DNA of 64,000 nucleotides, from NCBI GenBank assembly GCA_964017155.1, contig OZ024854.1, forward strand, positions 19,122,555 to 19,186,554. The letters run 5' to 3'. The notes below the pieces were generated by a model. That model was not told where the DNA came from. It made no database searches and saw nothing but the letters and a program-made list of their open reading frames with translations. The position numbers and the translations under genes were made by a program. This stretch comes from Oasisia sp. SBJ-2009 (Eukaryota; Annelida; Polychaeta; Sabellida; Siboglinidae). This document shows positions 1 to 64,000 of this stretch, piece after piece; the first letter of the stretch is position 1, and every line of letters starts with the position of its first letter.

Positions 1-584
1 GTCGCCGGCGCTTATTCGCAGCTTTAAGAAGACACGAAGTGCACGAGTCCATCAATCATTCGGTCGGCACACTGACGACATGCCGCCTAATTAATACCAT
101 CGCAGGGATAACGCATCTGTCACACGCAAACTGCGCCCGACGCGCCCTCCTCTCGTCGCCGTCTTCCCACAAATGCCATCGACTTACAGACATGGGCCGC
201 TAGAGCTTACCGACATCGAGCGGATTGTCGGGCCGAGTGAGTTATGCATGAAGCTCCGTCGCCGTCAGGCCACGGCTCCCCGCCGCATTGGTCGGCGGCG
301 TAATCGCGTTAGACAGACGGACAAGACGGGCAATCGTCGCCGGTTCCATCTGCCCGCGTCACACGTACGTCGACCGACACCTGTAGCGGAAGTGTGACGT
401 CCGAAACTATTTCGTCGTGCCTCTTAGCTGCGTACGCTTCGGTAATAATGTTGTTGCTACGGCTTCCTCCTGTTAGAGCAATGCGCGTCAACAGTCGCTG
501 GCTTCTTCGTGGAGCCCGGTACGTCAGTTACTGAAAGCAACAACACTGGACGTCAACGGCTGTGTTTATTTATTTAGAATATAT

Positions 585-664
<80 letters not shown>

Positions 665-693
665 TTGTTTGTTTGTTTGTTTGTTTGTTTATT

Positions 694-737
<44 letters not shown>

Positions 738-3700
738 TGTTTCTTTGTTTATTTATTTATTATGATCAATGTTATTTCATCTATTGCGTCGTTTCACTTA
801 AGATACCATGTGCCTCAATCATACGTTATAGTCGCTATCATTGAAGTAGCGATCTGATCAGTTCGGTTTATTATATAAACACGCAATCTGTATCAATTAC
901 ATCTATTACTGTAAGCCTATGCCTATGTAGTTTAGTAGGTTGACTGCTAGCTGTACACCATCACTGATCGTCTACAGGGTACACGTATTACAGCCGATGA
1001 CATCATCTACATCACGACCATCCGATAATCTCAAATAGGAACCAAGCAGCGTGAACAACCATTCGTTCGATTATCTCACGTACAATCGATTATTTCGTGT
1101 ACGCCACGAACATCCGACGAGCTAATGTACGCCGGCTTAAGTAATGCGCTTGACGATAAATATTTCAGACGGGCGGCAGTCTTTAAAAGGCCATCAACTG
1201 ACGTTGCGCGTTTTCCGACGTTGGCGACTTAACGTTGTCATTGTCCGTAAGTTGTTCGACGACGTCGTCGCAACCGACCGACTAATGCGACCGGTCGACT
1301 TCTGGCTGGCTTTGCGGTCGCACATAGCTACTGAACACTTAACAGCCCGCGTCTGCAGAGACCGCGCTGCCGAATATGCACTTTGAGGGAAAAGCCTCCG
1401 TCTCAAAAGACTCATTACGACACTGCCGTATGACGCTCTCCCGTCAATGTCACACCAGGTGTGACCCGTTCGATCGACGACACAAAGCGAAAATCAATCT
1501 CATGAAAACTGCTGCGCCTCGCCGAAGCAGTCAAGTTGTGTCGTCGGCGTGGAATCCCACGGCTCAAACGAAACGGTTTGCGTAAATCGAGTGTGTCCTT
1601 TGCAATATCGTTTTGCGACACCTGCACGTGTGTATTGTAATGTCTTTTCCCCAAAATACAAAGCGACCAAGTGTAGGGTGCAATAGTAGAACACCCAACG
1701 GTCACATGGTAGGCTACACTTATTTGCATGGGATGCGACTACGTGAATAGTAATAAACCTTGTGAAAACAGTTTCGGATATGCTTCTTTTTTTTTTTAGC
1801 TAAGATGTAAGGAGCCACGGTCGAAAGCAGACCGCCGGTTTCCAGTCAGTATTTGTCGAAGTCCATCGCTTACTTAATCCCAACGAGTCTAGGTCAACGG
1901 TTTTGCCTATCCACAAAAATCAACACAAGCATCTCGTTAAATAGGGCCGACAAGTCAATACGTTGCGCACGGGTTCTTCGTCTTCATTTGTTGTGGCCTA
2001 AATTAGGTTCATGACCATCAGCGGGGTTGCATGACAAAAGGCGCACTGTCACTCCGATAATGTCACGGTCTAATCACACGCTGGTAAATATATCCTGTTA
2101 TTTAATCGCGTTTATATTTGGATCGCATCTCTACTGCTGGTGAATAGCTAGGACGTGTCGCTGTTTTATCTCACCGACGGGTGTTTACTGTGGGCGGTGT
2201 CTCAATTAGCACATAATTATCACTAGAACAAGTATCGCGTTGATATTCTGAATCTCACGCAACGAAATCAAACGAAGGTAAAGCATGGCAAACGCGATAT
2301 ATGTATATATACGTCATATGTGTACAGGGTATAAGTATGCAAGAGAAACAACTTCCAGAATTCTAGTTCTCGTAATTGTTTAACAACCACCTGTTAACTA
2401 TAACTAGACTGTATGAACTGTGTTTACAATGTTATTAACTCATTCCATAGTCAGAACATTTTCGCCAAACCGTCTGGCTGGCACTGAGGGTGGTTACTGC
2501 CAGGGCGTTTGTCGTCTTCTGTGTTTCGTTTACGTCCAAAATTGAGACAGGACTGACACTAACGTGATCTCCGAGTTACGGTGGACACACGGTCCCTAAC
2601 GTTGAGAGCCAGGTGTTTACACTGATCTGGATTTGAACTAACAGCGCCAGCAAACCAAACGGGTGTGCTAATCGCCACTTGTTTGATCTATTCTATACAG
2701 TGTATTTATATAAACCTCTTTTGTGAAAAGACATGTAGGTTTCTATTCTAACACATTGTTGTATTATGAAATAATGTTTTCTTACACACATTTATTGGGA
2801 GTAGGCATGCACAATAACAATTGGCACAAAAAGCAGCGGCCACCTGTCGGACCTAACCGGAACTCCGCCGTCTGGAGAATTCTCCGCTGCAGATGTCCAA
2901 GTTACTCGCGGTTATAAGTAGCATTGGTCATTGCTAATGACACGTGTTTAGAAGACTTTGTCTCGTGCCGACCCGTTGACCGCAGGGACTAACCAAGTAT
3001 TAAATATTTAGCAGGCGTCGGTCGATCGGAGGCTAACGATGACGTATGCGAACACTCCGACAAAGGTCAAAGGCGCAGACATGCCAATGCACATACTAAC
3101 ATACAATGTCAATGGCTGCGGCCCCCTCCGAAATAGTGTCGTCACTGTGACCTACTCTAGGGATCGGACGGCATTTGTAATTCACCGGCCGCCATTACAA
3201 CGTTTGCTTGGCGACAACGGGACATGTTTCCATAGCACTCGACTTCGACAAGATCTTAGCATCGCAGTCATTCATAATATGAAGGATAATCCCCGTGTGC
3301 GCAATATTAATCCCGGCTTGCATCAGTAATGTGTTATCCTCGGGGAAACGAGCACTTTCGTTTGGTCCGTCTACTCTATATAAAGCCATTGTTAACATAC
3401 ATAATTTTGTTGCGCCCCTTGTTCAGTTCAACCGTGTTTGTTTCGTTAATAAACTGTTATTTCCCAGGGGCCGGTTTCATAAAGCTGCGTAACATTACGA
3501 GCAATTATGCGGTCTAGTGGTCGCAGCTAACAGCGACTATTCATTGTAGCTTACAGCCAGTTTCACAAGGCCAATTTAGAATTCACGTAAAAAATCGACG
3601 TAGAATTGACCTAATTAGGTCGCGGTGGGGAATCCCTGTATGTGTGGTGTCTGTAGACACACTTATCCACTTTGGCTGCCACCTTTTCCGTTCGTATAGC

Positions 3701-4323
3701 AAATGTCAAGCTATGATGAATATAAAAGATATCCACTGTAATATTTAACAATAATAAGTTGCGAGTGGGCATGTCGAGAGCATCAACGAACTTGGGGAGC
3801 ATCACGTAAATATGTCAACTAACGTAAAGTTACGCCTACTAAATACATGGCGCAGCCTAAGTTCAACTATGGAGCAGACTCGTGAAACGTAACTACCGTA
3901 AGTTTACGACGTAGGCTTTCGACGAGTTATCGTCCGCTACGACGTCATAAGCAGGCTCTATCTTCAATACCTCGGACGCTGATAATGTAATATTTTGCAG
4001 ACGAGACAGTTGTGATTAATTATTGCAACAAGCATGCATGTGGATTATCGGATGGCAAGATTGATAGGACTGGCTGCATATGATAAGATAATTGCCAATC
4101 TAAAAGATAACTAAAAGAACAGATAACTATTATTAGTGAAATTGGTCTTACTTGAAAAAAATAGGCTTCTGGTTGTTATGTCATTGGATATCAAATGCAA
4201 CACAAGCAATGAAGTTCATCGCTGTAGCAATACGAACACATGACAAGCCGGATAGTGCATTGACGCAAGAAAGTATCAGACTGTCAATCGTCAGGGTCCC
4301 AGTCTAAATCGCACTGCTGTATA
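1..4323. other. No recognised gene
   Basis: Apart from the microsatellite at 588-760, only short ORFs without recognisable motifs. A ccggtttcataaagctgcgt stretch at about 3470 resembles ends of common invertebrate repeats. Confidence 0.5.
588..760. repeat. Compound microsatellite (AT)n (GTTT)n (TTTC)n
   Basis: Perfect TA tract to about 660, then GTTT units, then TTTC units. Confidence 0.97.
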
Positions 4324-5521
4324 GGGGAGACCGGTGCTAGTTGAAACACGGGTAAGTTGTAACACAGGGCTTGCAGACAAAATTGCTAATACAAATTAGT
4401 CAGCAAAGCGACAGTATATTCACCTATAAATGTGAGCATGTTACATGTAATATAATTTTAGAGAAAAAAGATAAGGCCTACTATTCTCGACTTTAAAAGT
4501 TAAGCGTATGTGTATCCATAATTCCTGTTTCTTCCACTGTGTCTGAATTTTATAGAAGTGGTTATGAGTAATTTTATAAATCTTACATAAACCAGTAAAC
4601 GGGAATTGAAGCTCGTTTTTGGTAATTGCGTGTTTTGTCAGCGAGATGGTGTCGGGGCAAGTTGTAACACTGCTATAACATGCCCCTATACGGTCTTTGT
4701 TTTCCTGGGTGACTTATAAAATGACCTTTAAATTCAAAATTGAGGGTAGCATCGGCCATAATGGTTTTCCTCATGTTACGAGCAGTAAAGATGCGCAGTT
4801 ATAGGAGCCTAACATTCAATAGCTATTTTCAATGTTTAGTTGGTCTGCTACAAATAGTAACTTGATGGGGACCTTGTTGAACATCCCTTCATATACTTAC
4901 ATACACCATTCTACACGCAGGGCACGAAACACGTTTTGAATGGGTGTTAAATCAGATCACGTTTATACATATGCGAGTGTTCGCTTGTGCAGTTAGAAGT
5001 TATACTCTACCGGTCATTGCAATTGAAATGGTTATGTTATTGCGTATTTTGGTAATTGAAACGATTTTATTAAATGCACTATTTAAAAGGTAACTTTCTG
5101 TACAAAATATACTTGTATGTTATGGTTTATATAATAAATGTCAAGTAATAAGCTACTTGAATAACCTACTTGCATAGCCTAAATTCTATATAGAGCGAGA
5201 CATTGTACCAATTGTGTATATTTCTATGTGAATTATTATTACAATTAGCACCAATGCTAAACGTGTTATAATGTTAATGTTATAATGTTATAATTTTCCC
5301 CGTAGGCTCGTAAAACTTGCGCCGTATCGGGGTAAATTGTAACACTTTGGGACACCTCATGCAATTCATTAATGAGCCGGACAATTAATTACGCCCTGTT
5401 TATCTGCGGGAGATATGTGGGGACCCTTTGACATAAAAAAAAAGTTCCGATCAGTTAAGAAACCCACCCACCCGCAATCTTGAAATGTGTTGTTTTTGTT
5501 GCAACTAGCCCCGGTCTCCCC
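4324..5521. mobile_element. Non-autonomous DNA transposon-like element with TIRs
   Basis: The left end starts GGGGAGACCGGTGCTAGTTG; the right end is its inverse with 22 of 24 positions matching. Length 1198 bp, no transposase ORF. The motif TTGTAACAC preceded by a G-rich stretch occurs three times inside (4351-4365, 4655-4670, 5329-5345). Target-site duplication is not clear (flanks ata and atgata). Confidence 0.6.
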
Positions 5522-7830
5522 ATGATACCATTTGGCCCCTTACAAAAGCACTATCTGCTGGATATATAATAAGAAAGTATCTGAATGTACATCAGAACAA
5601 CAGACCGGCAAATTGTGTGAAGACGTAGATAAATGCTAAACAAAGATTCGATTTATACACAGCAAATCAGTTCGTTGCTGCCAACGTCATATGCAAAAAA
5701 ACAATGCAATTAATACTCATTTTTGAGGACACGCAAGGCAAAAACAGAAGAAAACAGTACTGCAATAGTTTTGCTCCAGGGATGAAGTGAAACATTTGAA
5801 TTACTCCAACCAATTTATGATCTAGTCCCTTGCGGCGATACATAAGCGCATTCTGTTAAACAAAATTAGACCACACGTAGTACAACCCTTGGGACAGATC
5901 AGAATGCTTTCACGAACGGAAGATTTACCGCTTCGACGTGCTTGCGTTGCAGACATTAAAATCACGCAACAATTCATATCCAGTGTAGCTTTCAGAAAGA
6001 CCGGTAAAACATCCTTTGAGGAAAACTGGAGTGCGCGAATGCGAGAACAGCCATCTTTTATTCTACCGAAATAGACACAGAAGCCTTGTTCTGTCTTCAA
6101 ATGGTGATACCCAAGACTTCAGACATTTGGCCTTCAACAAGGCGACACATTACCTGTTTGTAATTATGCTGGATTATGCAATGAGACCGGTTGAAAGTGT
6201 TAAATCATTAGGATTACTACAAAGGTATTTATTCCAGTCTGGCAGCAACATCGCCGGGCTCTCGAATGCAGTCAACAAAGATACACTGCATGAAGTTGAC
6301 TCAGTATGCAAAGTAGTTCGTCTCCATAGCAATTCTGTCACAAAGGAGGAGTAAAAAAATTGTATCTTTGAAATCCATGTCCCTTAAAACATACATACGT
6401 GTACCATAACTATTGCTCTGCATGACGTATTTATTAAGATACGGGGATATTTAATTGGCAGCCATTTTTGAAAATGGCCGTATTCCACATAGTAGAATTT
6501 TAAAGCAATTGTGTATATATTATTTAAATCAACAATCAAACTTTCTTAAGTAGGAAATGTCTACGGGTGTATAGGGCAGAGCAAGGAGTAAACAGCGCAC
6601 GTTGCGTTTAACATGTCAACCCAGCTGTCCTTCAACGAAAGGAGGACACGTGTACACACAGAAAGACGTCGTGGTGGGGACGACGAGATTTATGAACCCT
6701 AGACGCAATGATGTCGTTGTAGAAGTGTTTAAAATATGTAATAGTTGTGGAAATGAGATTGTTAACTAATTGTGAAAGATATAAGATAATATTATGTTGT
6801 ATAAATTCTAACAGTGTGAATGCTTAAAACACAATTGACATATCTGGGCGGGTCACACATACACACAAAACGCTTACTCTCGATGGGACGAATGTTTCTT
6901 TGTACATTTTCCAACTGTGTATTTACATTGCACGGCAATATTCGACAAACAAACATTTGTAAGATTATTATTATTATTAACCCCATAATCATCAACAGCG
7001 TTAATGTGCATATACCAGTTCGACACTGTAGAAAGCTCCACCGATACGCTTGATCTTGCAAGTGGTTGGATTCAGCTGTCCAGTGTAGTCGGCATAGCCA
7101 AGTTGCATCGAGTCGGACAGGAATAAGTGGGATACATTGTCGTTCGTACCAGACGAGGAGAGAACCCCGGGGAATTTCCATCACCGTATAACAATAAAAA
7201 CGGCTTTATCCTGAGCTTAGCAAACCTACGACAAAAAACCTTTGGGCATATGGACCAACTTAGTCTCACGATTAGCTTTGTAGTGGGATTATCAAATCCC
7301 GGGGCAGGGCGAACAGTGCAAGTAAGTTGCTTCACCTTCTGGCATTTTGAAGAAGGACGTCCTTAAAAGGGTGGCTAGCTGCTCCTGTAAATAATCTTAG
7401 AGCTTGAAAATGGAAAACTTTTAAATTATGACAAGTCTAAAAAAAAAATACAACACATTTGAGTATTTACCATGTTAAGTGTGCGTGCGTGCGTGTTTAT
7501 CTTCGCAAATTAATGTTCCATCTTAAATTATTTATCAAAAGTAAGTCTTTGCAAAGTTGATTTGCATAATGTACAACACAAATATACACAAGACCTCCAT
7601 GAAGCGTTGCTTGACGCACACTATTTTTACATTACTAGGGCAGAATGTCATTTTCTAGCTTAACCAACGTTCCCACAAACTAAAACGCTTGAAGGCAGAA
7701 TTTCAACAAAATATCCCACAACTGATCCGAATGCTGCACGTATCCGGATTCCATTTTGATCGATTCACGGACCTTGTTGCTACGCTACGAGGTCCGTCTT
7801 ATTTTGGAACAAAGACGTCGTACCCAGGGG
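5522..7830. other. No recognised gene; one short protein-like stretch
   Basis: On the minus strand 7184-7010 reads WKFPGVLSSSG, then LFLSDSMQLGYADYTGQL, ending in LVYAH and a stop, which looks more protein-like than its surroundings. No homologue recognised and no acceptor seen before it. Confidence 0.35.
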
Positions 7831-7990
7831 GCCAAATGCAGTTTTTTGCTTAAAACAGACCTGGAATGCTGTAAAAGGTTTGACTCGAAAAATCATATCT
7901 ACACATGTCTAGGATCATAACCTAGGTGGACAACCTCGAAGAAAAGTTACTGGAAACATGGAATCAACACTTAAATAACGTGCCCCTATA
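7831..7990 (+). repeat. Dispersed repeat, inverted copy at 14.15-14.29 kb
   Basis: Shares cctggaatgctgtaaaaggt, aaatcatat, cctaggtggacaacct and agttactggaaacatg with the reverse complement of 14150-14293. Confidence 0.7.
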
Positions 7991-8486
7991 AGCAAAAGGT
8001 GGTTTTCGCGCTCATCATCAAATATGACATTCACGCATTCCCTTATTACTATGGTGTCGTTCCTATTATCTATTTATACACCAGGTACATTAGTGTCATA
8101 TATGAAGTCAAACTTCAGCTAAATAAAATGTTATTGACATGACCAGATATTAAATATTGGTTCAAAACACAATGCATTTCTATAGTATATTTTTGAATGT
8201 AATTAACATATTTCTTTGTAAACATTATTTGCATGTGTTCCATTTGTACATTAGTTTCTTCTGTGTATTTGCTATTTAGGAAACACAATATATTAGAATA
8301 CGCAACTACTGAACGGAAATGCAGGTGATTTCCTTCTCCTACCCCCAAAAACAGAACCGTCAAGTAAAAATAAGAAATTCGTTGTGCGTACATTTAATAA
8401 CTGTTTTAACTAAATCTTAATATATGAAGTACACTGCTTTTATACAACATTCATGTATGAGTAACTTGTATGAATATATTTCCAGA

Positions 8487-9287
8487 TTAACAGTCCATAC
8501 TGACAATAGTTTTCTCATTAGGCCTAGGTGAATTTAGCTGACATTGCAGAGTGTCATAGCTGATTCCTGTACCAAGCCTGTTATTCAGTGTGGTCAATAC
8601 TTTTCTCCGTGTCTGGTTGTACACATGGTATGCAGTGGCAATACCCAGAGGGGTAGCTGTTCCTGAAACATGTTGTATGAGTTGCTGGGACACTATAAGA
8701 TTTGTTTGGGGTTGGTTCATCAACTAGTATGAATCCTGAGCTGTGAGCCTCTTCTTCCCGCTGTCATAATCGTGTTTTCTTGCAGAGAAGCACTTTTCAG
8801 CAGCAGCTAATGATACCTCAGTTTTCTGTTCACGTTTTCTCTCTCTCTCTCTCTGTCTCTCTCTCTCTCTCCTGCACACATCAATTCTGTTCACGTCTTC
8901 TCTCTCTCTCCTGCACATATCAATATCTGTTCACGTCTTTTGTCTCTCTCTCCCCCACATATCAATGTCTGTTCACGTCTACCCACCTCTCACTCTCTCT
9001 CTCTCGCTCTCTACCTCTGTCTCTCTCTCCTGCACATATCAACATCTGTTCACGTCTTCTCTCTCTCTCTCTCTCTCTCTCACCCACATATCAATGTCTG
9101 TTCACGTCTCCCCACCTCTCACTCTCTCTCTCTCTCTCTCTCTCTCTCCTGCACATACCAACATCTGTTCACGTCTTCTCTCTGTCTCTCTCTCTCACCC
9201 ACATATCAATGTATGTTCAAATCTCCCCACCTCTCACTCTCTCTCCCTCTGTCTCTCTCTCCTGCACATATCAACATCTGTTCACGT

Positions 9288-9335
<48 letters not shown>

Positions 9336-9682
9336 ACATATCAATGTCTGTTCACGTCTCCCCACCTCTCACTCTCTCTCTCTCTCTCTCGGTCTCTCTC
9401 TCCTGCACATACCAACATCTGTTCACGTCTTCTCTCTGTCTCTCTCTCTCACCCACATATCAATGTATGTTCAAATCTCCCCACCTCTCTCTCTCTCTCT
9501 CTCTCTCCCTCTGTCTCTATATCTCCTCCACATATCAACATCTGTTCACGTCTTCTCTCTCTCATGCTCATATTAACATCTGTTCTCAGTATTTTGGCTG
9601 CACGTTGCAGAGTGTGCTGCTTTTCGTCTACATTATAGACTGGCTCCACAATTCTGAGCATGTCAAGAGCATCACCTAGGGG
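8487..9682 (-). pseudogene. Decayed minus-strand reading frame split by a CT-rich array
   Basis: Protein-like fragments on the minus strand: 9682-9565 reads PLGDALDMLRIVEPVYNV then HTLQRAAKILRTDVNMS; after the array, 8835-8727 reads TEVSLAAAEKCFSARKHDY and KKRLTAQDSY, then an in-frame TAG; 8723-8487 continues with VSGTATPLGIATAYHVYNQT, VLTTLNNRLG and ISYDTLQ to a stop. The fragments look like pieces of one protein. The style resembles multi-copy uncharacterised proteins of marine invertebrates, possibly transposon-derived, but I do not recognise the family. The in-frame stop and the 700-bp repeat make an intact product unlikely unless the repeat is an intron. Confidence 0.4.
8832..9560. repeat. 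Dimeric CT-rich minisatellite
   Basis: Alternating modules: cctgcacatatcaacatctg plus ttcacgtctt, and cccacatatcaatgtctg plus ttcacgtctcc, each joined by (CT)n tracts of varying length, about five double units. The module resembles the flanking protein-like sequence (minus strand GAGAACAGATGTTAATATG). Confidence 0.9.
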
Positions 9683-11989
9683 TACAGATGATGTGCAAAT
9701 GAACCCAGAACCGCAACTTTGGTTAAGAAAAAGAAATGCGCTTGACGAACCTTTGTTGCAATTTCCATTTCAATGTTATTAACCAGTTTGTATCTACAGT
9801 TTTTACCCCTAGTTCCAGGAGAATGGTTCTGTACTGATCTCTTACTGACTTTATAAGAAAGCTACGCTTTTCTTCAGAGTGTATAACTCTTTTCATTTAG
9901 GTACACATTCCTACATGTTGCGTGCACTTCGGGGACTTGCTTTCCAACCACGTTTCCACAGCTGAATAGTTATGTAGCCTACGAAAAGTGTCATCCTGCC
10001 TAGCTGTCATTGCACCATTATGTTTAGGAGCCGTAATATCTACATTAAACAGTTCTTTGTTCGTTCTTCCTTGGCATATGATATGCAGTTATCTTCTCAT
10101 CTTTTCTGTGCGTGTAGTAATGACACACTTTCCCAAATACTCGCTTCCTAGAGAGGCTATTCATTTTGTCTCACCTGTCTGCATCACAAACCCTGTAGGT
10201 AAAAAAAAACATACAAATACGAAAATAAATCTATGTCGTCATATTTAATGCGTAGTGTATGTATATTATACTTGATAGCTTCTCTGTGCAGGGGCATGTT
10301 CATATTGTATCAATATTAACTCCAAACACTAGTTTTCAATTTGTATTGCTCTCTTACAATAATAAAATATTGCAAGTTATTTAGAATGTTGATTTCTTGA
10401 ACAAAGTTCCTGCGAATTTTTTTTTATTGTTTTATTGTATTACAAAATTGGCCGCAATCACATAATAAGGATTACTAATAATATAATATCCCAAGTTAAT
10501 GCGGCAAATATTCCATAGCATAGGATCTTATTTTATTTGTTTGTTTACATTGAATGCATACTTCCATCATTCCACATAATCCCAGGCATATTTACATTAT
10601 AAAATTATTCCGGATTAGCTCACATTAGAAACCAATAAGCCTAATCGACTTTCATACGACACATAAGCTCTACTATGACTGTCGTTATTGGTATAAGCAA
10701 TGTAAGTATCACGCTCGAAAACGAGGGTAGAGGCAGGAAGTAAATTTTGTCCGTGTTGAAAGACAGGACTTTGGTTTGTTTTTGGTTGTAATAATCGGAC
10801 TGTCCACAAATTGTGTTTGTAGTTATATGTTCTGAAGGATAATTACAAGCAGAAGCAGTGTAATGTTTTGCCGGTAAGAATAATCACGGAAATCATGCAT
10901 TTTAATATATTATTATGGTGATTGTTATAGCATCGGCCGCCAGTACTTGTGTTTGGCGATCTTGATAAGAAATGAAGAATGCCATCTTTCGCGCAGTACA
11001 ACCTGTTTTGAGGCAAATATGTATATGTGCTATGATTATGTTCATTTAGATAACTTGTCATATATAAGTGTTTATCAAACTGTTGCGAAACTAAAACGCA
11101 TAGCAACGAAAATCCTGTAAAAGCCACTTACGGCCAAAATTCGTTACTACTATTTGCGCTACATAAATCGTTATATATTTGTCTGTGAGTGTAGTAAACT
11201 CAAAATTAAATTGGACAATTAAGATAAGAAAAGTATAACACAATATATTTATCACCTGAGTTTCGTGATGGAACAGAATCCGAGCTATAGACTAGTCTAT
11301 CATCTATATTTTATCAGCCTTGGCCTTTACGTAAATCTGCCATCCGAGCGGTATTACTGACATCCAGCCATATAACAAAACTGCTAAAACGATTACCATA
11401 ACATATAATTACTAACAAAACCTCCCCAATCGCAGTAGTTTATTGTTATCAGTTGGAAACTACAACTGTCATCCATCGTTATAATATAATTCTTGTGTCC
11501 TGTCCCCAATCAGCTCCAGTCGCGCGTAGTCTCACCATGTATCGTGACACACTTAGTTACAGTTTACGTTTTTGGCGTCCGTAGCAACCCACGGCTACAA
11601 CCAGAGAAGATCTAACAGAGAAGGGTCACTTCGGCAGTTCCATTTTGAATTTTGAGACAGTAGCGCCTCTAGCGGACGAATGTGCCGTGTAGCAGACGGC
11701 CAGATGAAACTGCAGTACAAATTATATGTTCAATTATTCATACGTTATTGAAATTGCACTTGAAGCACTTCATAAACACTGAAGCACGTAAGCTTGCAAT
11801 AGTGCATGTAGCAACATCTTTTCTCACTATCCAGACACTAGATAGGCCAATTAGTAATTTGTTTACATCATATTACAGCGTGTTATTTACTTGCTTGCAC
11901 ACGTGTGACTGACGTTGGCCGGTATCATGCACCCTCCCCAGCCCCCCCCCCCCCCCATTTCCTATACCCACATCAGCACTTGTTTGGGT
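9683..11989. other. No recognised gene
   Basis: Minus-strand phrases near 9.84-9.73 kb (ELGVKTVDTNWLITLKWKL) may extend the decayed frame at 8.5-9.7 kb. The remainder shows nothing recognisable; a poly-C run lies at 11942-11956. Confidence 0.4.
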
Positions 11990-12357
11990 TTTTATATTGT
12001 TGTTTGTTTTTAATGATAATATGTATATATATGTATATATATATATATATAATATATATTTTAATATATATCACATAATATATAATTATATATATATATA
12101 TATATAATATATTTACATATATTAAATGGTAATGATAATTTGCATATATAAGATTATTGATATATATATATATATTTAATATATATATTATTTAATATAT
12201 GTGTATATAATAATTATATACTTAGTATGTATATATTATATATATATATATATACATAAATATATATAGTTTATAATTATTGTATAAACATATATATATA
12301 TATATATTACATATTAAATATATATTAAATAATATTAAATAATATTAAATAATATTA

Positions 12358-12403
<46 letters not shown>

Positions 12404-12642
12404 CATTATTATTTATAATATGTATATTATATATTAAATGATTAAATTATGTATTTTATATATGGAAAAACAATAATTATATACTTATATATAGATATAA
12501 TAATATATATATATAATTATATATATATAATAATTTTACATATTTTAAATGGTAATGATAATTTACATATATATATTATTGATATATATTTAATATACAT
12601 AATATATTATTAAATATGTGTATTATATACTTATTATGTATG

Positions 12643-12689
<47 letters not shown>

Positions 12690-13330
12690 GATATATATAT
12701 ACATAGATATATATATATTGTAATTTTATATATGCAAAAACACAATAATTATATAGTTATATATAGATATAATATATATATATATAATATATATATAATT
12801 ATATATATATAATATATTTACATATTTTAAATGATAATTTACATATATATATTATTGATATATATTTAATATATATAATATATTATTAAATATATGTGTA
12901 TATAATAATTATATACTTATTATGTATGTATTATATATATATACATATATATATATTACATTATCATTATTATTTATAATATGTATATTACATATTAAAT
13001 GATTAAATTATATATATTGTATATTATATATATATATATACATATATCTTCCAAAAACACAATAATTATATACCTATATATATATATATATATTTAAGTA
13101 TATAGTTATTGTGTTTTTGCAATATATAAAATACATAATTTAATATATAATATTATACATATTAAAAATAATAATGATAATATAATATATATTATTTAGT
13201 ATTATTTAATATGTAATATATATCAATTTTAATATACATGCATACATTATATATATATATATATAATTATGTATATATATGCAATTATGTATGTATATAT
13301 ATATATATATTGTATACATGTATATTCAAA
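11990..13330. repeat. AT-only low-complexity domain with about 300-bp higher-order repeats
   Basis: Mainly TA and TAA words. A block containing aatggtaatgataatttaca and ttattaaatatgtg recurs at about 12.12, 12.54 and 12.83 kb. Near 13.05-13.12 kb the motif aaaaacacaataattatata is inverted. No coding content. Confidence 0.85.
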
Positions 13331-13513
13331 TTCTTACATATTAGAAAAATAATCAAACAGTGTTCATGGCTAATGATTACTGATAGTTTTACTCGCAATA
13401 ACATAATATCGGTTTGAGCATTTTAACAACACATTTGTATTTAATGATGATTATTTCCTGGTAGTATAAAATAATAAAAAGTTCATAACTATGTGCTCTT
13501 ATCTTCAACTTAC

Positions 13514-13587
13514 TCTTTGCACCCGTAGGTCGCGCAAAATGAGCCGGTTGATCGACTTTTCGATGTACTTGGCGGTGGTGTTGCCAT
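13514..13587 (-). CDS. Possible first exon of a THAP-like zinc-finger gene
   Basis: ATG at 13587 opens 24 codons, MATPPPSTSKSRST then GSFCATYGCK, ending at a consensus donor GA|gtaagt. The C-x-x-x-C motif just before a donor looks like the start of a THAP (C2CH) domain, but the rest (FP...W...CxxH) was not found downstream on the minus strand in this window. It lies in a locally GC-rich stretch with AAAATGGCGGC, a YY1-like motif, just upstream. Could also be an unrelated short ORF. Confidence 0.3.
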
Positions 13588-14149
13588 TGTCTAATATGTC
13601 GAGCAAATGATGCGGCACATTCGTCCGCTTGGGACGCTGCGCTCCACGCGCTAAAATGGCGGCCCATTATAAATTGCGAAGTTACCCTTCTCTATTAGAT
13701 CTTCTCTGCTACAACGGCGCGCACACAAACCGTTTAGGTCACAAATATCCTATAATATACAACATTTTAAACACTGTATGCCTGGAATTATGTGGAATTG
13801 CTGCGTGAATATATAGATGTATTATATGTAAACAAAATATAAATGTAATACTAAGAGCGAAATCGATTGAACTCGAAACTTGAAAGGTGGGCCCGAATTT
13901 GTTGGCGAATATAATTGTCGAAACGTCCGAATGTTTTGAATCACGAACTTGCAACACATAATTATACATTTACTGGCCAGAACATAGGTCTTATACGCCA
14001 AGTTTATATAGTTAATATTATTTTAAGCATCTATATACTGCTGAAATAACTTTTGGGAACGAACCTGTTCATTAATTACTCAAAAAATGGCAAAATATCT
14101 ATCGGAAGGCATTACAACGCAAGTTCGATTTTGAGTTTGGGTGGCTGCC

Positions 14150-14293
14150 TTTAGGGGCTAATCACATGTTTCCAGTAACTTATTTTTAAGGTTGTCCACC
14201 TAGGTTGTGATCATAAATATATGTATATATGATTTTTGGAGGCGAACCTTTTACAGCATTCCAGGTCCGTTCAACCCACTTGGGCCCCTGGGT
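14150..14293 (-). repeat. Dispersed repeat, inverted relative to 7.83-7.99 kb
   Basis: Reverse complement of the block at 7.8 kb with moderate divergence and an AT insertion (tatgtatatat). Confidence 0.7.
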
Positions 14294-14949
14294 AATCGTT
14301 GTTTATTGTATGACGCTACAAATTACGCCCGACTCTATTCACTCCACTGCAAGAATGTTTACGTAACGTGTGATATGTCTACAACTGCATGACATCTGCT
14401 AACTCAACATTTCTGGCATGCAGTTCTTGGACTATTTTGCCGTATTTCTCTTATAAAAACATTTCAAGCCATAAATTCAACAAACTGTAGGACGTAATAT
14501 CCAAACGCTCAGTGGCCGGTTAAGTCTTGATGGTTTGATGGATGTTGTGAGCAACAGATCATGTGAGGCAGCGATCAAATGAAAGATCCAGTAAGGTACC
14601 GTTTTGCTTACGCTGCACGTGTTCGGCAGACATTCTGATAGCTTAGCAGAACTTGTTTCTAGGCAACAGCTCACATGTTGGCGTGACGGATATATCAGCA
14701 GATTAAGGGCAACATACAAACGATCTTCATTGGTTACCTTTACGTATGTAATTAAAATGCAACGTTCTATTAATTATTCTATATCAAAAGTACATTCAAG
14801 GTCAAAGTTTTTCTTTTAATCTGTATTGCAGTAGCATATTTACTGTCGACAAGTTGACAAAATGGGAGTTTTATTAATAAAAATTGTTTTTATATTTCAC
14901 CTTCAAATGTGAATATGGAAATAGATATATATTGAAAAACATAATTAAT

Positions 14950-14955
14950 TTTATT
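14950..14955 (-). terminator. NUFIP1 poly(A) signal candidate
   Basis: TTTATT on the plus strand (AATAAA on the minus), about 255 nt after the NUFIP1 stop; another lies at 14870-14875. Confidence 0.4.
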
Positions 14956-15209
14956 TCATCAAATTAATCCAATGTTGCAACATCGTAGCCTCGGTGTCAA
15001 TGTCTCATAATACTGACTTTGAGTAAAAATAATTATGTGTCCCGATGAACCAACTAGTTTGATTTTAGCTTTAAGAATAGCAACATGGTACATGTATCGC
15101 CATAATTATTCATTGCACGATAGAAATAAACAGGTCGGTACTATCTAAGTCACACACATCATTGTGGCCTAACCGAATGACAGGTCTTTGAGATGTCAGT
15201 GTACATATT

Positions 15210-15362
15210 CTAAACAGTCTGTTCATGTAATTTGTCTTCTTCAGGTGTGATTTTCTCGACAAGAGTGTTTCCGAGTTTCTCATTGAAGAAGTTGTGTTTT
15301 GCAATGTATCGGACACACTGTAGAATGACGTTGCGTTCATGTCGGATATCTCCTGCCAGCAA
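15210..15362 (-). CDS. NUFIP1: NUFIP1 exon 11, conserved C-terminus
   Basis: It follows acceptor gtcgacag, contributes 50 residues and ends at TAG. The GDIRHERNVILQCVRYI segment matches the C-terminal block of animal NUFIP1 (family knowledge; in human this end is reported to contact ZNHIT3). Confidence 0.93.
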   Translation of the reverse strand: MLAGDIRHERNVILQCVRYIAKHNFFNEKLGNTLVEKITPEEDKLHEQTV

Positions 15363-18300
15363 CTGTCGACAAGTTCACAACGTTAATGGATAACTACCAG
15401 AACATGCAGAAAGATGTTGTAAAACAACACAGTGCTTGAACATGTCAACGAATACACACTACATTGGCCTCACAGTACGTCAGTACGTATGCAGTAGTGG
15501 AATAATAATTTATTCTTTTATTATACGGTATCATGACCAGGTGGTAACAATGACTATTACACATACTTTTGGGTGTTGAAGAGCAACAATTCACAAGCCT
15601 GCATCTCAATGGAGGGAAGTGAATTTCCAGCACTAGTTTTACAGGAGCGTTTTTCAATGAACAAAGTTTGCCACTACAAACACAATTTCTACAAAATAAC
15701 AACCATTGTGTTTCAAAAATGCAAGTATCGTTTTAAAGATAATTCCACTCACCTTTTCAAGTAAAGTTTGTGTCTTTATGCGTTGTTTCTGTTGCTGCTG
15801 TTTTTGCCCTCGCTTATTACGTCTGTTAGACTTTGTAGATTTCTTCTGGATAGGAATGCCACATAACTTGTTTTCATTGTTCACTGTGCTTTCTGGTGGC
15901 TCTGCAAAAACATGCCATCATCATGCAAAATATACATAAAAAACAAACTACCTGTCAGCAGCAAGTGTGGTTATATATGCAATGTCATAAATAAACAACC
16001 ATAGCAGAATCAACTGACTCATACCCCTACGTGGTTCCCACGAGCAGGAACAGACACAGTATGGTGCAATGTGTTTATAGTTTTGTTTCTACTGTTCAGC
16101 TCCACAATATCTCATAAACCATAATAGCAACTGCGATATAAACATATTTTCATCAACTTGTGGTCACCACATGTTTTGCACTACTTATAAGTGAAACAGT
16201 ATTGAAAACACAGGTTAGCAATATGGAGGTATGTAAAACTATGTATGCAATGTTTGAACTGAATGCTAAACGTAAGGGACACATACATGATTTACATATA
16301 TAACAACTTATATTTCTAAATAAAGAAGCGGGAATGACACAGTGTAGTAGCCACTCTAGTAGATACGTGGAAATACAATTCAATGAACTGTCACTGTTGG
16401 GCCTTGTCATTAGTGATGGATTGATAACATAATTAATTAATTAATAATTACTTGGTTCAATATGGCGAATGGTACATACTATAAATTATACATAGTATGG
16501 TACACTATGCTGTCTAATGTCTATGCATTTTTTATGATCCACAGGAAACGTATGATTATGTAACAGTGGCGCCATGCTGTGGGTTAGTGAGACAACGCCA
16601 TTGTTCGAGTTTTACCATCTGCATTTTTGTACATGCACTTTTCTGATGGAAGGGAATGCCACAATATACTGGATGATGATTAGATTAAATTAGTCTTTTT
16701 TTGTTCAATTTCTATTACATGTTTTACAAGAGTACAAAAGATTAAAAAGTATTGTCAGTTGGTGAAGTAACATACCATATGGAATAACGGTTTTGATTAT
16801 AAAATATTAAAAACCGGTTTCAAAACCATACGAAAATACTGGTTCAGTGATGTACCGGTATATGTACTGGAGTTAGGTGATTGCAAATTGTGTGAATTTT
16901 AAGGCACGTTTAATAAGTAGGAATTTGTTGTGCACATCAAACTATGGCTATGGTACCTGCAGATGTGGCGTCATCGTCATTGTCACTGCCGTAGGACGCA
17001 ACAATAGACCCTAGCGCATTGCAAGATGGTTGCGTGGAATCTGTAACATATGAAAGCCGTCGTACCTCCTGACAACAATGTCAAGTGATTTTCTTGCGTG
17101 TTTCACTACCAGATTATTCACTGGAGCTACTAATACATTTAGAAGTTGCAGTTACAGCAATTTTTAAGTTCGCAATTACAGAAATTTCTTTTATATAATA
17201 GATGTGCAATAATGTTGTTCTCCAAAGCACAACATTTACTGGCAGAAATCAATTCTGCAGTATGTAATCTAAAATGTTATTAAAAGAACCTAAACAAATC
17301 CTTCCGTTGCATTTCAATTTCAATAATACATCCAGCCATATTCAATGAAATGTTTTAAACAAATTGTTAGAAGACACACTAATCCATTTAACATGAAGAG
17401 ATCCATTCCACAAAAACATGCCAGTGCCATGGACAGCCGAACAGTACATACTGCAAAACCATAACGTTTGACAAATACACACAGAGTGTTCCTTGTATAT
17501 CTTAATCTTCATAGACATGTTCCCTATCAGGAACACTGATGAATACAACTATTCATATTGTAAATGTTACGTTGTGGAAAACAAGGGATTCGTCAGGTCA
17601 ATGTTTTTTCTTACCTTTCCTGTCACCAGCATGAGGTAGGTGGGACTCCAAGTGGTCAGTGTTTGGTTGACTGGACAACTGAAACAGAACACATTTGGTT
17701 CACTGGACGACTGAAACAGAACACATTTGGTTCACTGGACGACTGAAACAGAACACATTTGGTTCACTGGACGACTGCAACAGAACACATTTGGTTCACT
17801 GGACGACTGAAACAGAACACATTTGGTTCACTGGACGACTGAAACAGAACACATTTGGTTCACTGGACGACCGAAACAGAACACATTTGGTTCACTGGAC
17901 GACCGAAACAGAACACATTTGGTTCACTGGACGACTGAAACAGAACACATTTGGTTCACTGGACGACTGAAACAGAACACATTTGGTTCACTGGACGACT
18001 GAAACAGAACACATTTGGTTCACTGGACGACTGAAACAGAACACATTTGGTTCACTGGACGACTGAAACAGAACACATTTGGTTCACTGGACGACTGAAA
18101 CAGAACACATTTGGTTCACTGGACGACTGAAACAGAACACATTTGGTTCACTGGACGACTGAAACAGAACACATTTGGTTCACTGGACGACAGAAACAGA
18201 ACACATTTGATTCACTGGACGACAGAAACAGAACACATTTGATTCACTGGACGACTGAAACAGAACACATTTGGTTCACTGGACGACTTAAATAGAACAC

Positions 18301-21300
18301 ATTTGGTTGACTGGACGACTTAAATAGAACACATCTGGTTCACTGGACTAGTGAAACAGAACACATTTGGTTCACTGGACGACTGAAATGGAACACATTT
18401 GGTTCACTGGACGACTGAAATAGAACACATTTGGTTCACTGGATGACTGAAATAGAACACATTTGGTTGACTGGACGACTGAAATAGAACACATTTGGTT
18501 TGTGTTCTATTTCAGAATAGAACACATTTGGTTGACTGGACGACTGAAATAGAATACATTTGGTTCACTGAACGACTAAAATGGAACACATTTGGTTCGC
18601 TGGACGAGAATATAATAGAGTAGAACTTATTCTAAATGTGGCCGAACACCTATAGACAGTCAAACTATACTCACAGCTCAACATTGATTTAATCTAATGA
18701 TTATCCAATAGACGAATAACAACAAATTCGCTTGGTCACATAGTAATTCCTCTGTCCTCCTGAAAAGTAATTTACAAATGCTACTGGTAACCAATGGACA
18801 ACAAGAGATATAGATAATTTCAGTTGTCCATGCTGCAAATTGGTTGTTTGTCCCTCGTACCATCACTTGAAACAGATTCACCTGTGCCAAAGTTAATTCA
18901 CTGGTCCCAGACAAGCCACAATTGTGTACAGTGTATGTAGTCTCAGCTCATAAACATAACCTACGGTTCCAATTATCCATATCCATGATTTACATTTATA
19001 ACAGCTTACATTTATAAATAAAAAAGTGGGTATAACACTTGTTCAAGTTACGCTGTGTAGTAACACTGAGTGGGTTGAAAATGAATCGGTACCCTTCAGA
19101 GAAACAGGACATGGATATGAAGCATGCAGTGCCTATATATAATATATGCCTACATATAATATATACCATAAACATTTCTACCCTAACCCATGCAACACCG
19201 TGGGAATTCTCTACCCTGCTCCAGTAACTGTAATGGGATTAAAAGGGGTATTTAGGGCGAGGAGTGTCACAACTGCTGTACCTAAGAGAACATCCCCCCC
19301 TGTTACGCCCTCTCAGGGTTGTCACTCATGGAAGCTTTCAAAATTCCCTGACTTTTCCCTGACTCAAAGTTTCATTTTCCCTGACCATGCTGGCTGAATA
19401 ATCATGAACATTTATGCGCGATGTACATATAATTAGCAATTAACTATATTAAAATTGCCAAAAGATCAGTTATGGCATTATTACATCAGCCAACTGAAGA
19501 ACGTGTGGTATCCACATGTTTAACAGCATATGTTTGTGGTATGGACATTGTTCCACGCAATCGTTATGCGTAATGAATTCGAGTTACGCGTATGACATGA
19601 GGAAGTTAAATTTCCCTGACTTTCAAGGGATTTTCCTGTATTTCCCTGACTTTTCTCAAAATCTCAAATTTCCCTGACCCAGCACAAAATTCCCTGACTT
19701 TGAATTTCCCTGACTTTTCCCTGACCAGTGGCAACCATGCCTCTGTACTGAACATCCTCCTCTGTTACCCCCCTGTACTGACCTGGTGTGTGGGGTGTGT
19801 GGCGCCCTCTGACACATCTTCCTGTGGCTGCCAGCTCCCTACTGCCGGGGAGTCCTGTCTCCCTCCTCTGCTTCCCTGCCAGCCCCGGCCACGCCCTCTT
19901 CCTCGCCCCCGTCCACCCCGCATCCTCCTGCAACCAAACACATTACAACACACATGACATCGTAGCCTCAATCACCCAGGCTCCGTGAGGTCGTGGCACT
20001 TTTCAGCCCCTCAACTCTGCCTGGGGAATTAATGGGCTGGCGTTGTAACCACTGACCTATAAAAGTTATATAGAGGTCGGTGGTTGTAACCGTCAGGGCG
20101 GCCTTACCCCAGATTAGGGTACAGATGCTGATTGCCTCTAAGGCCAACTTTGAAATAAAATTAAAATAACGATATGCTTTTACAAGATAATGATATCATA
20201 TGAAAAGTATTCAACACTGAACTTACATTAACACAAAAGTAAATAAAAAATTGCAGTTGTTTATAAAATAGGAATTACGGCAGGATTAAGCAAAGTCACC
20301 AGACTCTCTTCTCAGTGTAGTTAGGCAGCTCACTGACAGTCGGTTAAGCGAGATTAATAACATCGTTGTGATTGTAATAAATATTTTAAACATGCAACAA
20401 TTTCTTCCTGTCCTGAGATTTTCGTTAGAACAAATTTGTTCGTACATGTGGTGTCACCTACTGGAAGGCGCGCTGAACTTGGAAGGTATCGTAGAGTGCT
20501 GTTTGCAAATATCAATCAACAGTTACGACACCATTACAAACATCTTACCGTGTGGTGTGAATTATTTGCGTATGTGATTACATTGTCGACAACACGTCAT
20601 CTGTTCCCGGGCACCCACACATTGTGTTCATTTACGTAAACTGCCGACCACTGTGGCCGGTCTGAATGTGACAGCGAAATGTATCCCAACAAAAGCAAGA
20701 AAATGAATTTGATAGTGAATACTGTGGGAAAGTGGAATGGCATATAAAGGGTTCAGATACTGACCCAAACTGTTTGGTGGTCAGCACCTCTCCCCTCTCC
20801 TCTCTAGCCTTCAGGTCAGCTTGCTTCTTCGCCATGTTGCTGGCCGTCGGGTAGTTCCTACAACGCCAACACTGGTCAACAGCAGGTATAAGCACAGTAT
20901 CCAGTCCTCAGGACCGTTCAAAGCGCTTTACACTTTACTCCACTAACAGACCTGTTCACTCAGACACTATCTCGGCTTCTCTGGAAAGCAGCCAGCCATA
21001 TGCTACAATTAATGCATGAAGGCTGCCCGTACACATATCCACCACTGTCTATAGCCAGGTACTCGTGTATACAGCTGAGTGAACTGGAGCAATGTAGAGT
21101 GCAAAAACTTGCCCAAGGTTTTAACAACGCAACACAAGATTCGAACCCGGGTTCTCGTAGTAGAGTCCAAAGTTCTACCCCTGAGCCATTGTGCTCTACA
21201 TGTGTGAACTAGTTTGCTCCAGACTGATGCCATGAGTACTGGAAGAGCCACAGGTGCCCCTGCCACCTTGGCATGTCCTCTTCAATCATCAACAAGAACT

Positions 21301-22534
21301 ACATACGAAATGTTTGATATTTTTGACACGTGTTATTTTCATGTTGCATGATATTGAATTTTTTATTAACATAAATATAAGCGAAATGATTTTTTCAGGT
21401 GTTAGATAACAAATAAAAAAGTACACAATAATATTAGTAATCAATATAATTATAATGTGATAACAGCCAGCTTAAATCAATCTATTACTAAACTAGGCTG
21501 CAAACAACAAAATGGCAATCATTACAACTCCATGCTGGCTTACTGATGACAGACGATGCATAATTGGAATATTTTGTTATTTGATCATACAGTTAATACC
21601 TGACCAACACCAACAAGTTCACGTTGTACAAAGAAAGTGTAAACAATCTGAGGACATGTCGTCGACTCGTGTCCCCATCAGTCACGTGACTTACCTCCGT
21701 CTGCTGGCTAACCAGTTGTCCACTTCCTCCTGTGACTCGAGCTTCCAGATTTGCTTGGCCAGTCCAGTGCGGTGTTGCTGCATGACAGATACCAACGACA
21801 GATGTAGAAGTGACACAGTGACAGTATACAGCATGACATCCCATCCATAAGACTCACTACGGTATTTTACATTTCACTCACTGGCAGAGCTGTTAGCCCT
21901 TAGGTGGTTTACCTCCAAAAAGCCCAAACTTGAATTAATGCAGGAGTTATCCTTTTCTCTAGAATTACCCCCTGTGTGGGATCCGTTACTTCCCTTGGCA
22001 GACACCAGACAGAAGGGACCACCGGCTATTAGTGTCTCTTCCGAAAGACACAGACAAATGTGGGGTGAACGAAACTGCCTAAGTTTTGAGACGGCGGTAG
22101 GTGGGATTGAACCACCGTCCCCTCGATTGACAGTCCGTCAGTCCGTCAGCGCTCTACCACACGACCACCGCTACCCACTACTTGGACACCATTTTGATTT
22201 CTCTGGGAAAATTCAGCCATACTGCAACTAATGCATAAAGAATACTCATTCGCTCAAAAATATCCACCACCTCATTCATACAGCTAAGTGGACCACAGCA
22301 AAGTGGTATGAACAAACTTGCAAAATGATTAAAATGACAGCACGATGATTTACACTGAGACTCTCCAGACTAACAGTAAGAGCCAATGCTCTGAGCCTCG
22401 TACCACGATGACACTACATCGTACTTGAACACAGGGAGCTGCAGATAGCCAGGTTAGCAACTCATGTGTCCTGCAGCCTGCAGGTGTCTATATACTACAT
22501 AACTGATGGACTGATGGACTGATTGACTGACTGA

Positions 22535-22591
<57 letters not shown>

Positions 22592-25500
22592 TGACTGGCT
22601 GACTGACTGGCTGACTGACACGCAGGTGTACTTTTCTCTAGGAGGTTCATAGCCTCAATTACCCAGACTTCTTGAGGTGGCGGCACTTATCAGCCCTTCA
22701 ACTCCGCCTGGAATATTAATGGGCAGCCGATGTGACTGACAAGGCGGCCTTACCACAGATTAGGGTAGAGACGCTGATTGGTTCTCAGGCTCAATTTGAA
22801 CTAACAAATTAAATAAGAATACCTTTTTATCAAATAATGCTGTGTTATAAAAACCTTTCAAAACTAAACTTATGTTAGTGTAACAATAAATAGAAAAACA
22901 ATTTTGCAGTTGTTTATAAAATAGGAATTACGGCAGGATTAACTAGTATCCATGAGCATTGTATAGCCCCACATGGATAACATTGAAACATCGGTAAAGC
23001 CATCAGACTATCTTCTCGACAAAGTTACGCAGTCAAGCGAGTCGGTTAAGCGAGACTGTGAGGTTCAATGGACAGTCCTGCCAATATCACATGCACAAGG
23101 TCGTGTCGAGTTGCTGCTCAATGCCCCTCCATGGTTTATGGCATGACACGATATTTTGTGGGAGCAGTGACTGAAGTGAGAGAGCCCCCTATTGGTGTCC
23201 GACGAAACTGGGGCTAGAATCCAACCACAATGTTGACACTTTGGGGCTGCTTTGTTCAACCCTCACACTGCCTGTGTCTACAGAACTGATGCCTTCTCTT
23301 TTATGCGGTGCCTGTGCCAATTTAAGCAAAACATCCCACGTAGGGGGTAAATGTGTAGCAAAAGATTCCATGCAGAGATAAATATATTACTCTGTAGAGG
23401 ACACGTCAACTCTAGAGAAGGAAAACACAGAAACAACAAGTTCTACAATAAAGACGCGTGGCTAATGTTAATAGTGAGCCCAATTATATTATTAAAACCT
23501 TTTTTTTAACAAATACACTTTGCATGTTTTATGTACCCATTTCAATCTCTATGATTGCCCAGAACGAAATTAAACTATTATTATTACTAACCAACCACAA
23601 GAAGGATTGCATTAATCAGGACTGGACACTGCCCCAATAATAACAAATTATAATATTATTCATATCAAAGTGCAATAACAAAATTACAATATTACCGGGT
23701 ATATCAAAATGCTGTATCATCACAGCACTTTTCCACTCCACTATCATAAATATCTTGTAACAAGTACATTTTTCAAAAAATCACCTTGATTGTTTCCAAA
23801 ATATATTAGTAACTTCCCTGAAACAATGTGAAGCGACTGCAGCAGTGACTCAACTTACCAGATTGTAATGCATTGCGACAAGTTTGGGCGCAGCGACAAA
23901 GGGACACCCTTCAACTGAACACTGCAAGAACACAACCGGTGAAGATGAAGCACACCACACTTGAACACAGCTTACATACCCTGGATGTGCCTTTCTGATC
24001 AGAATCCAAAATAAAACAATCAACAGCAGAACTCCCAGTCTCAACATGTATAAAATGAGGTCACCAGAACTGGAATTGATCCTTCGCAAATACACACAAA
24101 TTGGAATTCAATTGAAATTGATCAATGTGAATTGAACACAGTGGTTTCTAGGTATTTCCTTGATAAAGTTTTCTTATTGCAATTTATTTATGCCGATGTA
24201 AAAGACACATTCCTTGTGTTTTAGCTCTAGAATTTCTGTTTAATAAATTTTAGGATTGGCTATATCTAACAAATTAGCACACGCTTTACAATATTTCTAT
24301 AGGTTGGAAGTTGTCAAAATTAACATGTGTGCAAAATGCATTGACACGTATTGTTTACCTGCTCGTGGTCTTGGACATGTTCTGTGTATTTGTCTTCTGT
24401 CTTGAAGCCACGGTCACACGTGTCGCAGAAGAAGGCGTTGTTCTCAGGTAACTCTCGCTTGTCTACAAACGGCTTCTTCTTTTTCTATGGAATCACATCG
24501 TCACATACAGTCATATGTTATTGCGTCCCTCCTGTGTCCAGACACAGGCACCCACGATATGACAGTCCCACAACTACAGGCACACACAGTCACACATGTG
24601 CACACACCAGTCCAACTGGCAGTGTGTTGAGAAAATGCAGGGAAAGGAAAATAACTGCCCAGTAAGGGGTTGTAGGTGGAGAGAAGGAAGATCAGAATAA
24701 GATTGGTAGCATTAAACTTAATGTGCAATGCTTGAACGACCACTGGTACTTACCATTTAGACGATATGTGACCATGATTTTATGAACACAGAGCCACGTT
24801 TTTTTTAACTTTTGTCTCGTTGACCACTGGGCGCTGCCATATTATGCTCAAGTTGCATTTGGTTTGAATAGTTCAATGTAAAAAAAAAATTATTTTACAA
24901 TAGATATTTCTGTGCGAAAACAAGAATATGTTGTCATATTATATATGCCATATGGTAGCCATTAATTTATACAGATCAACAAATCATTAGTGTTCAGGCC
25001 CCATTTAACCCTTTACACCTTGAACAGCCTGCAGTGGGATGCTCGTTTTCGTTAGAGCAGCAGCAGACTTTGTTTAACTTTGATGTGTGGAGGTGGTGCC
25101 ATCTTCTGGATACTTGTGTAACTGGTGTACAGGATTCTTTCAAGTTAGGCGTCTTTTTCATGACGGCTTTGCATTAGAAATTGTTGAATGTGCACTGTTT
25201 AAAAATATTTACTGATGCAGGCTTCATAGATACAGATAGTTATAAACTTATATAAGGATTATGAATATGGAGAGTGAATATGACACATGGAGACAGCTTG
25301 CTGAGAGGATGGCATAAATGAAGTAACACGGTCACTCCCGATATTAACCCAAAATGATTTAACAGATTAGTGTTAAGGCAAGAGTGACCACTGAGAAATT
25401 CACTAACTGCCCCCACCTAGGAACCTCTGATAGTAGTCGAGATGACAACAGCTCGATAACTTTGATGTAACCTTTTATTTTAGGATGACACTACAACGAC

Positions 25501-28015
25501 ATTAAACAGTAAACAAATGCGTCATTTCTGTGTCTTAACATGATATAATCCCATGTGGTACTTCACACGTGGCCCTCACTGTAGATTGGCACACCCTTTA
25601 AGGTTCCCGCCTTTTTTTTCTGGGCCTCCCTCACAAGTGTGTTAAGTGTTAATCCTTCTCACCCAGAACCTAAACACACGAACCAAGGTGTGTATAACTG
25701 ACAGCGCTTTGTACGCCAGGCGACGAGACCTTTCTTTCATCCTTTTACCTTTTACATTATTTGTGACATTAAAACTAAAATCTGTAGCACTGACACAAGA
25801 AATCCACAGTGTTACGCAGTGTCAGCCACCTAATAGAGAGCAGTAGCTACCGAGTATTCCCACAGAGCAGGGTTGGCGTTTAACCCGGGTTAAATTGGTT
25901 TTGCCCAGGTTAAACCCCAAGTAATATCCATCTTAAATGCGAACAACTTGAACATACCAGTTCAGACCTTAATGGTTTTACAGGAAGTCAAAAATAAAAC
26001 AGATTTTTATCAGTGTGCCATAGCCATAAGTTACATGTGGTTCTCACACTGGTCACTGCAGTCAATTACTGGCTGAGTCTTCTTCTGAAGATCTGCAGTG
26101 AGTCGAGTCAGATAACCTACATGAGAGTCTGGTGTCAGCCTACAGGTTATCTAACAGGGGTATGTAGAGCCTTGGCCATTGGCAGGTGGTAATCTACCCT
26201 GTCAGCAGGGTGTTTGTGTTATTTTTTATGACACACTGTCGCTGAGGAGTTAAAATTCAAACTGTACCCACGCTTGTCATCCATGATGTGTGACTGGTTA
26301 ATGTATGATCAATGATAAGAATAATTAAAAAAATTCATCTAACAAAAATGGTATGAAATCATGGAGACCCTGACAGTTCCCCACCCTCTCACCTGACAGT
26401 GGCCCAGTTCCCAACCCTCTCACCTGACAGTGGCCCAGTGGCCCACCCTCTCACCTGACAGTGGCCCAGTTCCCCACCCTCTCACCTGACAGTGGCCCAG
26501 TTCCTCACCCTCTCACCTGACAGTGGCCCAGTTCCCCACCCTCTCACCTGACAATGGCCCAGTTCCTCATCCTCCCACCTGACAGTGGCCCAGTTCCCCA
26601 TCCTCTCACCTGACAATGGCCCAGTTCCTCACCCTCTCACCTGACAGTGGCCCAGTTCCCCACCCTCTCACCTGACAATGGCCCAGTTCCTCATCCTCCC
26701 ACTTGACAGTGGCCCAATTCCCCACCCTCTCACCTGACAGTGGCCCAGTTCCCCACCCTCTCACCTGACAGTGGCCCAGTTCCCCACTCTCTCACCTGAC
26801 AGTGGCCCAGTTCCCCACCCTCTCACCTGACAGTGGCCCAGTTCCCCACCCTCTCACCTGACAGTGGCCCAGTTCCCCACCCTCTCACCTGACAGTGGCC
26901 CAGATTCCCACCCTCTCACCTGGGAGTTGTTGCCCGGATGTTTCCGCTTCATTGAACCTTGGAAGTGGTTCCCAGGACCAGCAAAGTTTGGAAGGGGATT
27001 GTGTGACATCTGGAAGCCAGGCGGAGGGGGGCGATTTGACATCTGGTGTCCTGGAGGGGGTCCATGCCATGGAGGTCCCCCACAGGGACCAGGACCCATC
27101 GGGGGACCACCCTGGGACCATGGCATTCTTATGCCCGGTCCTGGTGGAGGAATGTTGGGTCTCCAATATGGTCCTGAAACAAAACAGGTATTTAAAAAAG
27201 TGACTGTAAAAAAGTAAAGGCAAGTTCTTATATAGCACAGTATCCTTCTCTACTACGCTGCAATTAATGTGCGAAGCGTGCTCGTACACATATCCAACAC
27301 TTGTCTATGAACTGGAGCAATGAAGAGTGAAAAAACTTGCCCAAGGTTTGTAACACCACAGCATAGGATTCGAACCCAGGTTCTCTTAGTCGAGAGTCCG
27401 AAGCTCTACCCCTGGGCCACTGCGCTCTACTGTTAACAAATTGTATGAATATTTATTGCAAATGTAATAAAAGGTTAACAGAAATTGCTGACATTGTGTG
27501 TACATAGAATGATATATATTATTAATGCTGTGTCGCTTAAATTGATACTGTAATTTCGGGGTACGTGACATGAGTTTTTACCGGCCTTGCACAGACTTAT
27601 ATAATGAAACCAGGAGACCTGTTTTTTCATAAAATGATGTGTCGTTGTTGAGTGCAGTGACAGAGTTGTTACTACACGGTACTTTCAATTTCAATCAATG
27701 TCTTTTACTTTTGACTGTCGTTGACGTTGACGTCTTCGGAAGTTTGGTTTGACAGATCGCATGACAAATTAAAGACGTAATATGTGTTGACTGAATGTTC
27801 GCCTGAACGTTGAGTACAATGGGTGAAATGTAAAGCGCTTGTGAACTAGTTCTCCCCTCTAGTCAAACCAAGGATAACACATGCTTACCTCGTCCTGGAT
27901 GCCGTGCAGGACCGGGTGGTCCCCAACCCATTGACGGTGGGCCTCCGTAGCCCGGCGGTGGACCTAGCGGGTCTTGTGGCGGGGGACGACAGCCGTAATG
28001 AGGCGGCTGATACAT
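15210..28015 (-). CDS. NUFIP1: NUFIP1, nuclear FMRP-interacting protein 1 (box C/D snoRNP assembly factor), 11 exons
   Basis: Exons in transcript order: 28015-27889, 27173-26920, 24484-24359, 23921-23859, 21777-21695, 20857-20765, 19927-19783, 17678-17615, 17040-16957, 15901-15753, 15362-15210. All junctions are GT-AG and in phase; the coding length is 1341 nt (446 aa, against about 495 in human). Seen: a Pro/Gly-rich N-terminus (1-120), KRKHPG before exon 3, a C2H2 finger (C147, C150, H163, H167), a second CxxxxC...HxxxxH (C170, C175, H187, H192), then the family block with NYPT and RGEVLTT, an RGRGRGRG stretch, the motif LGSIVASYGS, and a C-terminus with GDIRHERNVILQCVRYI. Known for the family: NUFIP1 (yeast Rsa1) holds SNU13 and bridges to R2TP and ZNHIT3 during box C/D snoRNP assembly in the nucleus. 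Exon 8 is the least certain because its acceptor is embedded in a tandem array; an extra exon in intron 7 cannot be excluded. Confidence 0.9.
17661..18606 (-). repeat. 32-bp minisatellite spanning the NUFIP1 exon 8 acceptor
   Basis: About 28 units. On the minus strand each reads tgttctgtttcag and then about 17 nt resembling the start of exon 8 (exon TTGTCCAGTCAACCAAA, unit TCGTCCAGTGAACCAAA). Units farthest from the exon are the most diverged. One unit pair near 18479-18515 is inverted. Use of a distal acceptor reaches a stop or shifts frame, because the period is not a multiple of three. Confidence 0.92.
19312..19738. mobile_element. hAT-like MITE in NUFIP1 intron 7
   Basis: Ends resemble each other when inverted (AGGGTTGTCACT at left, ATGGTTGCCACT from the right). 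Both ends carry many copies of TTCCCTGAC. Flanks gccctct and gcctctg suggest an imperfect duplication. No coding capacity. Confidence 0.5.
19962..20353. repeat. Dispersed about 390-bp repeat, copy 1 (NUFIP1 intron 6)
   Basis: Shares with 22.65-23.05 kb the blocks tagcctcaat-y-acccag, gcggccttaccccagattag, ttgtttataaaataggaatt and cggttaagcgaga in the same order and spacing. Confidence 0.7.
20997..21210 (-). mobile_element. SINE-2 copy, NUFIP1 intron 5
   Basis: tRNA-like head at 21210-21130 on the minus strand with B box GGTTCGAATC. The body is shared with the copy at 27.2 kb (cttgcccaaggttt, aactggagcaatg, caattaatg). Confidence 0.7.
21941..22178 (-). mobile_element. SINE-1 copy (tRNA-headed), NUFIP1 intron 4
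   Basis: Minus-strand head has an A-box-like TGGTCGTGTGGTAGAGCG and a B box GGTTCAATCCC. The body contains ccggtggtcccttct, shared with copies at 29.5 and 39.9 kb. The tail end is tctagagaaaagg. Confidence 0.7.
22213..22420 (-). mobile_element. Degenerate SINE-2 copy
   Basis: Shares ctgcaactaatgcat, atatccaccac and acagctaagtg with the intact SINE-2 copies but is strongly diverged. It abuts the SINE-1 copy. Confidence 0.45.
22503..22622. repeat. Tetranucleotide array (GACT)n (GGCT)n
   Basis: About 29 four-base units of two alternating types in NUFIP1 intron 4. Confidence 0.95.
22648..23055. repeat. Dispersed about 400-bp repeat, copy 2 (NUFIP1 intron 4)
   Basis: Second copy, about 75-80 percent alike by eye, with an extra insertion (tatccatgagcattgtatag region). 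Confidence 0.7.
23859..24484 (-). CDS. NUFIP1: NUFIP1 exons 3 and 4, zinc-finger pair
   Basis: Exon 3 (24484-24359, 42 codons) starts with a Lys run and encodes CDTC-x12-H-x3-H. Exon 4 (23921-23859, 21 codons) encodes CSVEGC...H and continues to a second His in exon 5. Both are phase 0 on both sides. This pair of fingers ahead of the NYPT block is what identified the gene. Confidence 0.92.
26377..26925 (-). repeat. 31-bp minisatellite spanning the NUFIP1 exon 2 donor
   Basis: The real donor is CAG|gtgaga with the last exon base at 26920. The same CAG|gtgagaggg recurs every 31 bp to 26393, exactly 17 periods, giving 18 donor-like sites. A few copies are weakened (gtggga). Read-through of the first units gives about 21 codons and then a stop. 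Confidence 0.93.
27212..27430 (-). mobile_element. SINE-2 copy, NUFIP1 intron 1
   Basis: Head reads gcagtggcccaggggtagag with B box GGTTCGAATCC; the tail reads ctgtgctatataagaacttg and ends about 40 bp before the exon 2 acceptor, in the same orientation as the gene. Confidence 0.75.
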
Positions 28016-28495
28016 CACTTTCCAAAATGTACGACTAGAATAGATATGTACTAAAGTATTGCGGGTTCGGTCGGTGCACGACTATACCACTGTCACTACC
28101 GAATAAATACGAGTCAAACAACAGCGATCCAAACTAGACCAGTGATCAAAACACGCACACCACAAACGCACATGTTCTAATGACGTCAATATTACCGATA
28201 ATACCCGTTCAAAGCCGACCGAATCGCCAGCAATATCATCTTGAACTAACGACCACATATACACGCGATTGTTCACGCAGTTTAATTTTACAATGCTATT
28301 TTATATTATACAGCCATTTAATCAGTTCCAATAATATGTAATACGCTGACATGTGTTGTTTTGTTTTGGTGCCCTTCGGCAATTGACTTTGTCACCGCGA
28401 CGCGCGTTCTCCAGCGGGTGGCAGCGAATGTTGTGTCTATAGAAGTTATAGTATTAGGAATCCGTAGTATTTTGTATGTTGACAGTAATCTCATA
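28016..28495. promoter_or_regulatory. Probable bidirectional NUFIP1/ACAA1 promoter with CRE
   Basis: The two genes diverge from this 480-bp interval. A perfect palindromic CRE, TGACGTCA, lies at 28181-28188. No TATA box stands out at a useful distance from either ATG. Transcription start sites are not visible from sequence, so the 5' UTR boundaries are unknown. Confidence 0.6.
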
Positions 28496-30063
28496 ATGGA
28501 CGCGACGGCAGAAAGAATCATGCGTGGAGCAGCATTCAACGATGTTGTAATTGTATCAGCTTTGAGAACGCCAATTTGCAAGGCACGCAGAGGCGGCCTC
28601 AAGGTAGCTTGTACTAGTAGTTGTAGTGGCCTAGACTAGTGGGGTCACTGTCATTATTGTCAATATTGACTGATCGCCTTGGTTGATTGATTGGGGGTCA
28701 GAGTACATTAAAAAAAAATTTCCGCGTGGCTGTTTTAAGTGATGGCTAGGAATGCTTGAATTAATTCGCCATGGATGATGGTTCCAAGTACTTGTATAAT
28801 CTGGACATTGTCATTGATTTGGCTGCTGCATTTTATTTTACTTTTACTAGTTTTAGGACTTTTATCTAAAGTTTTTGAATAAAATATTTATTATGTTTTT
28901 AGTAGGAACACAACCCATGCACCTTTAACAATATAAATAATTTTAGCAAATACTTGAACCAGCTCAAATATTGACAACTATTGATAGCTATAATAACGGC
29001 CTATATATTTAATATTATAGTAATAGTATGTAGACATACTGTAAAAAGTGTTTTAGGTTGGGGGTTGGGATTTTACATTGAATTTTATATAATAACATAG
29101 TTTTCTTGTAGGATACCTTACCTGATGATCTCCTCACGTGTGTGTTTAAAGCTGTTCTCAGAGATACAGGAATTGCACCGTCAATGATTCAAGACATTTG
29201 CATTGGTTTGTATCAGTAATTTAATTTTGCTAATTGGATGGCACACAGCGCCATCTGAATTTATCCAGAGCACACTGCGTTCTGCTGTTCATATAGCTGT
29301 ACATAGTCCAATGTCGAGATTAACTTGATTCCCCTGCCTCTTTCGTTGACTTTTTTGTCCTTCTAAATCTAAGCATGGCGTCACCAGCCATGAAAGTTAT
29401 TTTAACAAGGTTTTTTGTAGCACTATAGGCTGACTTCGATTGAGCTATACAAATACCTGAATAAAGCAGACCTGTACCACTCGAACAGGAATTATCCTTC
29501 TCTCTAGAATTAGTGAGTCTACTACAGGTTACACATTTACCATTGTGGGATTTTTTACTTCCCCTGGCATAAAAACTAGGTAGAAGGGACCACCGGCTTT
29601 TAGTGTCTCTTGCAAGACACAGGCAAATGTGGGGTGAACAAAATTGTCTGTGGTTTGAAATGGTGCATGCAGGTGAGATTGAACCACCGTCCCCTCGATT
29701 GACAGTCCAGTGCTCTACCGTGCGACCATCGCTCCCCAACAGTGTCAAGATTGTAGTAGTCCCACTCATCTTTCAGTTTTCTAAATAATTTCTTGTTTAC
29801 AGGCAATGTACTACAGCCTGGTGCCGGAGCTTCGATAGGACGAATTGCTCAGTTTTTCAGGTGAGTGTCACAACTGTGATGCGGCAGTAATCATGACTTT
29901 TCTAGAAAGGATTAACTAGTTAAACAAATATTTATTAGATCAGGTTATGTGCTACTGTAAAGGGATATGTAAGAAACAAAATAAAAATATGACGGACAGT
30001 CCAAAAGTATGCTTACAAAACATTATTGAGTATCTGTGTCAAATTTTAACAAAAGATAAACAT

Positions 30064-30105
<42 letters not shown>

Positions 30106-33100
30106 TATTCCATGCGGCACGCATACCCTTTTATATTCTACAATGTAGTCACAGTTGAGGCATTTTTATGACATTGTCCAGACTAGTTTTTAGATTCCTT
30201 CATTGTAGAATTCAGTGCCCAGCAAATTCAACCCATTCTTTGCTGTCGAGTGGCCATCTTTAATTAACAGCTGTCACCACCCAGGTGTAGCACAGTGCTG
30301 TTATCTGATACAAAGTTTTAAATCAAATATATGTAATTACTCTCCAATCAAATCCAACCAATCTAGTCTCAGTTTCAATGATGTTATGTGTGCCTTGTGA
30401 ACTTATTTTTGGACTGCCCTCGCATGTTCAACTGTCGTTGGCCTATGACTGTGTTGTGTTATTTTAGGGGCATCCAAGAATTCTACTGTATACATTTAAC
30501 AGAACATGTCATATGTTGTTCCAGTGGCATTCCAGAGAGTGTTCCCCTCTACACCACTTGCAGAATGTGTTCATCAGGTCTACAGGCTGTCGTAAACATT
30601 GCACGTAAGTCTGCGTCACACTTACTAGTTATTCATGGTCTGAGTTGAACCCACTAACTAAACAAAAGATGGCATATGCGATACATAAAATCATATCTCA
30701 TTAGTTTTTATAATGAAGCACAACAAACTTCTAAATATTTCTTTAGATGGTTGTATATAATATACATTAAATTGGTATTTCCATTTTAAGGTCACTGTAC
30801 ATTAACAAAATCTTCTTTACATTTCTCAGGTGATAACGAAAGCTGGAGCCCGAGTTTTCTCTGTTGCCACACCAACTGTGAAATTCATTTCCCGCCCGTA
30901 TTAAATTAGAAGGAAGTACAGTTTAATTGCGCTGTCGTCTAAAAGCCTATCTCTTTAAAGCTGCTTACCTTCCTTAGATTCCCAGCACATTCACCCATCC
31001 ATTGACGACTCACACATTGTTATACAGTTACAAGATTATTTAATCCCTTGGTTTTGTCGGGCTACTGAGCTCGATCTTCGAGTATATTTGCGCATAAGAA
31101 ATCATCATCATTATTATTATACATATTCACTTTCACTATCCACCCCATGACACTGTGGAATGCACAACATTGAAATTGTATTACTCTGTAATCAATCCAA
31201 TATTGTTAGAAAAATCACATGTTATTTCTCTCATTATATCAATGCTTGTGCATGTATTTTCAGAAAGTATTCAGACTGGCATGATAGACCTTGGTTTAGC
31301 AGCCGGGTGAGTCATTTCTTTCTTACAAGTAACATGTTATGCACCAGTCGTTATCAATGAGTTCAATGTGTACTTTTACCCGAAGAAATAAATGTTAAGA
31401 CTATTGTGTTTGTAAACAGATTGTACAGAAAATATAAATACAGAAAATGTGGCACATAGGAAGGCACAATTACTTGAACAATTAACGGCGTGATTGTGAG
31501 GTGACACACACACACACCTAGTGGTTCTTGTTTGTCAGGAAACAATGCATCTGATTGGTCAATGACACTCAGGATCTGATGATTATTTGCTCGTACAAAC
31601 ATGCCTTTACTTATTGTGTTTGGTTTGATCCTGAAGAACAAGGCAGTATACTATGAAATCATAATGATTCATTGTACGTAAATATATTATGTGCCACCCT
31701 GGACTTTTGACTGGACTTTCGCAACATTTTAAATATCTTAGGCTATATTTATAATGTACATAAATGCATGGTCATCATATCTTAACTGTGTGTTTCTCTA
31801 ATCTACAATAAATGTAACCGAGAGATTGATTTGATTGTGGAGTTGTCTGAGAGTTATTTGACTGATTGTGTCCGTGTTTTGCAGTGTGGAATCTCACACA
31901 CTCAATGCCCTCGAAGTTGTTCCCCCGGGGTTTGTGGTGAACCCTAAAGTGGGAGAGAACAAGCTAGCCATGGACACCCTCCTACCCATGGGGTAAGTGC
32001 AGGATGTGTTTGTCCAGCTCTTATAGTCACGTGTTCCAACAAAAGGTACATGAATTTCTAGTTTTATATAACACAGAAAAATGTATTACAAAGTTAATAA
32101 AAAAATAAACAGTATTTTTGTTATTGTAGTATGATTTACTTACTTTGGAGCATTTTTATCGAAGTGAGTACGACGTTTCGGTTCGTCAGCTAAATAGACA
32201 AAAATGCTCCAAAGTAAGTAAATCATACTACAATAAACCATTCTTGGAGCCACGAACAATATATTTACTATAGTATTTTTGTTGCAATGCTCCTTTTTGG
32301 TCAGTCTCTTGTGTGAAATACACATATGAAGTGTATTGTGTCTGTGTGTAACGCTCCTCTTTTTCTTGTCAATCTCTTATATGAAATGCATTTCTGAATT
32401 GTATTGTGTCTGTATGTGCATACAAATGTAAAAATGATATCTACAAAATTACACCTATCCATGGTTATAACAGAAGGTTGAGTTCTTGTTGATAATTTTC
32501 TCTTTAATTTAGGCATCCTTACAGGTATCCCTGAAGTTAACGTAATACAGTTTTGGACTAAACCGGCAATAGTAAAACTGCATGAAATTTCTCCTTCATG
32601 TTCGGATTGACTTGATTTGTGTTATTTCCTTTAAGAGCATCTCGTGTTGTTATATTTATTAGCTTCCTCCAACTCTTCCAGTATCACATCAGAGAATGTG
32701 GCCGAGCGCTACGGCATCACGCGGGTACAACAGGACAAGATGGCGGTCGAATCACATGCAAAGTAAACTATCATGTCAAAAATACTCACAGTTAGTTCAC
32801 CTGTAAACAGTGAAGTTACATCAAAAAGAAATACCACTCGTTTAGAAATTGTCAATGTAATGTTTTGGCAGCTTTTCTTCTTGATTTGTTTATCTGTCTG
32901 GATTCACAGTTGACATGTTATATATAATTTTGAGGTGAAGTCACCAGTTATAATATACTGTATTTAGGATTGTTCCAAAGACTATTTCACCAAAACTGTG
33001 GCTAAACTGAAGTATATCATGGCCTATGGAGTGGCTTCGTAACTATGATACATGTCCAATTTATCCGATTTAACTATGTGATATAGTTTACACAGATTTA

Positions 33101-36100
33101 GAAGACAGATTAATTTAATAACATGCATTGCATCATAATGACAGGTGCTCTTGCCAGGTATCAACAATGAGCTTTCATCGTGTTATAGTGGTGTTTGTTT
33201 TGACAGGGCTGTAAGAGCTCAGAGGAATGGCTATTTCAAGGATGAAATTGTACCGGTGAAAACAAAGATTACGGACAAGGATGGAAACGAAAGGAGCATC
33301 ACTGTAAGTTGTCTCTACACTGAGCATTTTCAGTGCTGTTGCAACATTGTCAGTACTGTTGCAACATTGTCAGTACTGTTGCAACATTGTCAGTACTGTT
33401 GCAACATTGTCAGTACTGTTGCAACATTGTCAGTACTGTTGCAACATTGTCAGTACTGTTGCAACATTGTCAGTACTGTTGCAACATTGTCAGTACTGTT
33501 GCAACATTGTCAGTACTGTTGCAACATTGTCAGTACTGTGCAACATTGTCAGTACTGTTGCAACATTGTCAGTACTGTTGCAACATTGTCAGTACTGTTG
33601 CAACATTGTCAGTACTGTGCAACATTGTCAGTACTGTGCAACAATTGTCAGTACTGTTGCAACATTGTCAGTACTGTACAGCAATTGTCAGTACTGTTGC
33701 AAAATTGTCAGTACTGTTGCAACAATTGTCAGTACTGTGCAACATTGTCAGTACTGTGCAACAATTTCAGTACTGTTGCAACAATTGTCAGTACTGTGCA
33801 ACAATTGTCAGTACTGTTCAACAATTGTCAGTACTGTACAACAATTGTCAGTACTGTTGCAACATTGTCAGTACTGTACAGCAATTGTCAGTACTGTTGC
33901 AAAATTGTCAGTACTGTTGCAACAATTGTCAGTACTGTTGCAACATTGTCAGTACTGTGCAACAATTGTCAGTACTGTTGCAACATTGTCAGTACTGTTC
34001 AACAATTGTCAGTACTGTTGCAACAATTGTCAGTACTGTGCAACATTGTCAGTACTGTGCAACATTGTCAGTACTGTGCAACAATTGTCAGTACTGTGCA
34101 ACAATTGTCAGTACTGTTCAACAATTGTCAGTACTGTTCAACAATTGTCAGTACTGTGCAACAATTGTCAGTACTGTGCAACAATTGTCAGTACTGTGCA
34201 ACAATTGTCAGTACTGTGCAACAATTGTCAGTACTGTTGCAACATGTACTGTCAGTACTGTTGCAATATTGTCAGTGATGTTGCCACATTGTCAGTGACT
34301 TTGACTTTTTCTCAAAGCATTTATTGTTTAATTTCATTCCAGAAGTGTGATTGTAAGACCAAATGTGTGCACTGTCCTTGTTGTCATCAGGTGACGGTTG
34401 ACGACGGCGTCCGACCAGGGACCAATATGGAGACTCTGAGTAGGCTGAAACCTGCCTTCAAACCGGGCGGCTCCACTACAGCAGGTAGACACTGGCCCTG
34501 TCTCGGTGGCACAAACAGGACACATACTAGTGTCTGCTAATGCTTAACACAAAACACTTAATATCTATTTTCTACAAACTGTTTTTTATTTATTTGCTAT
34601 ATCTCTTTGAAACATGCAGTATGTATATTAGTATTTATTATATTTATTTATTGCTGTATACAGCAATAAATATTTTTCTGTTTTAATGTTTATAAATTTC
34701 GTACTGCTGTCTGTGTGTGACCTGTTTTTCCATTTCTCTCCTGGTGTGTCCCACTTCCTTTCTTTCTCCTTCTGTGTCTCTGCCAGGTGTTCCTTGGCCT
34801 GCCTCGTCACCCTTCCCTAGGGGGTTCCATGCGATAGCTTAACGGGCGATGTTGACTTTCACCTTCCTCGGGCCTATTCTCAAACAAGTTTGACACTTTG
34901 TTTTTAATTTTCGATGTATAGATTCCATATTTGTCGTGTCAAATGTAAATGATACACATTGTAGAATTCATTTCAATGACTTCTTTCAGATAATGCGTAC
35001 ATTTCCTATGGTATCTCATAAGAAAGTATGCTGATTCCTGCTAAAATAGCTAACAGGTATAGGACATTACAAGTTGATGTGTTGTTACTGTTGCAGGTAA
35101 CGCGAGTCAGGTATAGGACACTACAAGTTGATGTGATGTTACTGTTGCAGGTAACACGAGTCAGGTATAGGACACTACAAGTTGATGTGATGTTACTGTT
35201 GCAGGTAACACGAGTCAGGTATAGGACACTACAAGTTGATGTGATGTTACTGTTGCAGGTAACACGATACAGGTATAGGACACTACAAGTTGATGTGATG
35301 TTACTGTTGCAGGTAACGCGATACAGGTATAGGACACTACAAGTTGATGTGATGTTACTGTTGCAGGTAACACGATACAGGTATAGGACACTACAAGTTG
35401 ATGTGATGTTACTGTTGCAGGTAACACGAGTCAGGTATAGGACACTACAAGTTGATGTGATGTTACTGTTGCAGGTAACACGAGTCAGGTATAGGACACT
35501 ACAAGTTGATGTGATGTTACTGTTGCAGGTAACACGATACAGGTATAGGACACTACAAGTTGATGTGATGTTACTGTTGCAGGTAACGCGATACAGGTAT
35601 AGGACACTACAAGTTGATGTGATGTTACTGTTGCAGGTAACACGATACAGGTATAGGACACTACAAGTTAATGTGATGTTACTGTTGCAGGTAACACGAT
35701 ACAGGTATAGGACACTACAAGTTGATGTGATGTTACTGTTGCAGGTAACACGATACAGGTATAGGACACTACAAGTTGATGTGATGTTACTGTTGCAGGT
35801 AACACGATACAGGTATAGGACACTACAAGTTGATGTGATGTTACTGTTGCAGGTAACACGATACAGGTATAGGACACTACAAGTTGATGTGATGTTACTG
35901 TTGCAGGTAACACGAGTCAGGTATAGGACACTACAAGTTGATGTGATGTTACTGTTGCAGGTAACGCGATACAGGTATAGGACACTACAAGTTGATGTGA
36001 TGTTACTGTTGCAGGTAACACGATACAGGTATAGGACACTACAAGTTGATGTGATGTTACTGTTGCAGGTAACACGATACAGGTATAGGACACTACAAGT

Positions 36101-38573
36101 TGATGTGTTGTTACTGTTGCAGGTAACACGATACAGGTATAGGACACTACAAGTTGATGTGATGTTACTGTTGCAGGTAACACGATACAGGTATAGGACA
36201 CTACAAGTTGATGTGATGTTACTGTTGCAGGTAACACGAGTCAGGTATAGGACACTACAAGTTGATGTGATGTTACTGTTGCAGGTAACGCGATACAGGT
36301 ATAGGACACTACAAGTTGATGTGATGTTACTGTTGCAGGTAACACGATACAGGTATAGGACACTACAAGTTGATGTGATGTTACTGTTGCAGGTAACACG
36401 AGTCAGGTATACGACACTACAAGTTGATGTGATGTTACTGTTGCAGGTAACATGAGTCAGGTATAGGACATTACAAGTTGATGTGATGTTACTGTTGCAG
36501 GTAACGCGATACAGGTATAGGACACTACAAGTTGATGTGCTGTTACTGTTGCAGGTAACACGAGTCAGGTATAGGACACTACAAGTTGATGTGCTGTTAC
36601 TGTTGCAGGTAACACGAGTCAGGTATAGGACACTACAAGTTGATGTGCTGTTACTGTTGCAGGTAACGCGAGTCAGGTAAGTGACGGGGCAGCGGCAGTG
36701 ATCGTGACCCGGCGGGCCACGGCCGCTGCTCTGGGGCTGCCAGTTCTAGGGGCACTCAAGAGCTATGCCGTGGTCGGGGTGCCGCCCAACGTCATGGGCA
36801 TTGGACCAGCCTTTGCAATCCCAGTCGCCCTCCACAGGGCAGGTGAGATGAGCCTGGGACCATGGGTCCATAATGTGTGTGTGGGCATGTGTACATGAGT
36901 GGGTGGGTGTGTTGAGTTGTTTGTGTGGTTATGTGATCGAGTGTGTGTATACAATTCAAGCTTTATAAAGAATGTATAAATTCCATAAACTTACAATTAG
37001 CAAACTATGTTACAGGTTACTACAGCTTCTAAAGGAGTGCTGAATATTCTGTAGAACAAATAGGCACAAAATATTCATATAGAATAACTTATAGTCATCT
37101 GGTGTTATAGAACGTTATAGATTCTATGAAAATATAATTTAAAATGCTGTGGTGATGTGTTGGCCATCTCAAATGTAATTGTTTTATACACAAAGATAAC
37201 ATGGCAACCAGGTTTATTACCCATAGTAGCTGAAAATTAAACATTAATGTTAACTGAAACAGTTAAATTGGACATAAAACATGTAAGTTGTAACAATATT
37301 AAAGTGACACTGAATTGGACAATGCATGCTCTGTCAGTCACGAGGTTTCAATAGTTTTCATCAAATGTAGTTTCGTATATGATGTTAATGGTATGAGACC
37401 AAGTGTCGTTTCCACTGCAGGTCTGGGGATATCTGACATTGACATTTTCGAGCTGAACGAGGCGTTTGCCAGTCAGGCGACGTATTGTGTAGAGAAGCTG
37501 GGAATTCCATATGAGAAGTTGAATCCTAAAGGTGGCGCCATCGCTCTCGGTCACCCGGTTGGTTGCACCGGTGCTCGCCAGGTGGGGACACTGCTGCACG
37601 AGTTGAAACGTCGAGGAAAACGGTAAGAACGCGAACGAACAGGAAGTGTTACGTGTGTCGCACATGTAGAGCCACTGTGCAGTTGTTATACAGTAGACAC
37701 AGAAGAGAAAACATAACGGTAATCGTTGTTTTTTTCGATCATTGTTTATTTTATAAATTTTTGAAGCTCTACACATACTGGAGATCCCAATTGTACACAT
37801 GATATTGTATTGTATCTTTTGCCCTGTTTTTTATAATTATTTTAATCATGTTTAAATTTTTTCATGATCTATTTATTAATTTTTATTGCCCACTTTTTTA
37901 TTCATTTACTTGTACCCTGTAATTGCTCTAATTGTATTTTATGTATTTTAACTTTTGTAATTGTATTTTATGTATACATGTCCGAAATGAACATTACACA
38001 TTACATTATTAAGGTTATTATTATGGCTTTAGTGTAATATGTCATTCTTATCTACCTGTATCACAGAATGTTAATTTTATCACACCATATCCTTTGTCAT
38101 TATTAACACATACTAATTAATGATCATATTGGCTTTATGTGTTACCAAATGATGTAGTGTGATAGAACGAACATTTTGGAGTTGATGCAATTTTGCAAGA
38201 AAGACATAAAGTGGTAGTGATTTGGACCAAAGGAGTTGAGGAGAACTATTTACAGATATTACTGTACAACATAGTCAAAATATTACATACCGTACTGGGA
38301 CATCTAGCGAGATTTCAGCGTCAAGCAACCTTTATGAGATGTGAGAGTCAATATGATTGTAAGATGAAGGTCACATACGTAATTAATAACAGTTGTTCAT
38401 TGGCTAATAATCACGATCAGATTGGACTCCGCGAGGCGTGTTTTCATCGTTGATATCTGTTATTTTTTCTCACTGAAATCAACTATTTTAAATACATTGT
38501 TTGCAACAATTGAATGACGTTAGTGTTGACAAATATAGTAATGAATCTATGGCTATTGCACTTTAGATTTTAA

Positions 38574-38607
<34 letters not shown>

Positions 38608-38887
38608 TGTATGTATAATTGTATATATATATATATATTATATATATATACACACACATACATATACACGCACACACGCGCGCACGCGCACGCATGCACG
38701 CAGTACGTTGCGATCAGTGTACAGTTTGTGGTTATTTGATCGACAAGAGCTGTGTTGACTACGTACGTCGTATTTCAGGGCCTACGGCGTGGTGTCGATG
38801 TGCATGGGTACAGGCATGGGCGCAGCCGCTGTCTTCGAGTATCCGGGTCGAATCGGGACCGACGACCGACCAATGTCTCGACTATGA
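28496..38887 (+). CDS. ACAA1: ACAA1, peroxisomal 3-ketoacyl-CoA thiolase, 12 exons
   Basis: Exons: 28496-28603, 29112-29205, 29803-29860, 30525-30604, 31264-31306, 31885-31992, 32682-32762, 33207-33303, 34391-34484, 36663-36842, 37421-37622, 38779-38887. All introns are GT-AG and in phase; CDS 1254 nt, 417 aa (human about 424). The enzyme cleaves 3-ketoacyl-CoA with CoA to give acetyl-CoA and a shortened acyl-CoA. Visible motifs: CSSGLQAV with nucleophile Cys102, NEAF at 327-330, [11 protein letters not shown] with His359, and CMGTGMG with Cys390. SYAVVGVPP and MGIGPA in exon 10 are typical of ACAA1 rather than mitochondrial ACAA2 or cytosolic ACAT2. The N-terminus lacks a PTS2-like nonapeptide, while the C-terminus extends about 12 residues past the usual EYPG end and finishes in SRL. 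The start at 28496 is chosen because homology begins soon after it; an in-frame upstream ATG at 28361 would add 45 non-conserved residues. Confidence 0.95.
29487..29740 (-). mobile_element. SINE-1 copy, ACAA1 intron 2
   Basis: Same family as at 22 kb, opposite to ACAA1 transcription. It has the same tRNA-like head (gattgaaccaccgtcccctc on the plus strand) and tail (ctctctagaatt). Confidence 0.7.
30064..30104. repeat. (CA)n microsatellite in ACAA1 intron 3
   Basis: About 20 CA units. Confidence 0.97.
30525..30604 (+). CDS. ACAA1: ACAA1 exon 4, nucleophile cysteine exon
   Basis: Flanked by ccag and gtaagt. It encodes residues 87-114 including the CSSGLQAV loop with catalytic Cys102. The residues before the loop read YTTCRM, whereas animal ACAA1 proteins usually have STVNRQ, so an extra Cys (Cys99) sits three residues before the nucleophile. 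Confidence 0.9.
30827..31110 (+). mobile_element. Non-LTR retrotransposon C-terminal remnant in ACAA1 intron 4
   Basis: Frameshifted reading resembles the end of CR1/Jockey-type ORF2 proteins: [17 protein letters not shown], then FPPVL, then [13 protein letters not shown]. It ends in an atcatcatcattattattat tail, as is usual for such 3' ends. Confidence 0.6.
32121..32236. repeat. Perfect 37-bp inverted repeat (hairpin) in ACAA1 intron 6
   Basis: Arms 32121-32157 and 32200-32236 are exact reverse complements around a 42-nt loop. Confidence 0.95.
33330..34300 (+). repeat. 20-bp minisatellite filling ACAA1 intron 8
   Basis: About 48 units of tgttgcaacattgtcagtac, starting about 30 bp after the exon 8 donor. 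The first third is homogeneous 20-mers; later units vary in length (gtgcaac, gcaacaattg). It lies wholly inside the intron. Long open frames across it are products of the repeat. Confidence 0.95.
35047..36676 (+). repeat. 54-bp minisatellite spanning the ACAA1 exon 10 acceptor
   Basis: From 35097 to the real exon start at 36663 is exactly 29 x 54 bp with no net indel. Each unit holds ttactgttgcag, then 14 nt matching the start of exon 10 (GTAAC-R-CGAGTCAG or a GATACAG variant), then gtatag. Variants alternate between cgagtcag and cgatacag in blocks. If an upstream copy is used as acceptor, the exon frame meets TAG six codons in. The 475-codon open frame over the array is in a different frame from the exon and is not a gene. 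Confidence 0.95.
36663..36842 (+). CDS. ACAA1: ACAA1 exon 10, next to the acceptor-carrying array
   Basis: It encodes [15 protein letters not shown] and the SYAVVGVPP block. The acceptor ctgttgcag at its 5' edge is the last of 30 near-identical acceptors spaced exactly 54 bp apart. Codons Gln-Val-Ser (CAG GTA AGT) form a consensus donor-like sequence 14 nt into the exon. The true donor gtgaga follows 36842. Confidence 0.93.
37421..37622 (+). CDS. ACAA1: ACAA1 exon 11, thiolase C-terminal catalytic motifs
   Basis: Preceded by ccactgcag and followed by gtaaga. It carries NEAFASQ (327-333) and [11 protein letters not shown] with His359, which with Cys390 in exon 12 completes the thiolase active site. 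Confidence 0.95.
38576..38702. repeat. TA and CA/CG microsatellites in ACAA1 intron 11
   Basis: Two TA tracts followed by acacacgcgcgcacgcgcac-type sequence, about 80 bp before the exon 12 acceptor. Confidence 0.95.
38779..38887 (+). CDS. ACAA1: ACAA1 exon 12, last coding exon ending in a PTS1-like tripeptide
   Basis: Preceded by tatttcag. It encodes [16 protein letters not shown] and then a 12-residue extension ending Met-Ser-Arg-Leu before TGA at 38885-38887. The tripeptide SRL fits the PTS1 consensus [SAC][KRH][LM], and a basic residue lies just upstream. Confidence 0.93.
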
Positions 38888-39092
38888 CGAGCGTCAAACT
38901 ATAATTGTTGTCGTCATACGAGTTATTGAACAGTGATATATTGTTTAAGTTTGATTATACACTGTAGTAAATATTTTATTTTTAAGCATATATTTTTGTT
39001 GATTGTATATTTTATAGGAACCTAAAATGATTTGCAAAATATGTACGTACGTAAATGTACGTAAAATTCGAATGATAATGTATACCATAAGC

Positions 39093-39098
39093 AATAAA
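39093..39098 (+). terminator. ACAA1 poly(A) signal candidate 1 (AATAAA)
   Basis: Canonical hexamer 206 nt after the ACAA1 stop in an AT-rich 3' UTR; the first AATAAA downstream. Confidence 0.55.
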
Positions 39099-39176
39099 CC
39101 GATTTTAGTGGTTGATAGACACAACTGACTGTATCTCATGTAGTCGTCAGTCACAATGAGTACACGTAGTCATTTC

Positions 39177-39182
39177 AATAAA
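39177..39182 (+). terminator. ACAA1 poly(A) signal candidate 2 (AATAAA)
   Basis: Second canonical hexamer, about 85 nt after the first. Either or both could be used. Confidence 0.45.
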
Positions 39183-39199
39183 ATTATGGTTTTACCAAT

Positions 39200-39868
39200 A
39201 GCTATCATGGGAGCCCGAACGGACACCCTTCAACTATGTCCCTCCCTTCTGAAGCTTACCAAAAAAATCCACCTTGATATGCCCTAAGAATCTTAGAAAG
39301 CACGCCTTGCCAAAATGTCGAGGGCTGAACCTATGTCCAATCCTTCCACCAACATATTGGAGCGCTGAGGCACACCTGGTACTGACGTCCATGCTATATA
39401 TATTATAACGTTGCTGTTCTGTGCATGTGACAAGAAGGTTGACAAACGATTGATGGCACTGTAGTTTGTAGATAATAGATACTGATCACCTTCACCTATT
39501 GTCAAGAGACTTCTTAAAAACATTGTACGTAATATAGCGGAAATCATAGTCACGATGTGTAAGACTATGAAATAACAATACTCATGTTGGACTTACGGAA
39601 AGATTACTTTGAATTAAACCGAACTTACAGAGTGTTCACCGTGTTCTTTCATCTGCAACGTTTGCTGCGTATATTAACGAATAGATCCATAGCGATGTTA
39701 GCCAGGAAGCTAGCGTCCTCGCTTCCCAAGAGTTAGCCTGACGTGTGAGTCTGGGAAGGGGCACAGTAGGAAGATGGAAGCAGGTTTGCCATGATGAAAA
39801 CGAGAGATTATTTACATACACGGGGATACATCTGTTCACACGTGTCGGTTGACTTCAAGACGATGAAG
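39200..39868. other. No recognised gene downstream of ACAA1
   Basis: Short ORFs only, none with family motifs. Confidence 0.5.
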
Positions 39869-40100
39869 TGGGGAGCGGTGGTCGCGCGGTAGAGCGCCGG
39901 ACTGTCAATCGAGGGGACTCTGGTTCAATCCCACCTGCCGCCGTTTCGAAACTTAGGGGTAATATCGTTCACCCCAACTTTGCCTGTGTCTTTCGGAAGA
40001 GCCACGAAAAGCCGGTGGTCCCTTTTATCTCGTGTCTATGCCAGGGGAAGTAAAAGATTCCAATGTGTAACCTGTATTGGACTCACAATTTCTCGTTGGA
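39869..40100 (+). mobile_element. SINE-1 copy, downstream of ACAA1
   Basis: Head ggggagcggtggtcgcgcgg then tagagcgccggactgtcaat, B box GGTTCAATCCC, body with ccggtggtccc and aggggaagtaaaag. Plus-strand orientation. Confidence 0.7.
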
Positions 40101-40825
40101 CTTGAAACGCCCTGCAAACAGCCCCGTCCAGTATCTGAGAGAAAGAAACAAGTGACACTGTAAGAAAGAGGACCCGTGGGCCGTGGTTCCACTTAAGCCC
40201 GTTTACAATCGGTCCGTAATGTACGAAAAAAATACGATAATTTGTTCAAGGACGAAACGAGTGCTTTATCTCGCGCGGGTCCCTCGATATGCTCTCCAAT
40301 TACATTAGCGTTATCAACACCGAACACTGCATGTCTAGAACCGGTTAGTTGTAGCGCTGACGAACGAAGACGTTTTTTCAAATGGATTTCTCGCTGGATG
40401 TGAATATCCTGTTTGGTGATGTCTCTACGTGTTGTTGTCTTCGGGTATTTCAATAAATTATTTCAGTTCGACAACATTACATTAACAATATTACATACAG
40501 TAGACTTACATGAAGGCGAAACGACAAGTATAACGTGTCCCTTGAGCGAGATTTATGGTATAATTGATTTGTTTAATTGTAATGCATTATTTGTCCACGG
40601 GATAATAACTTCTTCTTATCTTAGACTACATTAGTGCCAAAAAACGGCGCAATTCTATTCGTACTGTTTATAATAATGTAAAGGGAGTTTCAAAACAATA
40701 CCAGATTTGTGATGCACCGCATGCAGCCTCACACCGTCACTAGCTTCGGCATACTCCGCATTATTCACAAAATTAATCCCTATCTTTATTATTGATCGTC
40801 TCGAGCCAGATGTCGCTGCTGCTGA

Positions 40826-41155
40826 TTACGTCAGTTTATTTAGAACTTTCCAAGGCTTTTGGTACCATTGATCATACAATCTTAATTGATAAATTGAAAT
40901 ACTATGGTGTACATGGAATACATCTCAAATTATTCATCAGTTACCTAGAAAATCGTAGACAATACAAGGAAATTGACAATATCAAATCAAATATGTCATC
41001 AATTACACAAGGTTCAATCTTAGGACTACTACTATTCATCATAATATATATATATATATCAATGATTTTGCTTAAGCAACTAAAATGTTTAACTCTCTAA
41101 TTTATGCCGACGATACAACTCTATCAAGTACACTAAACATGTTCAATGATAACTT
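40826..41155 (+). pseudogene. Reverse transcriptase fragment of a non-LTR retrotransposon
   Basis: Readable RT blocks: LSKAFGTIDHTILIDKLKYYG, SYLENRRQY, SSITQGSILG then LLFI, and after a shift [11 protein letters not shown], i.e. fingers/palm motifs with the YADD box. A (TA)n tract at 41043-41060 replaces the usual INDI/INDF segment and breaks the frame. No intact element. Confidence 0.85.
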
Positions 41156-41185
41156 ACATGACGAAAAAAGAAAATATGCTTATAG

Positions 41186-41248
41186 AATTCCTATTTCATG
41201 CTATATAATAAATATAGGTGTGTACCTAGTAAATTACTTACGTACTGC

Positions 41249-41295
<47 letters not shown>

Positions 41296-41557
41296 ATTAT
41301 ATATATACACCAAAGAGTGAAATATATATAATTTCACTCTGGTGTATGTATATATATATATATATACATACACAAAAGAGTGACATTATATATATATATA
41401 TATATATATATATTTCACTCTTTGGTATATATATATATATGTGTGTGGCGCAGTACGTAAGTAATTTACTAGGTACACACCTATATATATATATACCAAA
41501 GAGTGAAATATATATATATTTCACTCTTTGGTGTGTATATGTATGTATGTATGTATG

Positions 41558-41610
<53 letters not shown>

Positions 41611-41622
41611 TAAGTATTTATA

Positions 41623-41662
<40 letters not shown>

Positions 41663-41808
41663 TAAGTATTTGTAATATTATTGTCTGCTTTATTATTACA
41701 TAACTGATAAATATTTTCACCCATATATATGAAAACTAAATAATTCCTATTTCATGCTATATAACAAACACAGGTATGCACCTAGTAAATTACTTACATA
41801 CTGCACCA
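41186..41808. repeat. TA-rich foldback bounded by 67-bp direct repeats
   Basis: Direct repeats 41186-41252 and 41742-41808 bracket TA arrays. The inner 40 bp of the left one (41213-41252) is perfectly inverted at 41446-41485. Several smaller hairpins of the type caaagagtgaaa / tttcactctttg lie inside. Confidence 0.75.
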
Positions 41809-42687
41809 GCAGCGTATTGGCGAAAATGGAACCTTGCTAGCATTGGCTACACTTCGCTGCTGCTTGACCATCAGTTTGAAAGCCAGCTGTGCATGTTTTT
41901 GTAATATAATACAGTTAAATATACACACTTCAGCGATTACACGTTTGGCTTACGTCGCCCACAGTATGCGTTGTTTTCAACTCGCACAAATAGAAATATA
42001 ACATTTGGCAAATGATATTTGTTTGAGAAATTAAACTATAAAAATAATCGCTTCAGTGCACCTGTCTGAAGTAGTTGTGTGCTTCCAACCGATGTTCACT
42101 GTTACCAATTTATGAGTGACTTAGAACGAAATTCACAAATTTACCTGTTCGTAATGCAGGACCGTCAAAAAGGCGATCGTCCAGTTTTAGGAAGTGTCTC
42201 GTTTTCACGCGTTTCCCCTACACATGTTGACTAGTGAGAAATCAGACTAACCTTGCAATTTGAAACACACATTAAAATAAACATTATTTTACACAACTAG
42301 TATTTTGACGCATATGTACTAGTTACGACGTGTTTTGTAATCATAAATAACTGACAGTGCCCACAATTAAACCAAAACAGAACCGTTTGCGATAGTGAAG
42401 CCAACTGTGACCTTTATAAAATTCCAATTCTTTGGTTGCTGTCACGCAACATCCGACGATATAGATGTCGAACAAATCGATGTCTAACAGATCGTGTAAT
42501 CGTTTCGTGACCTTTTTATTAAACACGGACGGATCCCGTAATGCAATAAACCACGCTTTGTTCGGCAGAACTGGTGGCTAAGCTACTCAGCTATGTTTGA
42601 AAACAGATTACAACGTTGCGTCGGCTATAGATTATCTGGGGATTTGGGAAATTTACACGTGTCAGTTCGAATCGTCAATGTGCTAAT

Positions 42688-42762
42688 GGGGCGCGCTGGC
42701 CAAGTAGTCGGGGCACCGGATTTTCAGTCCAGAGGATTGTAGGTCGAATCCACATGCGGCTG
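42688..42762 (+). mobile_element. tRNA-like SINE head or tRNA pseudogene
   Basis: TGGCCAAGTAGTCGGGGCAC resembles an A box and GGTCGAATCC a B box missing one T. The stem pairing is poor, so a functional tRNA is unlikely. Confidence 0.4.
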
Positions 42763-42921
42763 TTTTGTTATTATTTCGATAGGCCCAGTAATCGAGTCGG
42801 AAGAGGGGATACCCGTGCACCCCCCCCCCCTCACGGAAATATATTTTTATTTGAATAGATCGGAAAAATACGTAGAAAACGATTTGCTATGTTAACAAGT
42901 AAGCGAAATGATGTATCATTT

Positions 42922-43230
42922 TTATGCAAATTAGTGCCGCCATTATTGAGAAATCTATTTTTCACTATATCTTTGCCAATATTGCAGATAACTGACAAAA
43001 TAAGATGCATAGACCCATGTTATGTAGGTCAGTGACCATAATAAAACTAATGTTGATATGATCATATGTGTCTATGGCAGCTTAATATGCAAATTAGTGC
43101 CGCCATTATTGAAAAATCTATGTTCACATTATCTCGGCCAATATTGCACATAACTGCACAAATAAGGTTTCCAGACCCATGTTTTCAGGGTCAACGATCA
43201 CTAAAGGACCATTCTTGTACTAAATACGCG
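42922..43230. repeat. Tandem duplication, about 165-bp unit, diverged
   Basis: Both halves start atgcaaattagtgccgccat and share gccaatattgca and agacccatgtt in the same order. Confidence 0.85.
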
Positions 43231-43504
43231 TGTCCCTGACATACTAAGCACATTCTAAAGTGCCAGCATTACAGAAAATGTGACTTTTTCGGTGTATCTC
43301 AGCCAATTTCGACTAGACTTTAGACCTACTTCACAATTTCGTCCCATCGCGGCTGCCTATTTCCTTCGGATGATACATTAAAAACCCTTCAATTTGGGAC
43401 TGAACAGTTCTATCGTAACGACTGAACCGCAAAATGATATAGTCATTATGACTGTGGACGAAATGATGTGTGGTCATCGAGACTGAAGGCAAAATGATGT
43501 ATTA

Positions 43505-44100
43505 ATCACATTGGTTGTGGACAGAATGGTGACGTCACCATGGTTGAATCTGTCGACGGAAATGACAATCACCGTGACTGTTGACAGAATGGTCAAATCA
43601 CCGTGATTTATTCTGTCGACGGAAATAACAATCACTGTGACTGTTGACAGAAAGGTAAAATCACCGTGATTTACTCTGTCGGCGGAGATGAAAATCACCG
43701 TGACTGTTGACAGAATGGTGAAATCACCGTGATTGACTCTGTCGACGGAAATGACAATCACCGTGACTGTTGACAGAATGGTGAAATCACCGTGATTGAC
43801 TCTGTCGACGGAAATGACAATCACCGTGACTGTTGACAGAATGGTGAAATCACCGTGATTGACTCTGTCGACGGAAATGACAATCACCGTGACTGTTGAC
43901 AGAATGGGAAATCACCGTGATTGACTCTGTCGACGGAAATGACAATCACCGTGATTGTTGACAGAATGGTTAAATCACCGTGATTGACTCTGTCGACGGA
44001 AATGACAATCACCGTGATTGTTGACAGAATGGTTAAATCACCGTGATTGACTCTGTCGACGGAAATGACAATCACCATGACGGTCGGGGAAATGGTACAA
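43505..44100. repeat. 63-bp minisatellite
   Basis: About 9 units containing gactctgtcgacggaaatga, caatcaccgtgactgttgac and agaatggtgaaatcaccgtg. Open in one minus frame because 63 is a multiple of three; no other sign of coding. Confidence 0.93.
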
Positions 44101-44439
44101 TAACCGTGACAGACTCTGTCCACGCAAAGAACAATCATCGCGATTGTTACCAGTAAGGTACACTTACTGTGACTGACGGCATTATGCTATAGTCACCTCG
44201 CCTGTCGACAGAAAGGTACACTATTTATCACAGTGACTATAGACACATCAGTGCAATCACCGTGACGCGTAACGGTCGGGTACAACAACCGTGACTTTCA
44301 ATAAAATGGTGCAATCGCTGTACCATGTCTACCAACAAATCGCAGTTGCCCCCGATGGTGAACCGAACAGAACTACATCGACGATGGTAATATTCCTTCG
44401 CTCGCCCTCTCAATGTGTCGCCGTCTCGGTCTCGGTCTC

Positions 44440-44696
44440 GGGCGTCGGACGGCGCGTTCCGGACCGGACCGCCTCGGACCGTGGCGGAGAACCACCACCA
44501 CCATCACCCGCCGCGGAGGTCGCCCGCGAGCGCGAGATCGGCGCGTCGATACGACCAATCAGCACGCGCTAATCTGCCGCAAGACGCGCGCGCACGTGCG
44601 TCGGGTAGCATCGCGGCGCTGCGCGGCGCGGCGGCGAACACGTGAAAATCGATGGGCTTTATATGAGGAAAGATTTAAGTGCATTTTCGGCACAAA
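44440..44696 (+). promoter_or_regulatory. CpG-rich candidate promoter
   Basis: Very CpG-dense DNA, in sharp contrast to its AT-rich surroundings. It contains a CCAAT box at 44555-44559, about 140 bp before the ATG of the next exon, and E-box-like CACGTG cores. Confidence 0.5.
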
Positions 44697-44858
44697 ATGC
44701 CAGCAAGTCGAACGGCGGGCTCGTCGACGTGGCGAGCCTTGGTCGACGCGCCAGGCATGTTTCTCGTGCACAAGTACAACCAGTTCAAGCGGCAGCGACA
44801 AACGGACAGTCGGCGCAAAGTGACCGAGAACGAGCTGCAGCGACTCAACGGCAAGATC
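44697..44858 (+). CDS. Candidate first coding exon, unknown basic protein
   Basis: ATG in good context (cacaaaATGC) opens 54 codons ending exactly at a gtgagt donor (phase 0). Residues include MFLVHKYNQFKRQRQTDSRR and KVTENELQRLNGKI, the latter with the look of a coiled-coil start. The promoter-like CpG island upstream and the clean donor support a real first exon. I do not recognise the family, and no second exon was identified, although the gene could extend beyond 64 kb or lie in the unassigned 45-64 kb. Confidence 0.5.
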
Positions 44859-46029
44859 GTGAGTACCCCGGGCCCGGCCCCGTGTCGGCCGACCACTTCT
44901 AAAGCGTCTTCGGGTCGCCCCGCGTGCCCCTCGTGACGTCACGTCATTAGCGTCAGGCCGCAGCGCACGTGGGGTCGTCCGATCTTTTATCCGAAAATCC
45001 TCACGGGTCTGAGGTCGGACTAGGAGTTTTCTTATTCATGACCCGTGCGGGCGGCATGTCTGTGCATCTTCACGAGCCTTACTGTGTTGCTTCTTGCACT
45101 GAGGCGTAGAGTCCAGGACGACGCCACGATCGGGTGGCGTTCAGCTAGGTGTTGGTTGCGGCATGCGTTGGATGACGATGACGTCACGAAAGGATGTCTG
45201 ACTGGGTCTTGAATTGTGCATGCTTTAAATATTCTTGTTCCAGGGATAACGCAGGAGTTGATATGTTAGTATAGGTATATGTGTCTGACGTTGTTGTTTC
45301 ATGTTTCCCGTTCTTCTGTATCGGGTGTTTATAAAACAAAAAAACTACCATATAGAACCCGGGGGTGAACCAGTCACGTGACGTGTCTCGTGTGGGTTGA
45401 ACAAAATGACAGTTGCAAAGTGACAAAAGGTGCATTTGTCCTCTCAACCTATCGTCGTTCACATGCGGCTTTTGTCTTTTACTGGTGTCCCGAGTGATGT
45501 CGCGTCACCGCGGAGGTGACATCACAGGTGACTGTACCTCACGAGTGACGTGACATCACGGTTGACGTTGTGTCACGGGTACAGTGACATCACGCGTGAG
45601 CCGACTCATTCCCACACCGTCGCGTTCACTTGACAACTCCCACTACGAGCTACGCGGAAAAACAAACAAATGTTTTGTGGCTACGAAGTGCGTTGGGCAA
45701 GTCGTATGTACGGCACGTTCAGACGCCGACCGCCGTGGGACTTGGCTTCTTTCACGCCAAGACCTCATTGCGTGGCGCTACTAACTTACAACGGCAGGCG
45801 CGTCGGTTCCAGCGCTCCTGGCCCTCAACACACGAGCTGCGTTGAAAGTTCACGTTGGAAGTTCAAACCGGGCGTACTGTACTCGCATCTATGACTGTAC
45901 TACAGTTGGCCCTTAGCGCAGAGCCAACATTTGTGGTAGTGGGAGTGAAATACAATAATACTATTTACCCGCCCCCAATATAAAACTTGGAGTGCCTGAA
46001 GAGTTGTTACAGAAACGAAAAAGCAATGT
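44859..46029. other. Presumed first intron of the 44.7-kb exon
   Basis: CRE-like motifs and a TGACATCA-rich stretch at 45480-45600; no second exon recognised. Confidence 0.35.
44934..45186. promoter_or_regulatory. Pair of perfect CRE palindromes
   Basis: TGACGTCA at 44934-44941 and again at 45179-45186, in the presumed first intron. A further cluster of TGACATCA-like motifs lies at 45480-45600. Function is inferred from motif only. Confidence 0.35.
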
Positions 46030-46671
46030 ACCCTCTTCCTAACACTGCGACGTGTCTCTAACAGTGCCCCCTCCAACGTGTCTCTAACAGTGCCCCCTCC
46101 GACGTGTCTCTAACATTTCCCCCTCCGACATGTCTCTAACAGTGCCCCTCCGACGTGTCTCTAACAGTTCCCCCTCCGACGTGTCTCTAACAGTGACCCT
46201 CCGACGTGTCTCTAACAGTGCCCCTCCGACGTGTCTCTAACATTTCCCCCTCCGACATGTCTCTAACAGTGCCCCTCCGACGTGTCTCTAACATTTCCCC
46301 CTCCGACATGTCTCTAACAGTGCCCCTCCGACGTGTCTCTAACAGTGCCCCTCCGACGTGTCTCTAACAGTGCCCCCTCCGACGTGTCTCTAACAGTGCC
46401 CCTCCGACGTGTCTCTAACAGTTCCCCCTCCGACGTACCTCTAATAGTACCCCCTCTGACGTTTCTCTAACAGTGCCCCCTCCGACGTGTCTCTAACAGT
46501 ACCCCCTCCGACGTGTCTCTAACAGTGCCCCCTCCGACGTGTCTCTAACAGTGCCCCTCCGATGTGTCTCTAACAGTTCCCCCTCCGACGTATCTCTAAT
46601 AGTACCCCCTCTGACGTTTCTCTAACAGTGCCCCCTCCGACGTGTCTCTAACAGTGCCCCCTCCGACGTGT
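46030..46671. repeat. 24-25-bp minisatellite
   Basis: About 26 units of cctccgacgtgtctctaaca plus gtgcc, with variant units gttcc and gtacc. One further unit appears after the 91-bp module at 46764-46795. Confidence 0.95.
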
Positions 46672-46762
46672 CTCTCTGTGTTTTTATAATAGAGCACACT
46701 GAATACCTTAATTCACGCTGCGGTCGATAAGAAATCAATGAGCCCAAGTTGATGACCATTGT
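46672..46762. repeat. 91-bp module, copy 1, inside the 24-bp array
   Basis: Identical over 91 bp to 48230-48320. The array unit resumes directly after it. Confidence 0.95.
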
Positions 46763-47199
46763 ATACTCCGACGTGTCTCTAACAGTGCCCCCTCAACAAG
46801 TGTACGTCTTCCGAACGCACGAGGCCAGCCTCAAAACCCCTTCGCAATATCCACAAAATTCCGAAGTTTGTGGAATGAATTTTACTTCGTTACACGTACA
46901 ACTGAACACATGCGTGCTGCCATAAAGGCGGCCTAATGAGACATTAACAAGATGAAAGTGCAACTGAGGAGACCCCATTGTTAGGCTAACCATCGCGTGC
47001 TGCCGTCACAGCCTGGCGGCGACGACTTTGTCCTCAAGTATTGGAAATTGTCGACAGCTGTCTGCAAATGTACAGAACGGCGAAGTCGATATCCACAACA
47101 GATAGACATCTAGATGTTAAATATTTGGACAATCAAATGTGGGTATGGACAGTTAAATGTGGATATCCCTTTAACAGCGTAGCATAAATGTCAAAATAA

Positions 47200-47365
47200 T
47201 GTATGTATATATATAATTGTATATACATATATAAATATATCTACATACATATACCTATATCTGATATATATATACATTTAGATATATATATATATATACA
47301 TATATACATATACATATATATATACATATATATAGATATATACATATATATATACATATATATAG

Positions 47366-47396
<31 letters not shown>

Positions 47397-47399
47397 TAC

Positions 47400-47495
<96 letters not shown>

Positions 47496-47515
47496 CATAT
47501 ATATATATATAGAAG
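47200..47515. repeat. (TA)n-rich microsatellite
   Basis: TA with periodic CATA and GATA interruptions. Confidence 0.97.
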
Positions 47516-47539
47516 ATATAATTATAAGAAGATCGTTCG

Positions 47540-47602
47540 TACACAAATATCCACAACTATCTATAGCCAGGTACTAATTTATACAGCTCAGTGAACTGAG
47601 AT
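47540..47602. mobile_element. SINE-2 3' fragment
   Basis: About 60 bp (ctatctatagccaggtacta then cagctcagtgaactgag) matching the SINE-2 body at 21.05 kb, next to a TA array. Confidence 0.5.
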
Positions 47603-47782
47603 ATGTATATAAGCTCAAGAAAACATGACGACGATACTTATTTAGATATCTTACCCATGTATTTTTGAAGTAGGCTTTTCTAGAGAACCACTCGCTCACA
47701 CGAGAACTCTGAGTGGGGACCACTTTTGCAAGGGAAGTACTAAATGCCCGTAGTTGTTTTACTCCAGGCATGACTGTTTCAC

Positions 47783-48229
47783 TTAGTGTTTTACCACTAG
47801 TCCTGTGACTGTTTAAGTTAGTGTTGTGCCACTAGTCATGTGACTGTTTCAGTTAGTGTTGTGCCACTAGTCCTGTGACTGTTTAAGTTAGTGTTGTACG
47901 ACTAGTCCTGTGACTGTTTAAGTTAGTGTTGTACCACTAGTCATGTGACTGTTTCAGTTAGTGTTGTACCACTAGTCATGTGACTGTTTCAGTTAGTGTT
48001 GTACCACTAGTCATGTGACTGTTTCAGTTAGTGTTGTACCACTAGTCATGTGACGGTTTCAGTTAGTGTTTTACCACTAGTCCTGTGACTGTTTAAGTTA
48101 GTGTTGTACCACTAGTCATGTGACTGTTTAAGTTAGTGTTGTACCACTAGTCATGTGACTGTTTAAGTTAGTGTTGTACCACTAGTCATGTGACTGTTTA
48201 AGTTAGTGTTGTACCACTAGTCCTGTGCC
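47783..48229. repeat. 35-bp minisatellite
   Basis: About 12-13 units of ctagtcatgtgactgtttaa plus gttagtgttgtacca; cagtt/aagtt and cat/cct variants occur in blocks. Confidence 0.95.
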
Positions 48230-48320
48230 CTCTCTGTGTTTTTATAATAGAGCACACTGAATACCTTAATTCACGCTGCGGTCGATAAGAAATCAATGAG
48301 CCCAAGTTGATGACCATTGT
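48230..48320. repeat. 91-bp module, copy 2, after the 35-bp array
   Basis: Identical to 46672-46762. Confidence 0.95.
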
Positions 48321-48518
48321 TCCTCTGAAAGCCTGGGATCTAATAATATTGCAGAGTGCACTGAAACTGTTGTTTCTGGCAGCCACAATCACATATCCAG
48401 TAGATGAGAACTCTGTTACAACCACTATACATCGACGACATATGTTACAACCGCCCATGTCTCTCCTATACGCAGAACACAATATATAAGTGTTAAAAGA
48501 CAGAGAAGCTGGCAGTTG

Positions 48519-49205
48519 ATTTGGTTTGGTTTGGTTTGGTTTGGTTTGGTTTGGTTTGGTTTGGTTTGGTTTGGTGTGGTGTGGTGTGGTGTGGTGTGGT
48601 TTGGTTTGGTTTGGTTTGGTTTGGTGTGGTGTGGTGTGGTTTGGTTTGGTGTGGTGTGGTGTGGTGTGGTGTGGTGTGGTTTGGTGTGGTGTGGTGTGGT
48701 TTGGTTTGGTTTGGTTTGGTTTGGTTTGGTTTGGTTTGGTTTGGTTTGGTTTGGTTTGGTTTGGTTTGGTTTGGTTTGGTTTGGTTTGGTTTGGTTTGGT
48801 TTGGTTTGGTTTGGTTTGGTTTGGTGTGGTGTGGTGTGGTTTGGTGTGGTGTGGTGTGGTGTGGTGTGGTTTGGTTTGGTTTGGTTTGGTTTGGTTTGGT
48901 TTGGTTTGGTTTGGTTTGGTTTGGTTTGGTGTGGTGTGGTGTGGTGTGGTGTGGTGTGGTTTGGTGTGGTGTGGTGTGGTTTGGTTTGGTTTGGTTTGGT
49001 TTGGTTTGGTTTGGTTTGGTTTGGTTTGGTTTGGTTTGGTTTGGTTTGGTTTGGTTTGGTGTGGTTTGGTGTGGTGTGGTGTGGTTTGGTGTGGTGTGGT
49101 GTGGTGTGGTGTGGTGTGGTTTGGTTTGGTTTGGTTTGGTTTGGTTTGGTTTGGTTTGGTTTGGTTTGGTTTGGTTTGGTGTGGTGTGGTGTGGTTTGGT
49201 TTGGT
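48519..49205. repeat. Pentanucleotide array of TTGGT and GTGGT units
   Basis: About 137 five-base units with no length errors, arranged in blocks of TTGGT broken by shorter blocks of GTGGT. All three plus frames are open, which is trivial for such a repeat. Confidence 0.97.
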
Positions 49206-49363
49206 CCAGCGTGGGCGACCTACGTCACTGTCATATGGCCTCCGCGCTCTGTCGCCTCCGCCTTATAGATGGAGCGATCGTCAACACAAATCAATGATTG
49301 AAATTACGGCGAGATTGAGTAGGTCGTTGAGCCGATAGGGGCAACCACCGCGGTCTACGGCCA

Positions 49364-49364
49364 G

Positions 49365-49419
<55 letters not shown>

Positions 49420-49512
49420 TGCGTGCGCGTGCGTGTGTTGTGCGTGTGTGCGTGCGTGCGTGTGTGTGTGCGCGCGTGCATGTATGCGAGTGCGTGTGCG
49501 CGCGCGTGTGTG
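49364..49512. repeat. (TG)n (CGTG)n microsatellite
   Basis: TG tract passing into cgtgcgtg units. Confidence 0.97.
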
Positions 49513-50488
49513 TAGGCGCATGTAGGGGACAAGCAAATATACAGGAAACCTTTATACTTGTTTATGCTTTCTCTATATTCGCCTGTTTCAAATGTCATAA
49601 AGGGCATATTCACAAGTACGTTTAACTAAAATATAAATCATGGTTAACACTTAGTCTTGATAACATACAGTAGATATTGTGTTGCACAAAGTGTATGTTG
49701 CATCACGAAAACAATTTCACAAGGACATTCCAAACACGGGCCTTCCTAAATACGGAACACCCAAAGGCTTAAATTGATATGATAAGACGTTCAGAGCTAT
49801 TGCATGGTGTCGCTTTAGAAGGCTAACAGCAGAACTCGCAGTGGAAATTATACAAAATCCTCGGATTACCAATACCCTTATCCAAGCCACGGAAGATACA
49901 ACACATGAATCATCGTAGCGATAAGCATCCTGGATTATTGCAAGCAGCCAGAATCATTCATTCAAGTCTACATCCGTATAAGACACAAATCAAGATGTCA
50001 TACGGACCAAAAGAATGGAGTGAAGGCCATGACGTTGGTGACAGTATTACTCTGGGGGATTGGAATCGAGCCCGATTTTTCGGACACTCTTATATTTAGT
50101 GACGATTTGTCACCAATGAGGATTCGTAAGTAAACAGAAAAATACGTGATGGCAATTCTCAGACACCGAACTCATTTCCAGGCGAACATTTGGATGTAGG
50201 CAAAGGTTCTCAACACGTCTTCTCCTGTTGACCATTGTCCAGCTGGTTTGGACCTGTTGCCGAGTGACCGCGGACATTGCTCTAACGCGGCTTAATAGAA
50301 GCACGTCTGACCCCGAGGCCCGTCCAATCTTAATATGTCGATATCAGCGTCGGTTGATAGCGGCGGTCATTACTGGGACATCTTCATCAGACACTGGACT
50401 CAGGCGAGAGGCGCTTGCGATATCGATGGAAACAGGGTCGAACCGTCGACCCTAAATCCAATTTATTACGACACCGTATATAATTTCA

Positions 50489-50490
<2 letters not shown>

Positions 50491-50580
<90 letters not shown>

Positions 50581-50681
50581 TGCGTACGTGTGTGTTTATA
50601 TATATATTTGTATGTGTGTGTGTACACCCATACACCCACGTATACATAGACCAGTTTACACGCACTCAACACACACTCTGT

Positions 50682-50752
<71 letters not shown>

Positions 50753-50762
50753 CATACATATT

Positions 50763-50823
<61 letters not shown>

Positions 50824-50845
50824 TATATATATATAAGGTAGGTAG
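50491..50845. repeat. (TG)n followed by two (TA)n tracts
   Basis: About 45 TG units, a 100-bp mixed stretch, then TA tracts to 50836. Confidence 0.97.
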
Positions 50846-52257
50846 ATATTAGTATATTAGTATACGTGTATTTGTATACTATACGTGTGCACACCGTGTA
50901 GATGCAATAAGCACATAAAACTTCACTTGTACACATTACATTTTCAAACATCGATGCCTACATATGTCGATGCCCGAACACAAACAAGATTACTTCTATA
51001 GATAGATGTAAGACATATAAATACACGTGTAGCCGCGTATCGTCTGCCGTCGCCTGCCGTCCGTATTCGTGTCTGTCGCCTCGGCGGGCCACGGGGACTC
51101 GTTGGAGCGTTCAAGTGGTCCTCCCTGCTCCTTCGGTTCAATAGGTTCCGGCGTGGGACGTCTCGTTAGCTCCCTCGTGTCTTTAGCTCGGCGGCCTTTC
51201 GCGTCCTATTTTTAGACATCACAGCCGAAGCCCATTATCGACATTTTATGCAGCAATCTCGGACAAAGCGGGCTTAATAAATGGCGCGCGTGTTGTTTTG
51301 CCCTTTCGCTTAAATGCATTATTTGTCAATGAATATGTTTTGCGATTCTATCGGCTGAATATAAGCTGTATAAAGAAATATTAAAGTATTGATTATGGAG
51401 ATGGGAAGAGGCGTTAGCGAGCGTGCCGCTGGGTCGCCGACGGGCGGCGCTGGCGGGCCGCCGGTAGCCGGGAGTGTCTCGGCATGGGTCCAATCGGCGA
51501 GCCCGATCTAGGAGACATGCCGCGCTACTAACCCGAACTTCGCGAGATTGACCGTCTGGGTTTCAATCACTCGACGGTCGATAACTGTTGATAATATTTA
51601 TTGTATGCCAGATTCAACTGTTGACATTTTCTGCTGGGAAAACCGATGTGTATAGCGGTTATCGTGTATATCATCGGTATATATATGGCATGTGGCGAAT
51701 GGGTTTATGATAATTATTTTGTTATTTAATTGTGTGATATGGGTGATATAAATGAACACATTAAAACTTGTTCATGTATTTCCAGGGTATACAATTAAAA
51801 TAATATATCTGGAGTTTACATCACTCGCTTTGTCTATATTGTATATGACAAATGAAGAGTTACATGACTGTATTTAGAATGTCTATTATCTACGAAATTT
51901 ATGTGACAGTTACTCAAATCTGATTGATTTATTAATTACGGAACTTTATTCGAAACTACCTCAGTATAATTTGACAAAGCGACCTTAGGCAAGTCAAACT
52001 TTGTAACCATTCAAAACTAAAAACAAATAATCGTTCAAGCTAACCTTGACTTGCGCATCGCCACTTCGTGTATTTTAATTTAGAAGACTTTCTTCGACAG
52101 CATTGCACAAAAACATCCATACACCTCAGCTTTGAATATATCCACAAGAGTGAAAGACTCCGACGGCATATACGAGCTGTAGGCGATGTCAGCCAATAAC
52201 ACACAGTAGCACCGGTCCATGGCATAAGGCTGGTTTCGGACACAGGCTGGGTCTTTG

Positions 52258-52305
<48 letters not shown>

Positions 52306-55300
52306 GCAACCTTGACAGAAGGAAGCGTGGCGTGTTTTCGTTCTCGACAGCTGCTACAAAGAGAAAGGTCCCATGTGACGTAGCCAATGGCGAGGCGAGC
52401 TCCCCGCCACATGTAAACAACCGCTATTCCACACCTCTTGACCAGCCTCCCTGGACGACTACTAGGTCACGTGGTGTTCCTTGCCGACTTATCTCCTGTC
52501 TGCCCGCGAGTGGCGCGTGAGGTTCGCCCCCTGTCTCGCGCTCTCCTCCTGTCCTGTCGCCGTGTGCCACGTCAGTCGAACCACCTCCGTTTGTTCCTCC
52601 GTGTTGGTCCTTGTCTGTATCCTTTTTCTGTTTCCTCCTCGGATCGAAGTGAGCGCTGTCGTCGCTGGCTGATCGTCGATCATTCCGAAAACACGTTCTT
52701 GTCTTCTTCTCTCTTGCCTGTTTATTTAACTAAAGCTCAGAACAAGATAACTAATAAATATGATGAACTAGTTTTGTAATTTATTATCTACAGAACAGTG
52801 AATATTCAGAATGGTTTGGTTCCACCCGTCCTACAGCTTAACACATGAACTACGGTGGACATTCACGTGAGAAGTACAAATCGGTAGTACTGTACTGCAG
52901 TTGACAGTTGGCGCAGCATCAGTATCTGTAGTTTCTTCTTCTAAAATCGTGGCTGTCAAACTGTGTTTTAGCATAATGATCAAACCGTTGCATTTGACAA
53001 AAGCAATGGTGACTGAGGTTCACAAATATAAAATGTTGCTTTTCGAAATGTTCGTTTCAAAATGTACAATCAGGTCAATATAGAGTCTGAGAGTAATCGA
53101 GCAGCCAGCGTGCACGCTTTTAGCATCCAATAATGGGTTCTTAAGAATGTCCGGGACATTCTATGTCTTTTCTGTGATTGTTACAAATCTCGTATACTAT
53201 GCACGAATCAAATCAGCAAATTGTTTCCAACCTGCAACAGTCGTAGAAAATAGGTCAGAGTTACGAAAAACTCACAGTTATGTCATCTTTGACAATCCAA
53301 TACGAATACTCCGGATGCTGTCCAATGCGCTTGCGCAATCAGACGGATGGGTTGTTTTGCCAGTGATATTAATGACGACTTCCTGCAACACAGTTTTATA
53401 CACTCTTTAGACTGGTTCATCCGTGATAATTATAATTATATTTTTAGACTAAATTTCAGACACCCTTTAGACTGATTCGACTGTGCTAATTACAATTTTA
53501 TCTTTAGGTGTTAGGTTGTTCAAGATGGACATTCAGAGTAGACAGGTCCCTGAACATACAAGGGAGGTTTTCGTGTACTTATCTCTTTCTCCACGTAGGT
53601 TTCTTCTCTAACAGAAGTTAAGAATCTGGACTGGTCTTACGTCAGCATTATTGTCCTTTCTACTGCGAAATCGTGGCGTTGGGAATAGAACGTGACACCG
53701 ACGGAATATTTAAAACCACCAAGTAATAGATGACGGCAGATACGGCGTCATGATTGGGTATTCCAAACCAGAATTGTAGATAGTGATCGGTGAGCGAGTC
53801 AAGCGATTTCCTGTGGGTGGTGGTTAGGTGCTGTGCATTCAGATAACATCTGATGGATTTCATTACGTCCTGAAGCACTCTGAGCAGAAATTATCAAGGA
53901 CTATCGCGCGATATAAAAATAAACATTTACATTTAGCGTGCCCCATGTTCTAGACGTAAACTTGTTGCGTTCATTTTCTTGCGCAAAAACTCCATTTTGT
54001 TATAAATAATGTAAAGACTAGTGTTTGGTGTTGCTTCGAAGAGAACCCTGGCGTTGGTAATGTTCTCGGTGCTTACTTTGACCTACTCAAAGTCGTTAAA
54101 TGCGAAATGAAAATGGGGAATGTTTAGAGAGCCATTCGCGCATCGATAATACCATGTTTTGTAGGTATTAGCGGGCGATTCGTTGATGTGGCTAGTGGCT
54201 AGATAAAAAGATAATCCCCGTGTCCACTTGGCACACTTGGAGAGATTGGAATCATCTGCATACGGCAGCGTAATAATCTAATAAGCCGTGTCTATATTTG
54301 TCTTTGTTCCATTTTAGAAACACGATGATTACGTTGAGGCCAAGAATAGACGCTACATGGGAGAGTGGGGGTCATCCCTCCCTTTGTGGGAATTGAGTTG
54401 TGTTGAACATGGGACATTTAATCATACCAGCTAGCTTTGAGCATTGACTTGTGACGTAAGTGGTAACCTGTTTAGACGGGTCACTCCGGACGACGTGTGT
54501 TGTCTGTTGAATCCGTGGATGATTCACGAAACTAAATGCGTTCGTCACGTCAGGTCGACGAGTTGCAATGACGTGTCTTGATCTTTTGTCGGCCGTCGGC
54601 GATGGTTTCTTGTGCCATTCGTGGCACGTAACCACGTTATGTTCCACACAGCTATTTAGCTGTGGATTTAACACAGTTTGAGTGGCAGACGCAAGTACTT
54701 GGTTGGAAGTGTGATCGTCTGTGATTCGATTGGTAAGCAAAGAAACACACAACGTGAATGCCATCAACCGGAAGATACTTGGTCGACGATGCGTCATCTG
54801 TCCTAGGGACTTGCGCAGATCTGCGGAAGGATCAGGTTAAGAATTCAAGATCACGTTGACTCGTGACGTGAACAGAATTTAGTTTGCATAGTAAACACGT
54901 TGTAGTGGTTAACACATAATGTATAAAATAACAGATGCCTAATAGGGTCAGTCATATTTGAAACCCCATATCAAGATACAGGTGTAGGCCCTACACATCC
55001 AAATTTGCTCAACCAATATATCATGCATCATATAATTTTTTTGTACAAATGTACGTTACATTGCGTTTAAATTAATGTCGTTATACGTATTCACTTTATA
55101 ATTATAGTGTTATTACTGTTATTTAATGGAAAAATGTACTGGTCATGTATACAATTATAATAGAACCAGTTATTCTTGGATTCTCCCGACATCTTGCTTG
55201 AAATATTAGTATACGGCCCAAGTGGATCTGCGTGTGCGCATTCCACTTATCTATTACTTAAATTGATTGCTCTAATGGCCCCACGCCGCAGCGACTAACA

Positions 55301-55659
55301 CGATAATTCGATCATTATTAATAAAGCAGAAAAATTGTGATCTTGGGACAAACTAGACAGGAGCTTTGAGCAGATCGTTGGTAAGGAGTGATGCTCCGAT
55401 GGTCTTTGAACTTTTCCGATCACAGACAGAGTCCTCCTGAGACGTTGTCTCACTGGAAATGAGTTAAAACGCACTATGCTGCTGACACAACGTCCTGTAG
55501 TTTTTGATCTTCTAATGGGTTAAGTGAGATGTTATTAAATGTAACGTGCATGTTGTTTAATCTCGTAAGCCCCAATATCTGCATGGCGCCACTGTCAGCG
55601 TCCGTTCGATCCTACTGTGTCGTGTCCATTGACATCACGGACTTCAGACGTGACACATC
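50846..55659. other. No recognised gene
   Basis: 51.0-51.6 kb is locally CpG-rich. A 141-codon minus ORF at 54797-54372 has a hydrophobic start (MAFTLCVSLL) but no recognised family and is probably chance. Confidence 0.4.
52258..52304. repeat. (TA)n microsatellite
   Basis: About 23 TA units. Confidence 0.97.
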
Positions 55660-56010
55660 TTAGTTATCGTGTCGCAAGTAATGACATATCGCTCTTCCAC
55701 TGTGACACATCATCATGTCATGCTTATCATGTCGCATTTAACGATATCTCGATATTCCAACGTGGTACATCGTTATGTAATGCTAATCGTGACGCATTAA
55801 ACCACATCGCGACCTTCCAACGTGACACGGCATTATGTCTTGCTTACCAAGTCGTACATAATGATGTCTCGGTCTTACAACGTGTCACGACGTTAAATAT
55901 AAGCTTACCAAATTGTATTTAATGACATCCAGGCCGTCCTACGCGCCACGTCGTTATTTCATGCATAGCGTGTCGTATTTAATTAAGCCACGGCCGTCCA
56001 CATGTTGTTA
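55660..56010. repeat. Diverged 60-bp tandem repeat
   Basis: About six units with a shared skeleton: gtcgcatttaacgatatctc, then ttccaacgtg-acac, then atcgttatgt-atgct. Units differ at many positions, so the array is old. Confidence 0.75.
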
Positions 56011-56994
56011 TGATATGGTAATCGTGTACCATAACTAGACGAACATGACGGGGCCCCTGTTCAAACTGTCAATGTCACCCGTCGTATTAGAAACATCTGC
56101 AATAGGCTTACGTAAGAAATAGTTTTTCTTGACAACGTCTTTCCATCTTAATTTCGATCTGATTATGGATTCCGAATCTAAATGCACCGCAGCGCGTTGA
56201 TACCATCAAAAACGTAAATAGTCTTTGATTGATTAATAAAAAGCCATCATAATTCATACGAGTCAGCGTATCTTTGTAATACGTCTTTTATAATTGTTTG
56301 AAGCGTATTTTTATATACGTATTTATGTATTTTTGTTATAATGCTACCAAACGTTTGTAGATATATCCGTCCTTGTTCTATATTGCCTTGCGAGCAGGTA
56401 CAGTAATTTAGAGGAATTATTCAATGGCTATTGCGAAATAGTAGGCATTAAACAGCAGTATTGTCGCATTTCGTCGTAGACAACGAAGCAATTTACCATC
56501 GAATATAATAAGTGTCAAATGTCAATCGTCTATACCGACATTGTTCTAAACTACTTTGTACTTGCTTGGTTCATGAATTACGAACACAGCTTGCGTCAAT
56601 GGTGACATTTAAGAAGCTGTCGTCTTTATTGTTTGGTGCTTCTTAGAGAACCGCGTCGGTTTTATATCGATATCCAGAATTGACTACGTTGTTTACCAAC
56701 GCTAACGTATTTTCCCGACTGCTTACGTAGACTACGGGTCGTGACTCACAGCAGATTGGCTGGGGCGGCTGTGTCTCAGTCGTGTTTCTCCTAATTTGCG
56801 ACATGTTGACCCTTTCCTGCTTAGTACGACTACATCCAGTGCACTAACGATAATTTTTTTATCATTTGACTGATTCACAGAAAATACAGCTCTAAATAGT
56901 ATAATTGCAGCGAATGAAACAGTACTGTGGAGTTGACGGATTTCACCATTTCATCCCCACGTTCTCTTTTGGGATGTCTGCAAGTTGCGCATTA

Positions 56995-57203
<209 letters not shown>

Positions 57204-57299
57204 AATCAATCAATCACTTTATTGTCCTTAAAAAGGATATGCATTGTACAACTCATGATCTACAATATATGGGATGGTCACAACAAAATGCAAGTGAAT

Positions 57300-57400
57300 T
57301 TGTGTTTGTGTGTGTTTGTGTGTGTGTGTGTGTGTGAGTGCGTGCGTGCGTGCGTGCGTGCGTGTGTGTGTGTGTGTGTGTACGTGTGTACGTGTGTACA
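57300..57400. repeat. (TG)n (CGTG)n microsatellite
   Basis: Interrupted TG and CGTG units. Confidence 0.95.
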
Positions 57401-59756
57401 ACATGTATAGTAACATCAAATAAACTGAACCAATGTGCATATTGTTGTTGAATGAGCACATCACATTATTCTTAGAACACAGGTTTGAATATTGCAGATA
57501 ACAATATGGTAAGTGCAGTGAGCTAGTGAATTGTAATCTATAGTTCACCCTCATATGAATATGTCCCGAGACATTTAGAGGAACTTCACTATGATATTCA
57601 AGGATTGAGTCAATCCCTCCATTACAAAATAGAAACAAAACGGTCGGGACATAGCGACAATGAATGTATTACTTATTTATATCGGTTATTTATACAATAT
57701 CCATACAAAACGTGTTACCATCGTGATACATCACGTCTACGTATTGATTTGACGATTTTATACAAATATGCTAGTCTGACAACAACGTGTACATGGATCG
57801 GTGTATAACAGTGCACATTAGTCTAATACATCTTCATTTAAAAGGAGAAAAACAACGTTCCGGTGTTACACAATTTCTGACGTAAATTCACTTACGACAA
57901 TAACAAGTCAACGTGGTATCATTTATTTGGGCACAATCTGAGATTGAACAATTAAGCAAAAAGTTTCATCACAGCGTTTCCAAAAGCAAACAAATAGGAT
58001 TCACGTAACCAGTCTGACTTGTCTAAATTGTTCTTTGTCGACAGCGTCACAATAGATGAGTTATCAATAGGTGATAATGAATGACAAAGATCAATACTCG
58101 GGGCAGTAATGGCTTCTAAATTAACTTTAGTCTGTTTTATTAACGCTTCGCGCAAGCTGACAGGCTATAAATAAACCATTCTGACAGAGGGAAATGTGGA
58201 GGAGGAAATGTGGACGTCGAATACGAGGCTACTTCCGGTTGCAGTGCTATCAGCCAAGAGAGACAACGTCACGCAGATGGAGACTACATTTAGACTGAAA
58301 GATTAAGCGAAATGCAGAAAACGAATCGTAAATGTTCTGCTCTTACAAACCGTTGTCCCATAAAAGTGTACCGTGATAGCGTGAATTGATTCGCCCTTAA
58401 TATAAATTATAATCTAACATCCGACTTAAGAAAATGTCACCAATAATTATCGCGTTAAAATCAGTTCAAGCCGGTGTTATTGTTACTAACAGAACATCAT
58501 CACGGAACAGCATACGCACTAAGAAATCAGGTTTACTTGGAATGCTGTTGTCGTGCAACATGTGTGTAAATTCAGAATTGCACCTTAGGGTGCAAACTTA
58601 CAACATACATGTTCAAGACTTGCCAGTTCTCATAGAACTTTCACGTCGACAATTCTGCAATCTGTCAGTTATGTACCACATCTCGGTAACCGGCACATAC
58701 GAGAGGAAACCAAAATACCTACGACAGATATCGGCTAGTCGGTCATTAGATGGTGGACTGATAAAGAGAATACTATCAGAGAATGATCAACCGCCAGGCA
58801 TGATATTGAGAATACTGAGAATATTGCATATTAGAATATTGCATATATGTTCTGCTAGATTAACTGACTCTACCAATGTGTGCGTGCGTGCGTGCGTGCG
58901 TGTATGCGTGCGTGCGTGCGTGCGTGCGTGCGTGTACAGTACGTACGTGCTTACGTGCATGCATTCGTGCGTGCGTGCGTGCGTGCGTGCGTTTTGCGTG
59001 CGTGCGTGCGTGCGTGAGTATATGCATGGTATGTGTAGACTTGATTGTATTTGAATAGCCACATGTGAAAAGAATGAGAGGAGATGATGTAATACAAGTA
59101 CATTACAACATGAAATGAATGTATACCTGTATTACATTACATAAGCCGTGCTGTGAAAACGAGAGGTGGACGACGGAAGGAAAACGGGATAACAACAAAA
59201 TCGAAGCAGGAGAAGCGATGTGGAAAGGCAATTTTCCAGTCGACGGATATTCTTGGCCACAGCCAATGTCCTGTGATGCAACGTTCCCTGTGGCCTTTGT
59301 TCCGAGCGCTCGGCAATCGCCTCCCTATTAACCAGCCAGCTTAACAAGACCACTTTGGAGGAAATTCGCACGCGCGGACACGCGCCCCGGTCTGGTTTAT
59401 GTCTTGACATATTGTTCTCAAAATACGTCCAGTTCGCGAGTAACCACAACAGTGATTCAACACACACCTAGGTTATTGGAAATATGACTAAATTTATCGC
59501 CCGATGCGTCCATAAATACACGCGCGTGCATTGCGATGCGCCACACGTTTGCGGGTCGGTGCCTGGGAAGGAAACTAATATCCCCGCACTCTCCCGGCCA
59601 CGATGGGGATTAATGTTGCCGTAGACGACCGTGGGAAAACATGTGACGTCGTTCAGCGTTGCACAGGGGAGTTTATAAAAACAATAAGAGATTTTCGAGG
59701 AACCGCTATTGAATCATCGGTCTTGTATGATTGAATATTATTCATTGTGAGTGTGA
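57401..59756. other. No recognised gene
   Basis: A 206-codon plus ORF at 58434-59054 ends in the CGTG array and has no recognised motif. 59.33-59.65 kb is locally CpG-rich. Confidence 0.4.
58880..59022. repeat. (CGTG)n microsatellite
   Basis: CGTG units with short interruptions. Confidence 0.95.
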
Positions 59757-60355
<599 letters not shown>

Positions 60356-60834
60356 TTGCGAATTTGATTATATTCACGTGTTTGTGCTTACCGTGTCACT
60401 ACGATGATGCAAAGATCAACCAATGTGCGACACGATGATTAGGATCATTATTAGGATTATTGCAGATCCATTCCATAAACAAACCAGTCGGTTAGTGATT
60501 AGACATTACGATAAGTATTGTCCATATACCTGGCAGAAGATACCAATTTGCATTATATATTAGCATATTCATGAATAAATAGACCTGATCCAGTGATGAC
60601 AATACAATGGAAAAAATTGCATTGTCATGCTAACTACATAGAAGAGGATATTTCCGGAGTGAAACATTACACATATTTGAGTAGAATATCATTTCTTTGG
60701 ACGAGTGCATGGATGAAAGTGGAATAGGTGATTTAATTGTGGCGTCATTGTCATAGATGGTCTCACGTTCCAGCGGAGGTTGGCTGTTCTTTGGCTGCAT
60801 TCTCGTGCCTTTCAGCTGCTGATGTCGTTTCTAT

Positions 60835-61075
60835 TCACAGTCCCGTAGATCAGTTGTGCAGGTGTGCCGCCAGAGGGGGCTATTAATTGCAGTCTCTTCT
60901 CTGATGTCATAGTGGATGGGCACGACTTCAGCACTTCCAGCTGGACGCTTTTGCAGAATGTTCGTTGCCGTTTGCAAACCGTAGAAGAGTGCGTTCAATA
61001 TGCGGTCATCAGTGATGCGGATCATTTGACCGGACCATCGTAGTTGTGCTCGCTGGATATGAACTTGGATTGCGA
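60835..61075 (-). pseudogene. Non-LTR retrotransposon C-terminal fragment
   Basis: Minus-strand reading IQRAQLRWSGQMIRITDDRI then LNALFYGLQ and KRPAGSAE resembles the R-W-x-G-H-x-x-R-M-x-D-x-R block common near the end of retrotransposon ORF2. Truncated on both sides. Confidence 0.6.
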
Positions 61076-61317
61076 AAGTTTCACATCTCTACTACATATC
61101 GGCGATTTGTTGCGATTTGACGCCTACAAACTGCCGTATTTTGATTAAAATATGACATGTGTTTCTTGTAAAAATTAAAATCAATACATAACACCAGCGA
61201 ACGTAAACACAAACACGTATTTGTCACAACCCCTTGCGGGTATTTTACTTAATCTTTGCAAGGAAATGTAATACAAGTTCTTAGCGGCGACACGTCGCAT
61301 GCGTTCCCGCTGTCGAT

Positions 61318-61360
61318 TGTTCCTGCTTCGTCTCCGCCCGCTAGAGACGAAGCAGGAACA
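61318..61360. repeat. Perfect 17-bp hairpin, 9-nt loop
   Basis: Arms TGTTCCTGCTTCGTCTC at 61318-61334 and its exact reverse complement at 61344-61360. Confidence 0.95.
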
Positions 61361-61974
61361 CCGGCGAACACCCTCTCTGGGACGTATCGTGTATCCACGT
61401 CCGGATCGTGTTTCCTCTCCGGGCCTTCCCAAAACTGTTTCTAATTAATACCGTGACATATTCAAGTAATCGTCACGCGTCATTGGAGGGTGGCGTGACG
61501 TTACACAACCAATCAACCCCATTTTTTAACGAAATGTTTAAAAATTCATTAGACCACACGAGCGCCGACGCTGACAACGCAGCAATTAGCAGTTCTCTCG
61601 GTTATACTTGGAATGTAAAAATAGCACTTAACTGTGCTTCACGGCACCTTCGATAGAACTACTGCAGAATAGCGAATAAATGCAAGAAAGTCGTATTAAA
61701 CACGTGACATTAACGGTACAGCGCAACAGGTAAGTCATCAAAGGTGTATGATGCAGCAACAGACTCAGCGAAATCTTACGCTCGAATGTCACTGAACTGG
61801 ATCTGGACTGGACTTGGCCAGATGGCATATTGGGCGAATTCCAGAGTATGATTAATTCCTAGAAGCCAACAACAATCTTTTAATTTCACTAGCCCTTAAG
61901 GTTCTGTGGTTACCCGCCCAATCGTTGTACCATCGTAGTTGTAATCCCCTTGTCTTCTACTGTCCCAGTCTCCG

Positions 61975-62027
61975 TCTCTGTCTGTCTCCCCTACCCTCTC
62001 TCTCTCTTCGTCTCTCGCTCTCTTTTT

Positions 62028-62089
<62 letters not shown>

Positions 62090-62112
62090 TTCTGTTTGTT
62101 TCTGTCGCACTT

Positions 62113-62178
<66 letters not shown>
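61975..62178. repeat. (CT)n and (TA)n microsatellites
   Basis: CT tract to about 62090, then TA tract 62112-62178. Confidence 0.97.
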
Positions 62179-62181
<3 letters not shown>

Positions 62182-62737
62182 TGTGCTTCAACGCAATGAT
62201 AGCAACATAGCAACTAGGGTTTCGAGACACACCAACGTCGTGCCCATATCTAGATATCACAGATAACAACGTTCGTCACTTGCCCACGCTCTGGGGACGA
62301 CAATACACGGGAACTGCCTCTCTGTGCGGGCAACGTCCTGGCTGCTAAATCTTCCCGTCCTGTGGGCTTCTTGTGGCCGATCGATCAATCAGCCACCCCG
62401 TGAACCGCTCTTGTCTGGGCGCTTGCAGGAGCGGCCCGGTGGTGACATCCTCGCGAGTCTGACCCCGTGGCGTTGTCCCCGCTGTAGGTCGTCGCCTCGC
62501 CGCTGTTGGGGCGGGCTCGGGTGGGGCTGGAGACATGTACCTGTGTCTCGGTGCGTGGCTGTGGCTGTGCTGGATGTTCACTGGTCTTGTTCGAACATTC
62601 CCATGGTTTGAAGTGTGAACATGAGTATTGTTCGATTTGTGACAGGTCCAGAAATCGTTGGGTCGTGAAAACACGTGTGACTGAGATATGTGGTTATAGT
62701 TTGTCGCAGGTATGTGGTGTTGCCAGTGGTGTTTACA

Positions 62738-63188
62738 TTCCGTTGGTACATGCTTACATTCCGTTGGTACTTGCTTACATTCCGTAGGTAGTTGCTTACA
62801 TTCCGTTGGTACTTGCTTACATTCCGTTGGCACTTGCTTACATTCCGTTGGTACATGCTTACATTCCGTTGGTACTTGCTTACATTCCGTTGGTACTTGC
62901 TTACATTCCGTTGGTACTTGCTTACATTCCGTTGGTACTTGCTTACATTCCGTTAGTACTTGCTTACATTGCGTTGGTACTTGCTCACATGGCATTGGTA
63001 CTTGCTTACATTTCATTGGTACTTGCTTACATTCCGCTGTTGGTACTTGCTTACATTCCGCTGTTGGTACTTGCTTACATTCCGTTGGTACTTGCTTACA
63101 TCCCGTTGGTACTTGCATACATTCCGTTGGTACTTGCATACATTCCGTTGGTATTTGCTTACATTCCGTTGGTATTTGCTTACATTCC
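62738..63188. repeat. 21-bp minisatellite with 24-bp variants
   Basis: About 21 units of ttacattccgttggtacttg plus c; two units carry an extra 3 bp (ccgctgttgg). Open on the minus strand (ECKQVPT repeats in a 287-codon frame) and in two plus frames. Confidence 0.95.
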
Positions 63189-63208
63189 GAGGAAAAAGAC
63201 AATGACAA

Positions 63209-64000
63209 CGGAAATCTTGGTCAACTCACCCCTAATGATAGAGATGCCAAGAAAACGACAATAAAATGCAATTTGATCCTAGCAACTATTATTTTGAATC
63301 CTAAATATAGATATTATGTATAGATACTAGCCATCACGCACATTGAGAATGAAGACATTTTCATTGCCCTGTCACCTCTCGGGCTGCAGCCAGCGACAGA
63401 AGTGAAAAATTCCTAACTCATGATGACAAATTTATTTGCGAAACGGTAGGATTGGGAAGGAAAGTCTTACACAGAGATCCTCTACTTTGTGACTCTATGA
63501 ATCAGGCAGTAAGCTATTTGGCCTCCGTTCGCCGCCATCCTAATATTCTGGGATCTGTTTCCATTGATCTTTAAATGTCATTCATATACTGCCAGACTTC
63601 TGTTTCACGGATATTTAATCGCCTTTGAAATAGAGCCACTATTGTGTGTCCCATTCCTGGTCTATTCTACCCACTTTGTCCCACTTGTGTTCCGCAATAA
63701 GTACTGAAACAATGCCCATTGTTTAGCTATTGTTCAAGAACAACAGCTCTGATTCAACGGAACCACCCGTGGGCATAGAACTAGCCTTCCGGGTTGCCGT
63801 GGGCAAGTTCCGTGCACCGACCTCCTGGTTCATTGTTGCTTTACGAGGCGGCACATTTACGTCAACGCACTAACTGGATTTCCGCGGGGACGGTTTGATG
63901 CACGGAACGGTGACGATCTCCATTGATTGTTCACGTGGACGAGTGTAATCTATCTTGACGACGTGTGTATTTATCTGACAAGTTAAGTTGATTCCTGTCA
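63209..64000. other. No recognised gene
   Basis: No ORF of note, repeat or motif recognised to the end of the window. Confidence 0.5.

Follow-up and report, generated by a model that had tools for sequence, protein, structure and literature searches.

Three minisatellites at splice junctions of two neighboring genes

Why should three minisatellites with different units, all lying in two neighboring genes, each embrace a splice junction? The initial annotation had taken this as the sign of a mechanism tied to splice junctions or of selection that spares arrays which keep the exon edge intact. We explored both possibilities in the 64,000-nt stretch of Oasisia DNA that was analyzed (the window; positions below are counted from its first letter). 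The proteins closest to those of its genes are from siboglinid annelids. The genes and exons concerned are the following.

15239..28015, minus strand: NUFIP1-like gene (Pfam NUFIP1), 11 exons modelled, the last donor being undefined
17615..17678, minus strand: NUFIP1 exon 8, placed only by its open frame, its phase and the splice consensus, outside the reach of the homologue
26920..27173, minus strand: NUFIP1 exon 2, from the gene model and a Lamellibrachia protein alignment
28496..37622, plus strand: ACAA1-like gene, peroxisomal 3-ketoacyl-CoA thiolase (Pfam Thiolase_N/Thiolase_C), 11 exons modelled, the last exon(s) being left out
36663..36842, plus strand: ACAA1 exon 10, from the gene model and a Ridgeia protein alignment

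The name ACAA1 was taken from Pfam and from the names of matching database proteins. The Ridgeia protein aligned with the ACAA1 model without a gap over 374 residues, through the joint that bears the 54-bp array described below. The Lamellibrachia protein aligned with NUFIP1 exons 1-6 and is longer by two residues precisely where exons 2 and 3 join.

Tandem Repeats Finder and the gene models bore out that three different units each embrace a splice junction. These three arrays are real, and a fourth lies within an ACAA1 intron.

17662..18607, minus strand: 32-bp minisatellite, 29.5 copies, 93% match, holding the acceptor of NUFIP1 exon 8
26374..26922, minus strand: 31-bp minisatellite, 17.7 copies, 93% match, holding the NUFIP1 exon 2 donor CAG|GTGAGA
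33325..34296, plus strand: 20-bp minisatellite, 48.5 copies, with its start 21 nt past the donor of ACAA1 exon 8 and its end 94 nt short of the exon 9 acceptor
35053..36679, plus strand: 54-bp minisatellite, 30.1 copies, 97% match, holding the acceptor of ACAA1 exon 10

The 32-bp array includes the first 17 nt of NUFIP1 exon 8 (first exon base 17678), the 31-bp array the last 3 nt, CAG, of NUFIP1 exon 2 (last exon base 26920) and the 54-bp array the first 17 nt of ACAA1 exon 10 (first exon base 36663). The near-equal exon lengths pointed out earlier for the two acceptors thus hold at 17 nt each. Since the exon portion ranges from 3 to about 62 nt across the 11 spanning arrays that we describe here, this agreement looks like a coincidence. 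The hexamer CAGGTA forms both boundaries of the 54-bp array, one in the intron and the other in the exon, and may be a hint of slippage.

To estimate chance placement in the window, the 4 intragenic arrays, each represented by one founder unit, were given random positions in 200,000 draws over the two collapsed genes (18327 nt with 44 exon edges, placements entirely within an exon being left out). At least three founder units spanned an edge in 0.11% of the draws; the share with all four no farther than 40 nt from an edge was also 0.11%. The earlier judgment that three arrays on junctions are improbable by chance is in line with this P of about 0.001, although both values are post hoc because the window was picked out for the very same feature.

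The splice motifs were retained in many units of the arrays: TTGCAGGTAA in 30/30 units of the 54-bp array, CAGGTGAG in 16/18 units of the 31-bp array and TTTCAG in 19/30 rows cut from the 32-bp array. The arrays might have been kept for a role in splicing, whether by offering decoy or alternative sites or by controlling how the intron is removed. Each 54-bp unit has its acceptor followed directly by GTAAC and carries a second, donor-like CAG|GTATAG, and a minisatellite of C. elegans has been tied to multiple alternative splicing decisions (PMC4039745). However, interior copies have altered splice motifs, by eye in the array of another locus (L038) and in 11/30 rows of the 32-bp array, at least five of which have lost the AG itself. 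ACAA1 spliced at the neighboring 54-bp copy would, by translation, run into a stop following GNTSQV, and we noticed no sequence common to the units. We consider a retained splicing role very unlikely.

Arrays at exon edges in other genes

In addition to the three in the window, 8 further arrays that span a junction were found, one of which (L004) is without homologue support.

Spanned acceptors: NUFIP1 exon 8, ACAA1 exon 10, L009, L035 and TRRAP 6263-6385
Spanned donors: NUFIP1 exon 2, L004, TRRAP 5546, L015, L028 and L038

In these arrays, the unit copies one uninterrupted segment of the gene, a few first or last exon bases with the adjoining intron, which is multiplied on the intron side. 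The copy beside the exon body remains the coding edge, and the units differ between genes. The copied exon bases code for conserved protein, as in ...SLADLYKQ of TRRAP.

Such arrays could in principle be artefacts of assembly or gene models, with wrong copy numbers or wrong positions of array and exon. Tandem arrays are difficult to assemble, and homologue support is lacking for the exon at L004 as well as for exon 8 of NUFIP1. Against this, proteins of other animals match the exon edges of ACAA1, NUFIP1 exon 2 (2 residues off), TRRAP, myosin and kinesin, and distinct units occupy distinct loci. An artefact is highly improbable. It is still less probable that the units are mobile introner-like elements which insert at introns or create them. 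The arrays are indeed located at introns of many genes, but the units contain the exon bases of their own host gene. A genome search with the 54-bp unit gave, among the matches listed, no match beyond its own place and hence no related copies dispersed over introns, a count that is a lower bound.

The frequency of arrays at exon edges was examined with exons placed by homology and picked irrespective of arrays, namely 24 kinesin and 10 TRRAP exons with 68 junctions. For kinesin, every third of 127 matches was chosen, giving 43, of which 26 were taken, 2 were omitted as overlapping neighbors and 15 were left out; two of the 26 (L040 and L043) had no exon call and were dropped before the counts. 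The edge zone was defined as reaching from 60 nt within the exon through 40 nt into the intron, and deeper intron was scored as far. Outside the window, 9 array boundaries fell in 6144 nt of edge zone versus 4 in 14402 nt of far intron (P = 0.0039), and with the window added the counts were 13 and 5 (P = 1.7e-5); these samples are mostly small, and some boundaries scored as far are the remote ends of edge arrays. Edge arrays were present at 5/48 kinesin and 4/20 TRRAP junctions, the TRRAP locus at C1:19.2 Mb being one that adjoins the window rather than a distant sample. Additional edge arrays, uncounted here, lie next to protein-matched exons of a RING finger gene (L009), an OATP gene (L016) and a myosin-XV-like gene (L015, two arrays). 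These small samples suggest that edge arrays are frequent in other genes of the tubeworm genome. Growth from the exon end was favored in 9 of 14 arrays, short of significance (P = 0.058). Profile searches of the genome gave 13 matches for PF00171 and 78 for PF00063.

The proposal of a junction-tied mechanism is partly supported by this excess at homology-placed exons, whereas unsupervised exon calls, a noisier set, pointed in that direction too but mostly without significance. The latter counted 11 edge versus 16 far events in L002-L025 (P = 0.015), with L018 entered twice through an exon call on the wrong strand. In a recount that shows the result without it, the counts with doubtful events removed were 9 versus 16 (P = 0.059) and 7 versus 16 (P = 0.19). 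A retrained exon caller applied to L002-L025 at three cut-offs yielded P = 0.2, 0.11 and 0.032. In L012-L025, 2 of 16 arrays were at edges with 0.59 expected (P = 0.12), and by eye at most 2/10 arrays in L018-L025 were close to exons.

These values bear on the possibility that minisatellites arise anywhere, that those breaking exons are lost and that some of the survivors straddle junctions by chance. Arrays are dense, with the 16 in L012-L025 making up 10.8% of 125,566 readable bases, and by eye many are remote from any exon that we recognised; the weak enrichment with unsupervised calls (P = 0.032 to 0.2) also fits. On the other hand, homology-placed exons show a higher rate near their edges than deeper in introns, and the intron side is enriched on its own. 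Within pure intron, the 40 nt nearest the exon held 6 events in 4024 nt versus 5 in 31899 nt of deeper intron with the window included (P = 5.5e-4), and 5 in 2402 nt versus 4 in 14402 nt without it (P = 0.0045). This region is beyond the reach of coding selection. The GC content of the units did not differ either (0.47 for 17 edge arrays versus 0.46 for 28 others), and GC was dismissed as a cause. We judge chance with purifying selection to be unlikely. Since a filter that spares edge copies cannot account for the enrichment in pure intron, a bias of birth or persistence at edges is needed; selection for edge-keeping arrays, as put forward in the initial annotation, does not suffice alone and stays a candidate as a persistence bias.

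Proposed origin of the arrays

We consider it likely that the arrays are exon-seeded minisatellites, produced by a DNA-level process with a preference for exon edges that operates in numerous genes of this annelid. The founding event may be a short tandem duplication at the junction. Its probable cause is replication slippage or microhomology-mediated joining, with short direct repeats as the substrate; in some cases the splice consensus itself (CAG|GTRAG, YAG|G) could readily supply these. Slippage seeded by the consensus cannot be the sole route because the TRRAP and myosin donor arrays have, by eye, hardly any flanking repeat. Such a duplication would be tolerated if splicing sticks to the exon-bounding copy, as in exon definition, with the other copies ending up intronic; transcripts made from those copies would be frameshifted or stopped. 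The array may later expand and contract as other minisatellites do.

Two further indicators were tried and set aside. Founder microhomology, worked out by hand from array length modulo period, was uninformative as indels blur the signal. Long open frames (22/127 kinesin exon matches of at least 300 aa) were dropped as a marker of arrays because matches with internal stops show equally large values, which means that the value does not describe a stop-to-stop frame.

A broader question is whether minisatellites are generally born at exon edges. We see about an even chance that they are, with roughly one junction in ten of this siboglinid genome bearing an array whose founder arose no more than tens of bases from the edge and duplicated splice sites running to tens of thousands; the one-in-ten rate is an extrapolation from 13/112 homology-placed junctions. 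If true, a single mutational process tied to junctions would have given rise separately to the amphioxus mirages and to the tubeworm arrays, and both would constantly furnish raw material from which splice sites could shift and new introns form. Should the rate in the samples apply to the whole genome, a sizeable part of the minisatellites of this lineage would be by-products of splice junctions. This would tie together the birth of repeats, the way in which dozens of redundant splice sites are tolerated and the material for intron change. What has been treated gene by gene in amphioxus would become countable, datable against sister tubeworms and testable for mechanism, the candidates being slippage, transcription-linked breaks and persistence through edge-copy selection. 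It also raises the question of how the spliceosome chooses among many near-identical sites.

Relation to mirages and other known systems

Mirages have been described in amphioxus Adh3, the globins BflGb6 and BflGb9, troponin C and PGBD5, with units of 10-72 bp at Adh3 and with 6 and 3 units on the two haplotypes of BflGb6 (PMC3087553, PMC3902484). Regular splicing is undisturbed by them and their length is unstable, somatically so at Adh3, according to the same sources. The link to mirages raised in the initial annotation is sustained by anatomy. The 11 tubeworm arrays are likewise tandem repeats spanning an exon-intron boundary, they affect both 5' and 3' intron boundaries, many units of the three in the window carry the AG/GT splice signals (30/30, 16/18 and 19/30), and their unit lengths overlap with those at Adh3. 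The host differs in being, by its nearest proteins, an annelid and not a cephalochordate, but the taxon is a circumstance rather than part of the defining anatomy. Unlike the BflGb6 mirage, the tubeworm arrays have tens of copies, and the set includes arrays that merely abut a junction and comes with a measured edge preference. Splicing and instability have been studied for the amphioxus mirages, whereas the tubeworm arrays are known from one haploid assembly alone. By anatomy the tubeworm arrays are mirages; new are their occurrence in this phylum and the measurement of an edge preference. In titles and abstract openings of the hits listed from the open-licence literature, we recognised neither an annelid exon-edge minisatellite nor a genome-wide rate.

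Other systems share parts of this anatomy. Human internal tandem repeats in segmental duplications are also minisatellites with units of about 30 bp at exon-intron boundaries (PMC2812944). That study found 27 intron modifications between paralogues of recent origin, frequently accompanied by alternative transcripts, whereas the tubeworm arrays are in single genes and every copy except the edge one appears intronic. Introns gained when an exon sequence containing AGGT undergoes tandem genomic duplication (PMC4974935), a duplication model of Rogers cited in PMC3087553, resemble the tubeworm arrays in that a splice site is copied, but in the tubeworm the duplication is at an existing junction. 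At dual-specific splice sites of tandem-repeat genes, as in UBC, AGGT could serve as a 5' or a 3' site (PMC10809524). The repeats of the UBC type are coding with sites in use; the unit TTGCAG|GTAAC of the 54-bp array shares with them the AGGT motif, as a potential site of this kind.

Splice-junction minisatellites in NUFIP1 and ACAA1

The initial annotation had recognized three arrays, with units of 31, 32 and 54 bp, that embrace splice sites in two neighboring genes. Tandem Repeats Finder and the gene models place all three there, and this observation is confirmed. On the minus strand lies a NUFIP1-like gene (Pfam PF10453), and its plus-strand neighbor encodes the peroxisomal 3-ketoacyl-CoA thiolase ACAA1 (Pfam Thiolase_N, Thiolase_C). 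A fourth intragenic array, outside the original finding, starts 21 nt past the donor of ACAA1 exon 8.

Intragenic arrays in the window (Tandem Repeats Finder)
17662-18607, NUFIP1-like gene (- strand), 32-bp unit x 29.5
26374-26922, NUFIP1-like gene (- strand), 31-bp unit x 17.7
33325-34296, ACAA1 (+ strand), 20-bp unit x 48.5
35053-36679, ACAA1 (+ strand), 54-bp unit x 30.1

The two acceptor arrays had been noted to embrace nearly equal lengths of exon, and each was found to contain 17 nt, of NUFIP1 exon 8 (32-bp array) and of ACAA1 exon 10 (54-bp array). The 31-bp array contains 3 nt of NUFIP1 exon 2. One unit of the 32-bp array is partly inverted at about 18494-18520 (GTGTTCTATTCTGAAATAGAACACAAACC, minus strand).

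Among the 120 matches listed for ACAA1, the best was from Ridgeia piscesae (93% identity), with 68% identity to Capitella and 65-66% to Branchiostoma. The nearest protein to NUFIP1 was that of Lamellibrachia satsuma (67% over 58% of the query). Judged by these nearest proteins, the window most likely originates from a siboglinid (vestimentiferan) annelid. The Lamellibrachia NUFIP1 protein has two additional residues, PQ, exactly at the exon 2/3 joint (26919/26920), the donor of which bears the 31-bp array here. This resembles a 6-nt displacement of the edge in one of the lineages.

Array placement at exon edges

Chance placement of three arrays on junctions had been considered unlikely. The collapsed genes comprise 18327 nt with 44 exon edges; when the founder units of the four intragenic arrays were placed randomly in them, three or more spanned an edge in 0.11% of 200,000 draws. 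As this statistic is post hoc, other loci were required. An array boundary was scored as an edge event if it fell between 60 nt inside an exon and 40 nt into the adjoining intron, and as a far event if it lay deeper in the intron.

Searching the genome (764 Mb in 33 contigs) with Pfam gave a list of 127 matches to kinesin-motor exons. From this list every third match was selected (43), and 26 of the first 28 were taken together with flanks of about 210 nt; 24 of these loci had an exon call, giving 48 junctions. Array boundaries lay in the edge zone at five junctions, or 5 events in 4455 nt versus 1 far event in 8286 nt (P = 0.022).

TRRAP lies in L011, a stretch about 30 kb beyond the window that was sampled before its arrays were known. 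Aligning two frames with the TRRAP chains in PDB located ten exons, the third frame giving no match; the tenth exon is supported by a weak match of 2.6 bits. Edge arrays were present at four of the 20 junctions, with 4 edge events in 1689 nt versus 3 far events in 6116 nt (P = 0.044), two of the far events being distal faces of edge arrays. When at least three copies were demanded, the 54-bp x 2.9 array dropped out and the counts were 3 versus 2 (P = 0.068).

Arrays at kinesin exons (by locus handle) and TRRAP exons (positions in L011)
L028, 85-bp unit, donor within unit, edge zone
L035, 127-bp unit, acceptor within unit, edge zone
L038, array 2 nt past donor, exon bases CATGATGGGACA copied into array (by eye), edge zone
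L036, TG-rich array 10 nt upstream of acceptor, edge zone
L047, array 16 nt past donor, edge zone
L032, array 115 nt from donor, far event
TRRAP, 30-bp array spanning donor after ...SLADLYKQ
TRRAP, 54-bp x 2.9 array spanning acceptor of exon 6263-6385
TRRAP, two arrays 3 and 6 nt upstream of two acceptors

Kinesin and TRRAP together gave 9 edge events in 6144 nt versus 4 far events in 14402 nt (P = 0.0039), or 8 versus 3 with at least three copies (P = 0.0038). With the 22 window exons added, there were 13 in 9832 nt versus 5 in 31899 nt (rate ratio 8.4, P = 1.7e-5). The first 40 nt of pure intron showed the same preference with the window (6 events in 4024 nt versus 5 far in 31899 nt, P = 5.5e-4) and with it left out (5 in 2402 nt versus 4 in 14402 nt, P = 0.0045). 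Edge arrays occurred at 4/44 junctions in the window, compared with 5/48 for kinesin and 4/20 for TRRAP.

Further stretches of the genome, L002-L025, were scanned with an exon caller for which the window had served as training set. Counted array by array, 6/33 arrays were at edges versus 1.43 expected (P = 0.0027), and 2/16 versus 0.59 in L012-L025 alone (P = 0.12). Counted from exons, there were 11 edge and 16 far events (P = 0.015), with P rising to 0.059 and then 0.19 as doubtful events were removed. Retraining with kinesin exons gave 6 versus 14, 8 versus 16 and 6 versus 7 at three cut-offs (P = 0.2, 0.11 and 0.032). By eye, at most 2/10 arrays in L018-L025 and eleven in L002-L016 were near exons. 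Since the caller overlooks true exons beside arrays (TRRAP 5546-5662, TRRAP 8704-9011 and an OATP exon in L016) and also yields false calls, we weighted this set below the homology-placed ones. The proposal of a mechanism tied to junctions drew support from homology-placed exons; the caller sets leaned in that direction but were mostly not significant. We consider a junction-tied process behind the arrays probable.

Origin of the repeat units

In spanning arrays the unit is contiguous gene DNA, comprising the exon edge and adjoining intron; DNA or unspliced RNA, rather than spliced RNA, was therefore the template. On the simplest view the exon holds the ancestral copy, since conserved protein is encoded there (TRRAP, kinesin, myosin, RING finger). 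A search with the 54-bp unit returned 7 matches, a lower bound, all within its own array. Units could arise by slippage between short direct repeats that the splice consensus itself provides; the CAGGTA that flanks the 54-bp array on both sides, intron and exon, would fit. The TRRAP and myosin donor arrays have hardly any flanking repeat by eye, so consensus-seeded slippage cannot be the sole route.

Splice-site copies

If the next upstream copy served as the ACAA1 acceptor, a stop would follow GNTSQV, and moving the site by 31 or 32 nt alters the frame; we infer that the edge copy must normally be the one chosen in splicing. The Ridgeia protein is contiguous over the array-bearing joint, which backs the exon model rather than splicing in this animal. 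The splice motif is altered in 11/30 rows of the 32-bp array, with the AG itself gone in at least five, and interior copies in L038 have altered motifs by eye, so selection does not keep every copy. Each 54-bp unit holds an acceptor followed immediately by a donor-like start (TTGCAG|GTAAC), with a second, CAG|GTATAG, 14 nt on, and could serve as a tiny exon or dual-specific site.

Relation to amphioxus mirages

Mirages, tandem repeats over exon-intron boundaries, are described in amphioxus Adh3 and also in globins, troponin C and PGBD5 (PMC3087553, PMC3902484), where splicing and instability were studied too. The suggested link to them stood as to anatomy, which the present arrays share; the host here, however, is an annelid, and the high sampled frequency and measured edge preference differ as well. 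What is new is the phylum and the measured preference, the anatomy being already known. For earthworm metallothionein genes, the passages concerned in PMC12783039 place minisatellites within intron 1 and make no link to exon edges. No report of exon-edge minisatellites in annelids was found in the open-licence literature, judged by title and start of abstract.

Minisatellite density

Minisatellites are abundant in this genome, with 16 arrays making up 10.8% of the 125,566 readable bases in L012-L025. A 37-bp array in L025 (1-4233, at least 4.2 kb) continues past the end of the sampled stretch, and a TTGGT x 138 pentanucleotide array occupies window positions 48516-49205. Two arrays have periods divisible by three, 21 bp (L018 7453-7568) and 72 bp (L012 8830-9160); the former, close to the end of an exon, can be read as coding repeats rich in S/T. 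Two unrelated arrays, of 26 and 35 bp, have in common about 85 near-identical nt in their right flanks (TGTGTTTTTATAATAGAGCACACTGAATACC...; window about 46676-46763 and 48228-48320); hence a segment beside the arrays was duplicated.
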